From Otis tarda (lineage: Eukaryota; Chordata; Aves; Otidiformes; Otididae): a stretch of DNA of 64,000 nucleotides. Positions 1 to 64,000 of the stretch are shown piece by piece. The notes beneath the pieces are model-generated. The model had not been told where the DNA came from. It searched no databases and saw nothing but the letters and a program-made list of their open reading frames with translations. The position numbers and the translations under genes were made by a program. Positions within the stretch are counted from its first letter, which is position 1, and every line of letters starts with the position of its first letter. The DNA is taken from contig CM048555.1 of assembly GCA_026413225.1 (NCBI GenBank), positions 81,413,785 to 81,477,784 of the forward strand. Direction: 5' to 3'.

Positions 1-3000
1 TTGTTAGTGCCCCAAAACCAACAGCGTTTGAAAAGGGCACGTTAAGTAGTTTATTTATTTTTAAATCAGTGTTAACTGTCTGACTCACAAAGGAAGGATG
101 CTTCAAAGTTTCTGCTGAAAATCCAAGCTGCTGCTTGCTGTGCTCTGCAGAAGGGGGAATGCACACAAAGGCGTGAGCTCAGAGCGGATTTAGAGCCTTA
201 ACTCTGATTTTTCTTGCTCTGGTGGGTTTAAGCTAGTCTTAGTGTTACTTTAAACACAGCTTTTTGTAGTTCAATTATATTAAAATCGCACAGATCCTGG
301 TTCACTCAGTGCTTGGACTTGGACGGAATCCATCACCTTTGATCCAGGAAGGATGTATTGGCGTGGTGAGGAATTAAAAAGTGCCTGGGTGCTCCCCAGA
401 GCCTTCAAACAACAACAAAAAATAAAAATCACGAGTGCAAACATATTCTGTTAGCGCTTCTCTTAGGGGAAGAGCACTGCCTGGGTTTCTGTCGTTAGGG
501 CACGGCAGTGGAAATTGTGGAGTCTGTCGACACTTGACAGACTGGAACAATAAAACCAAACAAACAATCAAATCCCCTTTCTTTGGGAGATTTTTGGGGC
601 CAGGCAAAAGAAAGAAAGGGAGGAAATGAGGAATCTGAAAGCGAGAACTAGACTTTTCTACCTCGCGGGTGGGTGTTAAATTCCTCGGCCGTCGTGTGAA
701 CGGCGCTTGTTTGGATGTTGAAATCGGAAGATGGTGGGGTGGGAGATACTTGTTCCCACCTTAATCCGTGCGTTAGGTTGACCCTTGGGGTTCGCTCGGG
801 AACGACTGGGCTTTTCGCACTGTGGCCACCCCTGGGTCTGGGGTTTGGTCCCGTACGCCCCACGCCGCTCTGTCCGTCTGCTGAGGTTAACGCAGAAATT
901 GCATTTTTCTTCTCAAGACCGTGTGCCGAGAGCGAGTCATAGAACATTATGTGGTCGCTCGTTGTTCCTTTCTCTTGTTCTCGTGTATGTTTTATGGTAA
1001 AACAAGCAGTGCAACCGCTCAGACAGGACTCCGTGAAGAAACTCAGCAGAAGGGGACCTTGCACCGGAATGGGAACTTCTCGTAATTGGGTTTTATTCTT
1101 CTAAGGCTCAACCGTAGACCCTGCCTCCTCCTGGGCACCCTCAGCTCTGGCTGCCCTTGGTCCGTCCGCCCTGCAGCAGGTTGCTGTTACTTCAGGCATC
1201 CGCCACGGGGCATGAACAGCAGGAGCTGGTCCGTGCTGGTGGGAGGAGAGATGAGGGATCTCCTCCCCGCTGTGCCCTCTAATTGCGGGAGGCTGTGAGA
1301 CAGTCGTCAGACCAGGGAAACGGACACCGCTGGAGTTATAAGGCCCACTTTCACCTTTAACCTGCTGACTGAGGCAGGATTGATGGGGAACAGAGAGGGC
1401 CAGAGGTGGTTGCCCTTCACCTCAACATCCCCTCCTGTGAAACCGAATCCGCTCCAGCGATCTGTGCGTGCTCGGGAGCTGTCACTCTCAAGCCAGCGAG
1501 GAAGAGCCATCCATAAAGAAGCCTTTATGGAGCTGCCTTTCATGACATCCTACCCTCACCTTCTGCAATGTGGTTTTTTTTTTTCCTTCTGAGTGCTCCT
1601 GTTGCTACTGTGAAAGTGAAGAGCTGCTCAGCTCAGCTGCTGGGTCTCTCTGGAAAGCGTCAGCTGGACCTTGGTGGGTGGTAAAGTCAGTTTTGCCGAG
1701 CAGTCGTGTCTTTGAAGCCGTAAGGGAAACTGTATCCTGATGCATCCCTGTAATTCTTCTCCTTGGGATCTCTCGAGTGCAGCTGGATTGCTAGCTTGTT
1801 GTTTCAGAGCAAGGAAACGGCGCTTGGAAAGCCTGGTGTGATGTTTTGCCAGTCAAGCAGTCGACTTTCTGACATAACACGCGCAAATCGAAAAGCCACC
1901 AGCGACGCGATGAACGTCTGGGGTCAGCACGCGAGACAGGACCACTGGTGCTTTCACCCATCAAGGTGACTTCAGCTGCAAGGTGGGAAGCCTTCAGAAC
2001 CCCACGTCCTTCAGGAATGAGCTGTTAATTGCCAGAGCAGCTTGTTGTCAGACTCTGTCATTGATTTTTTTTTTTTTTCCCCCGTTTGATTTAAAGAGTA
2101 CACGTATTGACTAGCGCTTACGTAGCGCCGGCCGCGTGGATTAAGAGGTTAATAAATGAGGTGAGGTTTGTGGGGAGAGGCAAGCAACTCCGATGTGTAA
2201 GCGCTCTATGAAGGACAGAAGATGGAGGAGAGGGAACACGACCTCTTCGTGCTTCAAGCCGTGGCGGTGGAGAGCGGCTACAGGAATGACAGCGATACTC
2301 GAGCTTTGGAGGAGATGGTCCTCCAAAAAAGTGGAGACTCAAGATCTCAGGATTGTTTTTTAAGCTGACTTTAATGTCGTGTTTCAGCCAACGATTCCTT
2401 CATGAAGCTCAGTCACTTGAGGTTAACGCACGGCGCGTCCCGCACAAAGGCATCGGTCCTTCGCAGCTGTCATTTTTGTTGATGGGTTGGCAGCAAGGTG
2501 GCACTGTACAGCAAGGAACGTTACAGTACGATTTATTTCAACTTTTCTATTAGATCCCCCCCTTCCCACGATGAAAATAGTAGTTTGTGTTCCTGTAGGT
2601 TCTGTTGATTCCAGGGCACGTGCGGTTGCTGTCGGACGTGTAAATGGGTGGGTTTCCAGGTCGATTCCGTTAGGGAAGTTTACAGATTGATCTGATGACC
2701 GTCGGAAGTTTTGTGCTTTTGCTCTAAATCGGTGCTTCAGTGTTTAAGTGCAGTTTTCCCCTAGAAGAGGAGGGGAGTGGTGCAGGTGTCTAAATGTGGA
2801 TGTCTACTGCTGTCGTAGAAGTGTGGAGGAATCCTCCATGTCCACAGGAAACAGGTAGGGAGGACACAAGCGTTGGAGAGATTTGTGCCTCGCTGGAGCA
2901 GCAGCTGGAGCATGCCCATAGGTGCCTAAAATGGCACCAGCTGCCTCTCTTTAGGACCTGAACTGCTTTGTGTGGGTGGTGGTTGGTGTACGAGATGTAC

Positions 3001-3200
3001 GTCAACATCTGTTGTAGTGACAAAATCGAGCTTTGACGTCACAGCCCTGCTACTAGGAGAAGGAGAAGAAAATGAGGTGGATTTTGTTCTAGCCCATGGC
3101 TGGTGACGTTCCAGGTGTGCGTGCTTACGTGGTTTCAGTTTTTATCTTTAAATGTACCTGTGCAATTTGAGGGAGCCGAGAGCTGGGAACATGGTCTCCA
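1..3200. other. Unique intronic sequence, nothing recognised
   Basis: Mixed-composition sequence with a T-run at about 1576-1588 and another at about 2066-2079. There is no repeat family or exon I can name. Confidence 0.4.
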
Positions 3201-3204
3201 AAAG

Positions 3205-3474
3205 ACAGTTCTTTTGGAGAATGAGAGGCAACAGCCTCAGGTTGTGCCAGGGGAGGTTTAGGTTGGATGTTATGAATCTTCACCAAAAGGATTATCAAGC
3301 ACTGGAACAGGCTGCCCAGGGCAGTGGTGGAGTCACCATCCCTGGAGGGATTTAAGAGACATGTAGACGTGGTGCTTAGGGACATGGTTTAGTGGTGGGC
3401 TTGGCAGTGTTAGGTTGACGGTTGGGCTCGATGATCTTAGGGGTCTTTTCCAACCTAAATGGTTCCGTGATTCT
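3205..3474 (+). mobile_element. CR1 LINE 3' end, old copy
   Basis: It shows the sense-strand CR1 order: the GGTTGTGCCAGGGGAGGTTT motif, AGGTTGGATGTTA, then GCACTGGAACAGGCTGCCCA, ATCCCTGGAGGGATTTAAGA, GTTGGGCTCGATGATCTTAG and CAACCTAAATGGTTCCGTGA. It is 5'-truncated and diverged. Confidence 0.9.
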
Positions 3475-6400
3475 TCATACCCAGTGTTAAGGTGAACAAA
3501 CCAGACGTACCCTCAGCTGACTCCAGCTTTCAGGTTGGCTTTGCTTTGCTGCCCATTAGTAAAATGAACGTTTAATCCTAGAAACGTAACAAACGTCACC
3601 AAAGCATCAGAGATTTAACAACCACTGGAAATCCAGGGTGCAATTTTGACTAAATATCAGCGTAAGTACCCTCATTATTGCCTATTTTTATACGTTTCCA
3701 GAACAATGACGTGTGACTTCCAAGATGGTATGTGAGATCAGCAGAGTGCTGAGAGCACACTGTGTGCTACCATACTTAGGGGAGGAAGAGAGCAATTAGG
3801 CTAATGGTCTTTAATTGATAAAGATTGAGGTGGTCTGACCGCCAGCGTGGAGGAGTGGCAGTTTTCTGCTGTAGGGCTTGTTGGAGGATCTGGCTAAGGC
3901 TGAAACGAGTCTTAACGCACACACAGATCTTGCACCTGGACCTAAGAGCAGGTATGAAGACTGAAGAAAGTGAAGATGCATTCCTTCTGGACCAGGAAGG
4001 TCCAGAACCTCCTGCACTTTCAGGACTGTCCAAGTAATGCAGAGGAGAGTGAACGTCACTGAGAGGAACAGTACATCTGTATGTTGGGCAATAGTGGTGG
4101 CCCACTGAGGAGTTTCTGCTTTGCAGGAGAGCGTGTTGATTGTGCTCTGTAATGGTTCACAGTGCATCACACGTGGCTTGCAGTAACGCCTGAGATGAGG
4201 AGAAGCCGAGTGGCTGAACTCCACTTTGCAGGCTCAACCCTTTTTGCAGTGAGAGCGGTTGACTTATCTTTAAGGGCTGTTGAGGTTCCAGCTGAGGTGA
4301 GCTTTCCTCCGGAAATTGTTGTGGCATCGCTATGGCTTCTGACGAGTCCAAGCAGAAAACATGCATCTCACTTGGCTTGGTTGAGATTAAGCGATGGAAG
4401 GACCATAAAGTCTTCTCCTCCACCTCCTACTTCCTTGGAATTGCTAATGGGAAGATATGAGTGCCTTTCAGACCACATATCTACAAAGCCTTCTGCAGGA
4501 GGCCCTTCCAACGTGCATGGAGAGGGTGGCTGATGCCCCTCTTGCCAAAAACCCATGTGTTTTGTAAGGGTTTTGAACTTCTGACTTTCCCGCACCAAAA
4601 AGCAGAAATGTCTGGCTGCTTCCTGCAGGCGTGAGGAGCGGGGTGGTTTCCACCATGAGCTTCCTCTTCCTCTGCTTGCAGACAGGTCAACCCCGAAACT
4701 GGAGGAAGAGAGGTGGGGGGAAGGGAGGCCTGTGGCTCCAGACAGTGTTTGTTATATATAACTGTAATCTGTTCGCTTAGTGCCCGTTATTACTGGATCC
4801 TTTAACGTGTTCTTAGGCACCGTGTCTGCGTCGGTGGGGCTGGTCCAAGCTGCCAGCCAGGTTTCCGCTGCAGAGACCCATCACCAGCTTACGGCGTATT
4901 TTCGCATGGTTCTCTCGGATAATCCCTCGCCCTTTCTAACAAACCTAACAAACCACACGAAGTGCTGCATTTATTCAGGTCATGTGCTCATGCATATTAA
5001 TCTCTCCAGCCAGCTTCTCCTTCATTCATTTCAATTCTTCTTCTCCATCAAGCTCCGCCGACGGCCGCTCCCCGGGGGCCGTATTTTCGTGTAACAGCTA
5101 GCTGGCGTCAAGTCTGGCGGGTCGATACCGTGCATGCTTTCAGCGTTTAAATTACCGCCATGGTCTGTTGGTCTTGGCTTGGGCAAAAGAATGCCGGCGA
5201 TGAAACGACACTCGATCTGGAGTTTGCCGGATAGTGTAAACAAGCACATTAGTTGGACCGGATAGGCACGGTAATTGCAGAGCGAGGCTGTTGCTTGAAT
5301 GGATCCATTAAGGTCGGCTTCAGGGAGCTGCATCATCCTTTGAGATTGCTGCGAAGAAAGGACCGAAAGAAATAATCGTGACGGGAAGGTCTCGCCGCAG
5401 AAGAGCGAAGCACCAAATTTGTTCTTAACTCTTCGCTGCGGAGCTTGTGCCGCTCGCTTGGTGCAATGCGGGATGTTGGATCTCTTGGGGATCCGTGCTT
5501 TTTGTGCTTGGTGCCGTAGGAGAGCTGTGGTTAAATGGGGTTATGTAGCTGTTGCTCGCTCTTGAGCAGCTGCGCGCTGCAGAAGATGGGTAGAGTTTTA
5601 TGGCCTCCTGTTCCAGGGCTCAAGTTCCTCGTTGATCCCATAGGAGAGGAGAAACGTCCACCTTTTTTTTTTTCTCCAGAGCAATTCCAACTGTCTGCAG
5701 AGGGCGGGGGTGAACTTTTTATTTGCTTTAAGAATTTTCATGCTTTGGAGCCAAGCGCGTACCAGAAATTCTGGAATTTGGAGGGGAGGTCCCTGGGAAA
5801 AGCAGCACATGGCATGGATTTGGAGAGGTCTGACAGAGGAGTGGTGAGGAGGTGGTGATGTTTGTTCCCTGATACCCGCTCACGTTGGCTGAGAAACAGC
5901 CATGTCATAGGGAAGAAAGTTTTCAGGAGATGTTTGGGTTATTTTGACTGAAGTTTGAGAGTTCAGCTGTACGAATATATTCACAATTGTAAAGGCTGTG
6001 GACCAGCTCTTAAAAACCATAAATAAATAATGTAGTGCTAGGTGTTAGCTGGCCCATCGTTGTTGACCCAACTTGTGCTTACTGGGTAATCTACTGGGAT
6101 GGTGACTGTTGGATTCTGTGCGTCACCAGGAGCCTTCATCTTGCCTGAGCAAACCCTGAGTTCGTTAAACTGGATAATTCGGTTCTGTGACTCGGTTCTT
6201 GTAGCTTTGGATTAACGTGGTTGTCGGCTAGTCAAAGTTTGGGCCGTGGCGTGGTTTGATCATCGAGGTTGCAGAGCTTTTGTTTCTGGTCCGTCGTTGG
6301 GAGCTCTGTGTCATTTGGGATGAGACGTCTTGTGAGCAGCAGATTGTTTAACTTCTGTGATTTATTTTTTTTTTTTTTTTGGTGGCTTCCCATGAACTGT

Positions 6401-7031
6401 CTGGTTCTGTCTCCCCTGGTGGGTGCTGGGCTGGGTGCAACTGGGAGTTTCTGGCGTTGAAAATTCAGGTTGTCCTGGGTGGATGCGTGTGTCTGAATTT
6501 TATTTAAAGCGTGAGTACATTTTGAGCATGGGCTGGAGCACCCTAATATGCTGAATATCATTTAAAAAAAAATTAAAAATCCATCTTTTGTATTATGGGG
6601 TGTCAGCCAGCCAGCCAGCGAAGGAGCAATAGGCGTGTACCGCGCCGAGATTCGCTTGGCGTCTCCCCGTCCTCCTCTTCACAGCAGTCCCATCTGTCCA
6701 GGTGGAAGAGTAAATACTCCTCCGATCTAATCACGTTAAATGTTCCAGAGTGTAATACCTTAATTTGGTTGCTGACATGAGGGCTGATGCGGAAATGATG
6801 TGGTAATCAGGAATGACAGCCGTGGTAGATAGGAATCTTTTGTTGCAAAGATTAAGCGAACCCGAGTAGGTCGTCTTGGCGGGTGTGCCCCGTAACCAGA
6901 AATAGTCCTCGTACGCTGACTCAGAGCACAACACCGCTCGTGAAAGTTGGGTCTTTCTGCAAATGGCTTGGCTTGTTCCCATCTAAACCTGTTATCGGCC
7001 TTTGGAAGATCCGGTCCAAGGTTAGAGGCAT
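3475..7031. other. Unique intronic sequence
   Basis: No exon or repeat family is recognised. A TATATAA run occurs near 4753, a T-run at about 6364-6380 and CCAGCCAGCCAG at 6607. 4920-5060 is AT-richer, with CATGCATATTAATC, and could be a non-coding element. Confidence 0.35.
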
Positions 7032-7093
7032 CCACGGTTGGACTTGATGATCTTCAAAGTCTTTCCCAACGTAAATGGTTCTACAGTTCTATG
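7032..7093 (+). mobile_element. CR1 3' tail remnant
   Basis: Short remnant with GGTTGGACTTGATGATCTTC, CTTTCCCAACGTAAATGGTT and TACAGTTCTATG, the terminal 60 bp of CR1 in sense orientation. Confidence 0.8.
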
Positions 7094-10000
7094 TGGTATT
7101 ACGTTGTTGTGAGCACACTATCAAGAAAAAAGCAACAAAGAAATATAATGCGTCTTTTCTTTGTGGCAACTTGGACCCGAAGCGCACAAAACCGCTGTTG
7201 TCTCTTGTTCTGCTCCTCTTAACGTTGGAAATCCAGAGCGGGGAGGGAATCCTCCCTGGCATGCATACCCGCTGTGGAATTGCTTTTCAGAAGTGTTTGA
7301 AAACGATCCCTTCTGCAGGACCAGGAGCTAATTTGAGCAGCCGGTTCCGTCCTTGAGAGGTACGTTCCAGGATGCCCGAGGAAAATAGCAGGCTGGGATT
7401 CGTTTCGGGTTTGAGGTTAGTTTGAAAGGAGGCCGGTGCTTTTATTGAGAGTGGTTTATATAGCAGCTCTCAGTGGCAACGGTTTGTCTTTTATATTTTT
7501 AGGTTAAGGGGTTTCTTTGAGGCCACACGATTTGACCTTCTGCCTCGATGGAGGTGGGCATTATTGTTTGAAATGACTGGGGTCCAAACTTGTTCTGTAA
7601 CCTCTCGGGCGCGTTATTCGTGGAAGCAGGTTAATGAAATGTACGTACGCGTGTCGTTTCCCGGTTTGTGGAAAAATGCTTCCATTTTCTCCCCTGGAAC
7701 GGCTGGAAGTTTTCCGTGAGCGTCGCCTGGCATCCCAGACGCTCATTGCCTTGAAGAGGAGCATTGCTCCTGGACTTAATTGCAGACTCTGTAATTTCGG
7801 GCGTTTGAATGTCCCTCTGCCTTTTGGCCACCTGCAGCTTTCCCCAAGGACAGAGGAAGCCTCCAGCACGGACTTCTCTCCGGTAGCGTATTTTTCCTGT
7901 AGATTATCCTTTCATACACATGATGAGAATATTCTGCTCTCATAAAGAGACAGCAGAGCGTGCGTGAGGCTGTACGCATAAATATATCCGAAGTTACGAG
8001 GTTTTCCAAGAGGAAAAGATGATGTAATGGCCTGTGGAAATAATATTATTTTTTTTTTATTCTTTCTCTCGTCCGATCACACTTACGATATAAATAGTGG
8101 AAAAAGGCACGAACCCATTGAAATGTAAACCACTCCGGTAAAGCTCCCCCATCGCTGCGTGCTGGGTTCAGGCGGCGAGCGGCGGCCGTCGGTGGTTTCC
8201 GGCACATTAGCGGCAACGCGTGGAGCCATCTGTCATGGCTTGGAGGTGTCGAACCGATTCAGCAGCTCATTAGGCAAGGCTAGAAGGAAAAAAAAAAAAA
8301 AAAACTAGTGTAGAAAATCAGCATGTAGATGGGAGAAGGGAAGGCTGAAGAGCTGGAGGAGGCATGTACAGTGCAGACCTTTACCAAGTCGTTGCCATTG
8401 CACTCCGTCGTTGGGTCAGGGTAATTCGGCTCTGCCAGGGGATTTGGAGTTGTCCCCAGTCGGTCAAGGCATGGTCAACAGCAGCACCAGTGCTTCGATG
8501 GGTGTCACCTGTCCTCTCCAAACCCACCCTCAGACATGTACCAGCACCACACTTGGGAGGTTCTGGCCTGGTGGACACCTCTCAGCTTGGATTCAGTTCA
8601 AACAAGAGCTCCGGGTAATAGTGTTTGCTGTTCTCAGAGCTCAAGTTGTTTGCCAGTGGACTGAGTTGAAGGAAGAAACACCAGCTGTGGTCTCTGCAGC
8701 TGCCGAGGGAGCACCTGCCTGCTCCTGGTGCGGCATCTGCAGAGCGGGTCTGCTCTGCGGGAACCTGCGCCCAGCCGTCCTTCACGGACCTTCTGGAGAT
8801 GTTTGCAGAAAGAGTTTCTAAGCCTGAGCTGTCAGCCGTCCATGGCCACTTAGAGAACAGGAGGGCTTCGTTGGTTTGCCTTTTCCAGCAACCCTGCTCT
8901 GGCTGGTGCTTAGGATCTGACCTTTCTCTTTCCACCTTTTCATTCCCTTTTGAAAGCTGGGCTTTGCCGTGGTGATTGTGGGCGCAGCTGGGCAAGCAGC
9001 TACCTGCAGCGTATGCAGAACGTTGGGTTTAGGGCAGTTGAAGGTCTGTCTTCATCTTCTTGCCATGTTATTAAACCCTTTCTAAGCAAGCCCAGCTCTG
9101 GGTAATGCCAGCTTTTTGTTTCTGTTTGGCCCTTGCGTTGTCTGAATGAATGTCTTCTCTTTTGGTGTGTGCACAGACCAGTTCTTCACAGACTGTGGTG
9201 CTGCAGTGACTGTAGAGGTACAACGGGAACTGGGAATGTTCTGGTTTAATTTTCTCATTTCTCCTCCCCAACCTGTCTGTCTGCAACTCTGTCTCTGCTC
9301 TGATGCTTTGCGTAACTCTTCTCTGCGCTCAAACACCCAACGGCTTGTTTGAAGGGAACCCTAGCGCTCTGCGCTTACACTGGGATTGGAGATGTACGTG
9401 TTTGACTCAAGTTATCGATTGACACTGTATTGATTGGCTTTACTTCTAAATGAGCATCACACAGCTGCGGTGCCTACCCATTTAGTGTGCAAGCTGAGTT
9501 TTGTTTTGAACGTGAGAGTTCAACCGGGGAATACCTTTCTGTGCCTTTGGAAACGGCAAAGCAAGTGCAACCCTTGTAAGAAGTGTGGGAATAACGTCAG
9601 TTGTTGCTTTCTCTGAAGTAGCCTAGTCTGCGCACGGCTTGTGGACCTTATCCCCAAGCAAGAGGTGGACAAGGAAGGGAAGGGAGACTCCTGCGCGAGT
9701 TTTGTTTCTTGACACCTCACGTTCAGGTGAAGAGCAAGGGCAGACTTCGATTTCTTCTGCCGCCATGGGGTGTGGAGATTCCCAGCCATCCCAGCTGGAG
9801 CTCAGGGCGATGGGATGTTCAGGTTCCAGGTCAGAACAGAGCAGTGCAGTGAGTTAACGCAGAAATCGAGTCTCGGAGTAAAGTTTTGGGGTTGCTGATG
9901 TCCTGTTAAAGGCGATGTCCTGTTGAAGGCCGCTTTGAAGGACGCGTGCAAAGTGTTTGCACAACTGTTCTCCAAGGCAGAACTGTTTAGATACAGCGCC

Positions 10001-10887
10001 AAGGTTGGAAAGCTCGTTTTTATTTTTGTATCGGATCTGTTTGCCGAGTTTATGTGATATGATATGCTTTTCCCTTCAATGAACACTTCAGCAGTCTTTT
10101 AATCAATATCTAAGGCCTCCTCCAGTGGAGGAAGGTACGTGAGAGACCCCAGCAAGGGCGTTGCAGCCCCAGGGCAGAGCAGCACGGTTTCGTTTAGCAG
10201 TTTGCTGTGGAACAGATGGAAGTGCAGGTTTCTACAGAAATTTATTCAGAATTGCCTTTCTGGAGGTTTTCTAGCCTCCAGGGTGCTTGGGAAGCCTGGA
10301 TGTGGTGACAGGGAACGAGACTGATGGTAGACTTCGAGTCTTTGATTGAAGATGGAGAGCCTGAGTAGACAAGCAAGTTGGATATTTTTCAAATGAAGCC
10401 GATGGCAAATCTGCTGGTCTTGGGCAGAATCAGGCCCTTCCAGGGTAGGTGAATTCTTGGTGACTTCTCACAGCTGCGTTTAGCAACGCTTAACAGGAAA
10501 GTTGTACCAGCTGGGAGCACTGGTGTGTTCTCCTCGTTCTTGGCAGCCTCTGATACCTCTCTGCATGCAGGCACTCACCTCTGTGTATACATCTGCTCTT
10601 GTTTTGGCTTTTTTATCACTTTCTTCCCCATACAGATTTCCTTTCCTTACTCTGTCCTTCTCAAACCCATCTTGTTCCTTCCCATTTCTAATCTTTGTTT
10701 TTTTCCTGAAAAACAGTGAGGAAACAGGTTCAGACGTTCACTGAGCTGTCTTAAGGTCGAATATCTAAAGTAACTCTTATTTCTTTGGAGAAAAAATAAT
10801 ATTCCAGAACATGACTGTCTGTAGTGCAGGAAAGCGTTGGCTAGAAAGGACCCTTGGGTGCCTGTGCCCCAGAGCAGGGCTCATGCC
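7094..10887. other. Unique intronic sequence
   Basis: No exon recognised. There is an A-run at about 8288-8303 and a short tandem duplication at about 9897-9931 (GATGTCCTGTTaAAGGC / GATGTCCTGTTgAAGGC). Confidence 0.35.
7890..8060. promoter_or_regulatory. AT-rich non-repetitive island, candidate conserved element
   Basis: Contains GATTATCCTTTCATACACATG, CTCATAAAGAG, CATAAATATATCC and AAATAATATTATT within more balanced surroundings, with no repeat similarity. Assignment is by composition and motifs only. Confidence 0.22.
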
Positions 10888-10960
10888 AAAGCTAGACCAG
10901 GTTACTCAGGACCTTGTCCAGAGACTGCCCAACCTCTTTGGACTCCTTTCCCACACCTTT
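10888..10960 (-). mobile_element. Possible old CR1 fragment, antisense
   Basis: AGCTAGACCAGGTTACTCAG followed by GACCTTGTCCAGAGACTGCC resembles the antisense of an internal 3' CR1 segment (..GAGCAGGTTGCTCAGGACC..). It is diverged and short. Confidence 0.45.
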
Positions 10961-12179
10961 TCCCACGGGGAAAGATTTGATTTTCCCCGTGTATGTCTTT
11001 GTGATTTCTCTAGTTGCAACCTGTGCCTCTCCTCTTGGCTTTTTGCTGGTCACCTTGAGAAGGTTCTGGTTTTTTTTCTCTCTGTAGCTGCCTTTTAGGT
11101 TGGTAGGTACCAAAAATCTTAACCTCCTAACCCTCAGCTTTCAGTATGGGACCAGCAGAATCCTAAAACTAGAAATTCTTTTTTAATTAGTTTTATACTT
11201 AAAATGAAACTGGTGGAAAGTTGGAAGAATTAGAAAATAGTTTTTCAGGGGAAAGGACCCGCCCAGATGTCACAGAAGAATGGGATTCATCTGCCCTTCA
11301 CGTTTTGGCTCGTTTTGAGGGTTGGCGTTGGCTTTGATTTTAAAAGGTGTGGGAAAACGTTGCAGGCCTGCCGACTGGCCGGCCTTTTCCTTCTTGGGCT
11401 GAGCGTTGCTGTGTTTCAGGATGAACCTCCACCTGGTGTACAGGTCTGAAAACTCCAAAAGTAAATTGTCAGTGTTTCTGATAATTGTTTAAAGCGGAGA
11501 CTGCCCATCTCCCAGCATCCCATCGTTCCTCTTCCTCAGATGTTCCCAAAACTCTGAACTCGGGCCCGGCAGCCCCGCTGGGACGGAAACTGAATCACGG
11601 CGCAGGAAAGTCCCGCTGTTCGAGTCACAGGAGTCGTTCACACGAGCACAGCGCTGGCCCAAAGGCTTTGCCAAAGCCACTAATCCGATCCAGGTTTCTC
11701 GGGTCAGGGACGGGGTCGTCGGGGAGCGGCGCGCCGGGGCTGCAGCTCTGCGCCCCACAATGGCTGTCGTCTTGACCGGACTCCCTGTGCCTCAGTTTCC
11801 TCCTCTCCTCCACGCAAAGCTTTGATATACGTGGGTATTGAGAAAAAAACAAGTAGTAACGGGGAAAAAAGAGAGATTTTATTTCATTTTCTCACAGGGA
11901 AACTGTCTTCTTGCAAACTCCTGTGGGACCTGAAGCTCCTCTTTTAAAACAGACTTTAAAATTTAAGATGGAAGAGGATCATTTTAGCTGTTGATGGTCG
12001 ACAGCTAGCGGTCAGTCTTGCCCCAGGAGCGTGATAGGTGGCTTGCAAAGAGCCGCAAAGACAGGATTATTGCTCCCGTCAGCCCGGCCTAAATGGAAAC
12101 CATGCAGGCGGTGGCTGGAGGCTGGCGCTCACAGGCTGAGCCCTGAAACTCGGCGCAGGCCTCATTGATGCTGTCGCTT

Positions 12180-12450
12180 TTAGTTGGGTTTTTATCCATA
12201 TATTTTCCGCTGTCTTTTCAAGCGGTGTTTTCTGCAAGTTGCTGAAGCTGTTTGTGGCTAGCGCTGCGGCTTATGAGCTGGCCGCATCCAGCCTTGCAGA
12301 AACTTGTTGAAACAGTCAAGGCCAATCAGCTCCTGCTCCCTCTCCTCAAAATTTGTGAGGGCTCCGCGCCCAGATGTTAGAGACTGTAGCAGCTATAATA
12401 ACCCACAAATGAGATTTAGTTTTTCAAGTATATTACACTGAGAGGATATT
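12180..12450. promoter_or_regulatory. Candidate conserved non-coding element
   Basis: Non-repetitive, with CTTTTAGTTGGGTTTTTATC, CAGTCAAGGCCAATCAGCTC (CCAAT box), GCAGCTATAATAACCCACAA and ATTTAGTTTTTCAAGTATAT. Complex sequence free of repeats inside an intron is typical of conserved elements, but no alignment was available. Confidence 0.28.
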
Positions 12451-13139
12451 TATGGGTTTTCTTTGGTAAATGATGGGGTTGCAATGGGATCTCTTGACGA
12501 AATCAGCTTTTTGTGGGGTGGGGATGTATCTGGATACAGCCACCTGGCTCTTGCGCTGCAGCTTAAATCTGTCTTCCATCAATGAGGCTGGAAATCACCA
12601 TGTGTGTGACGGCATTTAGTTTTTTGAGGGTGTTTATCCATGCCGTAGGAGCTGCTGCTGCCCCTAGAAAGGCTCCTGTTGAGCTCAGAGCCCTGGGATC
12701 TCTGGATCTGCTGCGGCCTCTCATCCCTGGGAGTCAAGCCCTTGGAGCAGGCCGAGCTGCGTGGGGAGCTGGAAATACTGAAAAGCCAGGTCTGGGAGGT
12801 GGGCGAGGCTCCCAGCATCCTTCCTCCACCGCTCCCACAAGCGGCTTGCTTGAAAACCAAATGTTGAGCTTCCGCGCTCGCCGCCTGCCACCCCTTTGGC
12901 TTTAACGTAAAGTGAGCAGACTCCCAGTAGCGTGGTGTTTTGAAAAGTAAAGGGCAGCGCAGCCGGGCTGCCTTCCAGATAAACGAACAACCTTGGAAAT
13001 TACATGTTGAAAACTCCTGAAAAATGGTTGATGGGTTGGAGTATTTGTTTTGAAGATAACGTATCCCACCCGGCATCCTCTCGCTTTGCTCCAATTTTGC
13101 TCTCCCGTGGCTCCAGCAGTGAAGAGCTTCGCTGTGCTC

Positions 13140-13270
13140 GCAGGATTTGTATAATGCACACATTCATCCTCCCGTGAGCTGGAGCCTTTAACAACATGTT
13201 TTGGTCAGTTTTACAGTTGTTATAGTGACATAATAACATTTGTCAAGGCCGTATTAGGTTATGTTTTCCC
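13140..13270. promoter_or_regulatory. Candidate conserved non-coding element
   Basis: AT-rich segment with TTTGTATAATGCACACATTC, TTTAACAACATGTTTTGGTC and GTGACATAATAACATTTGTC, with no repeat similarity. Called by composition only. Confidence 0.25.
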
Positions 13271-16200
13271 CATCGCCTTTCGCCCTGCGAAGGCGCGAAC
13301 GGCGTCTCTGCAAAGAGATGACACTGAGAGCAGTTTCCTTCTGGTAGAAATGGGCTTGAAGATTAAATTTGCTTTGATGGTGTCTTAAAGAAGTCTGGCA
13401 GCGCGTTAAAACCCAGCCCGTTTACTCTAACCTTTAAAGTTGCAAGCTTTTGCCTTAAAAGTAAGTGAATAGAAGAACAGAAGTAGATTTGTGTCGTTCT
13501 TATGCTTTTGGTGGCCCTGATGCCCTTGTTTTCCCCTGGCTTCAACGCCCAGCGTGCTACAACCTGAGTCACGAAGGTGTTTCCGAAGGCGTGGACGCTG
13601 ATGTGAGCTGCAGGAGCTGCTTCGTGCGCTTCTTTCCCATGTAATTCCTGAAAAACAGACTTAAAGAAATGCAGCAGAAGCAGAGAATGTGGATTTTCTG
13701 CGTTGCATGGCAGTGGAGAAAGCTCTTGGTTGGTCGAGAGTCTCGATGGTGCTCTGCCAACACCTCTCAGCTTGACCGTGTCTCTAAGGGGGTTAAATGC
13801 TTACACCTTTGCGTAAGCCATCCAGCCATACGATCGAGCGACGTTCCCGGGGGATCAAAGCTGTGTCTCATCAATTTTGTTTCAGCGAAGACGGTTTTAC
13901 TTGACACCTAATCAAATGATATTTACTCGCTGCCGCTCCGACTCCGAACTGTCATCTCATAGTTGTGTGATTTTTCACGAGCGCGGTGCCAGTAGAGTTG
14001 AGGAGACTGTGGTTTGGTTATAGCTTTAGGCTAAACTAAGCCAGATGTTACGGCCTTTATTTGAAGTCATTAGTTCTTCGCCGGTCGATCGGCGCACATT
14101 CCTTTCATTGCTGGAGCGCTTTGCTTTTCTGAGAATATCGCCTTCTGCAGGGAACCCTGGTCATTGTTAATAAATGACTTCTGGACATTTCAGGAAAAAA
14201 TAAGTAAAGATGTAATTTACAGAAAACAAACAACACGCTGGCTTCATTCCCACGGTGGATAAAGAGCCAGGAGACCCACAGCCACCCCAAGGCATGCAGT
14301 AGATCCAAAAAGCAGAAGAAATGTTGGAGGAACCTTCTTCAACCTTGTTTCCAAGAGTTTGTTCCAGGGCTAGTTGGAAGAAGGAAGGAGGGGAATTTCC
14401 ATAGATGGTTCTGGGAGTTGGGAGGCTCTGGGTTTTGCTTTGCCAGTTGATCTGGATGATATTGGGCAACTTGTGTCCTTGACTTTTCCACAGCTGTTGA
14501 ATGGGCGTGTTCTACCTAATGTGGGACTTGAGGCTTTATTCAAGTTCATAAGTTGGTTTCTGGTTCGTAGAAAAAAGGCAATAGAGAACTCCACAGCTAT
14601 GTACAATGATAGTAAAATACCATAATGAGGCCAGCCCTTGCCAACCAGTAGATTTTAATTTCGTGATAAATATGGAAAAGTTAAGAAATGTGGTTTTTTC
14701 CTTCTGTGAGCTTCAACGTTGCTCCAAACCTGCAATAATTGCATAGGAAAATTGCTTAAGCTCATTGTTTTCTTTCATATGAGCTGCGCTTCTGACCTTG
14801 AAAATCCGAATTGTGAAGGGTGTTCATCAGTTCTTACTGTCTCTTTTTTTATTATTTTTATTTATTATTATAATTTTTTTCTTCTATTGCAGTTTGAGTT
14901 GTCTCTGAAAATATAAGCTGTTGCCCGAGATGCTGCCATCTGGGCCTCTGACTTTTTCTGGAAATGGAACGAGTTAAAAATGGCTGTGTTTTCGTATGCC
15001 TTCGGTTTGTCTTAGGGCTGCAGTTCTCAGAAGTTGGTTTTAATTGTTGAATGAGCTCCATGACATTCGTGATGAGTGACAATACAATTACGGCGGTGGA
15101 ACTGCACCGCTGAGGAATTTGGCTGCAGAAATTACCTGCGTTTCCCACAGCTGAAATCTTACCTCATTTAACGACTATTTGGTTGTCTGGTTAAGGGTAA
15201 GCCAAGAAGAAAAAAGTTGAGCAACAGTTCTGGTTGGAGCAAAACGGGTGGATGAAGCGAAGGCTGGAATTTGAGGCAGGTCGGTCGCTCCCTCCGTGCC
15301 GTCCAGCTGAGCAGCAGGACGTCCGTGTTAGTCGAAGGCTGAGTTGGTGGTGGAAGTGCTCCGTCAAGCAGGTTCAGAGTCAGGATTTACTCCCAAACAG
15401 TAAAATCCTAAGGACCACTAAGCTGGGTTGAAGCACCGGAAAGATTTATCAGCCTTGTCCTCTGGTGAGATGAGTTGCTCCCAGTAATAAACTTTGCCTG
15501 ATAGGATACTGAATTTGCAAACTAATTAGGAGTATTTCTATCCCAGCTTTTGTTCACAAGTGTCTCAGATCATTAAAAGCACAGATTACGCTTCCAGACA
15601 GCCCTACCTAAGAGGGAGGGGAAGCGTTGCACCGGTTTTACAGTCTGGGAGCTCACGTGGAGATGATGGTGTAGGGCAGCAGAGCCTCTCGATCTCAGTT
15701 CCCACCACCCAGCTTTTGGTACCGGCCAGCACGTTGGTGTTCGCAAGTGTAAATGGCTTTTTACACGTTAGCTGTGGTGCAAATTAAGCTTTCCCTTCGC
15801 CTGAACTGATGGCTAAAGCCACTCCTGAGTCCCAGGCTTGGTTTCGAGCTCGGGCGTACATCTGCGGGCTTTGCCCGACTTGGATGTTGGAGGTGGATTT
15901 AGGTCCTGGAGTTGAGGTGTGAGGCCGTGCTTTGTTGGCAGGCTGGAGCTGTAACCTGATTAATCTGAACAGGTACGAAGTAAGGCGATCCATCAGCAGC
16001 ACAACTGGCAGCGCAGCCCGGCGAGTAGTGAATTTTTCATCAGGGGGGCCCTTGGAGAGGAGGTGTACGTTACTGAGGGTGGTAGAAAGAAGAGAAACGT
16101 AGCCAGGCTTTCATCCCGAGGGATATTGCCTAACCAACGAGGAATCCTTTCATCAATAAATTATGAGAAGAATGGGAGAGTTTTGAAAGATCGGCCTGTT

Positions 16201-19200
16201 AACGTGCTCCCATCCAGCGAAGTTAAGGAACATTATATTTTGGCCTGGGCTGCCTTGCGGGAATCGAGCGGCGATAGCGTGCGGCAGCGCAGGCTGAGGA
16301 AGGTGAGACCGCGTTGCGTGTGTTGGAGCTGGGATGGGCACCGAGCATCCATCAGCGGAGAGGAGAGGAGGCAAATGTGGTGTGACCGCTAAGCCCTGGT
16401 ATTGAATAACAGGAGGAAAAACCGAGCAGGCGCCCTTTTGTTCCTCCACCTGGCTGCCATCCACGCCACGGATCCTCCCTTGGAAGGGTGGCCGCGGCGG
16501 AGCAGACATCTGCTCGGCTTTCTGACAGCTTCTGCTTGGCGCCGGTGGGGATCCCCAGCCCTTCACATGTGCAGTGAGCCCCAGTCCCGCCGCCCCGAGG
16601 AGCAGGCGCGGTTTTATCCATCCGGAGTGACCAAAACACGTTTTTGGGAAGGCAGGGTTTTAAATCCTCATTTCGGCACAATTCTAAACGCTCATGTCTT
16701 TAATTTATCCTGGCCTCTGTTTGACTCGGGGCTCGGTGACTAACAACAGATAATTTTAGCGCCTTTCCGGGAAGATGTCAGGGCGCTCCGCGGGTCGCGG
16801 AGGGTACGTTGAGCAAGAGCCTCTGCTCCCTGGAGAGACCGTCTCCTTGCCCGCGCGGTACCCGGGGAGAGGAGGTGATGATTGCAGTGGAGCACAGCGG
16901 CTCCTGGATGGCACCTACCCATCCCCGTCCTTCGTTCCGCGCTCCAACGATGGAGCCGGGCTCCCTGGCTTATGTAAGCTGGCAGGCGAACAAGAACTAA
17001 GTTATAACAGAAAGCAAAGGAATTCGGAGCCGCGATCGAACTCCCGCCGTGTTTACGGGGTGGAAACTTACCCAGAAATGCCTCTTACTGTCAGTGTTGT
17101 TTTTCTTGCTGGCTTTTCGCTAATTCGGAGTGAGCAGCTCTGCGCCAGCGAGATGCCTGCCGATCCCGACAATGGGGCAAGTTGTGTTAACGTCAACGCG
17201 AGGGGCTGTTTCTGCAGGGCGATGGGCAGGGAGCAAAGCAGGGTTGGAATTTACAGTGTGTCTGCTACCATTCTGCCTTAATTTCCTCGTATTTACTATG
17301 TGCAAAGCTTTCTCTAAGTCTAACCTCAAGCACGCTGTCGTCTCTAGCAGGCAGCTTGGAGCAACGGCGGAGTTGCTCCTTGCCCCAGAGTTTTGGGGGC
17401 CTTGTGTTGCCCCCGTACTGGATGCTAAATGGGTGTTTGACCTCCTTAGACCTCACTGCCTACCTCTCTGTGAACTTCCAGAGCCTGTTCTTCTACAGCT
17501 CTGCATCATGTGCCCAGTAAAAGCTCTCCAGGGAGAGTTATTCATGGAGAAGATGTCCCAACAAAGCAAGTTTCCCGTGACCCACCTATCTGAAGGCCAC
17601 AAATAGCGAGTTTTCATATGACCAAGTTGGCTTCCCCCAAGAGAGAGAAACTTTCAGATCTTTTCCTGCAGAATCTGCTCTTGCTTTGGATGTTGGCAAA
17701 GAATGGATGGCTCAGAGGCTTGCTAGTAAATTATATTTTTCCAAAGCAATTAGCCCTTGGTGCACAGCGAGTTGCTGTATTGCAGCCTGGAGGAATCGAT
17801 GTTGTCAGCTTGGAGTAGCTCAGGATCACGGTGGAGGACAAGAGACAGGAGGAATTTGAGTTCTTTAGTGTTTTGACTGGCACGTTTTGCTTTATTTTGA
17901 TCCTTGTCATTGCAACTCCAGTAATGGATGCTACAGGAATGAGTGATTAATATCCCGGTGTCCTTTCTTGCACAAGACGGTAAATGCTTCTACCATACGC
18001 TAGCAGCTTTTAGTAATCTTTCGGTTAAATAAGGCTGGATGCCTCCAGGAAGAGTTTGTCTTCCAGAGGCATCCCAAATCTCCTAACAGCCCCAAATCAG
18101 AAAGCTCAGCTGGTAAAAGCTTCTATATAAATAAATCCACTCTTCATCCCTTTGCCTTTGGTTGACGCTTCAAGTGAGAATATCCCTGCCGTAGGGGGGG
18201 TGCGGGAATGGGTCCATACGGACTGTCCATTGCATAAAGCATTTTGATATCGGGTCTCTGAATGATGGGATGTATGGTTTATGAGTGTTTTGACCATTGA
18301 GTTTCTTAGGAATGCAGGCAAACGGGGTTCTTTCCATGGTTTGGACTCAACCACTGACTTGCTCTGCTGCCTTGACCTTGGGAATGTCATTTAAACCTCC
18401 TTAGTCTACCCACCTTGAAGGATGATAAGAAACCTTAATGATGTGTAACAAAGTCCTCCCAAGAGCTAGAGTAGACCAAATGAGCTTTATCCTGATCACA
18501 TGAAAAGTATAAAGCCGTAACTGTTTTCCTCTGTATTGGATGGGATCATCTCCTCGAGAGAAGCAGCTGATTTTTTGTTGTTGTAGGTTTTGTGGGGCTG
18601 AGTCGATATGGGAGAAGTTTGAGGGTCCTTGGGCGTGTAGCATAATGCATTGGCAAAGCTTGGACCCATGAGGTTTAGCAGCCGTGCAAGGAGGTGAAGT
18701 CAAAGGCAGCGCCAACGGTGCTGTCCTTCTGGAGTAAGAGCTTCACGGGATCAGCAAACCCATGGACACGTTGGGGCAAAGGAGAGGAGGAAGCCAGAGA
18801 TGCCTTATCAAAACAAATCCTGCCTCGAAGGTGTTTCCAACTGTTAGGAGCAGAGCCAAGCTCATCTTTGGAGCCTCGCTGCCAAAATTCCCGCAAGGAC
18901 TTACCTGATGAGCGAGGAAACGGAGCGGCCCCAGTCCTCCCAGCGCGGTGGGGTGTCTCTGAGAGAAGGCTGGGCTCACACCTGCCTGGAGGAGAGGAGA
19001 AGCCAAAAATAGGCGCCAACATATTTTGGCTGAGGCAAAGTACGAATCCCCACCTCTGCGGAGCGGCTGCGTCTCGGGCTCTGCCGTCAGCTGGCGTACA
19101 AGGCGTCTGGTACCTCTCACAAGCCGATTATTTTATTTTTTATAAGCCTGGCTTATGGGTTTGCGTTTGGGAATATCAAACGTCGGCTCAGAAGTACTTT

Positions 19201-20569
19201 GTGGTGGCAATTCCTGGAGCATCCAAGGGTCCCGCTGGGTTTATTTCTGCATGGTGAACTCCTCCCTGCGCCATCATACGTTTCCTTTCGGCATTCAGCA
19301 GGGAAAGTGCCGCTGGAATTGCTTAAACCGGACTGAAAGAGAAGATGGTAGCCCGAGGTGGCATGTGGTGATCTGCGGACGGAGTAGCGGGCTCTGAACG
19401 ATGTGTTTCTTCCCAGTCTCACCGCTACTGCAGTGTCCCTCTGGGATAGTGTGTCCCAAAAATGGGCTAAGCTGAAAGAGAATTGGCATCGTTGGTGGCA
19501 ATGCAATTATTTCCTTCGTTTGCGCGTGGTGGTAAGAGCGAGGACAACGTGTAAACGTGGAGAAATTGGGTTGGTAAATAACCATGTGAGATGGAGGAGG
19601 ACCTCCAAAAATGCATCCCAAGCAAACCCTGCAAGCAAACAAAAAATTTGGCTTTGATTTCACGGAATTTCCTGAGATGAGCCAAGTCAACGTGACTCGG
19701 GGTTACAGCTCACGTGCGCAGGGCGAGCCAGGGGCTGGAAGTGGCGGTGGGCGTCTCGAGACAGGGGTTTCTGACTTCAGCCATGAGGATTTGCATCGAT
19801 GCCGAGACGATGAGAGCCAAACAGGCGTGAAAGAAAAGAAAATAGCGCTTGTGTGTCGAACGTCGCTTTTACGGGAGCAAAACGTGTATCCATGCACGGA
19901 GCGACTGCAGGCAGGGATAGCAAGTGATTAAAAATACCGGTATCGCTCACCAGATTTTATCGAGACTTCCCAAGTCCCAGGGGGCCTCGCGTAGGCTCCG
20001 GGTGCCATCACTTGAACTGCGGCTGCCGATTCAGTCTTAGCACTGTAGAATTCTTATGAACTCTCTTTTCTTGGTTTGAAATGTCAGGTTTTAAGCACAT
20101 GGCTCAGCTGTCAGCTGGCTTGTTGGTACTTTGCCTTTTGGAGTCTGCCCGCAAAAAAAAAAAAAACCCAATAAATAAAAAAAAAAAAATCATAAAAGAC
20201 AAAGACAGAAAAAGCAGCAAGAGATGCATAACGAAGTGGGTCGTGCTTGCCCGTGTCTGCTCTGAGTTGCTTTGGGATCCAATCAGATCAGGTTCCTTCA
20301 TGCCTCAAGCCAACCTAGAGGGTTTTGACAGCTTAAAAACACTCAGTGAGCTTCATCAGCCAGAGATTTTCAGATGAAGTCTGGGCTCCGCAGTGGTCTG
20401 GTGCCAGCAACCAGAATAATTAGTGTTTCTGCTGCTGCCAGCTCTGAGGTTTTCTCATTTAATATGGTAAATGGTGGCAGGACCCTTCTGTCTTTGCCGT
20501 AATAAAGTGGGAAAAATAATCCTGGCTGTAAAACTGCCTTCACTGGTGAGCTTAACTCGGTAACAGCAG

Positions 20570-20591
20570 GTAGACCCTCAAGAGGGTCTAC
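20570..20591. repeat. Perfect 10-bp inverted repeat with 2-nt loop
   Basis: GTAGACCCTC, AA, GAGGGTCTAC: the arms are exact reverse complements. It lies about 50 bp before a CR1 tail. Confidence 0.85.
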
Positions 20592-20639
20592 AAGCTGGTC
20601 TCCAGCAACATCTTGGTGGGGAGAAGGAGACTTGACTCA

Positions 20640-20705
20640 ACTTAATGGTTGGACTTGATGATCTTAGAGGTCTTTGCCAACCATAAAGATTCTGTGATTC
20701 TGTGA
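20640..20705 (+). mobile_element. CR1 3' tail remnant
   Basis: GGTTGGACTTGATGATCTTA, then GAGGTCTTTGCCAACCATAA and GATTCTGTGATTCTGTGA: terminal CR1 sequence with two copies of the ATTCTGTG end repeat, sense orientation. Confidence 0.85.
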
Positions 20706-23649
20706 CTCGGTTCTTTTGGTCTTGCTCGTGCATCTTCTGGTTGAGCAGAGAGTGCTCTTCTGGAAGACGTGCCCTGGCCTAACGTGAATGATCGTGTTCA
20801 GTGCATAAGTCATTGCTTGGAGCCGCGGTCAGCTGGAGCTCAGATTAATTAAACTGGGGATAGTTTGTTGTTACCTACTTCTGTTCAAGAAGACACGTGA
20901 GCCAGCCGTGTGCCCCATGCTGCAGCAGAAAATACAGCTACTCTCTAGGAAATTGGGGAAAACGTGAGACATACTCTTCTGGAGAAGCTAGAGATGTGTT
21001 ATTGTCTACCGAGGGACGGGCAAAGCTGCTGCGTAGCGGGGACCTGGACCTGTGCCATTGAACAGTGCAGCTGAGCTTCAAACGGGTGAATGTTAGCTAG
21101 TAATTAAGGAAAAAATCCACTTTGTTAACAATAATACAATACTTCTGACTATATATGTCACCATCCAAAGGTGAGGCACTGCCAAGCTTCCAGAGGAGGA
21201 GGAGAGGCGATGTGGATCACGGGCACAACACGCTCTGGGGTTTTTTGGTTGAGCAGCAGGCTTGGCTTTTCCGTGCTGCTTTTCTCCAGCCGCCATTCGT
21301 GGGCTTGCAAGTCGGGGAGCAAAAAGCAAAATCAGCCAAACGTGTTCCCTGTGTTTTCTTTCATAAATCTACAAACTCATCCAAATTCCTCTTCATCTGT
21401 TCAGGGAGCGCAAGACTTTTTTTTTTTTTTTTCCTATTACTGTCATTCCCGACTGGAGGTATTTTTTATTATTTTTTTTTTTTTTTAAATCAGAAAATCA
21501 ATTCCGCCCAGTGCCTCTTCATGCCGAGAGCGCTTCCATTAATATCAGATGGGAAAGGCAGTCCAAGCGCTGAAAGTGGATATAGTTTGCATTTGAAGGA
21601 AGGTTTTGTGTATGAAACTGAGAAATGCTTCCCAGTCTGACACCGGTGATTGATTGCAGTTCTGCTAAAGATTAGCCAGACGTTTTAAGCACCGCAATTA
21701 TTCATGTTTTCATAGTCAGATGCTATATTTAAACTGTGTCTAACGACGTATGTGCACTGGGTTATGCTGCTACGCAGGCCCCGCTCCTGAGCGGGGAAGG
21801 AAAATGCAAATTTTTTTTTTATTATTTCATTTTTCCAGAGATATTTGGTGCCATGTGTGCTCTCTAACGTAGCTAGCCCGCCGCACACATGATGTCAATT
21901 AGAGCTGCGCCGCCCTTGGCACCGGCGCCTTCGCGGGGACGAGGGATGAGAGATGTCCAGCAAGGAGAGGGGGAGCCTGGGGGGGGTCTGGACATCGTGG
22001 GGTGCGGCTTCTGGCAGGGTCCACGTCCCTCGCTGCAGGGCAAAGTGCTCCCAGGAATAACAACAACCCCCGGGACCTCGTGGGGTTGTCTGGACCCAAT
22101 GGTTTGCAAAGCATTTTGGTATCGATGAGCGGAAAGAGGCTGTAGAATCAAATTTTTAGGTTTTTTTTTTTCCTTTCCTGCTGTCGGTGGTAGCGGAAAC
22201 TCAAGACAGGAGTTGGTTATGGGATTTCTGTAGATGGGCAAAGGGATAATAGTGCAGCTTTCTTAGCCACTGATTCCAAAACCAAGCTAAGGCGGCCTTT
22301 TCTCTGTGCAGTCGTGCTCTTGAATGGCGCATCTCCAACAGCACTTCACGCCGAGATCTTCAACCACATCTCCATCTTGCTTTCCAGCTGAAAGCAAGCA
22401 AGGCCACCTTGCTAACCTCAAAATTGCCCCATTTCAAAATGCTTTTAATTTTTTGGGTTGAACAGCACCATCTCAGTACCCGGAGATGCTCCCCATAAGC
22501 GCTGACTTGCTCAACAGTCTGATTTCCCACCAGCACGAGCAAGCAAACCCTGGCTCATGGAATTTAATTTGCTTGAACGCTTGTCCCGGAGATTTTGTAG
22601 GGAAAAGCAGCAGATTTGAGTCTCTGGATGACTTCTGAGGAGTCCAGAAAAGGTAACTCAGACAGACAAGCCTCTTGCCAGTAAGCTTCAATTCATTGTT
22701 CAGGAGTCTACGTCTCTGCTGAAGTTGGAGAGCTCAGCAGATCAAAAAAGGTTGAGATCTCCTGGCGTAGGCAGAGAGGACGTGAAACACCGGGAAACCT
22801 GGTGGAAGCCCGACCTTATGGTGTGTTTCATTGTCGGAAGGATGGATGACAGCGCCTTTACTGCTGCGAGGTACCGGCTTTGAGATTCCTCGGAGCATTT
22901 ATCATCCGCCGCTCGTTTAGATTTGGAGTTTATGGCGGAGCTTTGGGTCAGCATTAAAATTCCTACCGTTTCCGCTAAAGACGAGTATTTACCACTTTCC
23001 CGTTACTTTCTAGTGCCTTGAAAACTCAGAAGACAAATGAAACCTGCAAAGTAGGTGGTGATGGTGCTGGGGATGCGTATGGCTAACGTAAGGCACGGCC
23101 GTGGCCGATTGACCGGCCAGGAAAGGGTTAATTTGGTGCGCTCCTGCTCTGCCGTGTCAGTGGAATTCCTTGACAGCGTTGATGGTGTAGTTGAGTACAG
23201 GTGATTTATTTAATTTTTTTTTTAAATGGATATGTATTGCTTTCATTCCATTTTTGGGTGACGCGTAACTTTGGAGCGTTACAGCTGGTTGGACCATAGA
23301 AAAGTTTGGCTTCACGTGCGCTCACCTCCAGTATTAGTAAACCTCTACGTTACTAAACGTAATCCATTTTTTCCCCAAAACCGATGTTCTGCAGACAATA
23401 CGCCACACAAAACAGCTGTCGGGTGTCCCAGAGCCTTGTACTCCCGCCGCAGGTTTGCGAAGGGGCGAACTGAGGCCTGAAAAGCCGCTGGCGGGGGAGA
23501 ACGTGAGGTATGAGAGCGGCCCAGGCCTATTTGTGTCAACGAGCTGCGAAGGTCATTAGACGCAGGGATGGGCTTGGCATCACGTAGGTGTCCTTCGTGG
23601 GAATCGCTCCTGGTCTGTGCTTGTACCCTCGGCTGTGGGGTGTTCCAGC
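20706..23649. other. Unique intronic sequence
   Basis: No exon recognised. T-runs lie at about 21418-21433 and 21473-21486, and there is a small CpG-rich patch at about 21895-22080. Confidence 0.35.
21485..21745. promoter_or_regulatory. Candidate conserved non-coding element
   Basis: Contains TTCCATTAATATCAGATGGG, TGATTGATTGCAG, AAAGATTAGCCAGACG and CGCAATTATTCATGTTTTCA. Several homeodomain-type TAAT/ATTA and GATTA cores lie in repeat-free sequence. Inferred from motifs only. Confidence 0.3.
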
Positions 23650-23654
23650 TCTCT

Positions 23655-24110
23655 TCCCTGGGAAAAAAAGAAAGAAAGAAAAGAGAAAAAGCAAAAAGAA
23701 TAAAAGAAGGAAAAAGAAAAGAAAAAAAGAGAAGAAAAAAATAAAAAGAAGGTAAAAAGAAAAAAAAACAAGAAGAAAAAAAGGAAAAAAAAAAGAAGAA
23801 AAAGAAGGAAAAAGGAAAAAAAAAGAAGAAAAAGAAGGAAAAAGGAAAAAAAGAAAAGAGATAAAGAAGAAAAAATATGAAAAAGAAAAAGGGTGAAAAA
23901 AGGTGAGAAAAAGAAAAAAGAAGGAAAAAAGAAAAAGAACTAAAGGGAAAAAGAAAAAAGCAAGAAAAAGGAGAACGGAAGAAAAAGGAAGAAAGGAAGA
24001 AAAAAGGAAAAAAGAAAACAGAAAAAAAGGAGGAAAAAGGAAGAAAAAGGGGGGAAAGGAACAAAAAGGGAGGGGAAAAAAGGAAGAAAAAGGGGAAAAG
24101 AGGAAAACAC
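23655..24110 (+). repeat. Purine-rich low-complexity tract (GAAAAA/GGAAAAA type)
   Basis: About 455 bp almost entirely of A and G on the plus strand, with irregular AAAAAG, AAGAAG and GGAAAAA units. A roughly 30-bp piece around 23790 recurs around 23820. The complement gives spurious Phe/Leu-rich open frames of nearly 300 codons. Confidence 0.93.
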
Positions 24111-24116
24111 GCAGCG

Positions 24117-24560
24117 TAACGTGGCAGTGTCCCGCCGTGGCCCCCGGCTCCAGCCCGCTGCGGGCGCTCCGGCCCCGGCGTTGCTTGCTGTTCCCAACGG
24201 CCGGGCAAAAGAAATCCCTCACGCGGCGGCTCAGGGACGCTGGAGAGCCGTTTGGCCGTTTCTGAGTCTTGACCGGGAGCTCGAAGCCCACCTTGATGCC
24301 GTTGTGCGACCGCAGGTGAGTAGTTTGCCGTTTAACCGGGCTTTGTGGCTCACGGTTACAGGTGGCGGGATCCGGCCGGCCGAGCGGTTCGCAGAGGGTA
24401 ACGTCTGCCTTGACCACGCTGTCTAAAACCACACCTCACCGGCACCCCTACAGCCCAAAATCTCCCATGGAAGGTGTGAACGCGGACAGCGCGACGGCAA
24501 AATTAACTCCAGCCTTGCCGCCGCTCCGGACGGCCGGGCTTCCCTTGGGAAGGGGTTAAT
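24117..24560. promoter_or_regulatory. CpG-rich block directly after the purine tract
   Basis: Dense CpGs (CCGCCGTGGCCCCCGG, CGGGCGCTCCGGCCCCGGCG, GGCCGGCCGAGCGG). A textbook 5' splice site CGCAG|GTGAGT lies at 24315/24316. It could be an alternative promoter and first exon of an unannotated transcript; equally it could be a GC-rich stretch without function. Confidence 0.25.
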
Positions 24561-24700
24561 TCCGTTGCAGCTCCTGCAGATTTGATCCTCGATGCTGCGG
24601 TTCGGGGAGCATCGCTTTGGGCTCGCGTTATAGCCGGCAGCAGCCAGGCAGGAGATGCTTGGCATCTTTTTGCCAGCGGTACCCAAGGCAGTGTGTCAAC

Positions 24701-24842
24701 CCAATCCCTATGTTCTTCCTTATAAATCTCTATATTCTTCCATATAAATCCCTATTTTCTTTCAATAAATCCCTATTTTCTTTCAATAAATCCCTACGTT
24801 CTTTCAATAAATCTCTATTTTCTTTCCTATAAATCCCTGTAC
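24701..24842 (+). repeat. 21-bp minisatellite, about 6.5 units
   Basis: The unit is close to ATAAATCCCTATTTTCTTTC + A. ATAAAT occurs at 24722, 24744, 24765, 24786, 24807 and 24829, that is every 21-22 bp. Central units carry AATAAA hexamers at 24764, 24785 and 24806. Confidence 0.95.
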
Positions 24843-25371
24843 GGTATTCCAAGCTGAACCCGGCCCCGCAGCCGAAGGTGGCATCTCATCCCGCGTCACC
24901 CTGCCTGCAAGCGAGCTGCCGGAAGGAAACTCCAGCTCCACGTGTTGCGTTGGCTCCGCGAAAGGGTGACGAGTGTCGTTTACGGCGCTGAGAGCCACCG
25001 TGGTCAGGATTTTCAAAATTCAGCACGCGTTAGGCTTGGAAAGTTGGTTTTCTTCTTGAATTAAAGCAGCCGTAAATATCTGACAGACGCGGTGCTCCGG
25101 GCCCGCTGAGTTACGGCCACGGCTTGTAGGGATCGGTCCGTCAGGAATTGATATACTTGTATTTTCTGTGCTAGGGTTTGTATTTTTTAGTTTCTTATAG
25201 CTACTGTCTGTTTGTGTTTAAGTTCAGGATTTAGTTCTGGGCAACCTGCTAAGAAATGTGAATTGTTACCGTGAACTCTCTTTGTCCTTTCGCTTTGTTG
25301 ACAGAAATTTAGTCCGCGTAGACAAAAGGGAGGGAGAAAAAAATTTTAAAAATTTTAGAAATTAAGCAGGT

Positions 25372-25420
25372 GAGGTCATTTGGAGTTGAAAGGAACCTGA
25401 AGTGCATCTGTGGTGGGATG
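25372..25420 (-). mobile_element. Possible ancient CR1 tail, antisense
   Basis: TTTGGAGTTGAAAGGAACCT followed by GAAGTGCATCTG aligns by eye with the antisense CR1 terminus (TTTGGGTTGGAAGGGACCTT, AAAGATCATCTAG). Strongly diverged. Confidence 0.4.
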
Positions 25421-25539
25421 GTGGTGGCTGAGGTGTCAGCAGCGCGTGGCTGAGCCCTTCTTGCTCAAAGAAAGGGACAAAAAAAAGTATTTAGAGAAGG
25501 GAAAATAAGAATAAAACCAAGTGCATGCAGGTGAGACCC

Positions 25540-26000
25540 TCCAGCGCCCAGCCTCGTCGGCCTGCCTCATTGGTGCTGGTTGGGATATGGGGGGCCGGCT
25601 TATCGTTCCCGACGGCGTTGTCCTCCCTGCGCCCCCATTAGATAACGGGGGGCCCCCCTACGCGCAAGGGCGAACTTGAGGCGAGCCATGTGGCCACTGG
25701 CCAACCCCACCGCTTGCCAGCCTGGGCCTTCGCTTGCCCGGGGCTCGCCGCGGCCTGCCCCGGCCTGACCCCGGCCTGCCTTCCCTCCGCGATAACACAG
25801 CCGAGGTTTGGCTGCCAAACCTCTCGTGTGCACGCGGGCGCCGGGGAGGAGGAGGAACGCGAAAAGCCAAACCAAAACCCCTGGGTGACCTTGGCGCAGG
25901 CCGCGCCAGCCCTCGCCCCGCTGCCGCTGATGTAGATCCCCGCGCGCTGGCGGCTGCAGGTCAGGCTTTTGTGGGGGACGCACGAGGAGCTGGAGCAAAA
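25540..26000. other. Intronic CpG-rich block
   Basis: High C+G with many CpGs (GGGGCTCGCCGCGGCCTGCC, CACGCGGGCGCCGGGGAGG, CCGCGCGCTGGCGGC). Open frames across it are a by-product of few stop codons in GC-rich DNA; no domain is seen. Confidence 0.5.
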
Positions 26001-27516
26001 TCCATCCCGACCTGGGCTCTCCAGCACCGGCAAGACTTGGGGGATCACCTTGGAGGTGTCACCTCGCGGGACTTGCGCAATGGTGGAGGCTGCTGGTGGG
26101 ATGCAAGATGGTGCTTTGTGTCACCTGGTCCCGAATCAAAGGGCACCATCGATTTGTAGCCAGGAGGGGGAAGAGGCTGGAAAACGAAGCTGGAATTTGC
26201 TGCTTCGTGGCCATATCGCGGTCTCTCGGCGTTTGCTGTCTCGGAGCAGACCTGGCACCCCCAATATTGTTCCCAAGGAGGTGCAAGAAACCTTCCAGGG
26301 AGAAACATCTCCCTCACCCCCAGCTCTGCGAGGGGGATTTGTGCCCTGAAGCGGAGAGTTTGGTAATCATTTAAAAAACATCTATTTACATCCCCGTGGT
26401 ACATCACGCCCAACGGTGGTTTGTACAGCGTCACACGCTACGGCCGTAGGGCTAATGAGAATGGGAAGATGTGTTTCTATAAAGTAAAGTTATAAAAGTT
26501 TTGTGCTGAAAAGTCGCCGCTTTTTGTCCATTGTAAGATATTCTGTAAAACTAAAGCAGGGTTTAAGTGATTTGATCCAAGCCCCATTAACTTCAGTTGA
26601 GGGCTTTAACGATAAACTGCCGAGGAGCCCAAGATTTTGCGGTTTGTCGTGAAAAATCCGGAGATGAAAATGTGGTTTGTGCTGCATTTCAGATCCTTGT
26701 CTGTGTTGTAGAAGAGCGCTAAGGTTTGAGGTGAAGCTTTCCTGGGAACGGATGTTTTTAAATAAGAATTTTCCCCGTTATTTTGAGTGCTGTGGGTGTG
26801 CTCGTTGCTGAAGCAGACAAGTGGGGAGATCCCTGTGGTCAGACTGGGATGCTCAGGTCCGTGGTGGTTTCTCGTAATGGTCCGTACCTCCTGTGGTCAC
26901 CTGCCCGGCGACAGCTCGTGAAACCGCCCTGTACCGCTGTTTTGGTAAAAGATGGTGGGAGCGCTCGCGGCAAACTAAGGGTGTGTCTTCTCCACGCTCC
27001 TTGAGCCTCAGGTCCACCTTGTAGGGCTTCCTCACCAGGAGATGGGACCCAGAGCCTCCGTGTGACGTACGGTGCAAATACTTATCGCTTTTCTCTTCGA
27101 TTTGCAAGGTTACACATGAAGAGGTTTCCCCGCCCTCAGCGTTACCTGGCATCTCCGCCTGCCTCGCTCCGCTCGGGAATGCTGGTAGGGCAAAATACTG
27201 GGATTTTCCCTCAATAGTCACCTTTTGCGCTGCGTCCGGTGGCTGGTGGAGGCCTTGTTTTGTATGGAAAGGGGATGTTTCAGATGTATTTTCAGATTTC
27301 TTTAGAAAGGAAGGAGAAAAAGAGTTTGATGGCTTTTGAAGGCTGCTTGTAAGGTTTTATGGTTTCGGTGCTTTGAACCTGTTTGGAGCTGGATGAACGC
27401 CGCTCCCGAGGCGGCGGATAACAGCCACTGCACCGTGTCACTTTGGGGTTTTTTCTCCTTGGATTTAAGGTCCTGGGCGAATGGCTGTGACAGAACGTGG
27501 TTGATCTAGTTGAACG

Positions 27517-27616
27517 CAACCTGATGTGGTTGGAGATGTCCCTGCTCCTTGCAGGGGGTTGGACTGGGTGGGCTTTGAAGGTCCCTTCCAACCCAAACCA
27601 TTCCGTGATTCTGTGG
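27517..27616 (+). mobile_element. CR1 LINE 3' end, well preserved
   Basis: CAACCTGATGTGGTTGGAGA, then TGTCCCTGCTCCTTGCAGGG, TTGGACTGGGTGGGCTTTGA, TCCCTTCCAACCCAAACCAT and TCCGTGATTCTGTG. It is a short 5'-truncated copy of the same subfamily as those at 28.1, 37.2, 54.4 and 56.0 kb. Confidence 0.97.
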
Positions 27617-28050
27617 CCCTGGTGCTGTCCCCTGACCACTCTCCAGTCCATCCCCGTCCTTTTCACACCACCATCTCCAAAACTGGATGCATGACATCAA
27701 CTGAGGAGGATGCACGAACGCATCTCATGGGCTGACCACTCCCTTGTAGTTTGTGGGTCGTTATAGTCATTAGAGAGACCCTTCCTGCGCTGCTGGAACC
27801 ACGTGGGGTTTTGCCCAGGTGGGAAGTGCCCGTCGATGGGATGCAGAGCTCTGCTCCTAGCGCGTCCCTCCTGGCAAGTCCTTTTGGTGCCACTGGATAT
27901 TTATTTCCCGCAGGCTGGAGGTGGGTGCAGGCTGGGTACGTATGTGACCTCCCTCCTGGTGTCCTTCACCTGTTCCTCTCTGGCATCTCACAAATGTGCT
28001 TTTCTCCTTCCTCGCACACAGGGAAGATTTTTTGGTCCCATTTTGGGTAA
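27617..28050. other. Unique sequence between two CR1 copies
   Basis: No exon, repeat family or motif cluster recognised. Confidence 0.4.
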
Positions 28051-28298
28051 CGGTTTCAAAATAGAGGGAGGCAGATTCAGATTAGATATTAGAAAAAATT
28101 TTTTACGCTGAGGGTGGTGGAGCACTGTCCCATGTTGCCCAGAGAGGCAGTGGATGCCCCATCCCTGGAAACATTCCAGGCCAGGTTGGCCGGGGCTCTG
28201 AGCAACCTGATGTGGTTGGAGATGTCCCTGCTCCTTGCAGGGTGTTGGACTGGGTGGGCTTTGAAGGCCCACCCAAACCATCCTGTGATTCTATGATT
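28051..28298 (+). mobile_element. CR1 LINE 3' end, well preserved
   Basis: Begins at GGTTTCAAAATAGAGGGAGG, continues through GAGGGTGGTGGAGCACTGTC, CATCCCTGGAAACATTCCAG and GTTGGACTGGGTGGGC, and ends TGTGATTCTATGATT. 5'-truncated in the 3' UTR region. Confidence 0.97.
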
Positions 28299-28599
28299 AA
28301 AGTGATAAAAGAAGATCACGTGGGGCGCATCCCCGCCTTTGCTATTTGTGGTTCTCAACAGCCAAGCAGGACCAAGCGCGCGCTTCTCTTTTCCAAGTTC
28401 AAAATGACGTGCCTTTGGTTCTCCTGCTGGGTTTGGCCCATCTTGCTTCCAGTTTGTTTGACGCCTCTCTCTTCCCCCATCCCTCTGTCCTCGCTTTCCC
28501 GCTCCGTCCCCCGCGATAACGCTCCGCTCGAGCCTCTCCGAGCTGCCGCCGCTGCTCTTCTGAGCCCCCCGGGAGAGAAATAAATTGTGCAGAAACAAA

Positions 28600-28860
28600 T
28601 TCCCTGCCTATGAATTCCCCTTGGAAACCCGCCTGCCTGCTTTATAATTAATGCTGCTATTGTTCTCCGCTTTTTGTATATTTAGATGGCCTTTTTGTTT
28701 AAAGTTGATTACTGGCTGCTCCTTTGAGTGTCTCTCCGGGGAGGGAAATGGATGATATTTCAACAGCGGATCAGCCGCAATATGGACTAAATAAACAGAC
28801 TCGCTAAAAACGGCATAAAGGCCCCTTTGTCCTGTCGGGTGGCGAAACGGGGGAAGAAAA
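28600..28860. promoter_or_regulatory. Candidate conserved non-coding element with TAATTA, SOX and FOX motifs
   Basis: TAATTA at 28645-28650, the SOX-type ATTGTT at 28659-28664, AGATGGCC at about 28684, and the forkhead-type TAAATAAACA at about 28788-28797. Non-repetitive and AT-balanced between GC-rich flanks. Conservation is inferred, not shown. Confidence 0.35.
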
Positions 28861-29199
28861 AAAATCTCCCAGAAGGATGCTGGCGAGCGTAACTTATCTG
28901 TGAGATCTCCTATTGCTGTGATTGTACCGGAAAGTGTCCTAAATTAAACACTTCCACCCTTCAGCGGTCACCTAAAATGTCACCTCAGCGTTAAAGGCTT
29001 CGCAGACGGTGTCGTTGGGGTATTCCCCGCAGCGGCCCAGCCTGTGCTGGGCGAGGTCTCCCGCGTTGGGCACCGTGCGAGGGCTTCTGTCGAGGATCGC
29101 AATAATGGCTTGCACGTGGCTATCGGTTAAAGGACAGCTTTCCCTCCTCGCAAAATTGATCTTGGCTTTGGGTTTAGCCGGCTCCGGCCCCGGCTGCGA

Positions 29200-29285
29200 G
29201 TTTGTTCAGTTATCTAATTTTAATGATCAAGTTTCCATTTCTTCTGTGAAAGTAATTTATATTTCAGAGGCTTTGCAGAGGGAGA
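29200..29285. promoter_or_regulatory. Short AT-rich candidate element
   Basis: GTTATCTAATTTTAATGATC and GAAAGTAATTTATATTTCAG: several TAAT cores in 85 bp of unique sequence. Confidence 0.25.
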
Positions 29286-29764
29286 GGAAAGAGGGAATGT
29301 GCGAACAGCCAGTGATGCGGGGGAACGTCTGAGCGGCCTTCGGTCCTCCTGGATCTGCCCCTGATACGAGATGGCTAGAAAATTAATTCAGATCCTGATT
29401 TTTTGGAAGAGTCTGGGGGATCATCGGTGTTTTAACCCCCAGGTGATGTGGACCGCACAGAGCATATCTGCGTCAACTTGAGTCACGGGGTTGGTTTGCA
29501 GCGTAGGTGCCCTGCAAACTCCCCAAGGTCAATAGGAAGCTCCACCAGCATGGAGCTGGTTATACTTTAATTTCTCCTTGACCTCTTTGTTTGAGTGGAA
29601 ATGCATCATGGAGCTATTACGTGGAGGTGGTGACCTGGGTTCAGCCCTGCCGTTGGCTCCCGATGCGAGTAATGTGCTCGGATAAATGTGATGGTGTCAG
29701 ATGGTGACACTTCCATCGGGGAGGCTCTTTGAAGCTTATCAACCTGAAGGACTGGGCCTGCTGA

Positions 29765-30090
29765 GGAGCAATCTCAATTTATTATTCATGGCCAGGTAAA
29801 ACAATACCGTGAATGACTGCAGAAGTCTTGCATCCGGTCGGACGCACGATTCTGCGCTGCCGCTTTTCGGAACTGAAGTTCAACGCTGGGTTAATTGCCT
29901 TTGGTCTGTAGTTATCTCTGGAACATCCTATCAATGTTATATGGTCAATAAATAAACTCGGAAGAAAATTTAAGACATCTGTAGTGACAAAAATATTGGA
30001 TATGAAATCATAGCAAAATCTGCTTGGCAAAAGAACGCCGTTAAAGCAAGATTGGTTTTCATAAACGACTTCACGGCGTGTTTTGAAACG
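29765..30090. promoter_or_regulatory. Candidate conserved non-coding element
   Basis: Contains CTCAATTTATTATTCATGGC, CTATCAATGTTATATGGTCA and ATAAATAAACTCGG. It lies in repeat-free sequence and is clearly AT-richer than its flanks. Confidence 0.28.
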
Positions 30091-33000
30091 CTTGGTTAGA
30101 CCGTGCAGAAGGAACGCGGCCGAGTGAGTCAAGCTGAGGAGGGAACCGTTGATCGGAGCTGCAGTAAAGCATCCCAGGACACCTCAGGGTGCCTTGGCCT
30201 GGCACAAGTTGAATTTAATGGCAAAGCAGCCATAAAAACCAGGAGCTGAGCTCCTGCCGCCAGCCCCAACGTAGCTTCATGAGGTTCAAACCTTCTCCTC
30301 CACCAGGCCACGGATTAAGGGCGGGCTGCTGCTCTTGTTTTCCACCTTTATGCTTCTCACCAGGCTTCTTGGACCTGAAGGATTTTAATTTGAGGGCAAA
30401 AGCCCCATCTTCACCTCCTCTCTAACCGAGTTACCGACTCCCTTTACTTAACGGCGCGTGGAATTGCCGCTAACAAGTTGTGATGCGGAGAGGGAGCTTT
30501 GAGTTGTTATGTGGAGCAGAAGGAGAAAGTGTCGTAGACACTTGGGGGGTCTAGGGTAGCTGAGGCCCTGCAGAACCAGGATGAGTCGTGATGCTTTCCT
30601 TGGTGGTGAGAGGATGAACGAGCTGAAAACCAGTGGGGGAAAAAAAAATGAGGCTAGAAAAATCCGTTCAGTCCTGCTTTTTATTTTGTCCCATCGAGTG
30701 AGAGCAAGGTAATGAAGTTAAAGACTCTTAAACTGAAAGGGATGGGAGCTTGAATCCTGACAAAATTCTCTGGTTGTTTTTTTTTTTTTAATAAATAGCA
30801 ATTTGCTGCCACAGTAAATCAAAGCTGATGTGGCTGAATTTAAAACGCAGACTGCCGAACTCTTCCAAAGGCGAGCTCGGAAAGGAGCGGACGAGGGAAA
30901 CGGAGGCTCCGGCGGGAGCGCAAAGTGCGCTTTCCTCCCAGGTGCTGTGGTTTTCCGTTCCTTTCTCTGTAAAGAATCCAACGTTCGCAGGATTCAGCTC
31001 AGAAGTTTGAAAACTGTCGTCGTCTCTCCGTGTTAACGTGTGTGCTTTGTGCTGGGTAAAAATATCTTGAATTTTCAGAGGTCTCCGGGCACGCGATAGC
31101 AGCGCTGCACGTATGAGGCTCCTTCGCCGTTGGGATGCTGTCCCTCGTCCCCTCCGCGTAACTCCCGTCGACGGCGATACCCGGTATTTCCAAGATGCTG
31201 GCAGAACAATTAATAAATTGCATTGAGTGGAATTGCACGAGCCCTGCAACAGAAAAAGTGATTCCTTGCGGCCCTGCCAGCCGCCCTCCCCGGTCCCTCT
31301 CGCGGCCGGAACCTCGGAGGAACGCTCGCGTTACGGTTCGCGCCACGGCGAGGTCAGGTCCAGCGCTGAAATAGGGTTGGGTACCAAAAGTAATCTTGGA
31401 ATAATGTTAGTCTGAGTGAACCCTGATAAAAATCAAGGAAACTCAGAGCTCAGACCTCTCCCGGCCTGAAACCGTACCAGCTCGCCTTGAGAGGCTTGAG
31501 AATGATTAAGGTTAAATGATATTTAAAAAAAAAAATTTAGGAAGATTAAGGATGGATTCAGGCCCTACACCTCAGGAAATGTGTTGAATCGTTAACAAAG
31601 AACATCTCTGTGCCTCCGTTGTCCCTGGATGCTGATTATTTTACCCTATCTCCTTTATTAAGCTCTGAAATTTTGGATGGGTGCAGGGTCGATGAAGCTG
31701 CCTGTGGATGAACCTCGCGGTGGCCGTGCAGAGGCCGTGGTGGACATGGCTGTTGTCTCAATCACTGTGCAGGTTCAGTAGCTCAGTGTTTGCCCTCCTC
31801 CATCTCCGTCTCTGCTTTCTGTCCCCTTCTGTCGGGAATTCACCTTTGCATTTGGTATTGCTTGGTGGGAGAGATCCAGGTCGCACCAGTTTGCTCTTCT
31901 CCGGTGTTGGGAAGGTATTGAATCATCTGAGAAGAAAGATGATAGAGTTTGGTTACAGTCCTGGAGGAGGTGATGGTTGAACTTGGGGTGCTTAGATTGT
32001 CTTAACACACGGGACAACCCCTCTGGGACAAGGGGAGCCTTGTTATTTCATACGCTCAGATGCCCTTTCCTGGAGAAACAGCCCTCTGTTCAGAGAGGGG
32101 AGCGGAAGAGCTGGATTTGTCCACATCTAGACTCAGCTGAAGAAATGCAGGTGTGACAGATTATTCCTGGGTCAGCCTTGCAATAATAAACACGGTGAAT
32201 CCCAGGCGAGCCGTAAGCGCAGAGGAGGATGCTCAAAGGAACAAGTTGTCCTCGGCTTGGCACACCAGCTGAGGTCGTGGTAGGTGCTTTCCAGACAGGT
32301 GTGGTGGGCTTGTGTAGCTGGTGATGGGCTTCCTTCACAATGGCATTTTAATGATAGATCTTCAAGATTCGGATGGAAATACCATTTTTTTCCCCCCACA
32401 ACTTTAAACACTGCAGGCTCAGGACAGGTCAGGACGATGCTTTTGATGAATTTGGTAGCGACTCAAGGCACAACTGCTTTTCTGAGGTGTTCCTGCCGTG
32501 TCTCTGAGCATAGCGAAGGATTTCTGGAGGCCGAGGCGAGCGCTTGGAAGGTATTTCCACAGAAAATTGCAAAACTAAATCAACTCTGCATGCTGGTAGC
32601 TCTGTTATGATGAAATGCATTGAACCAAAAAGTTCAGCATTCTTGGAGGCTTTTCTTGTGGTCAATGCCAGAGATTTCTGATTAATAAGGAAAACAGGAC
32701 GGCTTCCTCCCTCTGAGGTGCTGTGATTAAAAAAATGAAGCAGTAGTGATGAGGAAAAGCCCAGAGCCAGAGGGCATAATGGTAGCAAAAGAACAGAGAA
32801 TTGAAAAAAAAAAGTGAATATAAAAAAATATAGCGGGGGGGAAGTGGTTTCAAAAGGCAGTGGGAGCCTTCTTGGAGGAGGTAGGTTGGATGCCCTCTTG
32901 AAGTTGCACAGATGATTTGCTGAGCATCTTTTCCAACCCTGATAAATAGCTGAAACGGGGGAAACATCGCTGTCCTGGGAGGGGCATCGTTAGGAAGGCT

Positions 33001-33679
33001 GGTTTCATCAGCTTGCTCTTGTTGGGATTCTCTAGTGTCTGATAGAGCTGAGCTTTTCTGTTGTGTGGTCTTGTCTGTGACCATCTGCTTTGAGTCAACC
33101 TGGAGGGTGATTGCCCCAAGGAGTTGTGGAGTCTCTGTCTCTGCAGATACCTAAACCCAAACTGGTGATGTCCTGAGCAAACAGCTCCAGCTGCCTTGAG
33201 CAGGGACAAAATGATCTTCAGGGGTCCCTGGAGCCCTGGATACTCTGTGTTTACGACCGTGAGGTCTCTACCTGTGAGTTTGTTTTTGTGATTGACCCTT
33301 AAAAGTATTAAATTGGATGAAGAATAACCTCCTAAGCCTCATTTTCTTGCGGAACCCATCCGTAAAGGAAGGAGTCGGTAAGGTAGGAGAGAAAAGCGGA
33401 ATGGTTTCTTCAAAGCATCCACATTTTGTGTTGTCAGCAGGAGAGTGAATCGTGGGGTCGTCACCGGCCGGGGTCGAGGGACGAGGGGAAGAGCCCGGGG
33501 ATGCGCAAGCCGCCGACGCATCAGGCCCTGAGTCATGGAGGGGTTTTGTTGACTTGAGCAAGACCAGAGTTGTAGCCAAAGGCGTTTTGATGTTGCGCAG
33601 ACATTCACGTAAGGATATCAATGTTTTCTGACTGTCCGGTGTCCCTGCCAGCTAAATCCGATCGCCCCCCGCTCCAGTG

Positions 33680-34080
33680 CTTTTTCTCTTTGTAAATGCA
33701 GTTCGATAATGAAATAGAAACACATGGGGTTTTTTCCCAAATGCCACGTTAATTTAAAAAAGGCCTTTTTCATTAGACGTTATATACACACGGGCTACAG
33801 ATTACAAACGCAGAAAATTAAATTGTAAACTCCACGGCGAGGCCTTGGGGGGGAGTAACGAGAGACGCGCGCCCTCCCCTCTCCTCTCCCTGCCTCCGCG
33901 AGGACGCGCGCGTGGAAGCGGGCTGGGGAGGGCTCCCTCCCTTCAGACTCCGTAACCCGCAAAGCTTGGGGCAGATCCTTATCGGCTTAAATTATCCTCA
34001 TAACTCCAGGCTCGCTCCGTTTCCCGGAGTGAAATTACTTTTGTGCATGGATTTGAGATTAATTAGGGATTTTACCTCTT
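33680..34080. promoter_or_regulatory. Pair of AT-rich islands around a CpG-rich core
   Basis: 33700-33830 has CCACGTTAATTTAAAAAAGG, TTTTCATTAGACG and GAAAATTAAATTGTAAAC. 33840-33930 is CpG-rich (GAGACGCGCGCCC). 33985-34075 has TTAAATTATCCTCATAACTC and GAGATTAATTAGGGATT. No repeat similarity. Confidence 0.25.
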
Positions 34081-34560
34081 TTTTTTTTTCTTTGCTGCTG
34101 TTGTTTCCAAGTACGTTATTACAAAAAAAAAAAAAAAAATCAGATTCATCCCGTTTCTGATCCTAGATCTTAATTAATATTAATTATTGCAGTAAGTCTG
34201 TCTCCACTGGATCCTGTCCGTGGCTGAAGTCCATGACTGCGGCTGTGGCAGCAGGTCCAGGTAGGGCAGCATCCTTCTCTCTGAAGCCGGCGGGGAGCTG
34301 CGTGCGGTTCCTCTCCCGTTACATGTGGAGTGCACGCACTCTGTACTCCGCCCTTGTCCTTTTTTTTTTTTTTTTTAAATTCTTCTGCTGAAATCACTCC
34401 ATGGCCTTCACTCCGTGATTTTTCCTCGCGGTTATAGCTTCTTACGCTGTCTCTCCATCCTGAACCTTTATTTTTTCGTTTTTGTGATGCCCCTTGGCGA
34501 GAAGGATGCTGAATTACCGGTATAGTTTGCCTGGGATATATAGAATATGAAATAATAATG

Positions 34561-34610
34561 GAATGGTTTGGGTTGGAAGGGCCTTTAAAGGTCATCTAGT
34601 CCAACCCCCA
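34561..34610 (-). mobile_element. CR1 3' tail, antisense
   Basis: GAATGGTTTGGGTTGGAAGG, then GCCTTTAAAGGTCATCTAGT and CCAACCCCCA: the reverse complement of the CR1 terminus. Confidence 0.93.
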
Positions 34611-34732
34611 AATATAATTTTATATATAAAATTATATTATAATATAGAATAGGTAATGACACATAATTATATTATATTATGTTTAATTTACTGTAATGAT
34701 ATATAGTATACAATATAATCTTATATCCAGTC
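34611..34732. repeat. AT-rich low-complexity tract
   Basis: About 120 bp of TATATA/ATTATATTATA-type sequence with self-complementary segments (TTTTATATATAAAA), abutting the CR1 remnant. Confidence 0.9.
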
Positions 34733-37186
34733 TAATCCCTTCCAAAGCGAAACGTGACCCAGGCAATCGTGTTGCCTGCGCGTTCTACCCGCGCGTTTCC
34801 CCCTCCGCTCCTCCCGGCGCCTTCTGAACCCGGCGCAAGAGTTCGCTGAAATTCCACGCGGGGTGGAGGGTTATTAAATTACGACAAGTTTCGTGGCAAT
34901 AAGATAAGAAGGGAAGTGCAGCAAGCGTTCTCCCTGGAGAGGGGCCGCGCCGAGAGCCCGCGCTTCGTTACACCCAGAGAATCCGTCGGGACGGGGCTTT
35001 ATAGATGGGATACGGTTCAAGCAGGGTTGGCCCATCCTTGTATCGAGGTTGGTCAGTCACAAGACATAAATTTATATAAAGCCACGCTTGCTTAAGTTGG
35101 TGCTCGCCGAAACGCTTATGTAGGACTTAGGATGCGATCTTTTTTACGGGCCCCTGGCTGACTCTGCAGATGACTTGACCCTTAAGTCCCGCGTGGTCCA
35201 ATTATTTTTTTTTTTCCAAAGGAGCTGCTGGTGTACAGCATCTCTGAACCCATTTCTGGGTTTATTTGCTCATCTTTATTCCCAGGGACGTTTCAGAGCT
35301 TAGCTTGCCCACAACAGCATCATCCCTACGCGCGGTAACGACTGCGCTGCAATATTTCTCGCGGCTTCGCTCTACTCCGCAACTCCATCGCAGCCGCTTC
35401 GCCCACGCCCTGTCCTTACCCCTGAAGGGTTTTGCAGTGGGAGCGCAGATACCTCCACAAAGTCTGGATAAAATGATTTTGGTTTTATTTTTTTCCCCGT
35501 TTAGTTATTTTCTGTATCCCTCCAGGGTGAGAACGCTGTGTTGCCCTGCGCCGAGCAGCTGTGACCGCGAGGTCGCTTCAGGTGAGGAGGAGAAGGAGAA
35601 CTTCTCCTGGAGCCCTTCTTCTGAGCTCCATCCCAGGGGCAGGATGAACCCACGGCACAATATTTAACATAGCTCACATCCGCGGTGCGAGAGGAGGAGA
35701 ATACGGAATGCCAGAGGTTCTCCGGCTGCTAGGAGCAGCTTTGTTTTCCCTCTCGCACATCACGACGTCTTTTCCCTTCTGCTTTAGGCATTAGATGAAG
35801 CCTTCGACAGGCAGATGATTAATAACACATATGATTTCCATCTCCGCTGGCGTTTCTTTCTAAACCTTCTCCATCTACAAGGATTATTATTTTTTTTTCT
35901 TTTCCTTCCTACTAAACTCAGTAGTCCTGTAGATCAGTCGGACAATCGACTCTTTTACAAAATCTGCTTGCTTTCGAGTGGAGCCGGGGTTGTCTGGAGG
36001 GTTGGGTGAGGGTGGCGGTGGGCAGAGGTCTTCCTCGTCTATCGGTGGAGCACGGCGATACGCGGGAGGTCACGGACCCGCAGACTAAATAAGTGATGAG
36101 ACGTCATGAAAAATTTGTATCTGAGCACAAGGCAACTTCGGCACATGCCATGAGCTTGCTTGGCTTTTATTTATTTTTAATTTTTTTTCTTTCTTTTTTG
36201 AATTCACTGTCTTAATTTATTTATGCTTCTGGCTCGGGAGACCGGGGGTTTTCTGGGCCGTTCAGAAAACAAGGCCTTTTTAGAGAAAAGAGTATCAGGC
36301 ATGGCCGGTGGTGCAGAGAGGAGAATCTCGAGGTGAGAGGAAGAAAGGTGGGAGAAGGCATTAAGGCAGGAATGAAAACTGAGGCTCGGAGAGGCTCATT
36401 AGCAGCAGCACAGAAATAACAATTTCTTTGCAGAGTTTTGCCGTGGCGGGACGGATTCGGGGGCGCAAGAAGCGCTCTGCACCCAACTTCTCTTCTCCTG
36501 GCGTTGTACGTCGGGTTGTACGTTGGCTCTGCCGCAGGTGAGGGTGAGTCGTGTTGGAGATGGATCCCGCTCTCCGCGTGCGATTTACGGAGAACTCTGC
36601 GGGGAGAGAGGGCGACGGCAGGCGCCGGGCTGGTTCTCCGCACCGACGCAGTTCACCAAAGGGTGAGAGCAATCCTGCTGAGTGGAAACTGTAGTGTCGC
36701 CGGCAATTGGAAATGAAACCCCGCACGCGATTGCCTCTGGGGATGAACGAGTAATTCTATCCCGTACGGATCGAGAGATGGGAAGAGGTTGGGTGGAGAG
36801 ACAGCCAGCCAGCCTCTTCCTTCTGACTGTACATTTTCAGGTTGAGAGGCCTCTCTGCCTTCTCTGTCGCAACGTGCTTCCATCCCGTTCTTTCCTTCTG
36901 TCCAAATTTATTGATATTCACAAATTGCCCTTGGTAGGGTCACTCAGGCATCCGCTGGCTTTGGTGAACGCCCCGCTGGTGATTTATTTCCTTCCCATAA
37001 TAACGCTGTCGGCATTCCTTCCCTTTCCTTCCCCAGCCCCCTTTTCCAGTCACCGCTCGGTGCTTTACCTGCGTGGTACCTTCTGCCGTGGGTACAACCG
37101 GTGTGGCTGCAGGTGGAAGTTTCTCCTGGAAATAACCATCTCCTGGAGGATTGGCTGGAGGATAGCCTGAGGACATCAACTGATGA
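34733..37186. other. Unique intronic sequence
   Basis: No exon recognised. 34780-34990 is CpG-rich. 35050-35095 has GACATAAATTTATATAAAGC. T-rich runs lie at about 35202-35215 and 36170-36200. Confidence 0.35.
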
Positions 37187-37296
37187 GGCTCTGAGCAACC
37201 TGATCTGGTTGGAGATGTCCCTGCTCCTGGCAGGGGGGTTGGACTGGATGACCTTTGAAGGTCCCTTCCAACCCAAACCATTCTATGATTCTATGA
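37187..37296 (+). mobile_element. CR1 LINE 3' end, well preserved
   Basis: CTCTGAGCAACCTGATCTGG, TTGGAGATGTCCCTGCTCCT, GGACTGGATGACCTTTGAAG and a complete ACCATTCTATGATTCTATGA terminus. Confidence 0.97.
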
Positions 37297-37726
37297 ACTT
37301 GGTCTGCTGGGGACAGCACACAAACCCAGTTAAATTATTTTCGTATTGATCAGACCTTCTCTGCCTAAGTACCCAGCTGCAGAATTTCTTTCCCTCTGGA
37401 CCCAAAGGTTTGTGATTCTCAGGAAGTATTAAAATACTGTGTCCACGCACAACGTGAGCCTTCGCTGGCAAACCTCGGGATCTGGCAGTGGGAAACCTTG
37501 TGCCGGTATTTGCTCGGGAAACAAGCTGCCTCGCTGCCATCACCCTCTTCATGGTGCCTCGGACATGTCTGTCCTTGGAATGATGTATGGCTCTTGCAAA
37601 GTTCTTCCTGTTGGGGAAGAAGTAGAGATTTTCAGTCTTAATTTTTGGGGAAGAAAAGTCTTTTAAATCCCTGATATAAATGATTATGAGATACATGACA
37701 TGTATACATGAGATACATCACATGGG
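37297..37726. other. Unique sequence between two CR1 copies
   Basis: Nothing recognised beyond a short ATGAGATACATGACATGTAT/ATGAGATACATCACATG near-duplication at 37685-37725. Confidence 0.35.
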
Positions 37727-38168
37727 TCCGGGCAATCCCAGGCAGAAATCCAGGCTGGGCAGAGAATGGATGGAGAGCAGCCCTGAGGAGAAGGACTTGG
37801 GGGTGCTGGTGGGTGAGAAGCTCAACATGAGCCGGCAATGTGCGCTCATAGCCCAGAAAGCCAACGGCATCCTGGGCTGCATCCCCGGCAGCAGGTCGAG
37901 GGAGGGGATTCTGCCCCTCTGCTCCGCTCTGGTGAGACCCCCCTGCAGCGCTGCGTCCAGCTCTGGAGCCCCCAACATCGGAAGGACGTGGAGCTGTTGG
38001 AGAGGGTCCAGAGGAGGCCACGCAGATGCTGAGAGGGCTGGAGCAGCTCTGCTGTGAGGCCAGGCTGAGAGAGCTGGGGCTGTTCAGCCTGGAGAAGAGG
38101 AGGCTCTGGGGAGAGCTGAGAGCGGCTCCCAGTGCCCAAAGGGGGCTTGAATGGAGGACAAAGCATCT
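37727..38168 (+). mobile_element. CR1 fragment covering the end of ORF2, 3'-truncated
   Basis: GGCAATCCCAGGCAGAAATC through AGAATGGATGGAGAGCAGCC, GAAGCTCAACATGAGCCGGC, GATTCTGCCCCTCTGCTCCG and GGAGAAGAGGAGGCTCTGGG. Translation gives CR1 reverse-transcriptase C-terminal peptides (EEKDLGVLVGEKLNMS, then after a frame change LRELGLFSLEKRRL). The ORF is frameshifted and the usual 3' end is missing, so it is inactive. Confidence 0.95.
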
Positions 38169-39350
38169 CAAGAACCATCTGCTGCCCTTCCAGCACTGTC
38201 TCCTGGGCACTGGAAGGACTGGGATTGCTCTTAGCTTGTGATACCATGTCAATAGATGGGAAGGGACAGTATTACTGCCACCAAAAGTTCCTCTTCTCTG
38301 GGCAGTGACCTTCAGAATTGGGGTTGAGATCGCAAAATACGATGGGGCTTCCGAGTCTGGATTTTGTCGTCTGAATAACGTGGAGAGAGTGGCTTGGACT
38401 GGCAGATGGAAAACGTGTGCAAGACTCATGATTCTTCGATGCCTTTGCCCTTTGCCATGGATTTTGCCGTGCACCATCTCGGCTCCCTGCTCTGCAGAGC
38501 AGCTTCCACTCTGGCTGTAACATTAGTCTTGCTTTTTTATTTCTTTAATTTTTTTTTTTTTTTTTTTTAGCTAACAATGACCTCAGCTGTTTGTTTAAGG
38601 AGTTCATAACCCCGCAAAAAAAATTTTACAGCAACCAAAAGGAAGTTTGCAAGAAGCCCTTTGGTTGGGAGCCTCTGGCATTGATCTGCTGGGCTTCTGC
38701 TTTATGTTCCTATCAAACAATAATAAAAAGAAAGAAGAAAGTAAACAGTGCGGTGTAAATAAAGACAAATCCATGGCGGTTTAGCCTTCCTCAAGCACAG
38801 GAAAGGGCGAGCAGACGGCTCGGCCCGGCTGCCTGCTCCCCGCCCGCCGGCCTGGGCGGGCGACGGGATCGCGCGGCGGAAAGAAGTGAAGGAGGCGGCG
38901 AAATGGCGGAGGAAACGCACGTACTACGGGTGAACCGTGGCGTCGGAGAAGCCTTGAGAAAAAGAAAGGCTTTCAATCGCCTCGTGTAGTGCCAGCGCCC
39001 AGCTGAGGCAGCCCCCGCGTTTCGGGCTGAAATTGCGCAGAAAAAGAGATGCTCGGCTTCAAAGCCAGGCCGCTGAGGCTGGCCTTAAAGCTGAGCCGGG
39101 CTTAGTTTAAGCTTGAGTGCACCAAGGTTGTGTGAGATGGCCGGATTCTTGAGGGTTTTACTGGTTTTGCACCACCTACGGCTACGCAGAAATAGTGGGG
39201 AGTTACTGGGCCGGCAGACCTGGAACCAAAACTCTGGTGCCGAAATCTGGACGACAGCTCCCCGAGCAGATGCGGGTTCGATATCTGAGATTTCATCTGC
39301 TCTGGCAAATCCCCCTCTTCTGAAGTTACTTCTACCTGAAATTTCCCTGT
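38169..39350. other. Unique intronic sequence
   Basis: No exon recognised. A T-run of about 20 lies at about 38550-38570, and a CpG-rich patch at 38800-38960 (CCCGCCCGCCGGCCTGGGCG). Confidence 0.35.
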
Positions 39351-39354
39351 TGTT

Positions 39355-39592
39355 TTTGTATTATTATTTTTTTTATTTTATTTTTTTTTCCCTCTTTTTT
39401 TTTGTTTTTCTATTTTCCTTTTCTTTTATTTTTTCCTTTTTTTGTTTTTCTTTCTTCTTTCTATTTTCCTTTTTCTTTTTCTTTTTTTCTTTTTTTCTTT
39501 TTTTCCTTTTTTCTTCTTTCTTTTTTACTTTTTTTCTTTTTTTCTTTTCCTTTTCTTTTATCCCTTTTCCTTTTTTTCTTTTTCTCCCCATT
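39355..39592 (+). repeat. T/C-rich low-complexity tract
   Basis: About 235 bp of TTTTTCTTTT-like sequence, the pyrimidine counterpart of the purine tract at 23.7 kb. It produces spurious Phe-rich frames. Confidence 0.93.
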
Positions 39593-42559
39593 TACTTCAA
39601 ACTCACCAGAGCAGTTTTATCCTGGGGCATTTAAAATCCCCCAAAGTCTTAAAAAAAAAAAAAGAGCTGCTTCTGAGATGTTATTGAGCATTGGGACTGG
39701 CCGCTGCGGGACGGGGGAAGCATCGGGTTTGGGCGGCGCATTGTGCAACCTCTCCTTAAGCAGGACAGCACCTTTTGGGGTCCCACCTCAGCCCCGGAGA
39801 ACCCCTCTCACCCCAAGCCCTTCCTCCCGGTATAGCGTGTTTAACCCCAAAAAAAGCCTTTCTGCCATTTCCCCCAGCCCTTCGCAAAGCCTCGCCTCCC
39901 CATCGCCGCCCCGGCCGCGGGTGTCGGATTCCCCGCTCCGCCGGGACCTCGCGGCCGTCCGCTAGCGCCCTTTTTTCCCCCCCAAATTGCTTTATAGCAG
40001 GGCGATAACTCGGCGCGCACGTCGTAAACCATCCCTTCCCGGGATTTCTGCCCTGGATGTCAGCGCAAAGGTGATTTCGCGGCAGCGGTGCCTCTCCTTT
40101 CCCTCCTGACCCGCCTCTTGGCATCCGAAATCTGCCTTTGTTTCTACCTTTCCAAGGCTGTGACAATAAGCGCGAGGCCATCCAGAGGTTAGTGTGACAC
40201 CGCGTAAGGAAAAACCTCTGAAGACTTTTTTTTACTTTTTTGTTTTATCTACAACAAACAGCCATAAATCCCGCTGCGTCGCCCCGTGCCCAGGGCTGCC
40301 CGGCTCCAGCGCAGGCCCGGCGGATGCGGTTGCGGGATGAAATGCTGCTTCGGCTGGGACCCCTCCCGATGCTCAGCCTCTTCCATCGCATCCTATTTAG
40401 TTACCAAAAAGCATATAATGCAAAATTTTGGGGGGTTAATTAATTGGAAGCTGGGCTTTGGTCACCCTGGGTGTTTTCAGGAGGTTTTTCAGGAGGCCCA
40501 AAGCAAGTGTTACACGCGTTCCACACCAGAACATTGTATTTTGATTTTTTTTTTTCCCCTTACACATTAATTTCCTACAAATTTAAAGTTCTCAAAATGC
40601 CTTGCACCCACCGAAAGTGGAACAGGTTCAGATAAACTCAGTGTTTTCTCAAAAGAAGAGGGCTGCTGAAGAGCGAGGGGTGTCTGGCCAGGCTTCCAGA
40701 CAAACCTGACGTGAGTGTGGATTTTAACTCCTTCCTTTTAACCCTTCCTGGAGGGATTTTTTGGGGCTCATGTGAGAGTCTGGGGTCTAGAGCATGCAGG
40801 CCCCCAAAAAGCATCAGCTCGGCCCTCGCCGTCAGCCGGAGCCCAGCGATTTCGCAGCCTTGGCCTGGGAAATCTGCTCTGTCCTGTAGATGCTGAGAGG
40901 AGTGATGAGCCCTCCCGCGGACACCCTCCCATGGTGTCCGCTCAACCTCAAAAGAGACTTTTTTACAGCATGGATGGAAAATAATAGGTGAAATAATGGA
41001 CTTTTTAATCTTAATCTTTTCTGTGGTAATCTATTAGTCTCTAGAAGCTGAAGAACTACAATTATATTTTTCCTGAAGTGAGGCATTACCGAATTCACTC
41101 ATTTCTAACCTTCTGAAAAGTTATTTTATTTCTGTGTTGCTTTCAGCCAAATGTTTCCTGCCAGCCTTGTCTCCACAGCTGGTTTGAATATCCATTTGCG
41201 TGTGCGTCTGCCTCTCTGTAGAATACGCTCAACGCCTCTAAACGGCCCTCACTGGTTTCCAAACGCTGTTTCAGACTGGAAATAGATATCCTGCGGTCTT
41301 ATAAAAATAGTTTCTAATCAGCCACCCAAATTGGTGGGTTATGTCACGGGACAAATTACTTTTGCAGGTGACGCTGCTAGATAGAGGGATGGCACCTTTG
41401 AGGGGACATCTCTGGATGTCGATGTGTTTGCAAGGGTGAGGAAACCTTCTCAGTGGAAGCAGCTGAGACCATCTCCTCCATCTTCTCGTCTCTGCCTTTG
41501 CGTCCCCTGCCTTGGGCAGAGATCCCAGTGTCACCAGTTTCTTTGGCAGTGATGCCGGATCCATCTTCTTTGGAGAGGTTCCTGCGAGCTGTGCTGGAGT
41601 AAGTCTTCTCCTGGGAGGCTGGTGTAGGAACCGGGGTGACGAGTAGCCACGAGGAGAGCAAATGGGAGAAGAAAATGGCTGTTTTTGCCCAAAATATCTC
41701 AGCGCCGCAGCATGAGCAGGTTTTGCATCCCCCCTCCTTTGCTGTCTGCTGAGGCGAGGACGTTTCTCCGGGTGAGGACCAAACCCGTGACAAGTACATC
41801 ATGTCTTGGTGCCCCCAAATCCCCATCTGCTGTTGTGTTCCTGAAACCATCCGAGATGCCTTCCACTCTGCAAAGTTTTTCTTTTTATTTTAGATTTGTT
41901 CCCCGTGTGCCACCCCATCGAGGCGGAGGCTGCCTGGTGACTTTCACCCTGACTGCCTTGAAGAACTTCACGCCGCCTCCAAACGATGCTGCTCACCTCC
42001 TCAGCCCCTAATGAACGCTGAAGAGGTTAATTAGGAAAATTAGGAAAGCGAGACTTTTCCAGCCTCGCAAGCAGAAAAAGGCCATTTATCCGGCAAAGCC
42101 GGCGCTGGAGCCGTGTGGTCCCCGCTCCCAGCCCGGACCACCCGCGGGTACCGCAGCCGCCCTCCCGCTTCCCACAGGTGTTTGGATCCTTGAAGCGAGC
42201 AAGCCCGATCTTTTTTGTTTCCTATATAAAAAAAAAAAAAAAAAAAAACAAAAAACCCAGAGAAGTAGTTCCAGGTCTGAGCCTGCCTCCTGCAAAGCCA
42301 GGCAAGGGCACCGCGGCGTGTTTTCTGTTTACAGAAGAGCTTAAAGAAATAAGCATCAGTTACATAGGGGGAAAAATGAGAACGCAGTCAAATTGGACCC
42401 CAGGGCAAGGCTGGCTGAGAACAATAGATCTGCTAAACAAAACCTCCGGGGCTAAGGAGGAAGTCATCATGAAAAGCAAGGGATATATTAGTTTAGTTTT
42501 GAGTGTTTTTTTTTTTTAAAAAAAAAAACAACAAAACAAAAAGGAAGGTATTTCAAGCA
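39593..42559. other. Unique intronic sequence
   Basis: No exon recognised. CpG-rich around 39890-39970. A-runs at about 39650-39663 and 42228-42260; a T-run followed by an A-run at about 42508-42540 forms a potential hairpin. Confidence 0.35.
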
Positions 42560-43180
42560 CTTGAACTTGAGCGTCTCTATTTCGCCCTCCCCTCAAGCGG
42601 CCGAGTGACCTCGGCGGCAGGAATCGCCGCCGCCAGCGCGGATGCTGAGCTCGCTGCCTTTCCCTCCGTGTCAGCTGGGAGATGGACGAGGCGGCCGCCT
42701 CTGCCTCCCGTCACGCGCGCGTCTTGAAAATAAATGGGAGGACGGCGATGGGCTGCAGCGCTTTGCGTGAAGAGGGCAGCCAGAGTTTAGGAGGCCGTGG
42801 CCTGAGAGAGGTTTCCTGCTGGGTGAAGGGACCGCCGGACTTGTTATCGCTCCTTGTTGCTCTTTTTGCTTCTCCTTGGGTCTTTTGAGCAGGAAGCCGG
42901 GCAAGCCCTCCACGGGTTGTCCCTGCTCACGACGGGCACCCGGAGCCGCTCGCTCCTGTGGGAGCTGCCGCAGAGCCCGTACACAACTCGTTGCCCGCGC
43001 AGGAGCAGAGGACGGCACAGGAGCTGCTCTGTCTCCCTCCCGTTCCCTCAAACAGCTGCTTCCCCATCTCCTGCCCGTGCCGGCGCACGCCGGGCTGGTT
43101 CCGTTCCCGGCGGCTCTCGGCGTTTCCATCGCTCTGCTCTCCCTGCCCGAGGACGACGGGAGGAAGCGCGCCGATAATGC
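42560..43180. promoter_or_regulatory. Intronic CpG-island-like block
   Basis: Dense CpGs (GCGGCCGAGTGACCTCGGCG, ATCGCCGCCGCCAGCGCG, GGACGACGGGAGGAAGCGCG). It directly precedes the DR5 cluster at 43257-43359. It may be part of a regulatory unit or an alternative promoter; no TATA box or convincing first exon is visible. Confidence 0.35.
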
Positions 43181-43256
43181 TCATTAAATTTATAGCCGCG
43201 TTGCGCTGTAACGTTTAATCAAGGTTACGTGCCTGTGTGCTGCCGCGCGGGGTACA

Positions 43257-43273
43257 AGTTCAATGCAAGGTGA
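43257..43273 (+). promoter_or_regulatory. DR5 retinoic-acid-response-element-like motif a
   Basis: AGTTCA, 5-nt spacer ATGCA, AGGTGA; both half-sites fit RGKTSA. Confidence 0.5.
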
Positions 43274-43295
43274 ATCTTGTCTGAGATAATCTGAA

Positions 43296-43312
43296 AGTTC
43301 ATTCGGAGGTGA
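43296..43312 (+). promoter_or_regulatory. DR5 retinoic-acid-response-element-like motif b
   Basis: AGTTCA, 5-nt spacer TTCGG, AGGTGA; both half-sites fit RGKTSA. It starts 39 bp after motif a, with the same half-sites but an unrelated spacer. Confidence 0.5.
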
Positions 43313-43342
43313 AGGCAGCAGCAGCTTCTCGGAGACCGGCTG

Positions 43343-43359
43343 GGGTTAGCGAGAGGTCA
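43343..43359 (+). promoter_or_regulatory. DR5-like motif c with a consensus AGGTCA half-site
   Basis: GGGTTA, 5-nt spacer GCGAG, AGGTCA. The upstream half has one mismatch (T at position 5). The downstream half overlaps its own inverted copy (AGGTCACCT). Confidence 0.38.
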
Positions 43360-43439
43360 CCTCTTTTTATTATTTTTTTTTTTAATCCCCTTTTTTTAAT
43401 GCGTAAACAAAAGAAAAAAAAATGCAACTTTGTGGAGGA

Positions 43440-43900
43440 CTTGGCATCAGCTGAGCAATAGGAAAAAGAATTGCGGCCCACGGCGGGGTTTGGTACCCGC
43501 CGAGGGTCAGGCCGTGGGGCTCGGGGAGGGCGACGCCGGTGCCTTTGGGGATGGCGGGAGCGGTTTAATTCAAATTTTGTGGTTTCTCCTGCCGTGGAAA
43601 GGAAAGACCCTTGTTGCTGCGCCCAGAAAGACGCTGCTGGCTGGCCTGGCCCTGCTCCCCGCTGCCGGAGGGACCCCCTCAACGCGGAAAGTGCCGCGCA
43701 GTGCCCCTCCCCGGAGATGTTCGGATTTTCCGTGGCGTTTCATAACGTTTTCTTTGGAGGAGCTGATTTTGAAGCGTGGGTCAGGCCGGATGAGTCAGGT
43801 AAACGTGTGAGGCTGCACGCACCCGGACTGCAGCAGCGGAGGAGATGTTTCTGCGTACGAGGGGTACCCGCGCACGCGGTGCCATCATCTCCCAACCACG
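43440..43900. other. Second intronic CpG-rich block
   Basis: GC-rich with many CpGs (CGGGGAGGGCGACGCCGG, GCACGCACCCGGACTG). A frame of about 230 codons across it (43471-44169) shows no domain and is best explained by scarce stop codons. Confidence 0.4.
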
Positions 43901-46900
43901 GAGCGAGGAGTCTTTTCCCGTTAGCAAATCCAGCTTCTCCTCCCCGTAATGCCTTCAAAAATCCTTCTGAGAAGAATTATCTACAAGCTGAGCACTTCCC
44001 AAGCATTATCTCCCAAATTCAACCCCCCGTAACCTCAGGTGCTGACCCCAGGCTCCATCCTTGCCGGGCAGAGCGATGGACGCACCTCCCGGCCATGCCC
44101 ACCAAAGATCCGAGGCGGAGAGGCTGCCGGGGGGATGTTTCTAAAGGAGACATCTTGCTTGGGGAATGAATCCCCCTTTGTGACGGCTAAATGGAAACGC
44201 AAAGTGTTATTCAATAGCGGTCCCTGGAGAACGGTCTTCCGAGGCTCTTTCATTTCTTTTGGCCGCAGCCCAGTATTGTCTCTTTGTCTCCCGCAGATTG
44301 GAGGATCTGGAGGGAAGGAAGCCGGTCGTCTTCGCTGGGCAGAAAGCGCCATGCAAACTTGTGAACCTGCGTGGAGAATTTGATGAGTCTAAATAATTAT
44401 GTTTTATGAGTGCAAATTGGCTAATAAATCCAGCAGGGCAGAGTTTCCTTTTGTTCTTTTGGCCATTCATAAAATCCCCTGGCTGGGCGATTATCTCTAA
44501 AACCAACGGAGTTTATTCCAAAACGTTGAAATCCTTGTGATTTTGTACCAGATAACTTTCATGCCTTGGGTTTTTTTTGTTTTCAAGCAGCGTTGCACGG
44601 TGCTTTGCAATGGTCGGAGGAACGTGGGGTTTCCCTAGAATTCAGTTTAGCCTTCGCTGTGGGCAAGCCTCCAGTGAATGACTAAAGCCATGATCCTGCA
44701 CCATCAAAGTCAGGAGGAGCGTGAACGAAGCCGGTAGGGACTTTCCAACCGTCTTCGAGACCGTCACCGTGACACGACGTCCCCCGCCCTTCTCTCTTGG
44801 GCTGCTTTGCATCGCTTCTCCTGAAGCCCGAGAACTTTTCGTGGCTCCTTCATGTGGTTTCGTGTCGCAGGCTGGGAGGAGAAGGTGGATTCCTGAAAGC
44901 CATATTTAACCCAAAAGGGAGTTTTTTGGCCATGAGTGCGGACGTGACCTACAATCAGAAACACAATATTTTTTCAGGTGAAATTGTGTTTGTTATGATT
45001 TTAACGAGATCCTTGGGATAACTACCTTCTGAAACAGTTGAAAAGTCAACCTGTGTAATTACAGCGTTACTTGGAAGCAGGTGGAAAGCCAGAGGTTTTC
45101 CTCCTGATAAGCGATGAACATTTGCAGATGGAAAACCAGGAGACCTTTCTGTGCACACAGGGCAGGCCAAAAGCTTTCTGGAAATCTGATGTAAGAAATA
45201 CAAAAACCTATAAACAGGCAATAATACGGATCTGAAAACTGTCCGGACTGGACAGGTCAGGGCTCTGTTGGTCTCAAGCCTTTCTCCGTCACGTGCTTTC
45301 CCATCTGCCATAAATCTTTCCAGATTCTTCTCCTGTTTTCCAAGAACTGTTTCCCTTTCGCAGATGTAAGTAAAGAGGGGGAAAAAAGGAAAGATAAAAT
45401 TGCTGCCTTAACTTGAAATGTGAGATGAGGGCCTTGGAAATAGGTTCTCTTCCCTCCAGTGTGAGGGTTTAGGAGAAAGGACAGCCCGAGGTGGGACATC
45501 TGTCCAGGAGACCTGGAGGAGTCACTTGAGCGTAGGGTTATTGCGCCTTACCGAGAGGTCCAAGCAGTCTACATTAATTCCTAGAAGTCCATCTCTCTCT
45601 TACAGGCAGATCTAGTAAGCACCTAAAGTAAGGTTGACCTTCCCTGAGCTCCATGTGCGTTGATCCCTCGGCTTGCGCATCACGTTGGCTTGTGCAACAT
45701 CAGGTTACTGTGGGTGCTGTCCACCCCCTCACGCCGAGTATGCTCAGTACGCAGAGAAAATCTCCGTTTCCAGTGGAATCGGTAACGAATCTGCTCCTGC
45801 TTTCGTTTAGGCCATGATTGTACCCTCCGTGTCTTTCACAAGGAAAGGAACAAACATCATGTTCCAATCCCTGGTGCCTTTTCTTCTGAGTAATGCTATT
45901 GTCCAAACCTGCGCTCCCCATGGGTTAGAGGATTTCTTTCTCTTTCAGTATTGCTTTCCCACGAGGCATAATTGAAACCTCACCAAAATAAATTATTTTG
46001 AATGTACTTGTCTGTGGCTGCTGATGTTGGAACCTCTTCGAGCTTTTGTGCTCAGTTACAATTACCCGCTGGCTGGCGGCAGGGGCTGCTCAACCAGTGG
46101 TGGGGACGGCTTGTGGGCAAGCTTGGGCATGGGCAAACTGGGAATTGGCACTGGCTTGAGTTCAGTAGTTTCTTGTGATTTTATGGAGGTACCCAGTAGG
46201 ACTGGGTCTTACCTGGGTGTTTTCTGGTCCTGCTGGAAGCGGCTTGTCCGGGTGGGTTTAGGTGGGACCGTGGTGGGACTTCCTCTTCCAAGTGCTGCCT
46301 TTCTCTCAGCCTCTTCTTGTCACCTTTATCAAAGGAGCTGTGGTGTTAAATCAGCAAAATGAGCTTTTTAAAGAAAAGATCTCGGTAGGTTTGTAAGCTA
46401 ACTGTGATTTCTTGCAAACTGAAGCACGACTGGTTTGTAGAAGGTGTCGGGTCAAAGGCTGTTCATTGTGGGTGCTGTCTGCAACAAAGACTAGGGAAGA
46501 GGAGCATCAGGCTTAAAAGTTATAAGGATAAAAAGGGATAATAGAGCTTTTTAGAGCTGGGTTCAGCTTGTTCCTGAAAATATTCCCTTCTTCTACCCCT
46601 AGAAAGCAAGAGTGGTTGCTCATGAGCCTGACCCTCAGCAGGTTTCAGGGCAGGAGCGCCCCAAACCCTACTTAGTGAACGCTTCTCGGCACCCTGCCAT
46701 CCAGGGGACGCGATGCTCGTCGTGAAAGCCTGACTGTAACCCTGTGGCATAGCTGTCCCTTCTGTGTCCATCTGAACCTCCTCCACTGCAAGGAACATCT
46801 CACGCACCGGCTGTTGGCACCGCCTAGACCCAGGCCAGGCTCCTCCGGACGCCTGACTGTCTCCTGCTTTAAGACGCAGCAAGTTAACTCTAATTCCCCT

Positions 46901-47456
46901 AGCTCAGTTGGAGGTGAGAAATCCAGGATAATTGAGTTTAAATTTGTTGAAACAGGTTGCAAGATTTGCCAGCTAATGGTCCTGAGCCGTCTTTCCCTTT
47001 TCATCCTTCGGTGTGCGTGCACGCGTGCTGATGGTGTTTGTTTTGGGTTTTTCTAATAGCGGTTGGCGCTTTGTAGAAGGCGTGTCAGGCAGTTACACCT
47101 TGCAGCCTGGCTCCGGCCAGCTCCAACGTGTGGTCCCTGAGCACCACGGAAAGTCAACAACTTCTAGTAGAGAAGAGTCTTTCTCCTACTGTACATGTCC
47201 TTGGAGGAAAAAGAACTACAAGGATGATTAAAAGCTGCAGGGATGTAAGAATTCCCTAATTTGGGCTTTTAGCAAAGGTAAGGTTTAGTTCTTCATTAGA
47301 TGTTTCCCATCAGCCCTCACAATTCTGGTGGATCTACTGATACTCTGATGATGTTGGCAGAGGAAAGTCCTTTTCAAGCCATCTTGATGCCCTCTCTTGT
47401 CACTGGGAGTAAACATGGCAGTGGAGAAGAGGGGAAGGGATGTTTGGTTCTGGGAC
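43901..47456. other. Unique intronic sequence
   Basis: No exon or repeat recognised. 44380-44520 is AT-rich with GAGTCTAAATAATTATGTTT, TTGGCTAATAAATCC and GGCCATTCATAAAATCC and is a weak candidate conserved element. Confidence 0.35.
44380..44520. promoter_or_regulatory. AT-rich candidate conserved element
   Basis: TAATTA at about 44393-44398, with GCTAATAAATCC and CATTCATAAAATCC nearby; non-repetitive. Composition-based call. Confidence 0.25.
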
Positions 47457-47850
47457 AGAATCACAGAACCATAGAACAGCCCAGCTTTGAAGGGACCTTG
47501 AAAGATCATCTGGTCCAACCTTTTGTGGCAAAGGAAGCGTAGATGAGGTGATCTAGCAACCTGTCCAATCGCATCTGGAAAACCTCCAGCAATGGAGATT
47601 CTTCCACATCCACGGAGAAGTTCTTCCAGTGAACGGTAGTTCTTACTGTAAGAAATTTATTTCTTATGTTGAGATGAAACCTCTCCTGGTGCAACTTGGA
47701 GACATTACCCTCTGTCTTCTCCATGTGGCTGCTTGTGAAATGGGAGCCTTCATCCTCCTTCTAGCCACCCTTTAAGTACTGGAACACTGTGATGAGGTTC
47801 CCCTTGAGGCTTTGCTTCTCCAGGCAGAAGAGACCTAGACCTTGAGAGTC
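47457..47850 (-). mobile_element. CR1 LINE 3' region, antisense, older subfamily
   Basis: AGAATCACAGAACCATAGAA, then AGGGACCTTGAAAGATCATC, TGGTCCAACCTTTTGTGGC, CTTACTGTAAGAAATTTATT, GAGATGAAACCTCTCCTGGT and GCTTCTCCAGGCAGAAGAGA: CR1 read in reverse from the 3' terminus. Confidence 0.93.
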
Positions 47851-49989
47851 TTCAGGATGAGGTAGTTTCTCCTTTCGCCGTCCGGTTACTGCGTAGCCAT
47901 GAGCCTCTTGCACCAGATTGCCTCTGGCGATGACTCAGTTGGGATTTCACCCCCAAAAAGTCAGGATATTAAAATGCAGAAGGGCTGGGGCATGGGGGGA
48001 GACCTGAACACAAGTGCAGAGATGCTGATGACTCTTTTGACTTTAGCAGGACCAAAATGTACGTCTCTTATGCAGCTGAATCCCTTTGGCAAGGACTGAA
48101 AAGACCAAAAGGTTTCCTTGCCAGGGCGCGGAAAGACGTGGTTTCCATTTGTGGCCGGACTGCAGGCTGCCCTCCTGCCTTGGAGCAGCTCTGCTTTTGG
48201 GAGAGTTGCTCCTTGCTTTTAATTCAGACAACTTTTGCTTCCCGTTTCAGTGGATGGCCCATCGTGTCCAGTGTCGTGGCAGTTCTGTCCTGGGAAGCTC
48301 TTCTCTCTGCTGAAAGGGGATGGTCACACTCCTCTTCTAGTAGACTTGTCCGTGAGCCCGGAGCGTTTGGTGTGTCTCAAGTTTCCTGCAGGCCAAAGCA
48401 TTTGAATGCAAATCCCTGTTCGTGGGTGCTCAGAGTGGCACTGCATCAGTTCGGAAGAGGGAAAAGAGACAAAAAGAAGAGTCAGATGTTGCGTGAAGTT
48501 GGGGAATTCAGGAATTTTCATCTGTCCTGCAATAACACTTGACCATCATCTCTTAGGCTTGAGGAGGACAGGAGAGGTCCTGGGGACCGAGAGGACCCCG
48601 TATCTAGCGTTATCCCTGCAACATCGTCCTGACTTCTCTGAGACAGGAAAAGGGGGTTTTGCGTGGGTTTATTTTCATCTCAGAAAACATGAGGCTCCCT
48701 TTCCTGCCATCTTCTTTATCTCTAGCCACCGCGCGTCACCTCCCAGGTTGCGCAGAGCCCGCTGTGACGCTGCTGCAAGCGTGCAAACGCTGGCGCTTTC
48801 TCTGCTCTTGTCCTGGGGGGGCCAGCAGAGCTTGCAAACTGGTTTGGATTCACATTACGTTATTTCTGGCTTGGCTGAAAGAATTTCATCCAGATTCGTG
48901 TCGTCTCGTGTCAGACAGAACGTGCTGTCCCGCCTCGCTTTGCATCTGGAGGGAGAAGCTTGCAAAGTCGTCGCCATGGCCCCGTTTCCTTTGCCACCAG
49001 CGTGCGATTGGGTTGCAACCATCCTTTCCCTGGACTTGACATGCCTTTGCTTTGAAAAAAAAAATAACATTTTGAAGAGTTTGAGATGGTGGTATTGCAA
49101 GGGGAGCGAGAAGGAAGTGTTTTTTGAGGTGGAACTGAGGGAAATGGGGCGAAAGTGCTTCTTGGCCCTTGCCAAGGGGAGCCTGGAGCAGGGCTGGGAA
49201 CTGGTTCCCAGTTTCATTCTTTCCAGGGTTGCCCTCTCTCAAATCACCATTTCGGTAAGAGTATGGGTGACCCTCTCCACTTTTGCAGCAAAGATGCTTC
49301 TCGTGCGGCGGGAGGCTGCAGGTTCACGGCCCCGCTCTGCGCACGCGGCACGTCTGCGGCCTTCTCAGCTCATTCCGCTTTCATATCGCTGCGGTAAAAG
49401 CGCCTCTTCCCCCCCCCCACCTCCTCTTTTCCTTTCCCCTCAGTGTATGTGCTGCCAAGTTTGATTTATAGCCTTGAAAAGGAGATGCTGGTTTGAAGAA
49501 TTAATAGTATTTGCATATTTTATTTGGAATCTCCCCCGGCAGGCCCGCCGCAGCCCAGCGTCGCTGCGCAAGCAGGTTTTTCTTTTTTTTTTTTTTTTTT
49601 CCCTCTGTCGTTCAGATTTAGCAGCAGAGGTGAAAAGTTTAAACAGTAAAACCAATAAAACCACATTTATGTGACAGATAAATCGTTTCGAGACGGCTTG
49701 CCCTGAGCCGCCAGGCTTCCTCCTGCAAGACCTCTCTCCTCTGGAGCGCGACCCGCGGCAGAGCCCCGCGAGCGCCGGCGATGCCCTGCGCCGCGCGGCA
49801 GCCGAGGCCAAAGGTGCCGGCCCCGGCTATCCGCAGACCTGCCTCGCCGACAAGATGGATGTGGACAAACAGCTGTAAAATACACAAGCTATCCGTCACT
49901 GTCGTGAGCTGGCCGAGGGGAGTCCGGCTCTCCCTGCGCTCGGGGAAGGTCCAGCCTGGAATGGGGCCGCATTTAGATCGGGACTTCCT
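47851..49989. other. Unique intronic sequence
   Basis: No exon with homology recognised. It contains an unusually long non-repetitive open frame (48406-49464, see findings), a T-run at about 49579-49599 and a CpG-rich patch at 49735-49860. Confidence 0.35.
49440..49550. promoter_or_regulatory. Candidate element with a perfect octamer motif
   Basis: TTTGATTTATAGCC, GAAGAATTAATAG and the octamer ATTTGCAT at 49509-49516 (POU-factor site) in AT-rich unique sequence. Confidence 0.3.
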
Positions 49990-50615
49990 TAGAATCGTAG
50001 AATCTTTAAGGTTGGAAAAGATCCTTCAGATCATAAAGTCCAACCGTTAACCCAACACTGCCAAGTCCACCGCTGATCCGTGTCCCTAAGCGCCACGTCT
50101 ACGTGTCTTTTAAATCCCTCCAGGGATGGTGACTCCACCACTTGTTCCAGTGCTTGACCACTCTTTTGATCATTCCAAGATCATGAAGTCCAACCGTCAA
50201 CGCAACACCACCATGCCCACTAAACCATGTCCTGAAGCGCCACGTCTACACGTTCTTTGGACCCCTCCAGGGATGGTGACTCCACCACTGCCCTGGGCAG
50301 CCTGTTCCAGTGCATGGTCACTCTGTCAGTAAAGATTTGTTTCCTAATATCCAACCTATTTCTTCCTTATGTCCAATCTAAACCTATCCTTTCAGTTTAA
50401 AACCATTGCCCCTTGTCCTGTCACTACACGAGAAGTGAAAAGCCTCTCTCCATCTTTCTTGTAAGCACCAGGAAGGGCACAATAAGTTCTCCCCAGAGCC
50501 TCCTCTTCTCCAGGCTGAGCAGCCCCAGCTCTCTCAGCCTGGCCTCACAGCAGAGCTGCTCCAGCCCTCTCAGCATCTGCGTGGCCTCCTCTGGACCCTC
50601 TCCAACAGGTCCGTG
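49990..50615 (-). mobile_element. CR1 LINE 3' region, antisense, with internal tandem duplication
   Basis: Runs in reverse from the terminus (AGAATCGTAGAATCTTTAAG) through the CCTCCAGGGATGGTGACTCC segment, TTCCTAATATCCAACCTA and AACCATTGCCCCTTGTCCTG, to CTCTTCTCCAGGCTGAGCAG and TGGCCTCCTCTGGACCCTCT. The segment from about 50028 recurs from about 50178, a duplication offset by 150 bp and about 140 bp long. Confidence 0.95.
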
Positions 50616-52649
50616 TTAAAACAGGTCCATAGAATAACTTACCCTGACCATCCATTCAGGCCGATGCCAGCACAAGGAGGATGTGGTGGTGCACCTTCCA
50701 TGCCGGCAAAGCCTGGCAGCCGCACGTGGGAAAGCTGCGTTCCTTCAGCCTGGTTGAGTTGAACCGAGCAGTGGTGGAGTGGACGCAAAGCTGTGGGACA
50801 GGGATGGCCGTCGGGCCAAGGGCTGTGTACCAAACCTCTGCTGTCCCTCCAGACTCCTGCTTGTAACACATCCCCACACTTCTTATTTTATCTTCTCCTA
50901 ATCCACTTCTAATCTTTGCTGTTTCATTTTCGTTCTTTTTTTCCCTTTCTCCTGGGCTTTATTTCCACTACCTGGCCCCTCGATGGGCCGGCCGTGCGTT
51001 TTCTCTGGCGATAACTCGTGCTGCTCTGTTCGTGGTTTGCCAGAGGCACGTTCAGCCCTCCCCGGGGCCACCAGCAAGAGGACTCGGGTGCGCTGGGGGG
51101 ATCCGATTTAGCCTGTACAACCACGCAGCTTCCCGCAGCAGCCGGCGACCCCGACAGAAGAGTTCTGGCCCCGCTGTGCCGTATGAAAAGAGCCTGTGAA
51201 ATCATAGTTAAGGTTGTCTCTTGAAGGTGCCCTTTGGGGAAAAAAAAAACAAAACCTCCTGCCGATGATGTTCAACTCGGGTTTGTAGTTAACACAATGG
51301 CCCCGCCGTACAAAGCCGCGCGGGACCGCGGGCTGGAAAAGCCCTCTTAGGTCCCGGCTAATCCGTCCCCCCCGCCAGCCCGGGGGATTGTTCCCAACGG
51401 CTTGTTTTCTTTGCCCTGACCTACATAGTCAAAAAGAATCTTGTTGCACATTTTTGTTTTGAACCTTGAGGTCTCGGAGGAGCCAAATCCCCTTCTTGGC
51501 GGGGCGGGATGTGTTGTTAAACAGTGCCGGAGTCTCCAGGAAAACCATGGAGACGCGGAGACAATGAGCCCTCTATGGTCCTCGCTTGGCCGCGGGATGG
51601 TCCTTCTTCTCCAGGCTTCGGTGGTGGGCGCCGGGACGCGCAGACGCGAGCGATGAAGACGTCCGTGCGCTTGGCAGCCCGTCCCGCAATAGAGCGGTCA
51701 CAGCAGCTTTCCAGGGCAGAAGGTTGGGGGGGAGAACTAAGCTGCTCTTAATTAACCTGTTTCAGATAATGGAGATGAAGGCCGCATCTCATCCGTCCTC
51801 AGCCGTGCTCTCGTGGGTGGGTGGAGAGGCAAGTCCTCTTAGGGGCGAGGAGATCCTTGTGTGGGAAAGATGTGGGAGCTCCTGTCTGGGTTTTAAGGGA
51901 AATAAGGATGCAGAACGTGGGGTGGAAGAAGACACGTAGGAAACCTGGGCTGTGGTTTGCTCGTCCCTCACCCAAATCACCTGGGAGGGATGGGGCACCG
52001 AAAGGGTCCTTTGTGGAGCTGGAGGGCTTCAGGTGCAAATTTTGGGGATCTGGAGCAGAGACTGTCACAGACGACTTGAGCTAATCCGCTTTTTCCTTCT
52101 CCCGCTGCCGGGGGCTGGCGGTTTCTCTTGCGAATGTCTGGAAACCACCTGGGACTCCCAGTCTGCTCCGGTAGCTGCGTTCACCCAGGATAAACCCCTG
52201 AGCTGCTGGATGGGTCCCACACCTCCCCGGGGAGCTCCCGTCATTAGAGTGGTTACAAAGCGCTCGGAAGATGTTGAGATGGAGCAAGCGCGATGAGAAA
52301 ACCTTGTGGTGTGGTTCAAACGATGCCGGGGGTTGTTTGGGGACAGAAGTCCCTGTACCGCTGATTCCCCCCAAAAATAGAGAGAGCGTCACAGGAGTGT
52401 ACCGCGGCTACGTGAATATATGTTCATAAATTAATAATGTTCTTAAATTAATAATGAAATATAAATAGCTTAATAATTAAACATTAGCAGAACGATATGA
52501 AATAAATGAATAAGACTGCAAACCATTTTTTGTGGTTAGCACCACCTGCCCAGGATCTTTGCCAGCTTTCAGATAAACCACCTGCTCGCTCGCCGGCTTT
52601 TTCCAATCTTCTCTTTGTTTTATTTTTTTCTCTCCCGTGGCTGCTGCAG
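50616..52649. other. Unique intronic sequence leading to the penultimate exon
   Basis: No further exon seen. 51300-51380 is GC-rich. 52420-52490 is AT-rich with a 17-bp near-duplication (TTCATAAATTAATAATG / TTCTTAAATTAATAATG). The last about 40 bp form the pyrimidine tract of the splice acceptor. Confidence 0.45.
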
Positions 52650-52762
52650 CTCTTGGATCTGTTCATCCAGTGGGACTGGTCGACGTATTTGGCTGACTAC
52701 GGGCAACCCACGTGCAAGTATCTGCGCGTGAACCCGACGACGGCGCTCATCCTGCTGGAGAA
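52650..52762 (+). CDS. EXOC6B: Penultimate coding exon of a Sec15-family exocyst subunit, probably EXOC6B
   Basis: The exon encodes 37 residues beginning LLDLFIQWDWSTYLADYGQP and ending ..NPTTALILLE, plus two bases of a lysine codon completed by the next exon. The acceptor is a pyrimidine-rich tract ending GCTGCTGCAG (AG at 52648-52649); the donor is GAGAA|GTGAGT at 52763. The peptide matches the conserved C-terminal part of Sec15/EXOC6 proteins (Sec15-like C-terminal domain). Sec15 is an exocyst subunit that binds Rab GTPases, including Rab11, and helps tether secretory vesicles to the plasma membrane. From memory the human protein differs here only at a few positions (for example Asn for Thr after QP). 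No coding exon was recognised upstream in the window, so the preceding intron is either very long or holds an exon I missed. Family assignment is very secure; the choice of EXOC6B over EXOC6 rests mainly on the final exon. Confidence 0.93.
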
Positions 52763-53162
52763 GTGAGTGTGGGTGCGGATCCCCGGGATGGTTTTCACCC
52801 CCGCCTGGCTTCGGGCGAGCGCGTGTTTTAGCAGCTCGTTCCATCGTGGGCGGTGCTGGGACGGAGCGGTCTGGGGAGCGGAAGGCTGCTCGTGATCCGG
52901 TGAGCAAAGATTTCAGCGCCAGGTGGACGGTGCGAGCTCAAATAGAAAAATCCCGTTTTATCCCGCTAACCTGAATTCTAAATTTCCAAATTTCTAAATT
53001 CTAAAATTCAGCATGTGTTGACTTGGCTGAGGGTCTGTCTTCTGCTTCACTCTCAAGCAGGATTTGCCTTGTCTCACAGCAGAATTCCACTGTAAAGGTG
53101 TATCTCAAGCCCTCAAAATAATTTAAAATTTACTAGCCTGCAGGCATGTGTAGTGGTCAGGC

Positions 53163-53203
53163 AGTTGGACTCAACGATCATTGTAGGAGCCTTCCAACTG
53201 AAA
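53163..53203 (+). mobile_element. CR1 3' tail remnant next to the TTCTCC array
   Basis: AGTTGGACTCAACGATCATT and GTAGGAGCCTTCCAACTGAA match the terminal CR1 sequence in sense orientation. The usual ATTCTATG end is replaced by the hexamer array. Confidence 0.8.
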
Positions 53204-53206
53204 ATC

Positions 53207-53906
53207 TTCTCTTCCCTTCTCCTCCTTCTCCTTCTCCTTCTCCTTCTCCTTCTCCTTCTCCTTCTCCTTCTCCTTCTCCTTCTCCTTCTCCTTCTCCTTC
53301 TCCTTCTCCTTCTCCTTCTCCTTCTCCTTCTCCTTCTCCTTCTCCTTTCTCCTTCTCCTTCTTTCTCCTTCTCCTTCTCCTTCTCCTTCTCCTTCTCCTT
53401 CTCCTTCTCCTTCTTTCTCCTTCTCCTTCTCCTTCTCCTTCTCCTTCTTTCTCCTTCTCCTTCTTCTTCTCCTTCTCCTTCTTCCTCCTTCTCCTTCTCC
53501 TTCTCCTTCTCCTTCTCCTTCTCCTTCTCCTTCTTTCTCCTTCTCCTTCTCCTTCTCCTTCTTCTCCTTCTCCTTCTCCTTCTCCTTCTTTCTCCTTCTC
53601 CTTCTCCTTCTCCTCCTTCTCCTTCTCCTTCTTTCTCCTTCTCCTTCTCCTTCTCCTTCTCCTTCTCCTTCTCCTTCTCCTTCTCCTTCTCCTTCTCCTT
53701 CTCCTCCTTCTCCTTCTCCTTCCTTCTCCTTCTCCTTCTCCTTCTCCTTCTCCTCCTTCTCCTTCTCCTTCTCCTTCTCCTTCTCCTCCTTCTCCTTCTC
53801 CTTCTTTCTCCTTCTCCTTCTCCTTCTCCTCCTTCTCCTTCTCCTTCTCCTTCTCCTTCTCCTTCTCCTTCTCCTTCTCCTTCTCCTTCTCCTTCTCCTT
53901 CTCTTC
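53207..53906 (+). repeat. (TTCTCC)n hexanucleotide array, about 700 bp
   Basis: Tandem TTCTCC units with near-total pyrimidine bias on the sense strand. The 5' part (about 53221-53346) is about 20 uninterrupted units. Further right, single-T insertions (TTTCTCC) and 3-bp losses (CTCCTCC) interrupt it every 20-60 bp. It creates spurious Ser-Pro, Leu or Phe-Ser and antisense Glu-Gly/Arg frames. Confidence 0.98.
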
Positions 53907-54420
53907 CGTTGGATCCCCGGAGAGGATCAAGTGCTACAAGCCCAGCTATGGGACAGGGACAGTGTCTTTAGGTGGCTATGTGCTCCAGGGCTTGCCCTAA
54001 GCAAGGCTCTTTGATAAGGCTGAAGCTGAGGCTCTTTGAAGTCCGTAGTTGAAAGAACCGAGGAGCAGTGCCGGGACGCACCGAGTGAGTGCCGCGTGGC
54101 CTCTACGGGGCGTTGGGAACCCTCCTGAGGGTTCTGCCAGTCCTACAAACCAACAGCGAGGAGGGAAAGCCTGTGAGTTTGCCGCAGACCCGAAGAGTGG
54201 GGTTTGCTTCACTTGTAACCCCTCTAGAACATGGGAGACAAGTGCCACCATCCTGCTCGTGGTAGGAGGTGGCCCAGATGACCCTTTCTTTGGTAGACCT
54301 CCAGGCTCTCATTGGGAGTCAGCCCTGCTCCTGCCCTTTTGCTACCGTCAGACCTCACAGCTGGTCTTCCAGCTGATCTGACAGAGAAGTAATAATAATG
54401 ATGCCAAAATGATAAATAAT

Positions 54421-54634
54421 AAAAAATTTTTACACTGAGGGTTGTAGAGCACTGGCCCAGGTTGCCCAGAGAGGCGGTGGGTGCCCCATCCCTGGAAACA
54501 TTCCAGGCCAGGTTGGCCGGGGCTCTGAGCAACCTGATGTGGTTGGAGATGTCCCTGCTCCTGGCAGGGGGTTGGACTGGATGGGCTTTGAAGGTCCTTC
54601 CAACCCAAACCAGTCTGTGATTTTATGATTCTGT
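54421..54634 (+). mobile_element. CR1 LINE 3' end, well preserved
   Basis: TTACACTGAGGGTTGTAGAG, CCATCCCTGGAAACATTCCA, AACCTGATGTGGTTGGAGAT and CAACCCAAACCAGTCTGTGA, ending ATTTTATGATTCTGTC. Confidence 0.97.
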
Positions 54635-54974
54635 CTCCCACACCTTCGTGGCGTAGCATCACCGGGATGCTCAAGCAGGCCCTGCCCTCTCCCTGCTGGG
54701 GCTTCCAGCCCTTTGGGGAATCTCCATGCCTCACCCACCCGCTCCAGCTCCCCCGAGGCTCTGCGTTGACCTGGCCGTAGCTTCAGGCACGTCCGCTCCC
54801 CTCCGCGCTCCGAGCCCGCCTCCCAGCAACCTCTCCGTAGGCAGGCGACGTGAAATCCTGATCCGCCGGTTTGTTTTGTAACCTGTTTTCCCCGTTATCT
54901 CTTTTCCTAATCACCCATCTCTCCTAGGATATCGCGAGTGTAAGTATGCTGCTTGCTTGGGCTTTTACCCTCAC

Positions 54975-55140
54975 CTCGCGGTGACTGTATTGTTTGATTT
55001 AAATGGAGCACTAAATGATCTAAATGCAAGCTGTCTTTGGAACGGTTCCCTCCGGTAACTTTATCGTCTCAAATGCACTAATTAGAGCTAAAAGAGGAGC
55101 TTTTACTCTCTTGCTTTTTTCCCCTTATAGATTAATTTAA
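54975..55140. promoter_or_regulatory. AT-rich island in the last intron
   Basis: TTTGATTTAAATGGAGCACT, AAATGATCTAAATGCAAGC and GCACTAATTAGAGCTAAAAG in unique sequence. Weak candidate element by composition. Confidence 0.22.
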
Positions 55141-55956
55141 ACAAAGCTTGGCTCTGTTGAGGGTGGTGTTTGTTTACAGGGGCGGGGACGGCACTGAGCT
55201 CTCTCTTTCCCTTCCTCTTACGTTTGGATTCTTGGGACCACGTTACAAAAACCGGGCTCGGTTGTCCCAGGGCTCTTGCGGGCACAGGCTTAAAGAAATA
55301 AAAGTATGGCTCCTCCGAAGAGCGCCGAGCCGCGCGAAAGCCCTGCCTCCCTCTTTCGAAGCTGAAATCCTCGGTGTCTGGACACACCGCTTGGTCAGGC
55401 CCTGGGTGCTTCCCGTAGCCGAACGCTGGAAAAGGAGCAGGTTGGCGTTGCTGGACGTCTTTGACTCAGCTCGCTGTCCATCCGCGGAGCTGCGACGGCA
55501 GGACCGGAGCCAGCATGGTCTCCTTGGGCAAGCTCAGCCGCTCCCCGTTCTGCGCAACCCAAATTCTGCAGGATTTTGTGTCCTGTAGGCAACTTAACTC
55601 ATTAACAACACTTTAATAGCTTAGTGCCTCTACCTTCACACGATGTCTGGAGATACCAGCAGCTCCCGTCCCTCTCAGACGCTCGTCCCCGCTTCACCAG
55701 ATCCACCTCCGTGGGGTTGTTACGGGGTCAGGGCTCTGGCTGCTTTTCCATCCTGATCTGGCAGCTTTACCCACGCAGCTCCTTTCTCATCACTCAAACG
55801 CACGCAAAGGTTTTCTTGCACCAACATGGGTTCCTCCAAAAACATTTGGTGGAGCTGAGCAGGTCCCACAGAGGTGGCTCCGAGGATGCCCGGGATGAGA
55901 TTGCTCTGAGGGCAGAGGATTGCTCTGAGGATTAAACTCTTCAGCAGGGCCTGTTG

Positions 55957-56235
55957 TGACAGGAGGAGGGCTAATGGTTTCAAAACAGAGGGAGATAGAT
56001 TTAGATTGGATATTAGGAAATTTTTTTTTAGGCTAAGGGTGGTGGAGCACTGGCCCAGGTTGCCCAGAGAGGCGGTGGATGCCCCATCCCTGGAAACATT
56101 CCAGGCCAGGTTGGCCGCGGCTCTGAGCAACCTGATCTGGTTGGAGATGTCCCTGCTCCTTGCAGGGTGTTGGACTGGGTGGCCTTGGAAGGTCCCTTCC
56201 CACCCAAACCATTCCATGAGTCTATGATTCTGTGG
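55957..56235 (+). mobile_element. CR1 LINE 3' end, well preserved
   Basis: GTGACAGGAGGAGGGCTAAT, GGTTTCAAAACAGAGGGAGA, the GGTTGCCCAGAGAGGCGGTG and ATCCCTGGAAACATTCCAGG blocks, and a terminal CCATGAGTCTATGATTCTGT. Close sibling of the copies at 28.05 and 54.42 kb. Confidence 0.97.
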
Positions 56236-57952
56236 TTCTCTGCTGTAAATTCCCCACGTGCTGCCCGGGGACGGCTGCAGCAGGCAGGGATGGAGCAGGA
56301 TGCGTGCAGCGCTGGGTGGATGTCCCTGTGTAGCCTGCAAAATAGAGAAGAGCTCTCAGCCCTCCTGGGAAAGCACTTTGAGACCCACCGGAGCCATACG
56401 GCGCTGGCAGAGGTGTCCCGCGGGAGGAGGGTTGTTTCCAAAATTCACAGTATGGGGACACCTCTAACCCGTGCGCCTCGAAAAGGCCGCTTCCCGTCGG
56501 TGCGATCGCTCCCTGGTTCTGCTTTGGTTGGAAAAAATAGAGAAAAAAAAAATACTGATTTTGCTGAATGAAAGTGCTCCAAGCTATCTTGTTACTGTTG
56601 GGAAGGCAGCTCGGTTGTAATCCCGTGTCTTTGGGCACTTACAACTTCAGCGAATTAGCCTTTGGGATGAAGTTGTTATCCTTGTTTCCAGTTCCAAGCG
56701 GAATGTTTTTGGGAACATTTCAGATTCCCTTTGGCTCTTTTTAGGAAGCGTGAAAAACCTTAGGTTGTTTTTTTTTTTTTTAATCGGTTAAATAAGTTTC
56801 AAGAGGTTTGATTTGCGCTGCGTTGACTCAGAAACCCCCCTCCCGGTTTGATGAGGTGCCAGCTTCCCAGGAACTCTCAGCGCTGTGTCCCAGGCACTTT
56901 AACGCCTCGTTGAGGTCCCCGAAGCCGAAACCAGGCTTATGTGACTCATCCAAAGCCACCAGCCTCTGCCAGATCTGATTTACCAAGAAAGTCATTTACA
57001 AATTGGGGGATTACGAAAGAGCGGTGCCGGCTGAGAGCCCCTGGTTGGACGTTGGGGCTGATGCCATCAGGAGCTGTTGGAGGGTTGGTTGACCCTTGTG
57101 GGGTGGTTTCCCTTCCCAGCACATCCCCTGCCTGCGTAAAGCTCACGCTTGGACCACGCAATGAGACCTGGCTTCCCTCCCCAAAAAAATACGCGTCGGC
57201 GAATGCGAGCGTGCATGCAGCCCCGGCTTTGCACGGCGGAGAGGGACGGAGCTGCACCGGCTTCGCCTTCGGGTCCCACCCCACCACCCGCTCTTCTCGT
57301 CTCCGGCTTTTTGGAAACCTCCTGGAGGCCGTGTGCTGTTTCATGTGTTAAATGAAATTTTTGAAAAATACAAATCTCAAGAAGATGTTTAAATGGGGGA
57401 AACCAGTGCTGGGTTCCCTCCTTTGATATAAATTCTATTATATAATATTGTTTAATGTTTTAAGCGCACAACTCCGATCCTTTCCGGCTGCCGCGCGAGG
57501 TGCATCTCGTGGCCGCATGCGACGCGCCATTTCAAACAGGAAGCCTTAACGCTGTGAATTCGATGCTAATTTTTAAATTTCCCTCCTAACATTACGGCGT
57601 TGTGTTTGCCAGTTCGGGAGGTGACACGGGGACGCGGCGAAAGCTGTTGAAAGGGGACGTCGAGGGGCTTGAGGGCTTCGTGCGTTTTGAGGTTAGGGAC
57701 AGACCCCACGGTGACATCGATTGGGATTTGTGGGGTTTAAAGTGGAAATTAAAACTGTGTAAAGCCTGCGCCTGGCTCAGTATCCCTGTCTTGACGCAAA
57801 TCCGTGATAAAAATTGCGGCAGAGCCTTGAGGTGCAGTCACCCCCTCTCTCAGAGCCCGAATACGCGCGCTTTCCACGCGACTCCCTCGCGGGGCTCGGG
57901 TGCGGCCGTGAGCGGCGATACCTGTGCCATAACCTGTTTCTGCTCTGCGCAG

Positions 57953-58079
57953 GATGAGAGACACGAGTAGAAAAAACAACGTTTTTGCCCAGTTTCGGAA
58001 AAACGAGAGGGACAAGCAGAAGCTGATAGACGCCGTGGCCAAGCAGCTCCGCGGCCTGATCAACAGCCATCACGCATGA
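57953..58079 (+). CDS. EXOC6B: Terminal coding exon of the Sec15-family exocyst subunit, probably EXOC6B, with stop codon
   Basis: The acceptor is CTGCTCTGCGCAG (AG at 57951-57952). The first base completes the lysine codon split by the intron (phase 2). The exon then encodes 41 residues starting MRDTSRKNNVFAQF, passing through RKNERDKQKLID and ending GLINSHHA, followed by TGA at 58077-58079. The segment is lysine/arginine-rich and probably helical; it is the extreme C-terminus of the exocyst subunit. As I recall them, EXOC6B ends KQLRGLI-SHH- while EXOC6 ends in a different, longer tail (..NGMSQHM type), so EXOC6B is favoured. The absence of any CYP26C1-like exon in the 5.9 kb downstream also argues against EXOC6, whose 3' neighbour lies close. 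Reading frame and splice phase agree exactly with the upstream exon. Confidence 0.93.
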
Positions 58080-61000
58080 GGGACTCGGGGACCTCCCGCC
58101 CGCGCCGCTCCCCGCGCCGCAGCCTTCCGCACGCCCGGACTTGGGATTCTTGTTCAAAGAGAATATATATGTATTTTTTTATTCACCTGTATAGCATTCA
58201 TGAAACCCACCCTGCTGAGAAAATGTTCCTTGTTAAACAATCCCGGGGAAGACAGGCGGCACTGCCCGTGGAGGCGGTCTCCGGTATAAACTCCTATTTT
58301 CAGGGGTTTGTAAAGTGACGGTAAATCCTGAAGCTTGACAGAGAAGTTCACGCCCAGACTATTGTTATTTTTTTTTTTTTTTTATCTAAGCCAAATTGAA
58401 AGAATCGGTCTGACTTCCTTGTGTTAGCTGTGAAAACAAAACGTACGGGGAGGAGCCGTGCTTTCAGGTTCTTTCAGGCTCCGGTAAAAGGCGCGCACGT
58501 TTAGAGAGGGGGTCACCCCTTAGCGTGTCTTGCCGACTTCCACACTGAATTTTGGTAGGAAAAGAGGCAAACTCATTTCCCAACTCCTCTCCTCTTTTTC
58601 CTGGCAGGGCTGCTGCCACCGTAGGCTGCCGATCGCCAGAGCTGCGATCCTTTCCAGCGCGTCTGTAACCGGCGTCGCCGCGCCCTGAGCTCCACCTCTG
58701 CGACCTGAATGTAGAAGGGCGTTGGGAGCTCTCACGTTCGTTAGATTTGGAAAGGGAGAAGCAGAAGGTCGTCTGGCAGGGTGTCCTGTGGTGGGATGCT
58801 GCTGCTGGCGTCCGGCGCGGTTGGGTAGCAGGGATGCTCAGCAGGGACGGCGTAAAGGCTCTCCCGGTGTCCAGGGCACTCCGTTCAGGGTTGGTTGTTT
58901 TACTTTTCCTCTCCTTGCACCTCTTTTCCATGTTGGTGTCCTGCCTTCGCGACGGGGTAGCGTCCCGCGAGCGCCCTTGGGCTGTGCCGTGCCGGGCTAA
59001 CGAGGAGGAAACCCGGGCGGCCCCGGAGCGGAGGCAGCGGGAGATGCCCCGTGGAGCAGCATCGCTCAGCAACCCCCCGGCCCAGAAGTGCCTACGGACA
59101 AAATTCCCCTCTCTGCTCTGAAGGCTGGACATCCTCTGCTCAGATCCAGGCAGCTCTGGAGGGCGGTAACGCTACCAAGAGGGCTTGAACCCCAGGGTTC
59201 AGGTTAGGAGACAGGGGACTTTCGCCCTTTATCTTCTCTTTTCCGTTTGACTCCGGTGACTGCAGGTGAAAGCTTGTCCGGCCTGTTCCCCCACCTCCCA
59301 AACCCTGCTGTGAAAGGGAATTTGCATCTTCCTGCTGGATCCTGCAGCCCTGCAAGTGCTGCTTCAGCAGGGCCGCCAGCCGGGCCCGTTTCCTACCCTC
59401 GTTTGAAGGCGGTGGGTGCTGAGCCCCCAGACCGGTTCTGGAAGCGGAGGGGTGCTCCGCTGACCCACCGAGCGAGGTTCCTTCTCCTTCCCCTCTCAGA
59501 GCTCGACTTCTTCGGCCCTCACCACGCACGGCGTTGGCAGAAGGGCAGCAGCACTTTGAGTCCCTGACCCTCGTGCACTTTTTCCTCTGTGGTTTTTTTG
59601 CCCGGAGAGCTCTTCTGACGCTGAAGCTCTGGATGCACAAAGGGGGATGGTGCTTTATCTCCCCTCCTTGTCCCTCAGCAATCCTCGTTTTGTTTTTGAG
59701 AAGGGTACATGTTGCTTAACCCTGAAAGTGAGTAGGCATGTTGTCAGCAGTGACCTTCTGGGGCTGTCGTCCCGTCCCAGCGGTCTCCAGCCGCGAGGGC
59801 CGGTGGATTCTTGGAATTAATAAGAGAAAAGAACCCAACTTGGCTTTATGGTTTTGGAGGGGGATCAGAGGGTGCTTCTTTCTTAACGCCTCTTTGAAGC
59901 GCTTGTAAGAAGGATGGAGGAAAAACGAAGCAGCTGAATGAAAACTGGTGTTAGAAAGGGATCATCTTCGTAGATACGTCTACATACGACCGAGCAAAGG
60001 CTTTCAGAGGGACAGGTGACAATGAACTCAGCCCTCAGCCCGCCAGCCGCAGGACCGCGGGGCGCTTTTATTCCTCCTCCCCATCCCTCGGCAGTGCCAC
60101 CGCGGGAGAGACGCGGGGACAGGAGCGTGAAGGGAGCGGCAAAAGCAGGTGGGATCGGCCGGTCCAAGCATCAGACCTGAGGTCCTATGCCAAGGATGGA
60201 GATGGAAACAAAAACCCAGCTGGTGACGGTAACCGGGGAAGCTTCAATCCGCAGGGCACTTCAGTTAAGGGCCATTAAACAGTAACAAGCACTTTAAAAT
60301 CCTTCAGAACCGAGCTGCTACAGATGCTGGCAGCGGCGTCACCGAGCATCAGCGAGCATGACCGATAAGGCGCTCTGGCATTTCCAGTTTTTATTAGCGG
60401 GAGGATAGACTGTCAAACCCAATTTCTAATCGCTTTTGTCAGCCGCTGGCTTTGCTGCCGGGCAGGGCAGCGCTTTGCAGCCGGGATGGATTTCCTCTCC
60501 TCCTTGCTAGGTGCGGGATGAAGGGAGAGGAGGAGAGGGCAGCGTCACCTCCGGTCCCGGAGACGCGGGGAAGGGGCTTCGTGCTGCCGTCGGTGCGAGC
60601 GGAAAAAATCATCCGGCTCCCAGCACCACCTCAAAACTCCATTTTTTTCCCCCTACATTGCGTTGCGCAAGGGGTGCCTGCATAAAAACCCCAAAGCAGC
60701 TGGGTCTTGGGGTGAGAACCTTCTGTCAGATGCTCCGGTCGGCTCCCAGCCTTCCCAGTCCCACATCTGGGCTCTGTTTCCCGTCTCCACCAAGTTTGAG
60801 TTAAAAGAGGAGCCGCTCGGCGTTGCCGTGCCTGCCCGGGCTGGATTTCCTCGCTCCTTTAAGGAGAAGCTGGAATGGGGATCCTGCAAACCGGCTTCTG
60901 GCGCTCAGGACTCGCTGCTGGGAAAGTCAGACTCGGCCAAGGGAGAGATGCAGCGAGTTTCTGATTTCGGGAGGTCAAGCGCCTAACCGCAAGTCACAGA

Positions 61001-61689
61001 CCGGGATGAAAACCAGCATTTTTGGTGCTCTGGTCCTAATTAACTTTTTGTTCCGAGAGATGCAGTTCCATCCCTTCAAAATAAAATTAATCTTTTAAAC
61101 AGATTGCTCAAAAAGCCCTGGAAGACGTTTCCAATCCCCTCTTAATCTCTTACTAACGACCGGTATCCTCCGATCCGGCTGGTATTGCTTACGAGGGAAA
61201 GGGGGTTGTTATAAATTCACCAGGGAGGGGTGGGAAACGGGGGCCGAACCCGCTGGGATCGAAGATTTGCAACCCCCAAACCAAATAATGCTGCTATTAA
61301 CACCTCCGTGTACATACGTTGACTCTTCCTTCGGTTTTGGGGATTTTTTTGAGCGGTGGCTGGAGAAAAGACGAGGTTATCCCTCCCGCTTTTCCCCGAC
61401 CCGGCCAACATATTTCAGCATCAGTGGGGAAAAAAAAAAAATAAATAAGAAAAAAGGCAGGTTTGGCTTCCTGAGAAGCGTCTGCACATCTTGTCTTTGT
61501 AATCTTCAGGGGTTGTGCAGGCAGCCAAGGGGTTGGGAATCATTTTATAGAAGGTTTAACGCGCTAACTCGCAGCCGGGACCGTTAGACATCAGCGCGTG
61601 TCTGGGAGAGAGGAGGAGATTCTTCTGGTTTTCGTTTTTTGTTTTTTTTTTTTTTTTTAATATTCCTAGAGCTGGAGTTCAAGTCAGAT

Positions 61690-62480
61690 GCTCTTAGCGA
61701 TTTTGCACTTTCTCCTACATCCAACCGCAACTCCGCGCTCGGATGGGGATGGGGGAGAAGCTGGCCGCTGCTGCGTCCGGGGGGGCTGCTTCGGTTGGGT
61801 TTTCTTAAAAAGCGGCTGCCTTCGCGCCGCTCCGCGGCGGGTGTTTGGGGCAGAAGGCCGTGGGCGTTGCGTGCTGGCCCCCAAACGTTCGCGAGATGCC
61901 GGGAGGCGGCGCGGAAGGCGGAGGCTGAGGTGGAGCCGGGGCCGCTGCGCTGGCATCGCCGGCTCCCGGCACGTCCCGCGCTGAGGCTGGTTTTGGGATG
62001 AAATCTTTCACCCCCCGAGGTGGCGGCGAGGGGATGGGGCAGGTGAGGGAGGTTTGCGTAGGCGTCCCTCCAGCATCCCTCCAAACCGGGATTCAGACCC
62101 CGGGCGGAGAAATCTTCCCCCTCGGCTCTTTCCTACCTCTCCGCCGCGCCTCGGCTTGGCTTTTCCCTTCCATTTTGGGTTGGCTTGGGTGCTCTTTTGG
62201 CCCGTGGAGTGGTTTGGAGCACCGACCCGCCTCCCACGCCCCGCCCGGCTGCGTCTCCCGCCCCGGATGCCGCGGGGCTGCCGGGGTCTCTCCGCTGCTT
62301 CTGTGGTACCTGGGGACCCCGCGTCCGCCCCAAAACCTCTGCGGGCGGCTCGGGGTCGGGCTTCTGGCATCCAGTTTGCACCCGGTTGCTTTCCGCCTCG
62401 GCTCATCCCTCCGATTTCATTTTGACACCCGCGCCCCCGTCCCCATCCCTCCCTGTCCGCTGGCTGCTTCCGTTGCCTTT
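61690..62480. other. CpG-rich block within the presumed 3' UTR
   Basis: Very high CpG density (GCGCCGCTCCGCGGCGGGTG, GAGGCGGCGCGGAAGGCGG, CCGCCGCGCCTCGGC). It is unusual for the distal 3' UTR of an exocyst gene. It might be an independent CpG island or promoter of an antisense or downstream transcript. Confidence 0.45.
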
Positions 62481-62759
62481 TCTCGTTATTTTGGGGGGAG
62501 AAGGACGTGATTTTTGTAAACTAATGTGGTGAAAACAGCTTTTTTTGCACAAGTCGTTGCACAATAAGGGGAAAATGTAGTAAATTAGGTTTAACTTTAA
62601 AGGGAATTTTTTTTTTTTTTCCTTAAAACTCACTAGCAGAGCTACTGATGAAAAAAAGAGGTGGACTGATGAAGACATGGACTGCATGGTTTACAGGTTA
62701 AATCGCGTTAGAACTTAGCATGTTGATTTTCACTGTACATTTATCCCGTTGTAACTTCT

Positions 62760-62765
62760 ATTAAA
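62760..62765 (+). promoter_or_regulatory. Candidate poly(A) signal ATTAAA
   Basis: ATTAAA is followed about 40-55 nt later by a GU-rich stretch (CTGTGGCTGTGTGCGTC, about 62804-62820), the usual downstream element. Cleavage would fall around 62775-62790. The approximately 120 nt before it are AT-balanced and non-repetitive, as conserved 3' UTR ends often are. Confidence 0.6.
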
Positions 62766-62785
62766 CAATACAGCATCTACCGGTT

Positions 62786-64000
62786 TAAATAAGCCCGGGC
62801 TCGCTGTGGCTGTGTGCGTCGCCTTCGCCTCGCCGGGGGAAAAAAAAAAGAAAAAAAAAAATCCTAAATCCCGTAAAAGGTGAAATTCAACATCCCTTTT
62901 GTACGACCGGGAAGGATTTGCTGCCGAAACACGGGGACGTAGGGATTGTCCCGGGGTGGGGGGGAACGACCCGTTAAGGAGCGCTGGGAGCTAAAGCCAA
63001 GCTTTGACTAATTTGGGGTTGGTTTAATTGGTTTCTACCGTAAACCCAAGCCTGGAGATGAAGAGGTGACTGCTCTCATTGATGACACCCAGGTTTGCAG
63101 ACAGGGGAAGCGATCCCGAGGGAAGGCTTTGGCGGGCAGAGCAGCGATGATGGACAGTTGGTCGAGCTTCCCTCGGCTTTCCGTGCGAAATCTTTCCGCC
63201 CGCTCGCATTGCCTGTTTTCTTTCATGGTTTGCAATTTGATGATTATGTTAGCTTTTTTTTTCCTTCTTCAGGGTATTAGATTCCCCAAATACCTCCCGG
63301 CCCCGGCACCGCGTGTGCGGTAGACGTGGGTTTCTGTGAAACGCTCGGCTTGGTAGCGCACGGCGCGTTGGTTGGGAAATCGGAGCGGTACGAAACCGAC
63401 GTGGCAAACGGGAATTAAAAACCGTCCGGCTGGGAAACCTCAGCACGTCAATCCACGGGGCCGGGCGATGCTGAGCACACCAGGCTGGGAAGGAGACCTG
63501 GGGGTCCTGCCCCCCGGGTAGGGGCGATGGGGAGGTTTGGTGGGAGGGCTCAGGTGAAGGGCGTGGGAGTGAAGGATTTGGGGTGCGTTCATGGGCTGGG
63601 GGGGTCCCTCCTGGAAAGCGGCCGCTGTGTGAAAGGAGCCTGGATGGATGGTGTTCCACGAATCCCTCTAAAACCCTTTTTTAAGCCGTTTGTCCCTTTT
63701 GGTTTCCATCGCGGCCTGGGGCAGGGAGGCCCGCGTGTTAATGCGGTGGGGTGGGGAGGAGGAGTGCTCCTCGGTGTTTGTCCCAGACTAAACCTCTGCC
63801 GGGGGCACTTGCGTGCGCGCGTGGGGCAGACGAGGGGGAAAGGCAGGTGGGAACCTCCCGAATGGAATCTGTCCTCCTCCGAATAATCTCAGGTGCTCTC
63901 AGTCATGAACAAAAGGAGAAGTGCCACCTCCTCCGACAGCAGGTCCAGGTGGGACCCCAAAAACGCAGGAAGCCCCCCAGCCCACCCTGGGACCTGGCAC
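62786..64000. other. Downstream flank, no gene recognised
   Basis: After the inferred cleavage site there is an A-rich tract (about 62840-62861) and then GC-rich unique sequence. I see no splice-bounded coding segment and no recognisable cytochrome P450 exon. In known vertebrate genomes CYP26B1 lies further downstream of EXOC6B; it is not visible here. Confidence 0.5.

Follow-up and report, generated by a model that had tools for sequence, protein, structure and literature searches.

Direct repeats of two half-sites with a spacer of five nucleotides (DR5) are the leading arrangement for RAR/RXR (PMC8608873, PMC8950952), and such elements are known from several genes that respond to retinoic acid (RA). 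For CYP26A1, a proximal and a ~2-kb distal RA response element (RARE) have been described (PMC7151129, PMC5247814). In the Dhrs3 enhancer two DR5s, one of them with a mismatch, lie 37 bp apart (mouse coordinates) at an RA-regulated gene, and they are listed as conserved to frog (PMC7259794). A third case is a DR5 near hoxb within an intron of the neighboring skap1 gene, which is conserved in nine vertebrates, bound by RAR and RA-responsive in transgenic fish, and which is thought to act on the adjacent developmental genes (PMC8608873).

The CYP26B1 enzyme clears RA from the developing limb and the fetal testis (PMC7151129, PMC11893106), and its gene has been reported to be RA-induced (PMC7151129, PMC8608873). 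According to a 2020 review, no consensus RAREs had been reported in the CYP26B1 promoter, and in-silico DR5s were without functional validation (PMC7151129). An amphioxus paper, citing earlier work, comments that the control of CYP26B1 by RA “seems to be indirect” (PMC5247814). Zebrafish RAR ChIP-seq sites and RA-induced ATAC peaks have been assigned to cyp26a1/b1 (PMC8608873), a human squamous line has RAR-gamma peaks that are associated with CYP26B1 (PMC12774775), and reporter activity was up 2.0-2.5-fold with a region near human CYP26B1 (PMC9918232). In chicken, EXOC6B and CYP26B1 are neighbors near the end of chromosome 4, at 90.1-90.3 Mb (PMC13064311). Here we describe a cluster of DR5-like motifs in Otis tarda, within a 64-kb window (the whole stretch of DNA that was analysed, C4:81413785-81477784), and consider whether it may be added, as a candidate, to the known class of DR5 RAREs at RA genes.

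The DR5 cluster and its genomic setting

Three DR5-like motifs were predicted to lie on the same strand within 103 bp, and all three were found on the + strand where they had been placed. DR5-1 (AGTTCA-ATGCA-AGGTGA, 43257..43273), a direct repeat of the RAR/RXR type, and DR5-2 (AGTTCA-TTCGG-AGGTGA, 43296..43312), which starts 39 bp downstream of the start of DR5-1, have identical half-sites and different spacers. These two of the three sites conform to RGKTSA-N5-RGKTSA, and DR5-3 (GGGTTA-GCGAG-AGGTCA, 43343..43359) is off by one mismatch. All five + strand RGKTSA half-sites in positions 43100-43500 are part of the cluster. With the narrower classical consensus, RGKTCA-N5-RGKTCA, there is no match among the three sites and no perfect DR5 in the 64-kb window. 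This misfit is not unique to the cluster, because published RA-regulated DR5s depart from the consensus as well, such as GGTTCA-N5-AGGTGA, which is conserved to birds and, like the equally conserved AGGTCA-N2-AGGTGA, has AGGTGA as its 3′ half-site (PMC7259794). The GGGTTA half-site of DR5-3 is present in two RA-regulated DR1s (PMC7259794, Table 2).

Among the 41 CpG-rich patches listed across 164 kb, the one that contains the cluster (42451..44351, GC 0.56, CpG o/e 0.89) is the longest; with so many of them, the argument from a CpG island is weak. Two other strict RGKTSA DR5s are in the same intron, both on the + strand: AGGTCA-TTTGG-AGTTGA at 25373..25389 (15.8 bits with the matrix described below) and AGTTCA-CCAAA-GGGTGA (AGTTCACCAAAGGGTGA) at 36650..36666 (11.8 bits), the latter 6.6 kb upstream of the cluster and within a separate CpG-rich patch. 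Taking all DR5s with at most one mismatch, the + strand of the window has 14 of the 17 and the - strand has 3, and single half-sites are near balance (144 versus 129 by strand); the bias may be chance. Immediately upstream of the cluster, CDX/homeodomain-like sites had been predicted, and the letters are indeed present, as A+T-rich words that resemble such motifs (TCATTAA, TTTATAG and TTTAATC within 43181..43220; TCATTAAATTTATAG at 43181-43195 and TTTAATC at 43214), but these are common short words. TCATTAA was also called by our consensus scan of the window, and the CDX pattern of that scan did not call TTTATAG.

The host gene was expected to belong to the EXOC6B family and this was borne out. 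The last coding exon with its stop codon (57953..58079, + strand) has 80% identity to a human EXOC6B probe and 66% to EXOC6, a pattern opposite to that at the paralogous locus on C7 (EXOC6 91%, EXOC6B 65%), and the last two exons of the window code for the C-terminal end of a Sec15-type exocyst subunit (Pfam family Sec15_C, E=1.7e-5; its 24.7 bits are just below the curated cut-off of 28.3). The exon peptides had no match among solved structures. The penultimate coding exon (LLDLFIQWDWSTYLADYGQP...LLE) is at 52651..52762 (+ strand, splice sites read by eye), and the sequence before it (1..52650, + strand) is intronic and continues past the left end of the window; peptides of the preceding exon, the sole exon probed there, were not found in 1..52650. 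As the next upstream exon found, at C4:81394262, falls outside the window, the cluster is situated in a long EXOC6B intron, and its intronic position is as predicted. So, too, is the order of the genes: CYP26B1 follows EXOC6B in the same orientation. Its start codon, at C4:81503794, is 31.9 kb beyond the stop codon of EXOC6B, and its first two matches have 87% and 94% identity to a human probe. The cluster is upstream of this start codon, at a distance of 46.75 kb.

Several other features of the locus deserve mention. We expected a small EXOC6B exon ending in DLRQ codons between C4:81394292 and window position 52651, but the search of the 164 kb did not find it, nor did a joined query elsewhere; it may be hidden by a run of N in the interval. 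An exon of this type was found in the EXOC6 paralog on C7, with 96% identity to the probe. The last EXOC6B intron holds a (CTCCTT)n array of ~119 units (53222-53903) that has several frames open for 250-290 codons, yet is a simple repeat. Copies of a single interspersed repeat, 85-95% alike, are at 27516, 28045, 37187, 54421 and 55969, and some, with ATTCTATGATT tails, we take to be CR1-like. Across the 164 kb of the EXOC6B-CYP26B1 stretch a single RGKTCA-strict DR5 occurs, GGTTCACATATGGTTCA. It is on the minus strand at C4:81488477-81488493 (74693 in window numbering, which is beyond the window), in the intergenic DNA upstream of CYP26B1 and 15.3 kb from the start codon, and can be regarded as a second candidate RARE. 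RGKTCA DR1s or DR2s were absent across the same 164 kb.

How does the cluster compare with the described elements? The consensus scan recovered the CYP26A1 element R1 (AGTTCACCCAAAGTTCA) at C7:22048441, a discovery that is non-circular, and we took the CYP26 match beside it to be CYP26A1 because that match comes after EXOC6 and CYP26C1 and because its similarity to CYP26B1 is lower. Further RGKTCA-strict DR5s at C7:22049032 and C7:22049859 bring the total at the CYP26A1/C1 locus to three, and a second site is found at C7:22049889, 30 bp from that at 22049859; this placement agrees with the published proximal and ~2-kb distal CYP26A1 RAREs. Like the cluster, the CYP26A1 RAREs are DR5s that are partly clustered, are at a CYP26 gene and have AGTTCA as a 5′ half-site. 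The predicted likeness to CYP26A1 therefore holds for that 5′ half-site and fails on the 3′ side, as R1 has AGTTCA on both sides whereas the two strict copies of the cluster have AGGTGA as their 3′ half-site. In addition, several of the CYP26A1 elements are RGKTCA-strict and they are within ~2 kb of their gene, whereas the cluster is 46.75 kb away and inside another gene.

The doublet formed by DR5-1 and DR5-2 resembles the Dhrs3 enhancer in having two DR5s at close range, and differs from it in gene and in half-sites; moreover, the Dhrs3 sites are in RA-regulated chromatin, whereas the cluster is a candidate from sequence (PMC7259794). With the skap1 element the cluster shares its location in the intron of a neighboring gene, although it is a sequence candidate and the skap1 element one with known conservation, RAR binding and RA response (PMC8608873). 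A mouse DR5 listed for Zfp638, GGTTCA-GCCAA-AGGTGA (chr6:84976840, mm10), has the same AGGTGA 3′ half-site (PMC7259794). Two exact copies of this 17-mer are in the bird genome, on C9 and C27. By mm10 gene coordinates, the mouse site is presumably inside Exoc6b; that it is the same element as ours is ruled out, as none of its 21 places in the bird genome with at most one mismatch is on C4. The exact 17-mer of the first mouse Dhrs3 site is absent from the bird genome and, since one is absent and the other has no copy on C4, neither 17-mer serves as a positive control. The three 17-mers of the cluster itself had no mention in open-licence PMC text, and no description of the element was present among the matches listed there, the scope being article text.

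Site quality, spacing and the part of chance

An explanation that must be weighed carefully is that DR5-like words fell together by chance in a C+G-rich avian intron, were noticed because of the known RA link of CYP26B1, and are inert or unbound in vivo. We regard this as a serious possibility that nevertheless falls short of probable. The arithmetic of the original prediction was sound, both in that RGKTSA matches 8 of 4096 hexamers and in the expectation of ~0.5 strict DR5s per 64 kb with uniform base use (0.49 by our calculation). The window has four strict RGKTSA DR5s (25373, 36650, 43257 and 43296, all + strand); the mean was 0.68 in dinucleotide shuffles, which reached four in 2 of 100, and 0.44 in local order-2 Markov simulations, which gave at least four in 0.1% of 17,600. 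Of the 17,600 simulated windows, 28 contained two strict DR5s on the same strand within 103 bp (0.0016). The pair is thus unlikely, as had been claimed, but to call it “far beyond” chance is too strong because a same-type pair of any DR1-5 arose in 97 of these windows and one of any nuclear-receptor arrangement tried (DR, IR or ER, spacing 0-10) in 263 (0.015). Consequently, the strict doublet is rare, yet not prohibitively so once other patterns are counted. Chance is favored also by the failure of every cluster site to be a perfect RGKTCA repeat and by the 13 single-mismatch DR5s that occur in the window, because of which DR5-3 contributes less.

Against chance stands the observation that the exact doublet (AGTTCA-N5-AGGTGA, a gap of 7-37, AGTTCA-N5-AGGTGA) was found once in the genome (1.198 Gb, 116 contigs), its reversed control not at all. 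The scores of the sites against a matrix bear on the same question. This 12-column matrix was built from 14 distinct published DR5s (15 rows typed). The sources were Table 2 of PMC7259794, with 12 DR5 rows of which one is a duplicate, and Table 1 of PMC5247814, for its vertebrate CYP26A1 sequences; DR1 and DR2 rows and those of amphioxus, hemichordate and sea urchin were excluded. The published elements score 9.7-19.4 bits when each is left out in turn, and DR5-1 (15.0 bits), DR5-2 (15.0 bits) and DR5-3 (13.4 bits) are inside that range, in its lower part. They are plausible sites on the weaker side, because 10 of the 14 published elements score at least 17.5 bits. As to half-sites, the 3′ half-site is AGTTCA in 9 of the 14 and AGGTGA in one.

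With the threshold set post hoc at 13.35 bits, such that the weakest member of the cluster counts, the CYP26B1 locus (163,491 bases) has 11 sites; the simulated mean was 3.42 and 11 was reached in 2 of 5,000. None of the 5,000 simulations of the 163-kb locus produced three sites scoring 13.35 bits or more within 103 bp, which argues against chance, and 12 produced two sites on the same strand, scoring 15 bits or more, within 39 bp. Scaled from 12 in 5,000 per 163 kb, at the composition of the locus, ~17-18 chance pairs of the quality of the cluster pair are expected genome-wide and, therefore, the place of the cluster weighs as much as its motif.

A control that uses real DNA is the spacing itself. 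Among direct repeats of RAR-type half-sites with spacings from DR0 to DR20, spacing 5 was the most frequent at both CYP26 loci (C4:81363785-81527784 and C7:22035001-22115000). At the CYP26B1 locus DR5 had 11 sites and the other 20 spacings 72 in total (mean 3.6, maximum 8, for DR2 and DR13), and close same-strand pairs were counted twice for DR5, once for DR1 and not at all for the remaining 19 spacings. Without the cluster, the same locus has 8 DR5 sites and is tied with DR2 and DR13. The 80-kb EXOC6-CYP26C1-CYP26A1 locus likewise had 11 DR5 sites, whereas the 20 other spacings together gave 67 (mean 3.35, maximum 7); DR5 and DR1 each had one close pair. The training set is partly CYP26A1 itself, and the matrix score of the bird R1 and part of the C7 count are circular because R1 is identical to a training row. 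The excess of spacing 5 in real DNA at both loci is nevertheless a point against a chance cluster.

Origin of the cluster and its possible targets

We also considered whether the cluster could be a by-product of some other type of sequence. No tandem array was called at the cluster, the window yielded no second copy, and the 380-bp stretch around it had only its self-match in the genome at E values up to 1, in a search that skipped simple repeats and limited scoring to the best candidates. By these window and genome searches the cluster is single-copy and is neither a transposon nor a tandem repeat: a transposable element is ruled out by the single copy, and a tandem duplication behind the doublet by the differing spacers and flanks and the absence of a called array. 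An RNA gene or tRNA-derived SINE was considered since AGTTCAATGC resembles a box B and is followed by a T-run; as the window gave neither an Rfam match at gathering score nor a tRNA, and the genome a single copy, an RNA polymerase III gene or SINE was rejected. As for a coding exon, no Pfam family was found in + frame 1, one frame of six, of 42601-43799. An ancient paralogous element at the EXOC6-CYP26C1-CYP26A1 locus was likewise rejected, nothing better than E=1.0 having been obtained after matches at the A/T-rich end of the query were set aside. The doublet had 0 matches in a viral contig collection.

If the cluster is an RAR/RXR element, which transcript would it serve? It could act on EXOC6B, on a non-coding RNA from the CpG-rich stretch, or on a gene of the same domain other than CYP26B1, and its position inside EXOC6B, in the longest of the CpG-rich patches, would suit such a role, as would the richness in lncRNAs reported for the chicken CYP26B1/EXOC6B interval (PMC13064311). 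We consider this unlikely, however, as CYP26B1 is the next CYP26 gene, is on the same strand and is the one reported to be RA-induced (PMC7151129, PMC8608873), and as the searches with Pfam, Rfam and for tRNAs described above provided no sign of another product. Nuclear-receptor half-sites are common to many receptors, and COUP-TF, RXR homodimers, PPAR or orphan receptors might use single half-sites here in a repressor or constitutive element that does not sense RA, for which the scarcity of AGGTGA as 3′ half-site among the published DR5s can be cited, but this seems very improbable as the spacing is exactly five in all three pairs and DR5 is the leading RAR/RXR arrangement (PMC8608873, PMC8950952).

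A candidate RA switch for CYP26B1

The reading that we prefer is that the cluster would serve CYP26B1 as a distal, intronic RA-response enhancer, and we regard the prospects of its being correct as evenly balanced. The 103-bp cluster would form the receptor-binding core of this enhancer in a late EXOC6B intron, with RAR/RXR heterodimers occupying two or three of the DR5 sites. In the absence of RA the heterodimers would hold corepressor at the cluster and, in its presence, coactivators would be recruited and transcription of CYP26B1, 46.75 kb away, would rise. RA would thereby induce its own degrading enzyme. From the motifs and their clustering, their scores relative to published RAREs, the order and distance of the genes and the DR5 excess, all of which are established, we infer the binding of RAR/RXR, the response to RA, CYP26B1 as the target and the tissue of action.

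The enhancer is favored by the triplet that no simulation produced, by the spacing-5 excess at both CYP26 loci and by the one doublet found in the genome, and also by CYP26B1 being next on the same strand and by half-sites that are known from published RA-regulated elements. Counted against it are the lack of any fit to RGKTCA, in contrast to the three RGKTCA-strict DR5s at the bird's own CYP26A1/C1 locus, the rarity of the AGGTGA 3′ half-site (1 of 14), the post hoc threshold, and the tie of spacings once the cluster is removed. The chance pairs expected genome-wide, a CpG-rich context that is common and the paralogous copy that was not found weigh in the same direction, as does the “indirect” RA control of CYP26B1 in the literature (PMC5247814). 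Of the intronic RA enhancer originally proposed, then, the setting, the spacing excess and a site quality within the published range stand, and what detracts from it is that the sites are on the weaker side and that none matches RGKTCA.

A bolder proposal is that the cluster may be the direct RA sensor of CYP26B1 in birds, that the linkage of EXOC6B and CYP26B1 might have been kept because the introns of the former hold the switch, and that the locus-wide excess of spacing 5 might mark a set of such sensors; we offer this tentatively and think it rather unlikely in full.

If the enhancer reading is true it would matter since the 2020 review knew of no functionally validated RARE for CYP26B1 (PMC7151129). 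A compact candidate at a defined place makes the directness of the feedback between RA and CYP26B1 a question about an enhancer. In chicken, a selective sweep has been reported for the interval at chr4:90.10-90.30 Mb, which contains lncRNAs and gene-void stretches, so that it would be of use to have a candidate regulatory element in its vicinity (PMC13064311).
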